Shown here: positions 1-31,002 of the stretch, piece after piece | How positions within the stretch are numbered: the stretch's first letter is position 1 | How the letters are laid out: every line of letters begins with the position of its first letter | From: a virus | Virus record (IMG/VR): IMGVR_UViG_3300035670_000913 | Coordinates: 1-31,002 of that record | Length of the DNA stretch: 31,002 bases | Reading direction: 5' to 3' (one strand) | Notes under the pieces: generated by a model | Seen by the model: the letters and a program-made list of their open reading frames with translations, nothing else | The model's database searches: none | What the model was told of the DNA's origin: nothing | Made by a program: the position numbers and the translations under genes

Positions 1-22
1 TTTCCAGAGGAGTATTTAGAGT

Positions 23-127
23 ATGTCTAAACTATCAGTAGAAGAACTAGAAGAACTAATTTGGCAAATAGACTTGATGTTGTCAGACACACCTGCTATG
101 CTATTCACAACAGAAGAAAGTAGATAA
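23..127 (+). CDS. Small acidic hypothetical protein, 34 aa
   Basis: The ORF opens with ATG 11 nt after an AGAGGAG ribosome-binding site at 6-12. It encodes a 34-residue peptide rich in Glu and Leu with no family I recognise. Its stop TAA at 125-127 is followed one base later by the ATG of the next small gene, as in an operon. The spacing and the Shine-Dalgarno sequence are the only support. Confidence 0.5.
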   Translation: MSKLSVEELEELIWQIDLMLSDTPAMLFTTEESR

Positions 128-128
128 A

Positions 129-248
129 ATGATTTTTTACAACGGATTCAACCTGCTAGTTGATTTGATTTTGGTTGGTTTGGTTTTTGTGGTTGCTCAC
201 GGTGTGGGGTTCCAGAAAGGCAAGAGCCTAAACAAACCACCATTCTAA
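129..248 (+). CDS. Small single-span membrane protein, 39 aa
   Basis: The start ATG lies one base after the preceding stop codon, so the two genes are probably co-translated. A hydrophobic stretch at about residues 9-25 (LLVDLILVGLVFVVA) predicts one membrane span, followed by a basic tail (GFQKGKSLNK). No family is recognised. Other one-span micro-proteins in this window (1684-1755, 9455-9526, 11945-12049, 18858-19031) suggest that tiny membrane proteins are a recurring class in this phage. Confidence 0.5.
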   Translation: MIFYNGFNLLVDLILVGLVFVVAHGVGFQKGKSLNKPPF

Positions 249-298
249 ATTTGCCCTGGGACATCGGAAAAGATCCCAAACCAAGCGGGCTAAACCCT

Positions 299-335
299 AG
301 ATCTAGTGCTTTTCTTATCCTTTAGCACTAGGTCT
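299..335 (+). terminator. Hairpin with 12-bp stem and TTTCTTATCCTTT loop
   Basis: The arms are AGATCTAGTGCT (299-310) and AGCACTAGGTCT (324-335), with one G-T pair. The 13-nt loop TTTCTTATCCTTT is identical to the core of the loop in the hairpin at 2148-2190. It lies between the 129-248 gene and the 462 promoter, so it may terminate the upstream operon. The following T-tract is weak, so a processing or regulatory role is possible. Confidence 0.6.
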
Positions 336-412
336 TGTGGTTTTCGGGCCATTTGTAACAGAAATATAACATTATTAAGTTAATTAAGAAATTCGCTGAA
401 AGATCCACAAAA

Positions 413-434
413 TGTCAGTGATGTGTGTTAGGAT
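413..434 (+). promoter_or_regulatory. Copy 1 of recurrent phage promoter motif
   Basis: AAAATGTC precedes a -10-like TAGGAT at 429-434. The distance from the T of TGTC to the first base of the -10 is 16 nt, as in six other copies in this window. This copy lacks the ACCCC block. The start codon at 462 follows after a 27-nt leader with an AAAGGAT Shine-Dalgarno sequence. Confidence 0.5.
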
Positions 435-461
435 AATCCTACAAGTTGAAAGGATAGATAA

Positions 462-983
462 ATGGATAACTACGTAGAGATTTACACTGAGATTGCAGCT
501 AAGGCTACCTATGGACAAATTGAGCAGGCTAGCAAGTGGTATCTTGATGCAGAGCGTGTAGCCCATGAGGTTGCTAGAAACCTGGATTCAGACTTAGAGG
601 TTGGTGCAAGTGTTGTATCTGCCTTTAGCCCACGTGAGCGTTGGACAAACAATGTTGAGAAGGCTGTATCTTTCTCACTAGGTCAAAAGGTTGTGGGTTT
701 GCCTAACAACTTGGCAATGGCTAAAAAGGCTATCAAGCTTGGGTTTGACGCACTAAATGGTCAAAAGACTAATGCTTTTGCTAGAGCTATTGCAGGCGAT
801 GAGAATGCCGTTGTTATTGACGTATGGATGTTGAGGGCATTAGGTATTGAGAAGAAAACACCTACTCAGTCTCAGTATAAGGAAATGGCTAGAGCTGTAA
901 CTAAGGTTGCTAAGGCTTATGGCACTACCCCACGCACCATGCAGGCACTTATCTGGATTATTGTCAGAGGTTCTGCACTATAA
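462..983 (+). CDS. Conserved actinophage protein (DUF7178-like), 173 aa
   Basis: The ATG is preceded by GAAAGGATAG at about 447-456. The protein contains blocks typical of a family widespread in actinobacterial phages: VSAFSPRERWTNNVEKA at about 52-68, KTNAFARAIAGDE at about 101-113, then VVIDVWMLRALG and a C-terminal MQALIWIIVRG. The middle block (lysine, a glycine-containing turn, then an Asp on a hydrophobic strand) resembles the helix-hairpin-helix/GPD layout of base-excision DNA glycosylases. That likeness is only my inference; the family is formally uncharacterised. It is the first gene after a recurrent-motif promoter. The protein is very likely real and its function is unknown. Confidence 0.9.
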   Translation: MDNYVEIYTEIAAKATYGQIEQASKWYLDAERVAHEVARNLDSDLEVGASVVSAFSPRERWTNNVEKAVSFSLGQKVVGLPNNLAMAKKAIKLGFDALNGQKTNAFARAIAGDENAVVIDVWMLRALGIEKKTPTQSQYKEMARAVTKVAKAYGTTPRTMQALIWIIVRGSAL

Positions 984-1005
984 TGTCAGACCCCTGTGTT
1001 ATAGT
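984..1005 (+). promoter_or_regulatory. Copy 2 of recurrent promoter motif; leaderless start
   Basis: TGTCAGACCCCTGTG leads into an extended -10 TGTTATAGT, with TATAGT at 1000-1005. The ATG at 1012 comes 6 nt later, which places the start codon at the expected transcription start. Confidence 0.65.
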
Positions 1006-1011
1006 ATCAGT

Positions 1012-1191
1012 ATGAGAAAAAAGACTAAGAAGGATAAGTTGGGAATGGCAAACGAGGCTAGGCGTAAGGTTGAGTCTCAAGCCCTATTTCAAGAAATGCT
1101 AAAGAATCCTCACTTAGTTGTTACCCCTAAAAAGTTCAAAGGCACTAGAATGGATAACCTTAGAAAGGCTATAAATGAGAGCAAAGATTAG
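1012..1191 (+). CDS. Small basic hypothetical protein, 59 aa
   Basis: The frame is open further upstream into the previous gene, but the ATG at 1012 is the best start because a TATAGT -10 element ends 6 nt before it. The protein begins MRKKTKKDKLGMANEARRK and is strongly basic. A helical middle (ALFQEMLKNPH) is followed by KKFKGTRMDNLRKAINESK. It could bind nucleic acid, but no family is recognised. Confidence 0.65.
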   Translation: MRKKTKKDKLGMANEARRKVESQALFQEMLKNPHLVVTPKKFKGTRMDNLRKAINESKD

Positions 1192-1264
1192 TAGATACTT
1201 GCTAGCTTTTGTGCTAGGCAAAGTAGTTCCAACCCTAAGTAAGAATTCACACACTAGAAAGTAG
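1175..1264 (+). CDS. Possible 29-aa basic/hydrophobic peptide
   Basis: This ORF starts inside the end of the previous gene, overlapping it by 17 nt, with AAAGG at about 1163-1167 as a possible ribosome-binding site. It has a short hydrophobic stretch (YLLAFVLG) between basic ends. The support is its position between two likely genes. It may equally be chance. Confidence 0.3.
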   Translation: MRAKISRYLLAFVLGKVVPTLSKNSHTRK

Positions 1265-1268
1265 GATC

Positions 1269-1406
1269 ATGTCTCAGGTTTATAACTGTACTGATTGTCA
1301 ACGGTTGATTAGGCCAGGGAATTTATTTGGCCACTACCTGGACAATGTCTGTGCTAGGTGCTATGCTATACGTGTACAACATCCGTCAACAAGAAAGGTA
1401 AGATAG
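1269..1406 (+). CDS. Zinc-ribbon-like small protein, 45 aa
   Basis: The start ATG follows a GAAAGTAGGA Shine-Dalgarno sequence, which is repeated verbatim upstream of several genes in this phage. The sequence contains CTDC near residues 7-10 and CARC near 28-31, two CxxC knuckles about 17 residues apart, as expected for a treble-clef or ribbon zinc site. Its TAG stop overlaps the GTG of the next gene (TAGTG). Function is unknown. Confidence 0.6.
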   Translation: MSQVYNCTDCQRLIRPGNLFGHYLDNVCARCYAIRVQHPSTRKVR

Positions 1407-1684
1407 TGGGTTCTCTTCAAGCAATGGAAATGGCAGAAATTCTAGATATTGATAGTGCATTAGCTTGGCACTTGCAGTCTAATCACTACCCTCCAGTACC
1501 GTCAACAATGATTGAGCCTTGCAAGAATGCTATTGACGCATGTCTTGAGGGTGACTGGATGAGACTGATTCCACTGCCTGCAGGCGTTAGCTTTAGAGGC
1601 TCCTCCATGGCTCCAGCTGCTGACATTGTAGAGCAACACCACTTGGACGCCTGGGTTGAGTTAGATGAGGAAGGTCTCTATTAA
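1406..1684 (+). CDS. Conserved actinophage hypothetical protein, 92 aa
   Basis: I place the start at GTG 1406, which overlaps the preceding TAG stop by one base and has AAAGG at about 1394-1398. The frame is open upstream to an ATG at 1358, but that would overlap the zinc-ribbon gene. The protein contains SALAWHLQSNHYPPVPSTM, an LPAGVSFRGS turn and APAADIVEQHHLDAW. This pattern recurs in small actinophage proteins whose role is not known. Confidence 0.8.
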   Translation: MGSLQAMEMAEILDIDSALAWHLQSNHYPPVPSTMIEPCKNAIDACLEGDWMRLIPLPAGVSFRGSSMAPAADIVEQHHLDAWVELDEEGLY

Positions 1685-1755
1685 TGGAACCTTGGGCAAT
1701 TGCTATAGTACTAGTGGCCCTAGGTGCACTGGTGATATCAAACAGTAGAAAATAG
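1684..1755 (+). CDS. 23-aa single-span membrane micro-protein
   Basis: The ATG overlaps the preceding stop as taATG. The peptide is almost entirely one hydrophobic helix (AIAIVLVALGALVIS) with a short NSRK tail. Tight coupling to the upstream gene and the match to other micro-membrane proteins in this window support it. Confidence 0.5.
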   Translation: MEPWAIAIVLVALGALVISNSRK

Positions 1756-1758
1756 ATT

Positions 1759-1774
1759 TGCATAGGGGTATGCA
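1759..1774 (+). terminator. Small hairpin TGCATA-GGGG-TATGCA after the operon
   Basis: A perfect 6-bp palindromic stem with a GGGG loop lies just after the stop of the 23-aa gene. No U-tract follows, so it may stabilise the transcript end rather than terminate. The remaining gap to 1900 holds a TCGGCCCCCC repeat copy at 1817-1826 and AT-rich sequence. Confidence 0.35.
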
Positions 1775-1814
1775 TAACAGTCCTGGCTATGACTTGAAAC
1801 TGGCCACAAAAAAT

Positions 1815-1826
1815 GCTCGGCCCCCC
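1815..1826. repeat. Intergenic repeat GCTCGGCCCCCC (copy 1)
   Basis: The core TCGGCCCCC occurs four times in inter-operon gaps of the first 5.1 kb: here, 3899-3910, and in reverse orientation at 3159-3168 and 5077-5086. Nearby GATC-containing sequence is partly conserved. Function is unknown. Confidence 0.5.
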
Positions 1827-1900
1827 AGGATCTGATCTGTCAATGTACGAAACCTACAAAAATTTCCCCAAAACTTTGTAAAAAAAAGATGCCAAATGAT

Positions 1901-1929
1901 TTGACAAAGTAGCGTTTATCCGTCATAAT
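1901..1929 (+). promoter_or_regulatory. Sigma70-type promoter TTGACA-17-CATAAT
   Basis: A perfect -35 TTGACA (1901-1906) and a -10 CATAAT (1924-1929) are separated by 17 bp. The predicted start near 1936 coincides with the first base of a hairpin, ATCACC-AAGGC-GGTGAT (1936-1952), so the mRNA would begin with a protected stem. It drives the 1994 gene. Confidence 0.75.
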
Positions 1930-1993
1930 AGATACATCACCAAGGCGGTGATACAAAATCAAACAAGACCCTCTGGGTTGGATAGGAAGCAAA

Positions 1994-2140
1994 ATGAACA
2001 CTCTAACTGTTGGCTCACAGTTCACCACCGCTAAGTCTGGCGTAACTGGTGTTATTCAGGAGATTGTCAAGAACGCAAATGGCTCTAGCCGTGTCCGTCT
2101 TGATGTCGCAGGTCAGCCTCGCTGGACTACTGTAAAGTAA
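1994..2140 (+). CDS. Small hypothetical protein, 48 aa
   Basis: The ATG follows GGATAGGAAG, a good ribosome-binding site 5 nt upstream. The peptide (MNTLTVGSQFTT..., ...RWTTVK) looks like a short beta-rich domain with Gly-Val turns. No family function is known. It is transcribed from the strong promoter at 1901-1929 with a 5' hairpin, and a long-stem hairpin follows it at 2148-2190. It is therefore a well-delimited, probably highly expressed one-gene unit. Confidence 0.75.
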   Translation: MNTLTVGSQFTTAKSGVTGVIQEIVKNANGSSRVRLDVAGQPRWTTVK

Positions 2141-2147
2141 TGTAGAT

Positions 2148-2190
2148 TTGAGGGGGGTAGCGTTTCTTATCCTTTCTCTGCCCCTCTCAA
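2148..2190 (+). terminator. 13-bp hairpin with shared TTTCTTATCCTTT loop
   Basis: The arms TTGAGGGGGGTAG (2148-2160) and CTGCCCCTCTCAA (2178-2190) pair over 13 bp with two G-T pairs. The 17-nt loop contains TTTCTTATCCTTT, exactly the loop of the 299-335 hairpin. It lies between 1994-2140 and 2230, acting as a terminator or a structured intercistronic element. Confidence 0.65.
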
Positions 2191-2229
2191 CTACCTCCTC
2201 CAATAACAACCTCTAAAGAAAGTTACTAA

Positions 2230-2469
2230 ATGTCAGGCAAGATTATTGCTCAGAAGAAAAACCAGCGTCTAGCAGTTCGCACAGAGATTTGGAACACCAA
2301 GTCTGGCGAAGGTGTCAAGGCTGTTGTTCGCAATCCAAATGGCACTTTTGATGGTGCTACTAACCAGACCCAACTAATTCGTATGCCAGAGGCAAGAGTA
2401 GTAGAGAAGATTGTTACTAAGACTATCTCTGTTCCTGCTGAGCGTAAGAAGTTCTTGGGACTGTTCTAA
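2230..2469 (+). CDS. Hypothetical protein, 79 aa
   Basis: The start ATG is preceded by TAAAGAAAG. The protein is basic (MSGKIIAQKKNQRLAVRTE) with a central NPNGTFDGATN turn and a C-terminal KKFLGLF. I do not recognise a family. It is followed directly by the conserved-loop hairpin at 2480-2502 and then the next promoter. Confidence 0.75.
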   Translation: MSGKIIAQKKNQRLAVRTEIWNTKSGEGVKAVVRNPNGTFDGATNQTQLIRMPEARVVEKIVTKTISVPAERKKFLGLF

Positions 2470-2479
2470 ACAAATGTGC

Positions 2480-2502
2480 TGGGCATCACATAAAACTGCC
2501 TA
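2480..2502 (+). other. Stem-loop with conserved 11-nt TAAAAC loop (copy 1)
   Basis: The stem TGGGCA/TGCCTA flanks the 11-nt loop TCACATAAAAC. Two sister elements at 3014-3036 and 5050-5072 share the loop length and the TAAAAC end. The stem bases covary, G-C here and A-T in copy 2, which argues for a selected RNA structure. It lies 10 nt past a stop codon. Confidence 0.6.
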
Positions 2503-2505
2503 AAA

Positions 2506-2527
2506 TGTCACACCCCTAAACTATAAT
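2506..2527 (+). promoter_or_regulatory. Copy 3 of recurrent promoter motif
   Basis: AAAATGTCACACCCCT is followed by TATAAT at 2522-2527, with the standard 16-nt offset from TGTC to the -10. The 2557 gene follows after a 29-nt leader. Confidence 0.65.
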
Positions 2528-2556
2528 AAACATACCCCAAACGAAAGTAGAAAATA

Positions 2557-3003
2557 ATGGCTAGAACCATTTCCGTCAAAGTTCCAGTTGCTACCCTAAT
2601 TGCGAACATTGAGAACAAGATTGCTGAGATTGACGCAGCGATTGCTAACTACCCTGCTGAGCGTGAAGCATACGACAAGGCAAACGAGGCATACAAGGCA
2701 AAGGTTGCTGAGTTTGTTGCTGGTTTTGTTGCTAACAACATTGACAAGATTGGCTATGACTATGACGACACTATCCGTCTAATGACCAGAGGTAGTGTTG
2801 TTGAGTTGGAGTTCAAGACTGACGCTATTGCTGGTTTCCCTCAGAAGCCAGTAGAGCCAAATCGCCCAAACCAGAACACCTACTATGGTCGTGACTATGT
2901 TACGCCAAAGTCAATTCTTGAGAAGAACCTGCGTATTCTTCAGATGACCTCACAGGAAGAAGTGAACGCATCAACCTATGGTGCGATAATGGAAATCCTT
3001 TAG
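2557..3003 (+). CDS. Hypothetical protein with N-terminal coiled coil, 148 aa
   Basis: The ATG follows GAAAGTAG. Residues about 12-55 form an alanine/glutamate-rich helix likely to be a coiled coil (ENKIAEIDAAIANYPAEREA and KANEAYKAKVAEF). The C-terminal part is rich in Pro, Asn and Tyr (NRPNQNTYYGRDYVTPKS). No catalytic motif is seen. The gene has its own promoter copy upstream and a conserved-loop hairpin immediately downstream. Confidence 0.85.
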   Translation: MARTISVKVPVATLIANIENKIAEIDAAIANYPAEREAYDKANEAYKAKVAEFVAGFVANNIDKIGYDYDDTIRLMTRGSVVELEFKTDAIAGFPQKPVEPNRPNQNTYYGRDYVTPKSILEKNLRILQMTSQEEVNASTYGAIMEIL

Positions 3004-3013
3004 GGGAGTGACC

Positions 3014-3036
3014 TGAGCAAGTCCTAAAACTGCTCA
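3014..3036 (+). other. Stem-loop with conserved TAAAAC loop (copy 2)
   Basis: TGAGCA pairs with TGCTCA around the 11-nt loop AGTCCTAAAAC. Relative to copies 1 and 3 one G-C pair is replaced by A-T, a compensatory change. It lies 10 nt after the stop of the 148-aa gene. Confidence 0.6.
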
Positions 3037-3107
3037 AGGACTCTAACCAAATAACTAGTCAATGTTTGGTTGGTGCTGATGACTCTACAGCAGACAGACG
3101 AGTAAGT

Positions 3108-3137
3108 CCTCCCAGGAATTCGCAAGAGCCTGGGGGG
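3108..3137 (+). terminator. Intrinsic terminator-like hairpin
   Basis: CCTCCCAGG (3108-3116) pairs with CCTGGGGGG (3129-3137), with one G-T pair, and is followed by CATTTCTTT. It marks the end of the 2557 transcript. An open frame at 3066-3260 spans it and the next promoter and is unlikely to be a gene. Confidence 0.65.
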
Positions 3138-3158
3138 CATTTCTTTACCCTGGGATCT

Positions 3159-3168
3159 GGGGGGCCGA
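3159..3168. repeat. Intergenic repeat TCGGCCCCCC (copy 2, reverse orientation)
   Basis: Read on the minus strand this is TCGGCCCCCC followed by AGATC, close to copy 1. It lies between a terminator and promoter copy 4. Confidence 0.45.
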
Positions 3169-3213
3169 TGGTATATAACAAAAGGATCACAGCTTTACGT
3201 TACGATGATAAAA

Positions 3214-3235
3214 TGTCCTACCCCTGTGTTACAGT
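3214..3235 (+). promoter_or_regulatory. Copy 4 of recurrent promoter motif
   Basis: AAAATGTCCTACCCCTGTG runs into the extended -10 TGTTACAGT, with TACAGT at 3230-3235 and the same 16-nt offset as the other copies. It drives the 3260 gene. Confidence 0.65.
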
Positions 3236-3259
3236 ATTAGTAATTGAAAGGAATAACTA

Positions 3260-3859
3260 ATGGGAACACGACACATCACTAAGGTAATCAAGGACAACAA
3301 GGTTGTTGTATCACAATATGGCCAATGGGATGGCTACCCCTCTGGACAGGGGCTAACTTGCTACTTCTTCTTGCAGGATGACAACAACATTGAGAACCTA
3401 CGCAAGAACATCAAGAACATCTTTTACCCAACTGATGAGCAGTTGCAGGAGTATTCAGCACCATTCACCAATGAGAATGGAATGATGGACTGGGAGTCTG
3501 GCAAGGCATTCTCAGAGAAGTATCCTAGTCTAACTAGAGATACAGGTGCAGAGATTCTGCGTGTTATCGCTGATTCAGGTGACGGACTTGTTCCAATTGT
3601 TTTGGATACAGACTTTGAGAATGACGCTCTGATGTGTGAGGGTATCTATGAAATCAACCTAGACACTAACAGATTCATTACTAAGTTTGATAGAATCTAT
3701 GACGAGCAGGATGACAACCACGGAGAGTTTAGGGTTGTTGTAGACCTTCACATCTATGAGGATGTTCAGAAGATTCACCCTGCTAGGTATCTAATGGAGT
3801 GCAACATTCCAAGACTGGAAGCAGAGCATATCATTGAGGGTTTGAATAGCAGAGTCTAA
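3260..3859 (+). CDS. Conserved phage hypothetical protein (MGTRH...QYGQWDGYP family), 199 aa
   Basis: The ATG at 3260 has GAAAGGA 7 nt upstream. The N-terminus MGTRHITKV, with SQYGQWDGYPSGQG at about 38-51, is a signature of a protein family found in many phages and some bacteria. I know of no assigned biochemical role. The remainder is acidic and mixed alpha/beta, with a C-terminal DLHIYEDVQKIHPARYLM. It is flanked by its own promoter copy and an intrinsic terminator, making a monocistronic unit. Confidence 0.9.
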   Translation: MGTRHITKVIKDNKVVVSQYGQWDGYPSGQGLTCYFFLQDDNNIENLRKNIKNIFYPTDEQLQEYSAPFTNENGMMDWESGKAFSEKYPSLTRDTGAEILRVIADSGDGLVPIVLDTDFENDALMCEGIYEINLDTNRFITKFDRIYDEQDDNHGEFRVVVDLHIYEDVQKIHPARYLMECNIPRLEAEHIIEGLNSRV

Positions 3860-3866
3860 ACACACT

Positions 3867-3893
3867 ACCCCTGGGACTTGACATCCTGGGGGT
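3867..3893 (+). terminator. Intrinsic terminator of the 3260 gene
   Basis: ACCCCTGGGA (3867-3876) pairs with TCCTGGGGGT (3884-3893) around a 7-nt loop, including two G-T pairs, and is followed by TTTGT. Confidence 0.7.
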
Positions 3894-3898
3894 TTTGT

Positions 3899-3910
3899 GC
3901 TCGGCCCCCC
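3899..3910. repeat. Intergenic repeat GCTCGGCCCCCC (copy 3)
   Basis: This 12-mer is identical to the one at 1815-1826. It sits between the terminator and the next promoter. Confidence 0.5.
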
Positions 3911-3958
3911 GTTACCAGATCGTAACCTTACGAAGTCTAATTATTTTGCCCAGAATGC

Positions 3959-3987
3959 TTGACAATGTCTGACCCACTCTGTATACT
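3959..3987 (+). promoter_or_regulatory. Copy 5 of recurrent motif with perfect TTGACA -35
   Basis: TTGACA (3959-3964), a 17-bp spacer beginning ATGTCTGACCC, and TATACT (3982-3987). This copy fixes the geometry: the conserved TGTC block of all copies lies inside the -35/-10 spacer. It drives the DUF932 gene at 4025. Confidence 0.75.
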
Positions 3988-4024
3988 AGTCTTATTAGAA
4001 ACCCCTAACAGAAAGCGAGACACC

Positions 4025-5035
4025 ATGGCTCACCTACTAGAGACCAACGGAGACCAAGCAACCTTTGCTAGTTTTCGTGAACCAGCTTGGCACAAGCTAG
4101 GCACCGTATTCAATGAAGAAGTTTCAACTGCTGAGATGCTGAAGCTTGCTCACCTAGACAACTGGAATGTTCGTCTTGAAGATGTCGCAATTCCTGATGG
4201 CTTTGCCTCTGACCGCAGTTATTCTTTTGTAACTCGCACTAACCCATTTGACAAGACCCAGAATGATGTTCTTGGTGTTGTGGGCGAGCGTTATGTCCCT
4301 TTGCAGAATGAAGATTTGTTTGACTTTGGAGACATGCTCTTGGACGGTGGCAGGTGGGAGACTGCTGGCTCTATCAAGGGTGGACGCCAAGTATTTGGTT
4401 CACTTGCTCTTGACCGCCAGACTATCCTAGACCCTAACGGCGTGTCTGATAAGGTGAACACCTATTTGCTAGTGAACACTAGCCATGACGGTTCTATTGC
4501 AATTCAGGCATCTATCACACCTGTTCGTGTTGTTTGTGCTAACACTCTAAACCTAGCTCTTGGACAGCGTGGACGAAATGGTTCTGTAAAGCAGTCGTTC
4601 AAGATTCGCCACACCGCCACTGCATCTGGCAAGGTTCAGACTGCTCGTGAGGCTTTGGGACTTGCTCACAAATACATGGACGAATTCGACAAAATGGCAC
4701 AAGCCATGATTGAGACTGAAGTTACCAAGGCTCAATTCGACAAGGTTGTGGAGACCCTATACCCTAAGCCAGAAAAGGATTCCAAGGGAAGCATGAAGAA
4801 GTGGGAATCCAAGGTAGACCAGCTAAACGCTATCTATGTTGGAGACTTCAACAACACTATCTCTGGCACTGCTTGGGGTGTGGCTAACGCCATGACTGAG
4901 AGGCTAGACTGGTATCGCTCTGCTCGTGGTGGCTCCAATGAGTCTATCCTAGCTGCTGCTTCTGGCTTTGACCCTGTGACCACTGCTGAGAAGAACAAGG
5001 TGTTTAGCGTTGTCAAAGAACTGATAATGGCATAA
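4025..5035 (+). CDS. DUF932 phage/plasmid-like protein (TIGR03299 type), 336 aa
   Basis: The chosen ATG (4025) is preceded by GAAAGCGAG. The frame extends upstream to 3959 across the promoter, which argues against the longer form. Diagnostic features are REPAWHKLGTVFNEEVSTAEML near residues 18-39, an internal VLGVVGERYVPLQNEDLFDF segment, and ITPVRVVCANTLNLAL followed by KIRHTA in the middle. These match the DUF932/TIGR03299 family of phage and plasmid proteins, resembling LGT-motif proteins of unknown function. The length is normal for the family. It forms a single-gene transcription unit. Confidence 0.93.
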   Translation: MAHLLETNGDQATFASFREPAWHKLGTVFNEEVSTAEMLKLAHLDNWNVRLEDVAIPDGFASDRSYSFVTRTNPFDKTQNDVLGVVGERYVPLQNEDLFDFGDMLLDGGRWETAGSIKGGRQVFGSLALDRQTILDPNGVSDKVNTYLLVNTSHDGSIAIQASITPVRVVCANTLNLALGQRGRNGSVKQSFKIRHTATASGKVQTAREALGLAHKYMDEFDKMAQAMIETEVTKAQFDKVVETLYPKPEKDSKGSMKKWESKVDQLNAIYVGDFNNTISGTAWGVANAMTERLDWYRSARGGSNESILAAASGFDPVTTAEKNKVFSVVKELIMA

Positions 5036-5049
5036 CCTGTATTCCTTCC

Positions 5050-5072
5050 TGGGCATGAAGTAAAACTGCCTC
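5050..5072 (+). other. Stem-loop with conserved TAAAAC loop (copy 3)
   Basis: The pairing core is GGGCA (5051-5055) with TGCCT (5067-5071) around the 11-nt loop TGAAGTAAAAC. Same stem positions, loop length and TAAAAC loop end as copies 1 and 2, again about 15 nt past a stop codon. Confidence 0.6.
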
Positions 5073-5076
5073 CATT

Positions 5077-5086
5077 GGGGGCCGAG
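5077..5086. repeat. Intergenic repeat CTCGGCCCCC (copy 4, reverse orientation)
   Basis: GGGGGCCGAG on the plus strand is the reverse complement of the repeat core. It lies in the gap between DUF932 and the next operon. Confidence 0.5.
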
Positions 5087-5152
5087 GATCGTATCGGGCA
5101 CCAAATTGCATTAAGAAAAACTTTAAGAATTTCCAAGATATTTTCCATAAAA

Positions 5153-5174
5153 TGTCGTACCCCTCTGCTAGTAT
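5153..5174 (+). promoter_or_regulatory. Copy 6 of recurrent promoter motif
   Basis: AAAATGTCGTACCCCTCTG runs into TGCTAGTAT, with TAGTAT at 5169-5174 and the standard 16-nt offset. It drives the 5199 operon. Confidence 0.65.
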
Positions 5175-5198
5175 TTATACAAGTAGGAAAGGAAAAAC

Positions 5199-5387
5199 AT
5201 GGGCAGGTACTATGTAAAAATGAAGATTGATTTTGCTGGAGAAATTGAAGCTGATTCTGCTGACCATGCAGAGGAACTAGCTTGGACTTCATGGGGTGAC
5301 ACAATGGATTCAGAGATTACGTATGATGGTGTTTATTCTATTGATGTTGAGGAATTAGACGAGGAAGAAGAAGAGGAAGAAGACTAA
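5199..5387 (+). CDS. Small acidic protein with poly-Glu tail, 62 aa
   Basis: The ATG follows AGGAAAGG. The N-terminal half resembles a short beta-strand domain (YYVKMKIDFAGEIEADSADH). Residues about 51-62 are almost uninterrupted Glu/Asp. The 7075-7260 protein has a comparable layout. Such acidic tails can mimic DNA or occupy basic surfaces, but no function can be assigned. Its TAA overlaps the next ATG. Confidence 0.75.
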   Translation: MGRYYVKMKIDFAGEIEADSADHAEELAWTSWGDTMDSEITYDGVYSIDVEELDEEEEEEED

Positions 5388-5560
5388 TGGGATTCTTTGT
5401 TAGTGAGTATGAGACTTATCGTGATGGCACCTTGTATACCAGGAAAATTAAGACTGGTGAATACTACGATCTATACCGCTGTGTAGGCTGTGGTAAGAGT
5501 TGGAAATCAAATGCCAAGAAGATTGGACACAAGGAAGCTGCTTGTAGGAGGTATAGGTAA
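5387..5560 (+). CDS. Small Cys/His zinc-binding-like protein, 57 aa
   Basis: The gene starts with ATG overlapping the preceding stop as taATG. RCVGCGKSWKSNAKKIGH followed by KEAAC contains a C-x2-C...H...C arrangement resembling a zinc knuckle (residues about 32-53). The tail is basic (CRRYR). Its stop TAA lies just before promoter copy 7. No family is recognised. Confidence 0.65.
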   Translation: MGFFVSEYETYRDGTLYTRKIKTGEYYDLYRCVGCGKSWKSNAKKIGHKEAACRRYR

Positions 5561-5562
5561 AA

Positions 5563-5584
5563 TGTCTGACCCTAGTGCTATAGT
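5563..5584 (+). promoter_or_regulatory. Copy 7 of recurrent promoter motif; leaderless start
   Basis: AAAATGTCTGACCCTAGTG runs into the extended -10 TGCTATAGT, with TATAGT at 5579-5584. The ATG at 5592 comes 7 nt later, so the mRNA is probably leaderless. Confidence 0.65.
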
Positions 5585-5591
5585 TACTACT

Positions 5592-5834
5592 ATGAAAGTA
5601 TGTCCTAATCACGAAGGTAATTACGATTGCACCCCATTTTGCAGAATTTGTGAGGGGGAGCAAGAGTATGAGTCTAATGGTTATTTACCTTGTCAGAGAT
5701 TTGGCCATTGTGGCAACGAGGTGGAAGAAGATGTATGGCATGAGGAACTAGGTTTCTGCCTAGATTGTTCTAACCTATACTTTAATCACAAACTAAACCC
5801 ATACACACTAGAAGAGGAAGAAGGTTGGGAATGA
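5592..5834 (+). CDS. Cys-rich zinc-binding-like protein, 80 aa
   Basis: The frame is open upstream, but the -10 element ending 7 nt before the ATG at 5592 decides the start. Cys and His pairs occur as MKVCPNHEG, CTPFCRIC, CQRFGHCGN and CLDC, enough ligands for two zinc sites. The C-terminus is acidic. The stop overlaps the next start as ATGA. It is a conserved-looking actinophage small zinc protein of unknown role. Confidence 0.7.
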   Translation: MKVCPNHEGNYDCTPFCRICEGEQEYESNGYLPCQRFGHCGNEVEEDVWHEELGFCLDCSNLYFNHKLNPYTLEEEEGWE

Positions 5835-5932
5835 GCGAGTGGACTGACGGTAGTCTTATCAACGAGGATGTTATCAACAGCCTTACAGAAGACCAACTAA
5901 TTAGATTAGCAGAGATATTGGAGAAGATTTGA
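5831..5932 (+). CDS. 33-aa hypothetical peptide
   Basis: Its ATG overlaps the upstream stop (ATGA) and its own TGA overlaps the next ATG (TGATG), so it lies in an unbroken chain of coupled genes. The sequence is acidic and helical (SLTEDQLIRLAEILEKI), similar in style to the 34-aa product at 23-127. Function is unknown. Confidence 0.55.
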   Translation: MSEWTDGSLINEDVINSLTEDQLIRLAEILEKI

Positions 5933-6054
5933 TGAAAGACTATCAACAGGGATTTCAAGAGGGTGCAGAGTATGTTCTACGCTATCTCGCAGATGTATTT
6001 GAGGGTGTAGAGGACACAGACGTATGGGCAGACTTTATATCAGAGACAAAGTAA
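5932..6054 (+). CDS. 40-aa hypothetical peptide
   Basis: The ATG overlaps the previous TGA. The sequence begins MKDYQQGFQEGAEYVLRYLA; the GFQEGAEY unit is like the Gly-spaced motifs of other small proteins in this window (for example 12916-13326). Strong coupling supports expression. Function is unknown. Confidence 0.55.
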   Translation: MKDYQQGFQEGAEYVLRYLADVFEGVEDTDVWADFISETK

Positions 6055-6086
6055 ACTTACATAGAAGACACAAGACAAGGGATTTC

Positions 6087-6299
6087 ATGGATATCAAACA
6101 GCTGACAAACTTCATGGTGCAGCACCTATATGGACTTTACGACCAGCTTGAAGAAGTCGTTGAATTTTCAGATGACTGGGATTATCTTCAGGGTAGCGTT
6201 GACACGACACAGGTGTATCTGCTAAAATGTGGAGTAGAATACCTAGACCAAACAGCATACATTGAGAAAGTAGATAATCAAAAATGGGTAAGAGCGTAG
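6087..6299 (+). CDS. Hypothetical protein, 70 aa
   Basis: The ATG at 6087 has AAGGGA upstream. An earlier in-frame ATG at 6024 would lie inside the preceding gene and lacks a clear ribosome-binding site. The product is acidic, starting MDIKQLTNFMVQHLYGLYDQ, with no recognisable domain. Its end overlaps the next start by 16 nt. Confidence 0.6.
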   Translation: MDIKQLTNFMVQHLYGLYDQLEEVVEFSDDWDYLQGSVDTTQVYLLKCGVEYLDQTAYIEKVDNQKWVRA

Positions 6300-6514
6300 T
6301 AGACAAGAAGCCAAGTGTATCAAGTACAACCTGGACCAGGATATTTCATAATGGAGGGGTAAGGGTGTATGAGTCTGATCGCTATGAGGATTTCTATAAA
6401 GTAGAGCCAGCAGGTGAGAGGCCTAAGTATTTCTTTGGTGAGACTGCTTGGATGGATACCCAGCGATTTGCTGTTGACAAAAGCGACCTTTCCGCCTATA
6501 ATATATTTAGCTAA
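6284..6514 (+). CDS. Hypothetical protein, 76 aa
   Basis: The start ATG lies inside the end of the previous gene. The product is mixed charge and aromatic-rich (WTRIFHNGGVRVYESDRY), possibly a small beta-sandwich. No family is recognised. An A-rich spacer with GAAAGTAGGA separates it from the next gene. Confidence 0.6.
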   Translation: MGKSVVDKKPSVSSTTWTRIFHNGGVRVYESDRYEDFYKVEPAGERPKYFFGETAWMDTQRFAVDKSDLSAYNIFS

Positions 6515-6536
6515 TAATAAATGAAAGTAGGATTTC

Positions 6537-7061
6537 ATGCATACAATACAATACATTGCTACACAAGCTCAGGATGTTGACCAAGCACACCGTAACGTCA
6601 AGGGTTATCTTGACCTAAAAATGGGTTCAGGTGATGAGTATAATACTTGGTATGACTGGTTTGTAACAGGCGGAGGACGTTGGACTACGGACCCAGCTAA
6701 TCAGTATAATGATGAATACACTGGAGATGTTGCTCATCAGGATGACCCTCGCTTTCAGTCTTATCTAGATACCGCTCACAAATTCCGTTTGCAGACACTA
6801 GGTGAGTATATTGAGCAAGCAAGAAAGCTAAACCTATCAGACATTCTTGACAACCTTGACGACTTTGAGCATGACCATTTCAAGGTGGGTATGGAACTGT
6901 ATCCTGTAACTAAACTATATGACATGGCCACTGGCAAGTGGGACTACAATTCATATTTCTTTGATATGATGAACGACACTTCCAATAGAAAATATATGCT
7001 TGACTCTATTGACAAAGGACGAGATGACTGGTATCTTGTTCCTGTGGACTTCCATTTTTAG
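6537..7061 (+). CDS. Phage hypothetical protein with WFVTGGGRW motif, 174 aa
   Basis: The ATG follows GAAAGTAGGATTTC. The segment NTWYDWFVTGGGRWTTDP (about residues 36-53) resembles the 'DW...IGGRW' motif of a widespread phage family with no known activity. The C-terminal DWYLVPVDFHF also fits that family. It is acidic and rich in Asp and Tyr. Confidence 0.8.
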   Translation: MHTIQYIATQAQDVDQAHRNVKGYLDLKMGSGDEYNTWYDWFVTGGGRWTTDPANQYNDEYTGDVAHQDDPRFQSYLDTAHKFRLQTLGEYIEQARKLNLSDILDNLDDFEHDHFKVGMELYPVTKLYDMATGKWDYNSYFFDMMNDTSNRKYMLDSIDKGRDDWYLVPVDFHF

Positions 7062-7074
7062 AAAGTAGGATAAG

Positions 7075-7260
7075 GTGAAGGAATACGAAATAGTTTTTCA
7101 ACTATCATTTCAGAACTCTATGTTTGTTCAAGCAGATGACCAGCAGGAAGTTGTTGAAATGCTGACTGACAATGTTTTTCAAGACTACAAAGTTGTATTT
7201 GATGGAGAGTATCTTGAGTTTGACGATGTCTCTGTCCTAGAAGTTAGTGAGGTTGAATAA
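7075..7260 (+). CDS. Small acidic protein, 61 aa (GTG start)
   Basis: GAAAGTAGGATAAG directly precedes a GTG at 7075, making this the best start. The product is a short acidic domain (KEYEIVFQLSFQNSMFVQAD then acidic Glu/Asp strands) resembling the 5199-5387 product in length, early beta-strands and acidic end. The two may be paralogues. The stop overlaps the next ATG. Confidence 0.65.
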   Translation: MKEYEIVFQLSFQNSMFVQADDQQEVVEMLTDNVFQDYKVVFDGEYLEFDDVSVLEVSEVE

Positions 7261-7691
7261 TGCGTGAAGCAACAGAGTATCAGGGTTGGGATGCATGGTT
7301 CAACAAATTCAAGCCTGTCAAAAATCATTTAGATAAGTATGCTAGCAATGAGTATCCTAGCTACATGTTTGAAACCTATGGTGCAGAGCAAGAGTATGTA
7401 AAGTCTGTAGACCCTAAGTATATATGGACCTATGTTGATGGTGATATGAGTTCCCTGCTTGTTGCTGGGTATCACTATATAAATAGAATAGGATACTATG
7501 TTACTGAAGTACCGTGGGAAGATGACATGGACGTGTGCCTGCTATCTGTAGAGACAGAATGTGAATGCTATGATGAGAATGAGCCTTATACACTTATCAT
7601 GAACAATGGTGCACACCTCCCTTCAGAGGCAGACCCTAACTGCAAAAAGTGTAAGGGTAACGGATTTATAACAGAATACGTAGGAGAATAA
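7260..7691 (+). CDS. Hypothetical protein with C-terminal Cys cluster, 143 aa
   Basis: It begins at ATG 7260 overlapping the prior stop. Most of the protein is acidic and aromatic. The C-terminus has ECECY followed by CKKCKGNGF, a CxC/CxxC pair reminiscent of a half DnaJ-type zinc finger. Its stop overlaps the next start as taATG. Function is unknown. Confidence 0.75.
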   Translation: MREATEYQGWDAWFNKFKPVKNHLDKYASNEYPSYMFETYGAEQEYVKSVDPKYIWTYVDGDMSSLLVAGYHYINRIGYYVTEVPWEDDMDVCLLSVETECECYDENEPYTLIMNNGAHLPSEADPNCKKCKGNGFITEYVGE

Positions 7692-8068
7692 TGGAAACTC
7701 TAGAGAGACGTAACAAGAACTTTAACAAGACCAAGATTGACTATGACGTCAACGTATTTGTACGTGAAGAATATAATCCAGAGACCATGGAATCATTCTG
7801 GAATGAGGACCGTTGGTACCTACACGTATACAACTACAATGACGGTAGCCCTATAGAGGTATCTACACCTTTCCTCCTAACTAAGGAAGAAAGCTTTGCT
7901 ATGAACTTCATGGAGACTGAAGACATTGATGACGGCCTAGACGGTTGGATGTCTATGGACTATTTAATGGAGAACTATAGGGACCAGATGTCTGATCGAA
8001 TTCTGGAGTACTTAGAATCATTCCCCAAGTACCATGAAGATATCAGACTGAATACAGTATTTAATTAA
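7691..8068 (+). CDS. Acidic hypothetical protein, 125 aa
   Basis: Coupled to the upstream gene by taATG. It is rich in Asp, Glu and Tyr (NEDRWYLHVYNYNDGS) with a Met-rich middle. No domain is recognised. It is the last gene of the 5592-8068 operon; several hairpins follow. Confidence 0.75.
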   Translation: METLERRNKNFNKTKIDYDVNVFVREEYNPETMESFWNEDRWYLHVYNYNDGSPIEVSTPFLLTKEESFAMNFMETEDIDDGLDGWMSMDYLMENYRDQMSDRILEYLESFPKYHEDIRLNTVFN

Positions 8069-8075
8069 ATAGAGT

Positions 8076-8133
8076 TCCTGGGTTGAGCTTGCTCCCTAGG
8101 AGAGTACAGAGGTTAAGGGGTTGACTTCTGTAC
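8076..8133 (+). terminator. Two consecutive hairpins ending the operon
   Basis: TCCTGGG (8076-8082) pairs with CCC-T-AGGA (8094-8101, one bulge). GTACAGAGGT (8104-8113) pairs with ACTTCTGTAC (8124-8133) around a 10-nt loop. Neither is followed by a long U-tract. Together they probably reduce read-through into the 8213 gene. Confidence 0.5.
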
Positions 8134-8141
8134 CACCAGAT

Positions 8142-8180
8142 AGGGGGGTGAGGGTATTCCTACTTTCCCCTTGCCCCCCT
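8142..8180 (+). terminator. 13-bp G/C hairpin overlapping the 8213 promoter
   Basis: AGGGGGGTGAGGG (8142-8154) can pair with CCCTTGCCCCCCT (8168-8180) around a 13-nt loop containing TCCTACTTTC. That loop word is the exact reverse complement of the recurrent ribosome-binding sequence GAAAGTAGGA. The 3' arm includes the -35 of the next promoter. Confidence 0.5.
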
Positions 8181-8199
8181 GTCCTAATTTTGGTATAAT
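8171..8199 (+). promoter_or_regulatory. Promoter TTGCCC-17-TATAAT
   Basis: TTGCCC (8171-8176), a 17-bp spacer, and TATAAT (8194-8199). Transcription would start near 8206, just before the ATG at 8213. Confidence 0.65.
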
Positions 8200-8212
8200 G
8201 AGAAAGATAACT

Positions 8213-8413
8213 ATGAGAAAACAACAACTATCAGAGGAACAGAAAGTCGCTGTGAAGATAACTGACTTGCTAAGTAATGTCACGCTAGACTTAGATTTGG
8301 TAGGAAAGTTTATTGCTCACAGACAACCAACGACACTTTACAACAGAATGATTTTGGTGGCGGAATCAGCGGTAGATGAAAAGGAAGGCAACAATGACTA
8401 CAACAATAGATAA
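8213..8413 (+). CDS. Hypothetical protein, 66 aa
   Basis: The ATG at 8213 lies just after the predicted start site. In-frame ATG codons upstream (8171, 8198) fall within the promoter. The sequence begins MRKQQLSEEQKVAVKITDLL and looks all-helical. It overlaps the next gene by 20 nt. Confidence 0.65.
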   Translation: MRKQQLSEEQKVAVKITDLLSNVTLDLDLVGKFIAHRQPTTLYNRMILVAESAVDEKEGNNDYNNR

Positions 8414-8657
8414 CAAGGCAGTAATACTAGCAGACCTATGGCTCAACTATCGTGATGACGAGGAGTTCAAAGATTTCATTGAATACAATGATTTGGGATT
8501 GCCACTAGCATACCTATTGAATAACAAGATTGTTAGTAGAAATAATTTGACAGACAATTTCATCAACGAGACATTTGATTTGCTATTGGAAGCATTGGAG
8601 ATTGTTGAGGATACTGGATTTGAAAGTCTAGATGAACTATTTGATACTGTTGCTTGA
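8394..8657 (+). CDS. Acidic hypothetical protein, 87 aa
   Basis: The ATG at 8394 is chosen because AAAAGGAAGG precedes it; an in-frame ATG at 8376 overlaps that site. The product is acidic and helical (ADLWLNYRDDEEFKDFIEYN; FDLLLEALEIVEDTG). No family is recognised. Confidence 0.65.
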   Translation: MTTTIDNKAVILADLWLNYRDDEEFKDFIEYNDLGLPLAYLLNNKIVSRNNLTDNFINETFDLLLEALEIVEDTGFESLDELFDTVA

Positions 8658-8783
8658 CACCAGCCCTGAAGGGGGTTCGGATCATCTTATCCAAATTGTC
8701 AATATCCAAATTATAACAAATTGATTACGAAGGTATTACGAAATTCGCAGAAATTTCCCCAAATATCCAAATTGGGTATAAGC

Positions 8784-8792
8784 TGATATAAT
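8784..8792 (+). promoter_or_regulatory. Extended -10 TGATATAAT, leaderless
   Basis: TATAAT at 8787-8792 with TG one base upstream. The ATG at 8799 follows after 6 nt. Confidence 0.6.
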
Positions 8793-8798
8793 ATATAT

Positions 8799-9005
8799 AT
8801 GCCTAGACATTTCTTTAACTATATGTTTCCTATGGAAGCTAATAAGATACATCAAGAGTATTCTTCCTTTATGCCTAATATGTATAATTTGGTTAAGGAT
8901 CTATTTGTCTTTACCCCCAAAGATACCGCCGATCAAGAGGCGGTTGCCCAGGGGCAGGGTACAGAGGAAGAACCATTCTACTCTGACCAAATAGGTATAG
9001 AATAA
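8799..9005 (+). CDS. Hypothetical protein, 68 aa
   Basis: The start ATG lies exactly 6 nt after a TATAAT, the leaderless arrangement used widely here. The N-terminal half is aromatic and Met-rich (MPRHFFNYMFPMEANKIHQE); the C-terminal half is acidic and Gln/Glu-rich. It stands isolated within the iterated-repeat region, so it may be linked to whatever that region does. No family is recognised. Confidence 0.6.
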   Translation: MPRHFFNYMFPMEANKIHQEYSSFMPNMYNLVKDLFVFTPKDTADQEAVAQGQGTEEEPFYSDQIGIE

Positions 9006-9454
9006 TCCCCTATATAAGTAATACACCTATAGTAAATACATAGGTCTGATATCCCCAAATAAGGTATTACGAAGAATCATAAAAAATCGCTGAAAGTTTT
9101 CATTATTTGGATATTATTGTTTATTTATTGAAAGTTTTATCCAAATTTGGACAATTTTAAATAGGGTAATTTGGGCATTATATCAGGATATCTCAATTTG
9201 GGCAAGGGGGATTTGTAACAATTTGATTACGGCCCCTCGTATAAATGCGTTCCATTCACCATATATCTCCACAACCATCCACTTTCCTCCACAATCAAAT
9301 ATAATCAGTAATATCTTTTATCTCAAATAACACCATCAGAACATGCTCTCAGAAGCCATATATGCCAATTTGGGAGGGTATTAGAATCATCTTTTGATCT
9401 GCTATGGGGCTATCGTTGATATGGGCTATGCCTATACTTGATATCCAAATTTGG
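9006..9454. other. 449-nt non-coding AT-rich region
   Basis: I find no convincing gene here. The region lies between a rightward gene and leftward ones. It holds copies of the TATCCAAATT and GGTATTACGAA words, several AATTTGGG words (9170-9200, 9365-9370), and two CTCCACAA words near 9266-9295 that only weakly resemble DnaA boxes. Confidence 0.5.
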
Positions 9455-9526
9455 TTATTTGTGTGCTATCCAGCTAGCTATGAAAGCTCCAATAAAGCAA
9501 GCAATGCCTATGAGGATATTCTCCAT
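9455..9526 (-). CDS. 23-aa single-span membrane micro-protein
   Basis: Read leftward from ATG 9526 with AAGG about 8 nt upstream. MENILIGIACFIGAFIASWI is a single hydrophobic helix ending in AHK. It is comparable to the 1684-1755 micro-protein. It is the last supported gene of the leftward block. Confidence 0.45.
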   Translation of the reverse strand: MENILIGIACFIGAFIASWIAHK

Positions 9527-9602
9527 ATCAGCCTTATGTCTTTCTATAGGTGTTTATGTTTATATAGGGGATGGTAGTGTCTATTCTTTATACCGCCAAA
9601 GT

Positions 9603-9749
9603 TTAGTGAAGTAGGGATGAGAATCCCATAGACTTTATTGGCAATGGATCTGGTTCATGTTTAGATGCACAGTGATACTCTGACTTACCATCTTTGATAG
9701 TTACTATCATTACCCACTTACAAATAGGACATCTTTCTTCAGAATACAT
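9603..9749 (-). CDS. Zinc-finger-like small protein, 48 aa
   Basis: Starts at ATG 9749, overlapping the end of the 9739-9921 gene by 11 nt. It contains CPIC at about residues 7-10 and C-x3-H (CASKH) at about 27-31, a C2-CH zinc ligand set. No known family is recognised. Overlap with its neighbour supports co-translation. Confidence 0.55.
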   Translation of the reverse strand: MYSEERCPICKWVMIVTIKDGKSEYHCASKHEPDPLPIKSMGFSSLLH

Positions 9750-9921
9750 TACACTCCAGGTGAACCTCGTTGAACTTCATTTCTACTGCTTTGATAGCAC
9801 GATCTTTGTCTCTTGAATTATGTACAAATACAGGGCTATTCTTGCATACGCTACAGCGTTTAATTACATTAAATCCAGATAGGGTTTCATCTACTTCTAC
9901 TTCATCGTACAAGTGGGACAT
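9739..9921 (-). CDS. Cys-containing small protein, 60 aa
   Basis: Begins at ATG 9921 with AGAAAGG about 12 nt upstream. The product has an acidic N-terminus, KRCSVCKNSPV with one CxxC knuckle, and LEC near the end. The latter half (RDKDRAIKAVEMKFNEVH) is helical. It may be a small zinc-binding protein. It lies downstream of the promoter at 10003-10032. Confidence 0.55.
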   Translation of the reverse strand: MSHLYDEVEVDETLSGFNVIKRCSVCKNSPVFVHNSRDKDRAIKAVEMKFNEVHLECNVF

Positions 9922-10004
9922 ATGAATTGGAAACCTTTCTGGGTATTTCTTAGTACTTTAGTTGTGTTGCATTTATCACAAACATATGATTGTTGTATAA
10001 CCAT
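9897..10004 (-). CDS. Possible 35-aa zinc-ribbon peptide
   Basis: CDKC and CPTC are separated by about 17 residues, the geometry of a zinc ribbon. Its ATG (10004) falls within the -10 element of the predicted promoter at 10003-10032, so that promoter could not express it. It would need read-through from upstream genes. It overlaps the next gene by 25 nt. Confidence 0.3.
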   Translation of the reverse strand: MVIQQSYVCDKCNTTKVLRNTQKGFQFICPTCTMK

Positions 10005-10032
10005 TATACCTCTCGCTATGTAAGATTGTCAA
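10003..10032 (-). promoter_or_regulatory. Leftward promoter TTGACA-18-TATAAT
   Basis: On the minus strand TTGACA occupies 10032-10027 and TATAAT 10008-10003, with an 18-bp spacer. The -35 overlaps one end of a perfect palindrome CAAGAC-GATA-GTCTTG (10030-10045), a possible operator. Confidence 0.65.
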
Positions 10033-10045
10033 GACGATAGTCTTG
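10030..10045. promoter_or_regulatory. Palindrome overlapping -35, candidate operator
   Basis: CAAGAC and GTCTTG are perfect inverted repeats around a 4-nt centre. The position over the -35 hexamer suggests repressor binding, though a hairpin in the upstream transcript is another reading. Confidence 0.45.
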
Positions 10046-10061
10046 GATGTATCTCTTATGT

Positions 10062-10080
10062 ACCGCCGAGCTTTTCGCCC
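10062..10080 (-). terminator. Leftward hairpin after the 10089 gene
   Basis: On the minus strand GTCGGGC-GAAAA-GCTCGGC forms a 7-bp stem with two G-T pairs, just after the stop at 10089. No strong U-tract follows. Confidence 0.4.
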
Positions 10081-10088
10081 GACTTATA

Positions 10089-10319
10089 TCACTCATTATT
10101 TAACCATTCAATTAATTCTGGATCCTCGCCATGGAACACTTCAAATCCAGCGTATATGTGAAGAAGCTGAAAGGTTAGTGACCTGTCATACAGACTAATA
10201 TTAATAGCTACTCCAAGATTGTCTGCTGTTCCACAATAAAAGTGAACCTTATTAAATAAAGTTAAGTATGCTCCAAGTCCCCACTCAGATTTGCCTGCTC
10301 TAATCCATTTACTCACCAT
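10089..10319 (-). CDS. Hypothetical protein, 76 aa
   Basis: The ATG at 10319 has GATAGGAG upstream and overlaps the end of the preceding gene. The frame is open further upstream, but that would run deep into the neighbour. The product is MVSKWIRAGKSEWGLGAYL followed by beta-strand-rich sequence. No family is recognised. It is the last gene of the 12642-to-10089 leftward operon. Confidence 0.65.
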   Translation of the reverse strand: MVSKWIRAGKSEWGLGAYLTLFNKVHFYCGTADNLGVAINISLYDRSLTFQLLHIYAGFEVFHGEDPELIEWLNNE

Positions 10320-10659
10320 TACTCCTATCTCTAAATTGCTGTGGTGGATGCTGATGCCTAGATTTGATATCATCCATCAGTTTTCTATGCATAATCTCTT
10401 CTTCTTCAGTTCTTTTGTATGGCTGTATCTCAATATCTAGATCAGGATACTCTTTGATAATTCTATTACGAGCACCACCTATGTCATGCCCTGCCGTTTC
10501 ATGTCTGTCCAGATGAGCCAAGGCTTCACGAGGAGTCTTTAGCTCAACAAGCCAGCTACCTTCATCATCTCCGTCTAGCCAGCATCCGCAGCACTGAATA
10601 AATCCACCTACATGCTCAAACATGTAGATATCTGAACTGCTAAATCTTTCAAAGCTCAT
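10309..10659 (-). CDS. Conserved actinophage protein with CC-x-C cluster, 116 aa
   Basis: The start is ATG 10659 (upstream GAGGAAC), giving an 11-nt overlap with the previous gene. The early part contains FIQCCGCWLDGD, a potential metal site. The middle, LKTPREALAHLDRHETAGHD followed by IGGARNRII, is a pattern seen in uncharacterised actinobacterial phage proteins. The C-terminus is basic and His/Gln-rich. Confidence 0.75.
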   Translation of the reverse strand: MSFERFSSSDIYMFEHVGGFIQCCGCWLDGDDEGSWLVELKTPREALAHLDRHETAGHDIGGARNRIIKEYPDLDIEIQPYKRTEEEEIMHRKLMDDIKSRHQHPPQQFRDRSNGE

Positions 10660-11014
10660 CTTGTTCCTCATATGGTTCGTAGTGTTCATCACATAGTGTT
10701 TGTACCCATGGGATGTTCCATCTTGTTTCTCCAGATGTACCGCAGATTTGGCAGACAAAACCTGATCTATACTCTGCAGACCTCTCAATGGCTCTCATAA
10801 TCTTATACTTAGTTGTATCTGATTCAACGGTAGTTCCAAAGTAGTATCTCAGTGTGCCATACTTTTCTTTTACCTGCAGAATTTTGTATTCAGGATCTAG
10901 GTAGGCAAGCATTTCATCTGTTTCTTCTACAATCTTTCGCCATGCATCAGGTGCTACACAGCCATACCAGCCATCAGCTTTACGCTTATCGTTTAGTTCT
11001 TGTTGCCAGCTCAT
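10649..11014 (-). CDS. Conserved phage protein with CxxC/CxxH zinc motif, 121 aa
   Basis: The pattern ILQVKEKYGTLRYYF (about 44-58), followed by CQICG (about 88-92) and TLCDEH (about 106-111), matches a widespread uncharacterised phage protein. In that family a KEK(F/Y)GTLR(F/Y)Y block precedes a C-x2-C...C-x2-H zinc site. The ATG at 11014 overlaps the previous stop. Function is unknown; a structural zinc role is inferred. Confidence 0.85.
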   Translation of the reverse strand: MSWQQELNDKRKADGWYGCVAPDAWRKIVEETDEMLAYLDPEYKILQVKEKYGTLRYYFGTTVESDTTKYKIMRAIERSAEYRSGFVCQICGTSGETRWNIPWVQTLCDEHYEPYEEQDEL

Positions 11015-11235
11015 TCCCCTTCTTTCTCTTCATCATCCCAATTATCTTCTTCATACCAATCTTCTTTACAAAGACCATTAAGAATGTATCCATTATCAGC
11101 AAAACCATAGACATGACTGTAATGGGTTCCCATGTATTCGCTATCCCAATCAGTAACAATTAGCTTGCTATCCTGGGGTAGTTGCTTAAGTCTTTCAATA
11201 GCTTCTGATACTGTAATAGGAGTGTGATAGCTCAT
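11011..11235 (-). CDS. Acidic hypothetical protein, 74 aa
   Basis: Coupled at both ends (overlaps at 11011-11014 and 11235). It has an N-terminal helix, SEAIERLKQLPQDSKLIV, then TDWDSEYMGTHY, typical of small phage proteins that begin with a 'LpqdtpVv' segment. The tail is very acidic (YEEDNWDDEEKEGE). Confidence 0.75.
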   Translation of the reverse strand: MSYHTPITVSEAIERLKQLPQDSKLIVTDWDSEYMGTHYSHVYGFADNGYILNGLCKEDWYEEDNWDDEEKEGE

Positions 11236-11450
11236 TACTTCTGCTCTCCTTTGATTAGTGCATCAATGTCATTACAGATTCGCTCATACTTTTCAGGCAC
11301 TAGTCCGTAGTCAATGACACAGTTGATAATCTCTTTCTTCAAAGCAAGGATGCGTTCACGCTCATACTGAGCACCCTGTGACCATGTGTCAGATTGTAGT
11401 CTATACAAAGACTCTGGCGTTAGTGTAGCTGGATCTAGTAAATCACTCAT
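11235..11450 (-). CDS. Small protein with ERERIL motif, 71 aa
   Basis: Coupled to both neighbours. The central SQGAQYERERILALKKEI repeats a motif (small residue/Gly, charged, then R-x-R-I-L) found in 11443-11703, 19031-19240 and 19240-19443. This suggests a paralogous family, common in actinophages, of unknown function. Helical throughout. Confidence 0.75.
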   Translation of the reverse strand: MSDLLDPATLTPESLYRLQSDTWSQGAQYERERILALKKEIINCVIDYGLVPEKYERICNDIDALIKGEQK

Positions 11451-11703
11451 TGTTTAGTTCCTCATCTGGCAAAAGTACCTCGTTTTCATTATACTTTTGC
11501 CCTGCTTTTATTGCCTTTTCTATAAGCATTAATGCGTCATCTTTATCAAAGTCAGGGTGTCCCCAATAGTCACATATGATTGCTTCAATGGGACCACCAA
11601 TTTCTAAAAGTTTTAGAATACGGTCTTGCTCTCGTTTTTTGCCCAGCCAAATTCCATACTTGCTTGCCCAGGTCATCTGGCGAATCCAAATATTTGGCTT
11701 CAC
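11443..11703 (-). CDS. Small protein with REQDRIL motif, 86 aa
   Basis: I choose GTG 11703 because it overlaps the upstream stop as GTGA and has GGAG 7 nt before it. An ATG at 11724 lies 21 nt upstream, within the previous gene. IWLGKKREQDRILKLLE matches the ERxRIL family of this window. The C-terminal half is acidic. Confidence 0.7.
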   Translation of the reverse strand: MKPNIWIRQMTWASKYGIWLGKKREQDRILKLLEIGGPIEAIICDYWGHPDFDKDDALMLIEKAIKAGQKYNENEVLLPDEELNNE

Positions 11704-11942
11704 TGATTTACTCCATACCCCCATGCCTCCAAGGCACGGGCAACACAGACCTCTGCACCATCTCCATAGCGATGCGTAAATGGAATACCATCAATTAGCC
11801 AATCCTCATACCTTTCAGGCTTTGGCCCATCAACCACAACATACTCATTGATGTCATTTGCTTTAGTCCCACCCTTAATACGAGCAATGTGAATCTGATT
11901 AATTAGTGTATCGTTAATTCTAATGTCTACATGTAGTGGCAT
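11700..11942 (-). CDS. Hypothetical protein, 80 aa
   Basis: The ATG at 11942 follows AAAGGAAATAGCA. The N-terminus (MPLHVDIRINDTLINQIHIA) is a predicted beta strand pair, followed by YVVVDGP and a C-terminal helix ending EAWGYGVNQ. Similar small proteins are common in actinophages. No biochemical role is known. Confidence 0.75.
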   Translation of the reverse strand: MPLHVDIRINDTLINQIHIARIKGGTKANDINEYVVVDGPKPERYEDWLIDGIPFTHRYGDGAEVCVARALEAWGYGVNQ

Positions 11943-11944
11943 TG

Positions 11945-12049
11945 CTATTTCCTTTTATTCCCCTGGTAAATCACAAACCAAGCAATTAAAATACCAAAGG
12001 CCACATAGTATGCCCAAGCTGACCCAAAAGTATCTCTCATAAAATCCAT
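11945..12049 (-). CDS. 34-aa single-span membrane protein
   Basis: The ATG at 12049 overlaps the preceding TAA as taATG, and the stop TAG at 11947-11945 lies 2 nt before the next gene. AWAYYVAFGILIAWFVIYQ is one membrane helix followed by a basic QGNKRK end, predicting a cytoplasmic C-terminus. Position in the operon makes it credible. Confidence 0.6.
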   Translation of the reverse strand: MDFMRDTFGSAWAYYVAFGILIAWFVIYQGNKRK

Positions 12050-12300
12050 TAGTGCTCAATCCTAACTACTGGTGTGCTTAGCCACCAGCCATCTTTTCCT
12101 CCAACATAAAGCAGCTTACCAATCTCTGGTTCACTGTAAGGCAAATCCCAAACTTCTTTCATATCTTTGACATCTGTAGGCACAGCCTTCATCTGCCAAA
12201 TTTTCCAAGAATCCACACCATGACCACTAGCATTATACTTAGTCATGATGCCACGCTCATTGATCTCGTATACAGACCCAGACTCTGTAGTTATCTTCAT
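12049..12300 (-). CDS. Hypothetical protein, 83 aa
   Basis: The ATG at 12300 overlaps the upstream stop as ATGA. An in-frame TTG lies 15 nt upstream but would deepen the overlap. The product MKITTESGSVYEINERGI continues with Trp-rich sequence and ends VVRIEH, probably a small beta domain. Confidence 0.7.
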   Translation of the reverse strand: MKITTESGSVYEINERGIMTKYNASGHGVDSWKIWQMKAVPTDVKDMKEVWDLPYSEPEIGKLLYVGGKDGWWLSTPVVRIEH

Positions 12301-12446
12301 CTTGCATTGTCCCAAAATATTACGAATATGTGTTTTCCTAGCATAATATCTAGGGTTGGCTTTCTGATACCATACCCCCAGAAGTTAAGACCCCATGACG
12401 GATTGGCTACCGTGAACTTATCGTGGTAATGTCTAAAACGCAGCAC
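12297..12446 (-). CDS. Basic aromatic-rich protein, 49 aa (GTG start)
   Basis: The frame begins at GTG 12446 and ends at TGA 12297-12299, overlapping the next ATG as ATGA. The product reads MLRFRHYHDKFTVANPSWGL, then NFWGYGIRKP and IFVIFWDNAR. The reading frame exactly fills the otherwise empty 118 nt between two flanking genes and overlaps both, the packing rule of this operon. Confidence 0.65.
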   Translation of the reverse strand: MLRFRHYHDKFTVANPSWGLNFWGYGIRKPTLDIMLGKHIFVIFWDNAR

Positions 12447-12642
12447 TTTCTTCCCAATCTCCCTTGTATGTATAGTTTAATCCCAGGTCTGGCGTGTACA
12501 CACAGATCTCATCTGGCTCTAGGTATTTGGTCTGCTTGTCTGATGTGATGTGGAACATACGGGTACCCTGGGGTATGGCAGTCTCAACATCCATATCTTT
12601 CATAAGATTAATATATGTATCACGCTTAGCTATTACGAACAT
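12433..12642 (-). CDS. Hypothetical protein, 69 aa
   Basis: First gene of the leftward operon 12642-10089. Its ATG lies 6 nt after a TAAAAT -10, so translation is probably leaderless. The protein starts MFVIAKRDTYINLMKDMDVE and contains EICVYTPDLGLNYTYKGDW. No family is recognised. Confidence 0.75.
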   Translation of the reverse strand: MFVIAKRDTYINLMKDMDVETAIPQGTRMFHITSDKQTKYLEPDEICVYTPDLGLNYTYKGDWEESAAF

Positions 12643-12648
12643 AGGTAT

Positions 12649-12691
12649 ATTTTACCTCAAACCGTAGAATGTGTCAAGTTTGTGATACAAT
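12649..12691. promoter_or_regulatory. Divergent leaderless promoters for 12642(-) and 12699(+)
   Basis: Leftward: TTGACA at 12677-12672, 17 bp, TAAAAT at 12654-12649, then 6 nt to ATG. Rightward: extended -10 TGATACAAT (12683-12691), then 7 nt to ATG. The two promoters overlap, so binding of polymerase to one should exclude the other. Confidence 0.7.
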
Positions 12692-12698
12692 TGTTATC

Positions 12699-12818
12699 AT
12701 GGCAGCTAAAAAGGGCAAGGGCACTGGAGTTAGAAACTCTGACCGTCAGAACGGCAAGGCTAACAAGAAGTCCCCTAAAGTATTTGATCCAGTTAAGCGT
12801 AGACTAGTTTCCGCTTAG
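12699..12818 (+). CDS. Small very basic protein, 39 aa
   Basis: The ATG lies 7 nt after TACAAT. The product (MAAKKGKGTGVRNSDRQNGK, then ANKKSPKVFDPVKRRLVSA) is about one-third Lys/Arg and probably binds nucleic acid. Its 3' end overlaps a leftward gene by 15 nt. Confidence 0.6.
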   Translation: MAAKKGKGTGVRNSDRQNGKANKKSPKVFDPVKRRLVSA

Positions 12819-12926
12819 GTGACATTCACATTCACAAGTTCTATCTGGGATACTTGATAATACTACTACGCATTGATCATGATGGCCTGTGTAGCACCAG
12901 CCAAACTTAAACTCTTTAGAAGCCAT
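12804..12926 (-). CDS. Cys/His-rich zinc-binding-like protein, 40 aa
   Basis: Starts at ATG 12926, overlapping the stop of 12916-13326 by 11 nt. The sequence includes FGWCYTGHHDQC and RTCECECH; this C...H..C...C-x-C-x-CH spacing recurs in small actinobacterial proteins that bind zinc. Translational coupling supports expression. Function is unknown. Confidence 0.65.
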   Translation of the reverse strand: MASKEFKFGWCYTGHHDQCVVVLSSIPDRTCECECHLSGN

Positions 12927-13326
12927 CCTTCTCAAGCTCCTCTTGCCAACGCTCTTCTGACCAAGGCTCAAACTTAATTGGCGTAAGGATTTCTTTTACA
13001 CCCTTCCAGAACATATAGTCTCTTCCCTTGTTCTGCTCTTCTGCCCAACGCATCTGCATCTGGATTACAGAGTGAATACGCTGTTGCTCATACTCAAATC
13101 CTTTTTGGTATCCCTCAACATACCCCTCTTGGCGAGCTGCCTGTACCTGTTCCTCTACTACTGAAGAGTAGATACCTGCGTTATACCCCTCTTCTTCTCC
13201 AACAGCAAAGCCTTCATTGAATCCCTCATCCCAGGCATCGCTATTGTCTGCAGCTTCTGTACCTGCCTGAAATCCAAGGTCATAAATTTCTTTTTGTTCT
13301 GGTGTAATAGTTGTAAAATCAATCAT
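12916..13326 (-). CDS. Gly-spaced helical protein (EGxxxG repeats), 136 aa
   Basis: The ATG lies 6 nt after TATAAT. Residues about 18-80 show repeated aromatic-x-x-Gly spacing (LGFQAG, DEGFNEGFAVG, EEGYNAG, QEGYVEGYQKGFEYE). This resembles the E-G-x-x-x-G helices of FliH-like stalks and other coiled assemblies. The end is acidic and Trp-rich (EPWSEERWQEELEKDGF). No family function is known. Confidence 0.75.
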   Translation of the reverse strand: MIDFTTITPEQKEIYDLGFQAGTEAADNSDAWDEGFNEGFAVGEEEGYNAGIYSSVVEEQVQAARQEGYVEGYQKGFEYEQQRIHSVIQMQMRWAEEQNKGRDYMFWKGVKEILTPIKFEPWSEERWQEELEKDGF

Positions 13327-13332
13327 AGATAA

Positions 13333-13361
13333 ATTATAGCGGATGGTGTATAATTAGTCAA
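13333..13361. promoter_or_regulatory. Divergent leaderless promoters for 13326(-) and 13361(+)
   Basis: Leftward: TTGACT at 13361-13356, 17 bp, TATAAT at 13338-13333, then 6 nt to ATG. Rightward: TATAAT at 13349-13354, 6 nt, then ATG 13361. The rightward -10 lies inside the leftward spacer. The whole divergent control region is 34 bp long. Confidence 0.75.
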
Positions 13362-13540
13362 TGGGTAAATTCAAGTATTTAATCTTTCCAGAACAGACCT
13401 ACCAGGTTACCGTGGATGATTGGGACTTGAAGCCCTACACCTTTGAGGTCACTGGTGAAGACATCATGACAGCCTTACGTAGGGATGCCTTGCTCCAAAG
13501 AGCAATTAGAGAAGATTGGACAGAGAATGCCATTGAATGA
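13361..13540 (+). CDS. Small hypothetical protein, 59 aa
   Basis: The leaderless ATG lies 6 nt after TATAAT. The product MGKFKYLIFPEQTYQVTVDD continues with WDLKPYTFEVTGEDIMTALR and a helical end. The order of beta strands then a helix suggests a small compact domain. It overlaps the next gene by 14 nt. Confidence 0.65.
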   Translation: MGKFKYLIFPEQTYQVTVDDWDLKPYTFEVTGEDIMTALRRDALLQRAIREDWTENAIE

Positions 13541-13727
13541 AAAAGAAAAGAATGATTTGATTGCTGGAGTAGCAGAAGATCTTAAGTTATTTGCAGATAC
13601 ATTTGAAGATGGTAAGCCATCAGAGCAGGATGTGCTTGCTTGGCGTTCTGGTTATATTGCTGGATACAACAGAAGTGTTCAGCTTCAGGCAGAGGCTTCT
13701 GCTGGAAATACCTCATTGCAAGAGTAG
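13527..13727 (+). CDS. Small protein with GYIAGYNR motif, 66 aa
   Basis: I favour ATG 13527 over an upstream ATG at 13485. The product has DVLAWRSGYIAGYNRSVQLQ, close to IWQAGYIYGLNRG in the leftward 17657-17842 gene, so the two are probably paralogues. Its 3' end overlaps a convergent zinc-ribbon gene by 43 nt. Confidence 0.65.
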   Translation: MPLNEKEKNDLIAGVAEDLKLFADTFEDGKPSEQDVLAWRSGYIAGYNRSVQLQAEASAGNTSLQE

Positions 13728-13882
13728 CAGTAGTGGGTAGGCTGGTTGTTGGCATAGCTGCATCCACCTAAAGCAATCATGTCTTGCCTTGCAAGATCAA
13801 TCATTTCTGGCGTTGGATAGCCATAAATTACTGGTGCCATTTGAGCAGAGCAGTATACGCATGTAATAGAGTTATAGTCCAT
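13685..13882 (-). CDS. Zinc-ribbon protein, 65 aa
   Basis: The ATG at 13882 lies 6 nt after an extended -10 TGATATAAT (13897-13889). CVYC (about residues 8-11) and CYSC (about 52-55) frame YGYPTPEMIDLARQDMIALG GC, an arrangement seen in many small actinobacterial zinc ribbons. No partner or activity can be inferred. Confidence 0.75.
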   Translation of the reverse strand: MDYNSITCVYCSAQMAPVIYGYPTPEMIDLARQDMIALGGCSYANNQPTHYCYSCNEVFPAEASA

Positions 13883-13888
13883 TAGAAT

Positions 13889-13897
13889 ATTATATCA
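13889..13897 (-). promoter_or_regulatory. Extended -10 TGATATAAT, leaderless
   Basis: TATAAT at 13894-13889 on the minus strand, TG one base upstream; 6 nt to ATG 13882. Confidence 0.65.
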
Positions 13898-13957
13898 GAT
13901 GGATATTGTAATTATTGTAATTTATTCAATAAATTCATATAAAATTAATTATGCTGC

Positions 13958-14629
13958 CTATTTACTACTTATGTTCTTGCGGTCATCGTTTTGAGGCAGT
14001 GAATGTTGTTCATATGATTGCTCTAGTTGACACACATCGCTGTGAAACGGAACCTCATACGCAGGATCATCAGTAAGCCAGAATAGCATGGTGTAGCGAT
14101 CTTGAGAGATTGCCTTTACTTCGTGTACATATTCTTCTCCCTGTGCTGGGAAGATTGCCATAGAGCCAGCAGGTGGCTTTAATGAGATGTTTAGCTGTGG
14201 AAAGTCTAGCTCTCCACCATCCTTGTTTGCATTTAAATAGCAAATAATGCTAAACCTAAACTGTGGATTATGTGCACTGTCACAGTCATTGTGTGCTTCT
14301 ACCCATGCACCTGGAAGTTGCTTTGCCAGCCAGAATGAATTGACATATAGGTCTGTCGGATATTGGTAGTGTTGCTTAGCAAAATCAGTTACCTTCTTCA
14401 TATACCGCTCAATAGTAGGTCTGATATCGTCAACACCTTTAATTTCCCAAGGTGAGTTGTTCCAAAATACTTGGTCCTTGCCAAACCTAAGAGCATACCT
14501 CTGTGGGTTGTTGGCAAACTCATATCTCATAAACTTATTTGTATTGTTATCAATCCAACCCATAAGCTCCATAGAGTCATCAAAGCTTACAAAGCCAGGT
14601 ACTAAATTAACGCCATTTCCATAATCCAT
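13958..14629 (-). CDS. Fe(II)/2-oxoglutarate oxygenase, prolyl-4-hydroxylase type, 223 aa
   Basis: The leaderless ATG at 14629 lies 6 nt after TATAAT; a longer upstream frame crosses the promoter. The double-stranded beta-helix signature is present: H113-x-D115 in WVEAHNDCD, distal H169 in EEYVHEV, and R178 in QDRYTMLFWL for 2OG. Between them lie FRFSIICYLN, DGGELDFPQL and LKPPAGSMAIFPA, all classic P4Hc features. It should hydroxylate a protein or other substrate using O2, Fe(II) and 2OG. The substrate is unknown. Located next to an alpha/beta hydrolase and a GT60-like gene. Confidence 0.9.
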   Translation of the reverse strand: MDYGNGVNLVPGFVSFDDSMELMGWIDNNTNKFMRYEFANNPQRYALRFGKDQVFWNNSPWEIKGVDDIRPTIERYMKKVTDFAKQHYQYPTDLYVNSFWLAKQLPGAWVEAHNDCDSAHNPQFRFSIICYLNANKDGGELDFPQLNISLKPPAGSMAIFPAQGEEYVHEVKAISQDRYTMLFWLTDDPAYEVPFHSDVCQLEQSYEQHSLPQNDDRKNISSK

Positions 14630-14635
14630 ATATAC

Positions 14636-14663
14636 ATTATACCATGAGGAATGATGGTAAAAT
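14636..14663. promoter_or_regulatory. Divergent leaderless promoters for 14629(-) and 14671(+)
   Basis: Leftward TATAAT at 14641-14636, then 6 nt to ATG 14629. Rightward extended -10 TGGTAAAAT (14655-14663), then 7 nt to ATG 14671. Confidence 0.65.
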
Positions 14664-14670
14664 AGTAGAC

Positions 14671-15366
14671 ATGGTTGATATTTCTTTTCTAAATATGTAT
14701 TTTGAACAAATGACAGTGCTGGAAGATAGCGAGTTTTTAAAGATATCATATATTGAAAAGGACTCAGACTATGTTGTGGTGTCATTTTCTAGCACACCAC
14801 CTGATGATACGGAACCACACGAGCAATTCATTACAACTCTGACAGACAAGCGTGTGACTGGCATCTACGTAGTGGACAAAACAAGCAGCTATGGCAACAA
14901 GATAGACTGGCAGAGGATCGTTAATGCTGTAAATGGGATTGCAAATGGTAGAAAGGTGGTTGCTATTGGTTATTGCATGGGTGGCACTCTTGCAGTTGCT
15001 CTAACTAAGTACATGCCAGTGTCATATGTTCTAGCCATTACCCCACAGTATTCAATTCATCCATATATCCTGCCAAAAGATAGCTTTTTAAATCGCTGGG
15101 CAAATCAAATTGATGACTGGAAGATGCCAAGCCTAGAGGGATTCATTAATAACTTAACTAATTATGTTATCGTTAGTACTAATAATTATGATGATAGCTT
15201 CCAGGATAAGCTTTTCCCAGTGCAGGATAATGTTAGGAAAATAATTTTTGATACTGACAGACATGACCTGCCAAAAGTTATTGGCGATGACCTAGAAGAG
15301 TTTATGTTTGATCTTATAAAGTCAAATAAGATTAAGAAGAAGTTTCTACCACTTATTGTTGAATAG
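14671..15366 (+). CDS. Alpha/beta-hydrolase-like protein with GYCMGG elbow, 231 aa
   Basis: The ATG at 14671 is chosen because TAAAAT ends 7 nt before it; another ATG at 14644 precedes the -10. KVVAIGYCMGGTLAVAL at about 95-111 is a nucleophile elbow (G-x-C-x-G-G) with Cys102 in the nucleophile place, as in dienelactone hydrolases and PHA synthases. A C-terminal FDTDRHDLP segment could supply acid and His. It may hydrolyse or transfer an ester or acyl group on a glycan, but this is inferred from context only. Its end overlaps the GT60 gene by 21 nt. Confidence 0.7.
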   Translation: MVDISFLNMYFEQMTVLEDSEFLKISYIEKDSDYVVVSFSSTPPDDTEPHEQFITTLTDKRVTGIYVVDKTSSYGNKIDWQRIVNAVNGIANGRKVVAIGYCMGGTLAVALTKYMPVSYVLAITPQYSIHPYILPKDSFLNRWANQIDDWKMPSLEGFINNLTNYVIVSTNNYDDSFQDKLFPVQDNVRKIIFDTDRHDLPKVIGDDLEEFMFDLIKSNKIKKKFLPLIVE

Positions 15367-16284
15367 ATCGTTGTCTGCCAAAGACCTTATAAAGTCATAG
15401 TAGTTGCCCTGTCCATTGGCATCCCAATACTCTTTAGGACTTTTTTCTGACGGCAGGGAATACTTTGAGTAATCATTATAAATAAAAGCCATTGACATGT
15501 CACGGACTGTCATAAGATTTTCTTCATATTTAGATGTAGTCACAACACGCTGGTCCATCTTACCAACCCAGTTAGCAGCATAATAGTCTTCAGGGGTGTG
15601 CTCTATATAGTCAACATTTAGCTGATAGGTTTTCCAGCCACGCATAAATGATCTGAATGACATATACCCTTCTTCATGAGCTGTATGTGAGTATCTATCA
15701 AAACCAACATCAGAGATAAAGCTTCCATAAGTAAAGATACATCCAGAACGCCATGACGTAGTTTCTTGGACCTCTTCAAAAACTGTTATGTTGTTGTCAA
15801 CTGGTACTGGCATTACATCGTATTCAGCTAGCCATAACCCATAATTTTCAGCAAGGCTGACATCGCATTGCTTGACTGAAATAAACTTAAAGTGCTGATC
15901 ATTAACAAACTTTTCAGTCTCTCCCATTGGTGTTTGTGGCATTAAAACAACTTTATTGCCAAGACTTTGTATCTTATCTACAAGATATGTATCCCATCCT
16001 GGCTTAAACGTCATGTGAGAATCTGTCATTAGGAAATAATCTTCGTCCTGCCAAAGGGTAGTAAGCAAATACCTAACACGAATTAGTCCAGGACGATCTT
16101 CTGGTCTCCAATACATGTATCTAATCTGAGACTGATTAAACTCTGATAGATCTGGCATTTCAGAGTGCTGGATGCCAAGACCAAATACAATATCATCTGG
16201 CTTGTCAGCAGTTGCCAGGGCAGACTTGATGGTCTTAGTCAGAGTTGGATCTTCATAAGAGGCTATTGATATAAATATACTCAT
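15346..16284 (-). CDS. GT60-like glycosyltransferase (GlcNAc-transferase family), 312 aa
   Basis: MSIFISIASYEDPTLTKTIK, SALATADKPDDIVFGLGIQH, DRPGLIRVRYLLTTLW and FLMTDSHMTFKPGWD (DSH at 88-90) follow the plan of the GlcNAc glycosyltransferase family (Pfam PF11397, CAZy GT60). In that family a D-S-H replaces the DxD metal site. The best-known member is the Skp1 hydroxyproline GlcNAc-transferase of Dictyostelium. The start overlaps the upstream oxygenase stop as ATGA, so a hydroxylase and its likely glycosyltransferase are made together. The acceptor and donor are inferred only by analogy. Confidence 0.85.
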   Translation of the reverse strand: MSIFISIASYEDPTLTKTIKSALATADKPDDIVFGLGIQHSEMPDLSEFNQSQIRYMYWRPEDRPGLIRVRYLLTTLWQDEDYFLMTDSHMTFKPGWDTYLVDKIQSLGNKVVLMPQTPMGETEKFVNDQHFKFISVKQCDVSLAENYGLWLAEYDVMPVPVDNNITVFEEVQETTSWRSGCIFTYGSFISDVGFDRYSHTAHEEGYMSFRSFMRGWKTYQLNVDYIEHTPEDYYAANWVGKMDQRVVTTSKYEENLMTVRDMSMAFIYNDYSKYSLPSEKSPKEYWDANGQGNYYDFIRSLADNDLFNNKW

Positions 16285-16934
16285 TTATCCTCAAAGAATA
16301 GTACGTCTGAAGGGTTGATGTCTCCAGTAATCTCTGTAAGCTTTGGGTCAATAGTATCTTCAATATCAAAGGTGAAGAACATTGGCATCGTATACCTACG
16401 GCCCGATTCAAACTTTAATATTTTGTGCCTATACCTGCTTGGAAATAGAACCATGTCTCCAGCTTTTGGATATAGTGTAAGATCAAATTCAGGAAATGAT
16501 ATGTTGCCACCAACGTAATCATCCGTTAAGTAGGTTATTGAAGTGATATTGTATTGGTAGAAACCACCAAGAATTGCTGGCCCCCCACTTGGGGTTTCAG
16601 AATCGTTATGGATTGGCATCTCAAAGCCAATGAGCATATCCCAGTTAGTTAGGTGGGCAGCATTACGAGGAGTGCTTTTTACTGCCACACCATATCTATC
16701 TACATAATTATCTTTGACAGCATCATATGCTCTCACCTCATGACCTCTCATGATTGACAATATATGCTGACTATCAATCTCTTCCTGGTGTATTGTCCCT
16801 ACAGCTGAGGCATCTTCAATATACTTAATTAGCTCATCCCTGTCTGAATCACTAATAAAGTTGTTTAATACAATGACACCATGTGGCCCATAGCCTATCT
16901 TGGCATACTCTGAAAGATAATTGTCATAACTCAT
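16281..16934 (-). CDS. Fe(II)/2-oxoglutarate oxygenase, P4H type, 217 aa
   Basis: The leaderless ATG lies 6 nt after an extended -10 whose TG belongs to the ThyX stop codon. It carries H109-x-D111 (MPIHNDSET), distal H170 (SRYRHKIL) and R179/R180 (GRRYTMPMFF). The core strands SITYLTDD, GGNISFPEF and LYPKAGDMVLFPS are also present. The N-terminal GVIVLNNFISDSDRDELIKY is the typical lead-in of prolyl hydroxylases. Translation is coupled to the GT60 gene (ATGA), which suggests hydroxylation followed by glycosylation of the same substrate. Confidence 0.9.
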   Translation of the reverse strand: MSYDNYLSEYAKIGYGPHGVIVLNNFISDSDRDELIKYIEDASAVGTIHQEEIDSQHILSIMRGHEVRAYDAVKDNYVDRYGVAVKSTPRNAAHLTNWDMLIGFEMPIHNDSETPSGGPAILGGFYQYNITSITYLTDDYVGGNISFPEFDLTLYPKAGDMVLFPSRYRHKILKFESGRRYTMPMFFTFDIEDTIDPKLTEITGDINPSDVLFFEDK

Positions 16935-16940
16935 AGGTTA

Positions 16941-16949
16941 ATTATATCA
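16941..16949 (-). promoter_or_regulatory. Extended -10 built on the ThyX stop codon
   Basis: TGATATAAT on the minus strand; its TGA (16949-16947) is the stop codon of ThyX. The ATG of the oxygenase at 16934 is 6 nt downstream. Confidence 0.65.
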
Positions 16950-17660
16950 CTCGTAAAGTATTCCAATTGTTTCTGGGAATGCCTCTTTGGTTAATGAAAG
17001 GACTGCTTCTGCATACTTTTGAATCTCATACTGAGCATCATGCTCTAGCCTTTGATCCAGGAAGGTAAGAACTCCCTGCAACGATACCGTCCAACGCCAA
17101 CGTACGTACATGCCATATGCAGGAAGGAATAGCCTAGCAATCTCTGGGGCAACGCCATCATCCATAGCCATGTGATATGCCTCAGTGCCCTGCACAACAG
17201 CCTCACAGAGCATGTCAAAATACTTCTGGCCAATCTCTAGGTCTACTGGTTCACCAGATCCCTGCTTACTATTCTCAGGCTTACTACGCCACTCATTTGG
17301 CAGCGGAATGTAGAACTTCTCTTCCTCAGTAATGTAACGCCTAGAAGACTCGTTCCATCCGTTCTGCTCATCAACGTGTGTAGATGCTACTGCATACTTC
17401 CACCATTGCCTTGCAACAAACAGTGGAGCATAAACCTCAAACGTTAATGCAGCATGTCTGAATGGGCTGGTGTGCCTTTCACGCAAAAGAAACTTTAGTA
17501 GCTTTGCATCTTTCTCGCTAAAACTATTTGACTCCTTGTCATAGGACACCCTTGCAGCATTAGCTACTGAAAGGTCATCTCCCAGAACGTCTACAAGCCT
17601 AACGTATCCCTCATCCAATACGTTTATTGGCTCTGGTGTAGTTCTAATAAAAGTTGTCAT
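16947..17660 (-). CDS. thyX: Flavin-dependent thymidylate synthase, 237 aa
   Basis: ThyX methylates dUMP to dTMP with methylene-tetrahydrofolate, FAD and NADPH. The signature is spread over residues 84-109: RQWWKYAVAS followed by NGWNESSRRY, a phage-type version of RHRxxS...NExSxRY. Other family features are RVSYDKES, ERHTSPFRHAALTF and a C-terminal QRLEHDAQYEIQKYA. The length is normal. The ATG overlaps the preceding stop as ATGA. It serves thymidylate supply during phage replication, together with NrdH and the DUF1599-like protein. Confidence 0.97.
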   Translation of the reverse strand: MTTFIRTTPEPINVLDEGYVRLVDVLGDDLSVANAARVSYDKESNSFSEKDAKLLKFLLRERHTSPFRHAALTFEVYAPLFVARQWWKYAVASTHVDEQNGWNESSRRYITEEEKFYIPLPNEWRSKPENSKQGSGEPVDLEIGQKYFDMLCEAVVQGTEAYHMAMDDGVAPEIARLFLPAYGMYVRWRWTVSLQGVLTFLDQRLEHDAQYEIQKYAEAVLSLTKEAFPETIGILYE

Positions 17661-17842
17661 TTGTTAACGTTTCCTGTTCCTCTATTAAGTCCATAGATAT
17701 ATCCAGCCTGCCAGATTTTCATTTCATTTTCTGAGGGCATGATATTGTTTGTTAGCATCCAGTCAGCCATATCCTGCTTTGCTTTTTTGACAATTGCAGC
17801 TACTTCTGCATCGTGCTTACGTCTTTCCCAGCGATCACTCAT
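17657..17842 (-). CDS. Small protein with GYIYGLNR motif, 61 aa
   Basis: The ATG at 17842 has GGAAG upstream and overlaps the previous stop. An earlier in-frame ATG at 17857 is less likely. IWQAGYIYGLNRG matches WRSGYIAGYNRS in 13527-13727. The sequence is basic and helical at the N-terminus (DRWERRKHDAEVAAIVKKA). It is coupled to ThyX. Confidence 0.7.
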   Translation of the reverse strand: MSDRWERRKHDAEVAAIVKKAKQDMADWMLTNNIMPSENEMKIWQAGYIYGLNRGTGNVNK

Positions 17843-18113
17843 TAGGCCACTTCCCATCTAGCACCATCAATCCAATAGCACTATAGTTCATCATATCCAA
17901 AAAGCTATCTCTTAGGCTTTCATTCTCTGGGGTAGCTCCAGAATCAATAAGGTTATTAATCCTAGCTAGCTTATCATGCATACGAACACGCAAGCCATTG
18001 ATTGGTCCACCTGGACTATGAGAAATATTCTTTGGCCCATAGTCATGATGCTTTTTTAGCAAAACTGATTTTGCTTCATCATAAGTCCAGTGTACACTAT
18101 CTTCAAAATGCAT
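17835..18113 (-). CDS. DUF1599-like (nucleotide-modification-associated) protein, 92 aa
   Basis: EAKSVLLKKHHDYGPKN (about 13-29), GLRVRMHDKLARINNL (about 40-55) and a terminal DSFLDMMNYSAIGLMVL reproduce the DUF1599/Nmad1 pattern. It is an all-alpha domain with conserved H, D, R and K residues, often beside nucleotide-metabolism genes. Its location upstream of ThyX agrees. A catalytic role in nucleotide modification or hydrolysis has been proposed for the family; I cannot confirm it here. Confidence 0.8.
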   Translation of the reverse strand: MHFEDSVHWTYDEAKSVLLKKHHDYGPKNISHSPGGPINGLRVRMHDKLARINNLIDSGATPENESLRDSFLDMMNYSAIGLMVLDGKWPNE

Positions 18114-18858
18114 CTATCTCAATCCAATCTTTAGGCTTTAGGTCTTTTGTGTCATGCATAGATAGTGCAGGACCAAACCACTGTTTTGGTGCAATAACTG
18201 ATTCGCTTTCTGCAAGGTATGCACCCCACCAAGAGAAAGTACTATTGGCAATAATATGTGCAGACGCTTGCGTCATTACAAAAAGATCAGCAATATTTGA
18301 CCCAGCATACTTTGTTGCATGTCTGAATACGTCCTGCTCTACACACCACCTTACATCGTCTGAAACTACTATAAAGTTTGTTATTGGAGACATCTCCATT
18401 GCCTGCTTATAATAGTCTGCAGAAAGCATTGGGTGGTGCTCTGGGTCTTTGGCATAGTCACCACGTCTAACATGTATGACGGTATACTTCTTAGATGTAG
18501 GCTTATTAAATAAAGACCTAAAGCGAAACTCATTACGAACTTCGTCTTTTATTCCCTCAAAATATTTATATGACTGGAACCCACCCTCAAGATTTACGTT
18601 GTCTGGACAGTTATTAAATAGATTTTCATCAAAGCTAAAGTCAGACTCATGTACTGAGACATCATTTATATGCTCAGATGTCTCTGCAGTTATTCTAAAC
18701 TCATTGAGCTGATACTCATCTGCAAACTTACCAGCTGATGATTTTGGTGGAATGACAAAGTCTAGGTTGTTGTTCCTAGCAATACCCATCATAGATGCGT
18801 ATTTAAATAGTTGGTTGCCTAGCCTTCCCCAATCACCAAGGTGTTGGAACGTTAGCAT
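18103..18858 (-). CDS. GT11 alpha-1,2-fucosyltransferase-like protein, 251 aa
   Basis: The GT11 hallmarks are present. GRLGNQLFKYASMMGIA occupies residues 11-27. HVRRGDY (129-135) is the H-x-R-R-x-D motif that binds GDP-fucose. ANSTFSWWGAYLA (about 204-216) is the C-terminal motif. The enzyme should transfer fucose from GDP-fucose to a sugar acceptor. No GDP-fucose synthesis gene is visible, so the donor may come from the host or from elsewhere in the genome. The gene overlaps the one before (taATG) and after (11 nt). Confidence 0.92.
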   Translation of the reverse strand: MLTFQHLGDWGRLGNQLFKYASMMGIARNNNLDFVIPPKSSAGKFADEYQLNEFRITAETSEHINDVSVHESDFSFDENLFNNCPDNVNLEGGFQSYKYFEGIKDEVRNEFRFRSLFNKPTSKKYTVIHVRRGDYAKDPEHHPMLSADYYKQAMEMSPITNFIVVSDDVRWCVEQDVFRHATKYAGSNIADLFVMTQASAHIIANSTFSWWGAYLAESESVIAPKQWFGPALSMHDTKDLKPKDWIEIDAF

Positions 18859-19031
18859 TAGTAACCCTCATCATGCTCAACGCCGTGCTTCTGGTCAATA
18901 TACCTGTGAGCATTTCGCAAAGCCTTGCCCTTAGCAAAAAAGTATGTTGCAAGCACAAACACGCCATTCCAGAAAAACTCTGCAATAATATGCTCTAGGC
19001 CAAATACAATTTCAAGTAGGTCGTGATCCAT
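18858..19031 (-). CDS. 57-aa protein with one membrane-like helix
   Basis: ATG 19031 and TAA 18860-18858 overlap both neighbours as taATG. The segment EFFWNGVFVLATYFFAKGKA is hydrophobic and may be a membrane span; the C-terminus is His-rich and polar. The reading frame fills an otherwise empty 170-nt gap exactly, which strongly supports it. It is translated together with the fucosyltransferase. Confidence 0.65.
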   Translation of the reverse strand: MDHDLLEIVFGLEHIIAEFFWNGVFVLATYFFAKGKALRNAHRYIDQKHGVEHDEGY

Positions 19032-19240
19032 TAGTATCTTTCTTTGTTCTGAGTTATGATTTCTTTTACCTTAAATACTGCGATAGATAGTGTACCACCA
19101 TTAAAGTGTTCTGACAACTCATCTAAAATTCTTTTTCTGTCTGCAAGGATTTGCTCATGTACAAAACTATTAACAGCATCCTGGTCAGCCCTAGTCATTG
19201 GGGCATCAAGAACTAGCATGCCATGCTCATGTGTGATCAT
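19031..19240 (-). CDS. Small protein with ADRKRIL motif, 69 aa
   Basis: Overlaps its neighbours by taATG at both ends. VHEQILADRKRILDELSEHF fits the ERxRIL family seen in this window. It is followed by a predicted helix (VFKVKEIITQNK). Function is unknown. Confidence 0.7.
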   Translation of the reverse strand: MITHEHGMLVLDAPMTRADQDAVNSFVHEQILADRKRILDELSEHFNGGTLSIAVFKVKEIITQNKERY

Positions 19241-19443
19241 TAATACTTACCTGTTTCTTCTATCTTTTTTCTTAGTGCAACGAGTACGTCTATAACATAC
19301 CCTGCTTTGTCTTCACCATCTAAAAGCTCAAGTATGCGAGCTTGCTCAGCTCTTTTGCCATTAAGGTATGCCTCTCCAGCAATAGCCATCTCTTCTGGTG
19401 TACGTGGTTTTGCTAGCGGTACGCTATATTCGTGTTGACTCAT
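19240..19443 (-). CDS. Small protein with EQARIL motif, 67 aa
   Basis: The leaderless ATG at 19443 lies 6 nt after TATAAT. Residues about 22-43 (IAGEAYLNGKRAEQARILEL) belong to the ERxRIL family. First gene of the 19443-to-16947 operon that contains the fucosyltransferase and ThyX. Confidence 0.75.
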   Translation of the reverse strand: MSQHEYSVPLAKPRTPEEMAIAGEAYLNGKRAEQARILELLDGEDKAGYVIDVLVALRKKIEETGKY

Positions 19444-19449
19444 GTAATT

Positions 19450-19478
19450 ATTATACAGAGTTTGGGCTAATTAGTCAA
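19450..19478 (-). promoter_or_regulatory. Leaderless promoter TTGACT-17-TATAAT
   Basis: TTGACT at 19478-19473 and TATAAT at 19455-19450 on the minus strand, 17-bp spacer, 6 nt to ATG 19443. The -35 is inside the 3' end of the upstream gene. Confidence 0.75.
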
Positions 19479-20037
19479 GGAATGGGGAAGATAATCTCTG
19501 AGATTTTGTGTGATCTTTTCCAAAATCAGCAAACAATGCTTTGTTTTCTTGTGCCTTTACAATCTTGCGAGACCAGGAATATCCTGCATCTCCACCCCAA
19601 GCTAGCCACATCACGTATCCTTTAGATGGGTTTGCTGAGTTGCCCCAGTCTTTGCCCTGCTTGTCTACTTCGTGTCTAGAAAAATAAGAATACATACGCT
19701 TTACGGTGCTTAGCGAGAGTGTCTCTCCATTAGCCAGCTGTCTAGCTCTAGTCCATCCCACGGCAGTTCCTGCTCCTGTAGCTTTTCCGTCTTCTTTGAA
19801 CTTAATAGCTCTACGAGCAGCAGACCTGGCACCAGCAGGAGGAGAATAGCCCTCAGCCTTTTCCACAACTTCATAAACAACGTCATCTCCGTCTTCCCAA
19901 ATGTCATCAGACTTTTCTGTTGGAACGCAGTTGGGAACCATCTTCCCATTTTTTTCTTTCATGCCACGCTGTACGTAGCCTTCCCAGCAGGGTGACTTCT
20001 TCTCTAGGCCTTCTTCTGGGCAGCAATCATTATTCAT
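19471..20037 (-). CDS. Conserved phage protein with MKEKNGKMVPNCVP motif, 188 aa
   Basis: The leaderless ATG at 20037 lies 6 nt after an extended TGATATAAT. Two conserved blocks are seen: CWEGYVQRGMKEKNGKMVPN-CVP near the N-terminus, and SPPAGARSAARRAIKFKEDG, STVKRMYSYFSRHE and GYVMWLAWGGDAG-YSWSRK downstream. These recur in actinophage and other phage proteins, sometimes attached to structural or protease genes. No activity is established. The conserved central part is basic and could bind DNA. Confidence 0.8.
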   Translation of the reverse strand: MNNDCCPEEGLEKKSPCWEGYVQRGMKEKNGKMVPNCVPTEKSDDIWEDGDDVVYEVVEKAEGYSPPAGARSAARRAIKFKEDGKATGAGTAVGWTRARQLANGETLSLSTVKRMYSYFSRHEVDKQGKDWGNSANPSKGYVMWLAWGGDAGYSWSRKIVKAQENKALFADFGKDHTKSQRLSSPFLD

Positions 20038-20043
20038 AGTAAA

Positions 20044-20052
20044 ATTATATCA
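20044..20052 (-). promoter_or_regulatory. Extended -10 TGATATAAT, leaderless
   Basis: TATAAT at 20049-20044 on the minus strand, TG one base upstream; 6 nt to ATG 20037. Confidence 0.65.
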
Positions 20053-20056
20053 CAGG

Positions 20057-20278
20057 TTAGGCTGCAAGCTGCTCTAGCATATCAGGCCTGAACCCTGCCC
20101 AGTTACCTGCCTCAGAAATTACTACTGGTGCTGAAGAAAATCCCATTCCAAGAATCATGTCTAGTGCTGCTGGATCTGTTGTAATATCAACAGTCTCGTA
20201 TGATACCCCTGCTTTATCCAGGTATCTCTTTGTCATATCGCACTGCACGCATGCAGGCTTTGTATAAACCGTAGTCAT
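20057..20278 (-). CDS. nrdH: NrdH/glutaredoxin-like redoxin, 73 aa
   Basis: A small thiol carrier with YTKPACVQCDMTKRYLD; active-site CVQC at about residues 11-14. SSAPVVIS (cis-Pro strand) and a GFRPDML end are typical of NrdH. It supplies electrons to ribonucleotide reductase, which lies outside the window. ATG 20278 is preceded by GAGGAG; an in-frame TTG lies 15 nt upstream. The start has a real leader with a Shine-Dalgarno sequence, unlike its neighbours. Confidence 0.88.
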   Translation of the reverse strand: MTTVYTKPACVQCDMTKRYLDKAGVSYETVDITTDPAALDMILGMGFSSAPVVISEAGNWAGFRPDMLEQLAA

Positions 20279-20307
20279 AGGTCTCCTCTTCAATTGTTAG
20301 TGTATCT

Positions 20308-20313
20308 ATTATA
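20308..20313 (-). promoter_or_regulatory. -10 TATAAT for the nrdH transcript
   Basis: Minus-strand TATAAT about 29 nt upstream of ATG 20278, leaving a leader of about 23 nt with a GAGGAG ribosome-binding site. A -35 is not clear (TTGCAT, 19-bp spacing). Confidence 0.5.
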
Positions 20314-20370
20314 CTCAAGTGTTTTTTGTAGAATGCAAAGAATTATTACATTTTTATAACAGAGATAGTA

Positions 20371-20379
20371 TGGTATCAT
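20371..20379 (+). promoter_or_regulatory. Extended -10 TGGTATCAT, leaderless
   Basis: TATCAT at 20374-20379 with TG one base upstream; 6 nt to ATG 20386. Confidence 0.55.
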
Positions 20380-20385
20380 AGATTT

Positions 20386-20949
20386 ATGGCAGTGTCAATT
20401 AATCACGAACGAATAGAGCTTTTTAAGCAAGAGTTTGAGTCAGATCTCACATGGAAAGACATTGAAGAGATTTACGACTGGTTTAGAAAAGATGCACCAA
20501 TAGATAGATTTTCAGTTATTGGAACAGCAATTTGTCGCTCAGAGATTAATGAAAAAATAAACTATTTAAAGAACCTTGCTGATGGCTGGCATCCAGGAAA
20601 CTTTATAGATGCCATGACAATCATTCAGTTTGAAAATATAACCACTGGCAGATCAATTCCTGACGAAGCAAAGTCTATTCATTCTAAGTTTCGCCAAGAT
20701 ACCCCAGATGAATTGCCTGAGTGGTTTGATCTTAATATGTTAACACCAGTTATTCATAGCGATCCAGTAGATGGAATTTTCTTTCAGCTAATTGGAACTG
20801 TATTGTGGAAAATGTATTACGATGATGGAACCATAGACTCTCGTGTGCTACAGCCAGGAGACGTTCTAGTTGTTCCCAAAAATATTAGACATAGCGTGGA
20901 GTCTCTTGAGCCAAGATGCTCTTTGTCTGTATCTTTTACTGATGCATAG
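20386..20949 (+). CDS. JmjC/cupin-type Fe(II)/2OG oxygenase-like protein, 187 aa
   Basis: Residues 124-169 hold the metal triad: H124-S-D126 (PVIHSDPVDG) and H169 (PKNIRHSV). FFQLIGTVLWKMYYDDG then LQPGDVLVVPKNIRHS follow the JmjC/ribosomal-oxygenase layout, in which K142 could bind 2OG. These enzymes hydroxylate proteins (His, Arg or Lys). The N-terminal half is a helical segment without clear relatives. It differs from the four P4H-type oxygenases in the region. The start is leaderless. Confidence 0.75.
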   Translation: MAVSINHERIELFKQEFESDLTWKDIEEIYDWFRKDAPIDRFSVIGTAICRSEINEKINYLKNLADGWHPGNFIDAMTIIQFENITTGRSIPDEAKSIHSKFRQDTPDELPEWFDLNMLTPVIHSDPVDGIFFQLIGTVLWKMYYDDGTIDSRVLQPGDVLVVPKNIRHSVESLEPRCSLSVSFTDA

Positions 20950-20958
20950 TGGTATAAT
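20950..20958 (+). promoter_or_regulatory. Extended -10 TGGTATAAT, leaderless
   Basis: TATAAT at 20953-20958; 8 nt to ATG 20967. It starts immediately after the stop of the upstream oxygenase. Confidence 0.6.
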
Positions 20959-20966
20959 ATTACTAC

Positions 20967-21212
20967 ATGTCAATATTCGCAGAATTTCAGGCTTATAAAG
21001 AAAAACAAGGCTGTAAGGATTGTGGAGTTAAATATCCGCACTACATTCTTGAATTTGACCACCGTCCTGGCAAGAAGAAGGTGGACATAGTTTATCGTGT
21101 CCTTAAAAAATATGGGCGTGAAGCTGCCTGGAATGAAGTAAGAAAATGTGATGTTGTTTGCTCCAACTGTCACAAAGAAAGAACTTATATGAGAGAAATG
21201 AGAGAAGAATGA
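20967..21212 (+). CDS. HNH-like zinc protein, 81 aa
   Basis: CKDCGVKYPHYILEFDHRPG (residues about 16-35) and CDVVCSNCHKERTY (about 60-73) match a common family of short phage HNH-type proteins. Two CxxC pairs hold zinc and the F-D-H motif supplies the catalytic His. It may nick or cut DNA, or act in packaging as other phage HNH proteins do. The end overlaps the next start as ATGA. Confidence 0.85.
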   Translation: MSIFAEFQAYKEKQGCKDCGVKYPHYILEFDHRPGKKKVDIVYRVLKKYGREAAWNEVRKCDVVCSNCHKERTYMREMREE

Positions 21213-21793
21213 TCATTGTAGATGACAACTTCGTTGATGAAAATACAATTGCCAAGATTGAGCACCTGATTACTGGATGGAATAACCAACCAATTGGCTG
21301 GGTATTTGCACCTGCCAGCAATACTGAGAATGAAGACGGTGGGGCAATCATTGACAAGAATGTTTTTGAACACCCAATGTTTGTTGCAGTTCTAACTCAA
21401 GAGCACCAGCATCCGCTAAGAAAAGAAATTATATCCTTAGCAGAATCATTTTTTAGAAAGAACAAGATCTTGTTTAGCGAGATCCTAAGAATTAAAATTA
21501 ATATTGTTCCAATGGCACCACTTTCAAGCTATGGTAAGTATCAAATGCCACACATTGATACTGATAGAGACCACAAGGTTTTCTTGTATTATGTTAATGA
21601 TGCTGACGGTGATACCATCCTATTCAATGAGATGAAAGAGGATGGGAAGCCTACACCAACAAAGTTTACAGAAAAGCGTAGGGTAACACCTAAGCGTGGG
21701 CGTGGACTAGTGTTTGATGGAAGCAACTACCATGCACCAACTGCACCAGTTAGCTCTATTTATCGCTGTGTTATTAATATAGACTTTGTATAA
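21209..21793 (+). CDS. Fe(II)/2-oxoglutarate oxygenase, P4H type, 194 aa
   Basis: I choose ATG 21209, which overlaps the HNH gene stop as ATGA. The protein carries H115-x-D117 (MPHIDTDRDH), distal H175 (GSNYHAPTAP) and R186 (SIYRCVINIDF). Strands VFLYYVNDADGDTILFNE and TPKRGRGLVFDGS are typical of phage and cyanophage 2OG oxygenases. It converges on the GT60-epimerase fusion with a 20-nt overlap, a second instance of an oxygenase next to a GT60 domain. Confidence 0.9.
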   Translation: MIIVDDNFVDENTIAKIEHLITGWNNQPIGWVFAPASNTENEDGGAIIDKNVFEHPMFVAVLTQEHQHPLRKEIISLAESFFRKNKILFSEILRIKINIVPMAPLSSYGKYQMPHIDTDRDHKVFLYYVNDADGDTILFNEMKEDGKPTPTKFTEKRRVTPKRGRGLVFDGSNYHAPTAPVSSIYRCVINIDFV

Positions 21794-23636
21794 TATAGTC
21801 AATTACACTTTTTGATGGAGAATAGCCCAAGGCACTAGCTGCAGAAGAAATATCTGCCAAAGTGTTTTGGGCTTCTCCTTTTCTAGAATCAACATACTCA
21901 ACATTATTTGATATGGTGCCTGCTATCTCATTGATTGAAAAGTTAGTTCCAGTACCAACATTAATAATGTTGTTATCAGGGATAGTGCATGTAGCAGCTG
22001 AAATAGTAGCAGATACAACATCGTCTACATGAGTAAAGTCTCTCCTCTGCCCACCATCTCCAACAATAGTCAGTGGCTCATCACTGAAGAACTGTTTAAG
22101 AAATCTTCCCACTACTGGGGCATAGGAGCCTCTCACAGGCTCTCTGAGACCATAAACATTAAAGTACCTAAGTATTACTACGTCCAAATTAAAAAGGTTT
22201 TTATAGATATTTGCAATATTTTCTGCAGCTAGCTTAGATGCTGAGTATGGGTTTAAACAATTAGCAGGGTCTGATTCCTTATTTGGAAGGCTACCATTAC
22301 CATAGATAGATGATGTAGATGCCAGAATAACTCTTTGTACCATTGCTTCCCTGGCACACTGTAGCACTACAGATGTTCCATACACGTTAGTATGTATAGT
22401 CTTGGTTGGGTCTTCCTGGATACTTGGCTGAATTCGTGGCTGAGCTGCTAGATGAAAGACATAGTCTGCACCATTATATATGTGCCTTGTATCGTCATAG
22501 TTTGTGATATCAAGCTTGCAGTTTGTGGCCTGATCATTCCAATAAAACTGGTCATGGGATTCAGATGATTCATTATCTATTACGATCACCTTGTGACCAA
22601 GGCTAATTAATCTATCAACCAAATTTGAGCCTATGAATCCAGCACCACCAGTAACAATGCTAATTGGCTGTTCTCCAAAGTCTGGAGCCTCTGGGTCAGA
22701 GAATAGGCCAAGCTCAATGATTCTGTCGTATTCCTTTTCAAGGCCTATAGCAACATAAAAGTCTCTGGGTTGCCTGTCACTATTAATCTTATATGGCCCA
22801 ACATTGTAAAGCATAGACCTGATGATTTGATAAATAGTTCTGCCACGATCTGTGAGGGCACTAAAAGTTTTTGTTTTTGCAATCTCTGAATAGTTACCGT
22901 TGGCATTTTGGTTATGATACATATAAACATTTTTGTATGAACGATAGATTGTCCAGCCCCTCATAAATGCTATATAAGAACTAAACGTCTCTTCACCATA
23001 ATTTCTGGCACTATCAAACATCCATCCGTCTTTTATATAGTCGTGATGAAAGAAAAACATGTGATGGGATGAGTAGTATGTTGGAACAAAGTCTTGATGC
23101 TCAGAGATAATTACTTTTGGTTCAGCATGCAGAAAGTCAAAGTTTGTAACCTCACTTTCTGGCTTATTCCAAACAGTATATGCGTGTGGCTGTGGCCCAT
23201 CGTAATCTTTGCAGTTACAGTTCTGATCGTTACCATCAATGTGCCTTGTGTCTTCCCCCATTTGTGCAGAAATAATTACCTGATGCCCATGTTTAGACTG
23301 CAAATCTAGATAGTCATTAATTAATTTAGTATCCCATCCTTGCACAAAGGTTGTATGTGAATCGCACAACAAAACATATTCCTGACCAGAATGCAGTCTG
23401 GCTAGCCTATTGCGTAGCTGCATTACACCTGGCCTAGAGTCAACATCATAGTCTACAAATATAAAATTAGGACTTTTACGAAACTCTTCAACATCTGGAT
23501 ATGGACATTCTTTATACTGCATTGCTATTGCAAACGATAAACTTTCTGGTCTATCTGCATTTTTTATACAATCATTAACTGTATTAACTAATGTTCCGTC
23601 TTCATATGCTGGAATCATAATGAATATGTTATTCAT
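21774..23636 (-). CDS. GT60-like glycosyltransferase fused to UDP-sugar 4-epimerase, 620 aa
   Basis: Residues 1 to about 315 repeat the GT60 plan of 15346-16284: IPAYEDGTLVNTVNDCIKNA, VDSRPGVMQLRNRLARLHSG, LLCDSHTTFVQGWD with DSH at 92-94, and AFMRGWTIYRS. Residues about 325-620 form an extended short-chain dehydrogenase: GGAGFIG at 330-336, FHLAAQPRIQPSI, STSSIYG near 441-446 and catalytic Y464-x3-K468. They resemble UDP-glucose or UDP-GlcNAc 4-epimerases (GalE/WbpP). The fusion suggests that the same protein makes and uses the donor sugar. The ATG overlaps the preceding gene by 8 nt. Confidence 0.88.
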   Translation of the reverse strand: MNNIFIMIPAYEDGTLVNTVNDCIKNADRPESLSFAIAMQYKECPYPDVEEFRKSPNFIFVDYDVDSRPGVMQLRNRLARLHSGQEYVLLCDSHTTFVQGWDTKLINDYLDLQSKHGHQVIISAQMGEDTRHIDGNDQNCNCKDYDGPQPHAYTVWNKPESEVTNFDFLHAEPKVIISEHQDFVPTYYSSHHMFFFHHDYIKDGWMFDSARNYGEETFSSYIAFMRGWTIYRSYKNVYMYHNQNANGNYSEIAKTKTFSALTDRGRTIYQIIRSMLYNVGPYKINSDRQPRDFYVAIGLEKEYDRIIELGLFSDPEAPDFGEQPISIVTGGAGFIGSNLVDRLISLGHKVIVIDNESSESHDQFYWNDQATNCKLDITNYDDTRHIYNGADYVFHLAAQPRIQPSIQEDPTKTIHTNVYGTSVVLQCAREAMVQRVILASTSSIYGNGSLPNKESDPANCLNPYSASKLAAENIANIYKNLFNLDVVILRYFNVYGLREPVRGSYAPVVGRFLKQFFSDEPLTIVGDGGQRRDFTHVDDVVSATISAATCTIPDNNIINVGTGTNFSINEIAGTISNNVEYVDSRKGEAQNTLADISSAASALGYSPSKSVIDYIIQSLY

Positions 23637-24435
23637 CTATGATCTCCATTAGCTTTTCATAGAATTTATCTGCCCAGAAGTAGTTCTGAGCTTCTCCATA
23701 GTGGATTCCGTCTCTAGCATATAGTGGACACTCCATATCAGGATGCTCCTCTACCGCCTTCTGGGTTCCACGCTCCATCTCATCCTGCGTAACGCTAAAG
23801 AATGTTTTAAAGTGTTGCAAAGACTCAGTTGTGTTATGGTCCCAAGAGGACGATAAAAGTTTTATATCATGAGACTTGCACATTAGCTCTAGCATCTCAT
23901 ATAGCTGTGCAGTAAGTGCACCAAACATTGTTTTTGTGGCAAAGAACGAGTCTCTAACCTCTTCGTCTTTACGAATCCATAGTTTTGTAATCTCGTACTC
24001 GTTATTTTCTGGATTAACTGCAACAAGCCTCATCATATCTGGCATGTTAAACATTATGATATCTGGCTTCCCGTGCTGATCAATATATTCAAATATATTT
24101 AGCACCTGACCAACAATTGCATGTCCAGACATGGCAATAGAGCTTACATTCTTTATTCTATGGGTATCTTTAAGCCTTTTAATTAGCTTATTTCTCCACA
24201 TCTCATCGTAAATAAGACCAAGACCATTTGTTACACTACAGCCTGCAAACAAGATATGCAGCCCATCATCGTGATGCTTTTCTAGGATAACCCCAGGACT
24301 GCTCATGTACTCATAATGCTTTACCTCATGGGTAAATCTGGACTGAAACTGACCATCTATAGGTGGGAAAAAGTTATATGGGGTACCTGAAGGGTTTGCT
24401 CTTTCTGGATGTTTTTCAACAATTCTTAAACTCAT
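23629..24435 (-). CDS. SGNH/GDSL-type hydrolase, 268 aa
   Basis: Block I is FAGCSVTNGLGL with nucleophile S67; the D-x-x-H of block V is in YARDGIHYGEAQN. FNMPDMMRL lies where the G-x-N-D block is usually found. Enzymes of this fold add or remove acetyl and similar groups from glycans. The gene overlaps the GT60-epimerase fusion and lies downstream of a structured RNA leader (24455-24543). No Shine-Dalgarno sequence is apparent. Substrate unknown. Confidence 0.8.
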   Translation of the reverse strand: MSLRIVEKHPERANPSGTPYNFFPPIDGQFQSRFTHEVKHYEYMSSPGVILEKHHDDGLHILFAGCSVTNGLGLIYDEMWRNKLIKRLKDTHRIKNVSSIAMSGHAIVGQVLNIFEYIDQHGKPDIIMFNMPDMMRLVAVNPENNEYEITKLWIRKDEEVRDSFFATKTMFGALTAQLYEMLELMCKSHDIKLLSSSWDHNTTESLQHFKTFFSVTQDEMERGTQKAVEEHPDMECPLYARDGIHYGEAQNYFWADKFYEKLMEIIDE

Positions 24436-24454
24436 TACATCAGCATTCTACTAG

Positions 24455-24543
24455 GTCCCCACACAGCGACCAATGGCGTTGCCCAGCTAAAATGGTAACT
24501 AATCATCCTAAGATAATGAACATACCTTGTCCTGTGTGGGGAC
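24455..24543 (-). ncRNA. Candidate structured RNA with 12-bp closing stem
   Basis: On the minus strand the element opens with GTCCCCACACAG (24543-24532) and closes with CTGTGTGGGGAC (24466-24455), a perfect 12-bp stem around 65 nt. A TATAAT at 24555-24550 is followed by 6 nt and then the first G. In this phage 6 nt is the usual -10 to transcript-start distance, so the RNA probably begins exactly at the stem. Internal pairing includes GGC-AAC-GCC. It is not a tRNA: no T-arm and no anticodon arm. It could be a riboswitch-like leader of the SGNH gene at 24435 or a stand-alone RNA. Confidence 0.6.
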
Positions 24544-24549
24544 TCTTCA

Positions 24550-24555
24550 ATTATA
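24550..24555 (-). promoter_or_regulatory. -10 TATAAT for the structured RNA
   Basis: TATAAT with an adjoining upstream TG on the minus strand. It lies 6 nt before the closing stem of the RNA and just after the Hsp20 stop codon. Confidence 0.65.
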
Positions 24556-24557
24556 CA

Positions 24558-24956
24558 CTACCTAATTTCAATTTTCTTAGGCTTTAGATCTTCTGGCATA
24601 TTGCGGTGAAGATCAATATACAGAATACCGTCAAATGCTGACGCATCAGTAATCTCAAAGTATTCTGGTAGTGAGAAGGAGCGAGTAAACTTACGAGTAG
24701 CAATCCCCTTGTATAGATACTCTTCTTCCTTGCCCAACTTCTCACCCTTTACGGTAAGAATGTTTTTCTCTACAGAAACATCTAGCTCACCCCTACCAAA
24801 ACCAGCAACTGCGAACTCCATTACGAAGTGGTCGTCATTTACCTTCTTGACGTTATATGGTGGGTAGTTTGTTTTCTGTAGTGGTACATTAAACATCCTG
24901 TCAATTTCCTGACTGAATGTCTTGAATGGATCCTGTAAATATAGCGATGCCATCAT
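24558..24956 (-). CDS. Small heat-shock protein (Hsp20 / alpha-crystallin), 132 aa
   Basis: The chaperone domain is clear: YNVKKVNDDHFVMEFAVAGF (about 34-53), LDVSVEKNILTVKGEKL (about 58-74) and RSFSLPEYFEITDASAFDG-ILYIDLHR. The C-terminus KPKKIEIR carries the I-x-I motif that bridges dimers. Length is normal. ATG 24956 is preceded by AAAGGAGG. Hsp20 genes are known from many large aquatic phages, where they may protect phage or host proteins. Confidence 0.96.
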   Translation of the reverse strand: MMASLYLQDPFKTFSQEIDRMFNVPLQKTNYPPYNVKKVNDDHFVMEFAVAGFGRGELDVSVEKNILTVKGEKLGKEEEYLYKGIATRKFTRSFSLPEYFEITDASAFDGILYIDLHRNMPEDLKPKKIEIR

Positions 24957-25004
24957 TTTGTCCTCCTTTATAAGCGACTGTGCCCCCGTTTGGCAGGCAA
25001 ATAT

Positions 25005-25013
25005 ATTATATCA
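25005..25013 (-). promoter_or_regulatory. Extended -10 built on the GT61 stop codon
   Basis: TGATATAAT on the minus strand; its TGA (25013-25011) is the stop codon of the GT61-like gene. The transcript would start near 24998, giving a leader of about 42 nt to the Hsp20 ATG, with a TGCC...GGCA hairpin near its 5' end. Confidence 0.6.
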
Positions 25014-26057
25014 TAAACAATCTAGGGTATCTAATTCTTCTATAACATCATCTATATTACAGTGTTCAGGTGGACGCAAGAGATTAATCCTACCTCCTTG
25101 GAAAAGAAATTTATAATTAACTGAAGTATACGTATGTCCATACTCAGTTAAATAGTGCTCAAAATCATAGTTCCACCAGTTTGCAGTATGGATGCCTATA
25201 ACCTGACCACCAGGTGGCATAAATAGTGCATTTACTAAGTTGCTGCCCTTTGTTCCTGCAAAATGAGTAGCACTACTACAAATATCTATTTGCTGATCAA
25301 TTGATAGCTTTGAAAAGTCAACAACTTTATAACCCTTTTTTGCAAAGTATTGTGCCAACCTTTGCTCTTGTGGATGAAATCTTGTAGTATATACTGCATT
25401 AATTTCTTTATCCTTAGTATCAATAGACATGTCAGATGATATTGGAAGCGAGTTTCTTATTGAGTATATTTTTTGTGGACCGCCTGTTTTAGACCTTTTA
25501 GATGATAGAAGTTTGTATGTGCCAGCTAGCAGCATTGCAGTTCTTGGGCCAGCCAAGTTGCCAACGTTGTACTCCGTGCAATCAAGGAATCTTATATTTT
25601 GAAAAAGGCCAGACTCTGTTGACCATCCAACCTTTGAGTTGCCTGACAAATATTGCATATTTAGCAGACCGTAAGCATTTTCAAAAACTACAACACTCTC
25701 CTCGCCTGATTGATTTAGTATTATGGGGTTATACAGTTCAATAATCTTTTGAACAACACTATTGGCCCACTTTTCTTTTGTTGGAAATAAAACAAGTCTA
25801 ATGCTTTTGTTATAAGATCTTAGAATCTCGTACTCACCTATAATATCCGTAATAAGATGGTAGTATGGGGAAGGTAAGAATGCAACAAAAAAGTCACCCT
25901 TCAGCTCTAGCCAACCAGAAGGATTTGCTTTATTATGTAGGTTTACTTTTGCCTTATGAGCGTGAAGAATGTTTAGGCCTTCTTTCCACTCCAAGACCTC
26001 GTACTTCTTTGCTGAGACTCTTGTCATTGGATTAAGCTTTAATTCTTCTGGTGGCAT
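25011..26057 (-). CDS. GT61-like glycosyltransferase, 348 aa
   Basis: The C-terminal half has the GT61 (DUF563) pattern: RFHPQEQRLAQYFAKKGYKV, VDFSKLSIDQQIDICSSATH, FAGTKGSNLVNALFMPPGG and QVIGIHTANWWNYD. The N-terminal part contains FLPSPYYHLITDIIGEYEIL, the family's usual 'YYHwl.D.l.rl' block. Enzymes of this family add xylose, GlcNAc or related sugars; bacterial members are often in capsule clusters. Leaderless ATG 6 nt after TATAAT, back to back with a sugar-nucleotide operon. Confidence 0.85.
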   Translation of the reverse strand: MPPEELKLNPMTRVSAKKYEVLEWKEGLNILHAHKAKVNLHNKANPSGWLELKGDFFVAFLPSPYYHLITDIIGEYEILRSYNKSIRLVLFPTKEKWANSVVQKIIELYNPIILNQSGEESVVVFENAYGLLNMQYLSGNSKVGWSTESGLFQNIRFLDCTEYNVGNLAGPRTAMLLAGTYKLLSSKRSKTGGPQKIYSIRNSLPISSDMSIDTKDKEINAVYTTRFHPQEQRLAQYFAKKGYKVVDFSKLSIDQQIDICSSATHFAGTKGSNLVNALFMPPGGQVIGIHTANWWNYDFEHYLTEYGHTYTSVNYKFLFQGGRINLLRPPEHCNIDDVIEELDTLDCL

Positions 26058-26063
26058 AAAACA

Positions 26064-26078
26064 ATTATACAGTATAAT
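26064..26078. promoter_or_regulatory. Divergent leaderless promoters for 26057(-) and 26085(+)
   Basis: Leftward TATAAT at 26069-26064, 6 nt to ATG 26057. Rightward TATAAT at 26073-26078, 6 nt to GTG 26085. Only 27 nt separate the two start codons. Confidence 0.75.
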
Positions 26079-26084
26079 AGACTA

Positions 26085-26810
26085 GTGCATATTATAATCC
26101 CAATGGCTGGCAAAGGTTCCAGATTTGAAAAGGCTGGCTATACCACTCCCAAGCCACTAATTGAAGTTAACGGCATTACTCTGGCTGAACATTCTATTAC
26201 TAGCCTTGGTATTGACGGCACATTTGTTTTTATTACCCGTGACTTTGAAAATCCAGATGATAACGAAAAGCTAACTAAAATATTTGAAAAGACATGCAAA
26301 AGCTTTATTGAGATTAGGGTTAATGATGAGCATCTAGGTGCAGCACACAGTGCATTGTTTGCTGAACACTACATCAATAATATGGAAGAGCTTATCGTTA
26401 CAAATTGCGATCAGCACATGGACTGGGATGCTGAACACTTTATGAATTGGGTAGAAAAAGATGAGTCTGATGGTGCAGTTGTTCTTTACTTATCAGATAA
26501 CCCTAAGAATAGTTTTGCAGTTCTTGATGATAATGGATTTGCATTGGCGATAGCAGAAAAGCAGCCAATAAGCAACAATGCCCTTGTTGGTATACACTAC
26601 TGGAAGCACGCATACATGTTCTTTGAGTCTGCACGCAAAGCCGTAGCTGATTATAAAGATCAGGGATATCCTGAGTGCTATGTCTCTATTACGTACAACT
26701 ATTTAATTAAAGAAGGTTTAAATATTAGAGGCTACCACTTGTTTAGTGATGAATATAAATCTTTGGGTACCCCACAAGACATAGAAAGTTATTTAAATGA
26801 GCAGCGATAG
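26085..26810 (+). CDS. Sugar-phosphate nucleotidyltransferase, 241 aa (GTG start)
   Basis: IIPMAGKGSRFEKAGYTTPK-PLIEVNG at about 4-30 is the G-x-G-x-R-F...P-K pyrophosphorylase signature, and VTNCDQHMDWD at about 105-115 is the metal-binding block. The enzyme should join a sugar-1-phosphate to a nucleotide. The GTG at 26085 lies 6 nt after TATAAT. First gene of a five-gene rightward operon with HAD, cupin, GDPD-like and 2OG genes. The sugar is not predictable. Confidence 0.9.
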   Translation: MHIIIPMAGKGSRFEKAGYTTPKPLIEVNGITLAEHSITSLGIDGTFVFITRDFENPDDNEKLTKIFEKTCKSFIEIRVNDEHLGAAHSALFAEHYINNMEELIVTNCDQHMDWDAEHFMNWVEKDESDGAVVLYLSDNPKNSFAVLDDNGFALAIAEKQPISNNALVGIHYWKHAYMFFESARKAVADYKDQGYPECYVSITYNYLIKEGLNIRGYHLFSDEYKSLGTPQDIESYLNEQR

Positions 26811-27204
26811 AGGAAAACAGGCAGAGTTTTATACAGACAAGCCTAAGACAATTATCTGTGACCTTGATGGCACCATTCTTAAACATGCACATGTGTTTAG
26901 TGATTTAGACAAGTATGACCCACAACTAAATCCTGGAGTTATTGATAAGCTAAACTACTGGGACTCACTTGGACACACAATTGTTCTTATGACTGCACGC
27001 AAAGAATCAGCCAGAGAAATGACTGAAAGACACTTGCGATCTCTTGGGGTAATGTGGGACCATCTAATTATGGGTGTTACATCTGGAAAGCGTGTTCTGA
27101 TTAATGATAAACTAGAGTTACAAGATCCTGATCGTGCTGTTGCCGTCAATGTAATTACAGATCTTGGCTTTAATAATACAGATTGGGAAGGTCTTGGGCT
27201 ATGA
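26797..27204 (+). CDS. HAD-family phosphatase-like protein, 135 aa
   Basis: IICDLDGTILKHAHVFSDLD carries the D-x-D-G-T nucleophile motif (about residues 19-25). IVLMTARKESAREMTERHL holds the T/S motif II, and RVLINDKLELQ the distal Lys/Asp region. It is short and cap-less, as in capsule-associated HADs found next to nucleotidyltransferases. It probably removes phosphate from a sugar phosphate precursor. Overlaps the previous gene by 14 nt and the next by 4 nt. Confidence 0.88.
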   Translation: MSSDRGKQAEFYTDKPKTIICDLDGTILKHAHVFSDLDKYDPQLNPGVIDKLNYWDSLGHTIVLMTARKESAREMTERHLRSLGVMWDHLIMGVTSGKRVLINDKLELQDPDRAVAVNVITDLGFNNTDWEGLGL

Positions 27205-27530
27205 TTCTTGGTAAGCTAGAAGATACTATTGGTGGATGGTTTGTTGGCAACTTTGATAAGGCTATTTATAAAACAAAAGGACTAGAAGTTTCTTTTAAAA
27301 TTCATAAAAAAGATGAGAAGTGGGATTGGCACTATCATGAGCACCTTGATGAGATTAACCTTCTTGTACGAGGAACCATGACCCTACAAGGAAAGACATT
27401 CGTTCCTGGAGATATTTTTGTTCTAGAGCCAATGGAAATAGCAGATCCAGTATTTCATGAAGACTGCGAAGTAGTTTGCATTAAGGTTCCTAACTTTACT
27501 AATGATAAGATTGTGGTAAAACGCCAATGA
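27201..27530 (+). CDS. Cupin-domain protein, 109 aa
   Basis: ATG 27201 overlaps the HAD stop as ATGA. WHYHEHLDEINLLVRGTMTL carries the H-x-H-x4-E core (about 43-50), and FVPGDIFVLEP is the second cupin motif. Small cupins of this kind occur in capsule and sugar-nucleotide operons as isomerases or regulators. The substrate is unknown. Confidence 0.85.
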   Translation: MILGKLEDTIGGWFVGNFDKAIYKTKGLEVSFKIHKKDEKWDWHYHEHLDEINLLVRGTMTLQGKTFVPGDIFVLEPMEIADPVFHEDCEVVCIKVPNFTNDKIVVKRQ

Positions 27531-27994
27531 AGTTTATAGCACATAGGGGAAACGTAGCTGGCAAGACAAATAAAGAAAATCGCCCAGACCATGTCCTATC
27601 TGCTATAGAACATGGATTTGACGTAGAAGTAGACGTTAGAGGATATAACGACAGGCTGTGGCTAGGACATGACAAGATGGATTACCTAGTATCTGGAAGT
27701 TTACTTAGAGAGCTGATACCACACACATGGTTTCACTGTAAAAATCTAGAAGCTCTTGAATACTTTGCTTCCCGTCCCTGGCTAGATGCAAACTATTTTT
27801 GGCATCAGCAGGATGACTATACAATAACAAGTCATGGGAACATTTGGGCTTTTCCTGGCAAACCAGTGTCTAAAAACTCTGTAATACTTTTACCAGAATA
27901 TTTTGGGTATATAATTGATATGAATGCCTATGGCATATGTACAGACTTTCCTATAGAGATGAAAGAGAGGGTTGAGAGTGCCAACCAGTCGTAG
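27527..27994 (+). CDS. Glycerophosphodiesterase-like (PI-PLC fold) protein, 155 aa
   Basis: FIAHRGNVAGKTNKENRPDH (HRG motif), VLSAIEHGFDVEVDVRGYND (E and D metal ligands) and LWLGHDK match the N-terminal half of the GDPD barrel. The C-terminal half is shorter than in a full GDPD (about 240 aa), as in compact versions found in capsule clusters. It may cleave or transfer a phosphodiester-linked polyol. ATG overlaps the cupin stop as ATGA. Confidence 0.82.
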   Translation: MKFIAHRGNVAGKTNKENRPDHVLSAIEHGFDVEVDVRGYNDRLWLGHDKMDYLVSGSLLRELIPHTWFHCKNLEALEYFASRPWLDANYFWHQQDDYTITSHGNIWAFPGKPVSKNSVILLPEYFGYIIDMNAYGICTDFPIEMKERVESANQS

Positions 27995-28610
27995 CACACG
28001 TGGCAAAGAGTTTAGCTTTGAATCACCAATTCCTGGGCTACACATCTACAACATTGAACTTGATGAAGACCTGTTAGAAAAATTAAAGAATAGCAGTGAG
28101 CTTCAAAGAGAAGATTACTATAAAAATGAGAGATTTGGCAAAAGCTCTTTGTCGCTTTGGATAGAGCACCAAGATCCAGCAACCACAATACTAGCAGACG
28201 CATTTGAAGAAGTTGTTGACTCTTATTTTGTATACTATAGAATTGGACCTAACTCAAGAGAAGGCTGGAGATTCTCAAAGTTTGAACCAGGAGACTTCTT
28301 TGGTTCACATCCAGACGATAGTTATGCAACTCCAAGAACAGCCTCACTAACATATTACCCAAATGATGATTACGAAGGTGGGGAGATAGAGTTTGAACAC
28401 TTTGGTGTAAAGATTAAGCCAAAGAAAAATCAGCTATTCATATTCCCATCTGGATATTCTTATCGCCACTTTGTCCACCCAATTACTTCTGGAATTAGAT
28501 ATAATCTTGTGACATTCTTTTCAAACATGACTTATGAAGAGAAGCAGGCACGAATTGATCTTGTTGGAGAACACGGACAAATGGTTAAAACTAAGTATTT
28601 GCTTAGATAA
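27978..28610 (+). CDS. Fe(II)/2-oxoglutarate oxygenase, P4H type, 210 aa
   Basis: GTG 27978 is preferred, with AGAGAGG 7 nt upstream; a TTG at 27972 is too close to that site. H111-x-D113 (FFGSHPDDS), distal H167 (RHFVHPI) and R174 (GIRYNLVTFF) form the active site. SLTYYPNDDYEGGEIEFEHF and IKPKKNQLFIFPSGY are the usual P4Hc strands. It ends the nucleotidyltransferase operon, so its substrate may be a product of that pathway or a protein carrying it. It overlaps the GDPD-like gene by 17 nt. Confidence 0.9.
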   Translation: MPTSRSTRGKEFSFESPIPGLHIYNIELDEDLLEKLKNSSELQREDYYKNERFGKSSLSLWIEHQDPATTILADAFEEVVDSYFVYYRIGPNSREGWRFSKFEPGDFFGSHPDDSYATPRTASLTYYPNDDYEGGEIEFEHFGVKIKPKKNQLFIFPSGYSYRHFVHPITSGIRYNLVTFFSNMTYEEKQARIDLVGEHGQMVKTKYLLR

Positions 28611-28616
28611 TAAAAA

Positions 28617-28640
28617 GAGAGGGTACCGTAGTACCCCCTC
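28617..28640. terminator. Intrinsic terminator between convergent operons
   Basis: GAGAGGGTAC (28617-28626) pairs with GTACCCCCTC (28631-28640), one mismatch, loop CGTA. Read leftward it is followed by TTTTTATTA, a good U-tract ending the holin transcript. Rightward it is followed only by AATTTAAATT. Confidence 0.8.
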
Positions 28641-28652
28641 AATTTAAATTAA

Positions 28653-28955
28653 CTACTTCTTCTTAGGAGCAGCCTTCGTGGTGCGATTAATCTTCTTTGC
28701 CTCAGTGTCCAACTTCTTGGAAACCTCAGCTGCAGCAGCCTCAGCAATACGTCCAAAAGCTGGATCCTTTGTGTTGAGGTAGCGAATTACTGTTGGGATA
28801 GCAGCTGCCCATAGACCATTAGCTACGGTAAGCCATTCTCCTGCACCAAGCTCAAGTGGTGATGCCACTCCAGCATTAGCCATGGCAGTAGTTACTAGTG
28901 CTAGAACTACACCCAAAAGATTCCTTAGATAGGAATCAATCATTGCCTTATTCAT
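28653..28955 (-). CDS. Holin-like two-span membrane protein, 100 aa
   Basis: Residues about 10-27 (LRNLLGVVLALVTTAMANAG) and about 41-60 (WLTVANGLWAAAIPTVIRYL) are two membrane helices, followed by a Lys/Ala-rich tail ending KKK. Length, two spans and basic C-terminus fit phage holins. ATG 28955 is preceded by AAGGAG. No lysin gene lies next to it, so a role as another small membrane protein cannot be excluded. Confidence 0.65.
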   Translation of the reverse strand: MNKAMIDSYLRNLLGVVLALVTTAMANAGVASPLELGAGEWLTVANGLWAAAIPTVIRYLNTKDPAFGRIAEAAAAEVSKKLDTEAKKINRTTKAAPKKK

Positions 28956-28964
28956 TATTTCTCC

Positions 28965-29054
28965 TTAGTAAATATATTTACTTATTTGTTTTATCTCTTT
29001 ATATTTTTTAGGATGTCTAATCATATAGAAGAGAATTCTTAACTTGTTTATCAC
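28965..29054 (-). CDS. Possible 29-aa basic peptide (GTG start)
   Basis: GTG 29054 overlaps the SGNH stop as GTGA, and the stop lies 9 nt before the holin ATG. The peptide MINKLRILFYMIRHPKKYKE, then IKQISKYIY, is basic and amphipathic. Coupling suggests expression, but chance is possible. Confidence 0.35.
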   Translation of the reverse strand: MINKLRILFYMIRHPKKYKEIKQISKYIY

Positions 29055-29896
29055 AGGTCCATTGTATCAAAAAATACCCTGCTCATGTTGATATTCCATG
29101 CAGTTCCAGGATGAGAGCCATCGTTTGCCAGCTCCCAATAAGGAAGGTTAGAATCGTTTTTGCCAGGACTAAATTCATGGGGGTACTCTATATACCCCGT
29201 AAAATCAATTTTAGCTAAAACATCCTGATCCATTGGCTCCCATGATGACCACACAACCTTGATCCCATATGCAGAACATAGGTCTTCAAGCATTCTCATG
29301 CTATCTATAGTTGTGAGAAGGCTATCTTCTTTGATACTGTGCTTGACATGTCTCTTTACAATCTTATTTTGAGACCAAGTTTTATTAACATGGTAATAAA
29401 AGTTAGTAAAGGACTTCAAGTTTTCGTTATAAATAATGTTTCTTGTAACAGATGGTATAAGTACAAAAATGTAATCTGGAATGCCGTAGTTTCTTATGTA
29501 TGCAAAGATATTTCTAACAGCCAATCTTGCAGAACCACCCATAACTGATAGGTTTGTTACTGAAACATTTTTACCAGTCTTTTGGTGTACCATACCTGCT
29601 AACTGATTTGACCACATGAACTCTGCAGGGATTCCCTCTCCAAAGGTTAGGGAGTCACCAGCAACCAGAATGTTAATACTGTTCTTGTCTGGACTAGACA
29701 GTGTATCGCATCTAAATCCGTGAGAATTAATTCTGTACCAAACATCTGGTCCTGGCACTCCTGGTTCTACCCATCTGGAATTAGAGTACCCATACTCATC
29801 ATCGTAGTATGCATCCTCCAACAGGTCACGACCCAGTAAGGGTGAGATCGTTGATGCAAGGAACATGCTATCAACATCAACCTTTTTGCTGTTCAC
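29051..29896 (-). CDS. SGNH/GDSL-type hydrolase, 281 aa (GTG start)
   Basis: ILVAGDSLTFGEGIP (about 76-90) is block I with nucleophile S82. NDGSHPGTAWN near 262-272 supplies the D-x-x-H pair. NSHGFRCD just before block I is a frequent lead-in of bacterial SGNH esterases. GTG 29896 has GAGGAG 5 nt upstream and overlaps the previous gene by 20 nt. Likely an esterase or acyltransferase acting on a glycan. In this operon it could act on cell-envelope or virion sugars. Confidence 0.85.
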   Translation of the reverse strand: MNSKKVDVDSMFLASTISPLLGRDLLEDAYYDDEYGYSNSRWVEPGVPGPDVWYRINSHGFRCDTLSSPDKNSINILVAGDSLTFGEGIPAEFMWSNQLAGMVHQKTGKNVSVTNLSVMGGSARLAVRNIFAYIRNYGIPDYIFVLIPSVTRNIIYNENLKSFTNFYYHVNKTWSQNKIVKRHVKHSIKEDSLLTTIDSMRMLEDLCSAYGIKVVWSSWEPMDQDVLAKIDFTGYIEYPHEFSPGKNDSNLPYWELANDGSHPGTAWNINMSRVFFDTMDL

Positions 29897-30254
29897 CTGG
29901 CTCCTCAGTAGGAAGGTACTGCTTTAGATTCATTAGCTTTTGTGGATCGCTTTCTCCTGCAGCTATGCTATCAAATAACGACTTTAGGTCATCCTGAACC
30001 TTCTCAATGAACCCAAAAGCCCATTCTCTAGAGTCAGATAAAAACTTTACAAACCCGTCACTAGCCTCTAGCCTAGCCTTGTCTAGCTCATCGCTAATCT
30101 TTAGCACCTCATCAGCAAGAAAATCAATGTCAATCTCGCTTTGCTTTAGGCTCTTTTCCATGCCCCTAATCTTGATCTGCTGAACGACAAGCATAGTTCC
30201 CAGTGCTGCAATAAGAACAGAAAGACCTATAATAATAATGGTATCAATAATCAA
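29877..30254 (-). CDS. Membrane-anchored coiled-coil protein, 125 aa (TTG start)
   Basis: The N-terminal IIDTIIIIGLSVLIAALGTM is a membrane anchor, followed by a helix from about residue 26 to 95 (IKIRGMEKSLKQSEIDIDFL and onward) with coiled-coil character. TTG 30254 overlaps the previous stop as TTGA; no ATG occurs before the anchor ends. The layout resembles small spanin-like or unknown membrane proteins of actinophages. Function is unassigned. Confidence 0.65.
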   Translation of the reverse strand: MIIDTIIIIGLSVLIAALGTMLVVQQIKIRGMEKSLKQSEIDIDFLADEVLKISDELDKARLEASDGFVKFLSDSREWAFGFIEKVQDDLKSLFDSIAAGESDPQKLMNLKQYLPTEEPGEQQKG

Positions 30255-30496
30255 TTTTCTTTACCACCCTCTCTTAGTATTTCTACTATTGCACCATGCA
30301 TTTCTAGTGCTTTCTTTACTCTAATCATATACTCAATAGCCTTAATCTTTTCTTCTTGCGAAGGTAAAGACATGAAGATTTTTTCAGGAGCGATGATTGT
30401 AATAAAGTAATCATTGTCTACAACCTTAACTGCAAAGTTTTTAGGACAGTAAGAGTCTAACGACCTAAACGCTCTTCTCATTTCATCTGTATACAT
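30251..30496 (-). CDS. Hypothetical protein, 81 aa
   Basis: The ATG at 30496 overlaps the WhiB stop as TGATG. An upstream in-frame start at 30520 would lie inside whiB. MYTDEMRRAFRSLDSYCPKN is followed by strands (FAVKVVDNDYFITIIAPEKI) and a helix. A small alpha/beta protein of unknown role. Confidence 0.7.
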   Translation of the reverse strand: MYTDEMRRAFRSLDSYCPKNFAVKVVDNDYFITIIAPEKIFMSLPSQEEKIKAIEYMIRVKKALEMHGAIVEILREGGKEN

Positions 30497-30777
30497 CAGT
30501 CTACCGTCAATGCCTTCCACTTCTGTCCCCAGCTTTGCTTATTACGATGGCGATTAAACTCTCTAGAGATCTTTCCACCCTCAAGGTAAACGCCACCCCA
30601 GACTCCCCATTCTTTTTGAGAAATTCCAACAGCAAAACATTCTCTTACCACTGGACACTGCTCACAAAGCTGGTCAATTGCTGGTCTAAGGGACTCAGTT
30701 TCTTCATACTTGTCAAAAAATAAGTTTACATCGTATTCTAGACAGGACGCATCTTCTTTCCATGCATTTCTATCCAT
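30496..30777 (-). CDS. whiB: WhiB-family iron-sulfur transcription factor, 93 aa
   Basis: Four Cys residues at about 12, 38, 41 and 47 (ASCLEYD; LCEQCPVVRECFAVG) bind a [4Fe-4S] cluster. KEWGVWGGVYL supplies the G-[VI]-W-G-G turn, and SREFNRHRNKQSWGQKWK is a basic DNA-contacting tail. WhiB proteins occur only in actinobacteria and their phages, so this gene fixes the host phylum. Phage WhiB proteins can alter host transcription, for example by binding sigma factor region 4. Confidence 0.95.
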   Translation of the reverse strand: MDRNAWKEDASCLEYDVNLFFDKYEETESLRPAIDQLCEQCPVVRECFAVGISQKEWGVWGGVYLEGGKISREFNRHRNKQSWGQKWKALTVD

Positions 30778-30778
30778 A

Positions 30779-30988
30779 CTAACTCGCTAACTTATTTGGA
30801 AGCTTCCATCCGTCACTAGTGATTGGAAAACGTGATTGAATGAACCACTTGCCCTTATGGTAGACACCATTTGGCTTCATCCAGGCAGACCTTACTGGTA
30901 CCCTATGAATCACATCCCAGCCATCCCAAGATAGCTGGTAGTTTGACTTAACGATCTTTTCCATTTGTTCTAATGAATTGATAATCAT
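30779..30988 (-). CDS. Hypothetical protein, 69 aa
   Basis: ATG 30988 is chosen over a GTG at 30997; neither has a strong ribosome-binding site. The sequence has SWDGWDVIHRVPVRSAWMKP and NGVYHKGKWFIQSRFPI, a Trp-rich beta pattern seen in small phage proteins. The stop lies 1 nt before the WhiB ATG. The operon may continue upstream beyond the window edge. Confidence 0.7.
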   Translation of the reverse strand: MIINSLEQMEKIVKSNYQLSWDGWDVIHRVPVRSAWMKPNGVYHKGKWFIQSRFPITSDGWKLPNKLAS

Positions 30989-31002
30989 TTTGATCACTTT
31001 TT

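What the first reader, a model, noticed from the sequence alone, without database searches (positions are those of the whole stretch)
13958..23636. Candidate phage hydroxylation-then-glycosylation system (P4H + GT60 + GT11)
Seen: a P4H-type 2OG oxygenase (16281-16934) is coupled by ATGA to a GT60-like transferase (15346-16284). A second GT60 domain (21774-23636) converges on another P4H-type oxygenase (21209-21793). A GT11 fucosyltransferase-like gene (18103-18858) lies between them. Known: in Dictyostelium Skp1, the P4H PhyA makes hydroxyproline, the GT60 enzyme Gnt1 adds GlcNAc, and PgtA adds galactose and alpha-1,2-fucose. Inference: the phage encodes a parallel pathway, perhaps decorating its own virion proteins.
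Basis: partly seen in the sequence, partly recalled or inferred. Interest (0 to 1): 0.88.

Follow-up and report, generated by a model that had tools for sequence, protein, structure and literature searches.

The report
Phage hydroxylase–GT60 glycosyltransferase gene pair
This bacterial virus carries, as one overlapping gene pair, a prolyl-hydroxylase-like enzyme and a sugar-transferase of a family known to glycosylate proteins; the same pairing recurs in many other phages and in marine bacteria, sometimes as a single fused protein, which points to a 'hydroxylate then glycosylate' protein-modification step not previously described in phages as far as I could find.

Summary
The genes are real and correctly named. 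16281-16934 is a complete P4H-type 2OG oxygenase, coupled by ATGA to a GT60 transferase (15346-16284; PF11397 4e-21, DxH motif kept). AlphaFold models match prolyl 4-hydroxylases and polypeptide GalNAc-transferases respectively. The key test, conserved adjacency, is passed well beyond chance. The closest relative keeps the four-gene block P4H-GT60-hydrolase-P4H at 40-51% identity. 15 of 28 GT60 clusters near the window's have P4H as next gene. A second, GT60-related family has P4H as next gene in 36 of 41 viral loci. SAR86 bacteria carry divergent P4H|GT60 pairs, and two proteobacterial MAGs encode GT60-P4H fusion proteins. Sequential hydroxylation and glycosylation of a polypeptide is the best reading. 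Not supported: GT11 as a conserved third step (no relative in any related locus), and the second 'pair' (21209-21793 travels with an HNH gene, not GT60). Substrate is unknown: collagen-like or PEPTP-rich proteins occur in seven of eight large relatives but also in GT60 phages lacking P4H, and collagen Y-position proline is not enriched. The Skp1 comparison holds for the first two enzymes only.

The parts
16281..16934 (-). P4H-1: prolyl-hydroxylase-type Fe(II)/2OG oxygenase, 217 aa; H109-x-D111...H170...R180
   Evidence: PF13640 above cut-off; triad invariant in 32 homologues; AF2 pLDDT 96; Foldseek top hits prolyl 4-hydroxylases
15346..16284 (-). GT60-1: polypeptide-GlcNAc-transferase-family enzyme, 312 aa; D88-S-H90; ATGA-coupled to P4H-1
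   Evidence: PF11397 4e-21; DxH invariant in 37 homologues; AF2 pLDDT 87.5; first 37 PDB fold hits all ppGalNAc-transferases; junction
14644..15366 (+). alpha/beta hydrolase (dienelactone-hydrolase-like), 240 aa, overlapping the GT60-1 3' end by 21 bp; part of the conserved block
   Evidence: PF01738 21.8 bits vs 21; 41-46% identical genes in L009, L014, L018, L019, L035
13958..14629 (-). P4H-2: second P4H-type 2OG oxygenase (start corrected from 14785)
   Evidence: PHROG 2297/81; HxD..H..R kept; 40% identical, same place in relative L005
21774..23636 (-). GT60-2 domain (aa 1-320) fused to a sugar-nucleotide epimerase domain (aa 323-620)
   Evidence: PF11397 2.5e-11, PF01370 1.2e-55; closest solved structure WbpP UDP-GlcNAc/GalNAc 4-epimerase 1sb8, 1.7e-43; similar stand-alone epimerase genes abut GT60 in L045 and L082
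21209..21793 (+). P4H-like 2OG oxygenase of PHROG 274, tail-to-tail with GT60-2; by synteny belongs with the HNH gene 20967-21212, not with GT60
18103..18858 (-). GT11 (alpha-1,2-fucosyltransferase family) gene; not conserved with the pair
   Evidence: PF01531 1.3e-22, PHROG 2644 1.4e-77; no relative in any related locus
27972..28610 (+). Further P4H-type 2OG oxygenase
   Evidence: PF13640 1.5e-10; PHROG 61; triad kept
25011..26057 (-). GT61-family glycosyltransferase of the same sugar cassette
   Evidence: PF04577 1.5e-11
26085..28610 (+). Sugar-1-phosphate nucleotidyltransferase, HAD phosphatase, cupin-like, conserved unknown, 2OG oxygenase: five-gene run
   Evidence: PF00483 and HAD hits; first four conserved in L094, three of them in G009

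Best explanation
The 16934-15346 gene pair is a two-step protein-modification module. P4H-1 hydroxylates a residue (most likely proline) in a polypeptide made during infection, and the translationally coupled GT60-1 then attaches a UDP-sugar-derived N-acetylhexosamine to the new hydroxyl. The epimerase domain fused to GT60-2 may supply UDP-GlcNAc/UDP-GalNAc. Shown here: the families, intact catalytic residues, folds, translational coupling, and conserved pairing and fusion. Inferred: the reaction order, proline as target, the sugar, and that the substrate is a phage-made late or surface protein.
For: Family and motif tests. Fold searches: P4H-1 to Bacillus, PBCV-1, Chlamydomonas and human prolyl hydroxylases; GT60-1 to ppGalNAc-transferases for the first 37 hits; profile-sequence hits to the same classes. 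Adjacency: four-gene block conserved at 40-51% identity in a 66-kb relative. 13 of 34 P4H genes in 8 large relatives touch a GT60-type gene against 2.0 expected at random and 4.1 in a local shuffle. P4H next to GT60 in 15 of 28 clusters near the window's gene. 36 of 41 loci of a second, GT60-related family have P4H as next gene. SAR86 divergent P4H|GT60 pairs, whose P4H matches Bacillus P4H at 4.6e-34. Fusion proteins in L193 (1.5e-53 + 1.5e-16) and L189 (4e-40 + 7e-14). Characterised GT60 enzymes act on polypeptides: Skp1 hydroxyproline (PMC6939170) and mucin threonine (PMC9472816); GT60 groups with GT27 and shares its DxH motif (PMC7185993).
Against: No substrate identified. Many phage GT60 genes (32 of 51 clusters at 70%) and most bacterial ones have no P4H beside them, so GT60 does not need a P4H neighbour; GT60 can also act on Ser/Thr. 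The regions are rich in sugar and 2OG genes in general, so some adjacency is regional, though the local shuffle allows for that. P4H-type folds also act on free amino acids and other small molecules. Collagen-like proteins of P4H phages lack a Y-position proline preference.
Confidence: 0.6

Rival explanations
1. The pair modifies a host protein rather than a phage protein: for example P4H-1 hydroxylates host EF-Tu or another cytosolic factor and GT60-1 glycosylates it to redirect the cell, as a Skp1-like regulatory mark.
For: Structural matches of P4H-1 include the Bacillus and Pseudomonas P4H that bind EF-Tu (5v7y, 4iw3). Characterised GT60 Gnt1 modifies a cytosolic protein (PMC6939170).
Against: Several P4H-GT pairs per genome (two in G001, G006, G007 and G009, three in G012), of divergent sequence, suggest several sites or targets; the pairs sit in variable cassettes with sugar-nucleotide and glycan-decorating genes, more like surface decoration.
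Confidence: 0.15
2. Surface-glycan or small-molecule decoration: the 2OG oxygenases hydroxylate a sugar, lipid or free amino acid and the GTs build or cap a host-surface polysaccharide or tail-bound glycan.
For: Neighbourhood holds epimerases, and in relatives UDP-sugar dehydrogenase, PIG-L-like deacetylase, carbamoyltransferase and sulfotransferase-like genes, with GT11 and GT61 in the window. Foldseek also finds TarS/TarP teichoic-acid transferases further down.
Against: Best sequence and fold matches of both paired enzymes are protein-modifying; the fusion of GT60 with P4H is hard to explain with unrelated small substrates.
Confidence: 0.17
3. DNA hypermodification: the oxygenase oxidises a base and the GT glycosylates it.
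For: Phage precedent for modified and glucosylated bases (general knowledge); ThyX and DUF1599 genes lie close by; TET-like enzymes appear low in the profile list.
Against: TET hits are six to seven orders of magnitude weaker than prolyl hydroxylase hits; no TET/JBP Pfam hit; GT60 has no DNA activity known to me.
Confidence: 0.04
4. Regional coincidence: both families are common in variable phage cassettes and adjacency has no functional meaning.
For: A majority of GT60 clusters lack the neighbour; cassettes are mosaic.
Against: Local-shuffle excess, 36 of 41 in a fixed GT-P4H order, both orders in different clades, independent bacterial pairs and fusions.
Confidence: 0.04

Closest known systems
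Skp1 PhyA-Gnt1-PgtA pathway (Dictyostelium, Toxoplasma)
   Same: P4H-type oxygenase followed by a GT60 enzyme with DxH motif (PMC6939170, PMC7185993)
   Different: No Skp1 or ubiquitin context expected in a phage. The fucosyl step of PgtA is a different enzyme from the window's GT11 (to my knowledge CAZy GT74), and GT11 is not conserved here. Here the genes are adjacent or fused, which I have not seen reported for the eukaryotic pair.
Mimivirus L230 lysyl hydroxylase-glucosyltransferase and R699 (viral collagen modification)
   Same: Virus-encoded hydroxylation then glycosylation of a protein (PMC9546862)
   Different: Different hydroxylase clade (lysyl) and different GT family, eukaryotic giant virus; here P4H plus GT60 in phages.
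GT27 polypeptide GalNAc-transferases
   Same: Nearest solved folds to GT60-1, shared DxH motif (PMC7185993)
   Different: Sequence identity only about 15%; mucin Ser/Thr acceptors, no hydroxylase partner.
Bacillus anthracis P4H and PBCV-1 vCPH
   Same: Nearest solved structures to P4H-1; same facial triad
   Different: About 15-18% identity, no GT partner known to me; P4H-1 has Arg at the 2-oxoglutarate-binding position.

Membership tests
GT60 (PF11397) | Profile match above curated cut-off | tested here: met
   76.3 and 44.1 bits vs 21
GT60 (PF11397) | DxH metal/UDP motif shared by GT27 and GT60 (PMC7185993) | tested here: met
   DSH in both window domains; D and H invariant in 37 homologues
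GT60 (PF11397) | GT-A fold nearest GT27 | tested here: met
   First 37 PDB fold hits are ppGalNAc-transferases
GT60 (PF11397) | UDP-GlcNAc:polypeptide alpha-GlcNAc-transferase activity | not testable with these tools
   No assay
Prolyl-4-hydroxylase-type 2OG oxygenase | Profile match, HxD...H triad and 2OG-binding basic residue | tested here: met
   PF13640 30.3 bits vs 27; H109, D111, H170, R180
Prolyl-4-hydroxylase-type 2OG oxygenase | Closest solved fold is a prolyl hydroxylase | tested here: met
   Ranks 1-15 are prolyl hydroxylases; TM about 0.5-0.6, so clade not pinned
Prolyl-4-hydroxylase-type 2OG oxygenase | Hydroxylates peptidyl proline | not testable with these tools
   No assay; lysine or another residue not excluded
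Skp1-type hydroxyproline glycosylation pathway | P4H coupled to GT60 | tested here: met
   Adjacency and fusion tests
Skp1-type hydroxyproline glycosylation pathway | Conserved fucosyltransferase step | tested here: not met
   GT11 18103-18858 has no relative in the related loci
Skp1-type hydroxyproline glycosylation pathway | Skp1 substrate | not tested
   Eukaryotic protein, not expected in a phage; not searched for
Viral collagen hydroxylation/glycosylation (mimivirus type) | Collagen-like substrate tied to the modifying enzymes | tested here: inconclusive
   Collagen-like proteins in several P4H-GT60 phages but also in GT60 phages without P4H; P in X 23, in Y 15 of 112 triplets

The most novel reading that the evidence does not exclude
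A prokaryotic hydroxyproline (or hydroxylysine) O-glycosylation system exists, built from P4H and GT60 or a sister transferase, spread among phages and marine bacteria and used by phages to decorate their own late proteins at several sites. The eukaryotic PhyA-Gnt1 step would then be one branch of a wider P4H-GT60 alliance.
Probability: 0.45. Interest if true: 0.87.

Novelty: new variant of a known kind. Interest (0 to 1): 0.74.

Why it matters
Hydroxylation followed by glycosylation of the new hydroxyl is known from eukaryotes and giant viruses, and one paper states outright that bacteria and viruses lack the prolyl hydroxylases needed for collagen (PMC3368898). A conserved P4H-GT60 module in phages and SAR86, including fused proteins, would move this modification into prokaryotic biology. 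It suggests a simple readout (hydroxyproline plus HexNAc in virions), small soluble enzymes for glycosylating hydroxyproline peptides, and a possible source for the protist Skp1 pathway.

Tried and rejected
GT11 as step three: no relative in related loci. Second pair 21209/21774: not syntenic; the oxygenase goes with HNH and JmjC-like genes in L014 and partly in G001. Collagen as the substrate: the presence test is not specific and there is no Y-position proline bias. DNA modification: TET-type similarity is far weaker than P4H. Isolated phages: no GT60-1 relative among 50,697 phage records by tblastn; another GT60 finds only Xanthomonas XacN1 and two Stenotrophomonas phages, where XacN1 has a carbamoyltransferase as next gene and no P4H annotated. 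A scan for P4H-1 relatives in viral contigs returned only two loci, so GT60 was used as the anchor. A survey of one bacterial order showed GT60 to be rare (8 of 300 genomes). Literature searches in the held library found no report of a P4H-GT60 pair in phages or bacteria; the library lacks most subscription papers.
Full report
What the window is. The window is a 31,002-base virus record with almost no nucleotide match to annotated phages: two Streptomyces phages match about 195 bases of ThyX. A WhiB-like gene (30496-30777), ThyX and DUF1599, and shared genes with other uncultured contigs, suggest an actinobacterial host; this is inference.

Observation. The ORFs are present as stated. Pfam puts 15346-16284 and the first half of 21774-23636 in GT60 (PF11397), 18103-18858 in GT11, and 16281-16934 in the 2OG-Fe(II) oxygenase family, all above curated cut-offs. 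21158-21793 falls below its cut-off but belongs to PHROG 274. 13958-14785 is a further 2OG oxygenase (PHROG 2297/81), and 27972-28610 another. The start of 13958-14785 should be about 14629: the divergent hydrolase begins at 14644, and the relative's protein aligns from the corresponding Met. The P4H-1 stop and GT60-1 start overlap as ATGA behind a GAGG site.

Catalytic residues and folds. In 32 P4H-type homologues the H109, D111 and H170 positions are invariant and R180 is Arg in 31 and Lys in one. In 37 GT60 homologues D88 and H90 (the DxH motif), W97, D98, E204 and G216 are invariant; both window GT60 domains read DSH. DxH in place of DxD is described for GT27 and GT60 (PMC7185993). AlphaFold models are confident (pLDDT 96.0 and 87.5). 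P4H-1's best PDB fold matches are Bacillus P4H, PBCV-1 viral collagen P4H, human P3H1 and Chlamydomonas P4H, with PHD2, LH3 and the Dictyostelium prolyl hydroxylase lower. GT60-1's first 37 are all polypeptide GalNAc-transferases. Profile searches of PDB sequences agree. TM-scores are moderate (0.5-0.6), so these place each enzyme in a class, not in a specificity.

Is the pairing conserved? The closest relative (IMG/VR, 66 kb; L005/G001) keeps P4H-1, GT60-1, the convergent alpha/beta hydrolase and P4H-2 in the same order at 50, 51, 45 and 40% identity. Scans for GT60 relatives found hundreds of viral contigs. In the first set P4H is directly adjacent in most of the loci closest to the window's gene, upstream in some clades and downstream in others. 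After clustering at 70% identity, 19 of 51 phage GT60 clusters have P4H as next gene, and 15 of 28 among those near the window's GT60. In eight large relatives 13 of 34 P4H genes touch a GT60-type gene; random placement gives 2.0 and a shuffle restricted to the neighbourhoods gives 4.1, with a maximum of 13 in 20,000 trials. A tree of 86 representatives needs 9 changes of the P4H-adjacent state, with at least 3 forced by starred branches for the phage group and 4 for the bacterial group, so the state is clade-structured but not a single event.

A second transferase family. G001 and other relatives carry a divergent GT of about 285 aa: three of eight members match PF11397 weakly, and GT2 also appears. 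A scan found 41 loci; in 36 the next gene downstream is a P4H (22 of 26 clusters at 70%). Two DUF6065-like paralogues precede it where I read the locus. The window fragment does not contain this unit.

Bacteria. A scan of genome contigs with the GT60 profile gave 80 loci. 26 contain a P4H hit; it is adjacent in 23, nearly all of them SAR86 and divergent genes. The SAR86 P4H matches Bacillus P4H at 4.6e-34 and human collagen P4H at 2.3e-27; its GT60 neighbour scores 6.9e-45. In two proteobacterial MAGs the two domains lie in one protein: L193 (GT60 1-301, P4H 431-611) and L189 (GT60 48-345, P4H 552-743). Fusion of the same two families that are neighbours elsewhere is strong evidence that they act on one substrate. 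L193 is a short contig (5.2 kb), so its assignment to Burkholderiales rests on the binning.

What is not conserved. The GT11 gene has no relative in any of the related loci, and I saw no GDP-fucose synthesis gene; the fucose step is therefore not part of the core. The 2OG gene 21209-21793 is conserved with its HNH neighbour and a JmjC-like gene (L014, partly G001), not with GT60-2. GT60-2 is fused to an epimerase nearest in the PDB to WbpP, a UDP-GlcNAc/GalNAc 4-epimerase; relatives of that domain are separate genes directly before GT60 in L045 and L082, and a different epimerase gene overlaps the GT60 start in L014. That fits an N-acetylhexosamine donor; it is suggestive only.

Substrate. Of eight large relatives, G004, G006, G007, G013 and G016 encode collagen-like proteins, and G001 and G009 encode 769- and 443-aa proteins with long PEPTPTPEP stretches; G012 showed neither. 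Three of four GT60 phages chosen without adjacent P4H also have collagen-like hits, so this does not discriminate. Animal collagens carry Pro in the Y position because P4H acts there (PMC3368898). In five P4H-GT60 phages I counted 23 Pro in X and 15 in Y over 112 triplets, which gives no support for a collagen-type P4H. Several pairs per genome (three in G012, two in G001, G006, G007, G009) argue for several targets.

Mechanism and judgement. Best reading: P4H-1 hydroxylates a peptidyl residue and GT60-1 glycosylates it. Characterised GT60 enzymes act on Skp1 hydroxyproline (Gnt1 requires PhyA; PMC6939170) or mucin threonine (PMC9472816), so a protein acceptor is the expectation; proline is likely but lysine is not excluded. 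Whether the target is a virion protein or a host protein is open. The closest viral precedent is mimivirus L230 (PMC9546862). I found no report of a phage or bacterial P4H-GT60 unit in the held library, which lacks most subscription journals. Cultured Nanopelagicales phages encode glycosyltransferases and collagen-like proteins (PMC10202952) and are a practical place to look.

Noticed in passing
L010 (G001) 5974-7461 and equivalents before the second GT-P4H pair in G004, G006, G009, G012: Two adjacent paralogues of about 245 aa with a conserved 'PEPA..(I/V)PEWYK' N-terminal motif (one weakly DUF6065) precede the GT-P4H pair wherever I read the locus; function unknown, possible substrate or partner.
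   Followed up: partly
window 19471-20037: A conserved phage protein with the motif CWxGYxQRGMKxKxGKMVPNCVP recurs in 28 related loci or records near these sugar cassettes; PHROG families of unknown function only.
   Followed up: partly
window 23629-24435 and 29051-29896: Two related proteins with a GDSL-like 'FAGCSVTxG / VAGDSLTFG' motif, without Pfam hit, recurring beside the P4H-GT cassettes of relatives; possibly SGNH-type acyl or acetyl esterases/transferases.
   Followed up: partly
L010 (G001) 8872-9639, 11145-13454, 17100-17999: Proteins with N-termini resembling actinobacterial signal peptides, one with a long PEPTP stretch, encoded by a phage; surface or secreted proteins are a candidate target class.
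   Followed up: partly
window 14644-15366 and L005 10931-11635: Alpha/beta hydrolase with a GYCMGG nucleophile elbow (Cys in place of Ser) conserved next to, and convergent with, GT60-1 in the closest relatives.
   Followed up: partly
window 26085-27994 and L094, G009: A four-gene run (sugar nucleotidyltransferase, HAD, cupin-like, conserved unknown) is conserved in L094, where the first two genes are fused.
   Followed up: no
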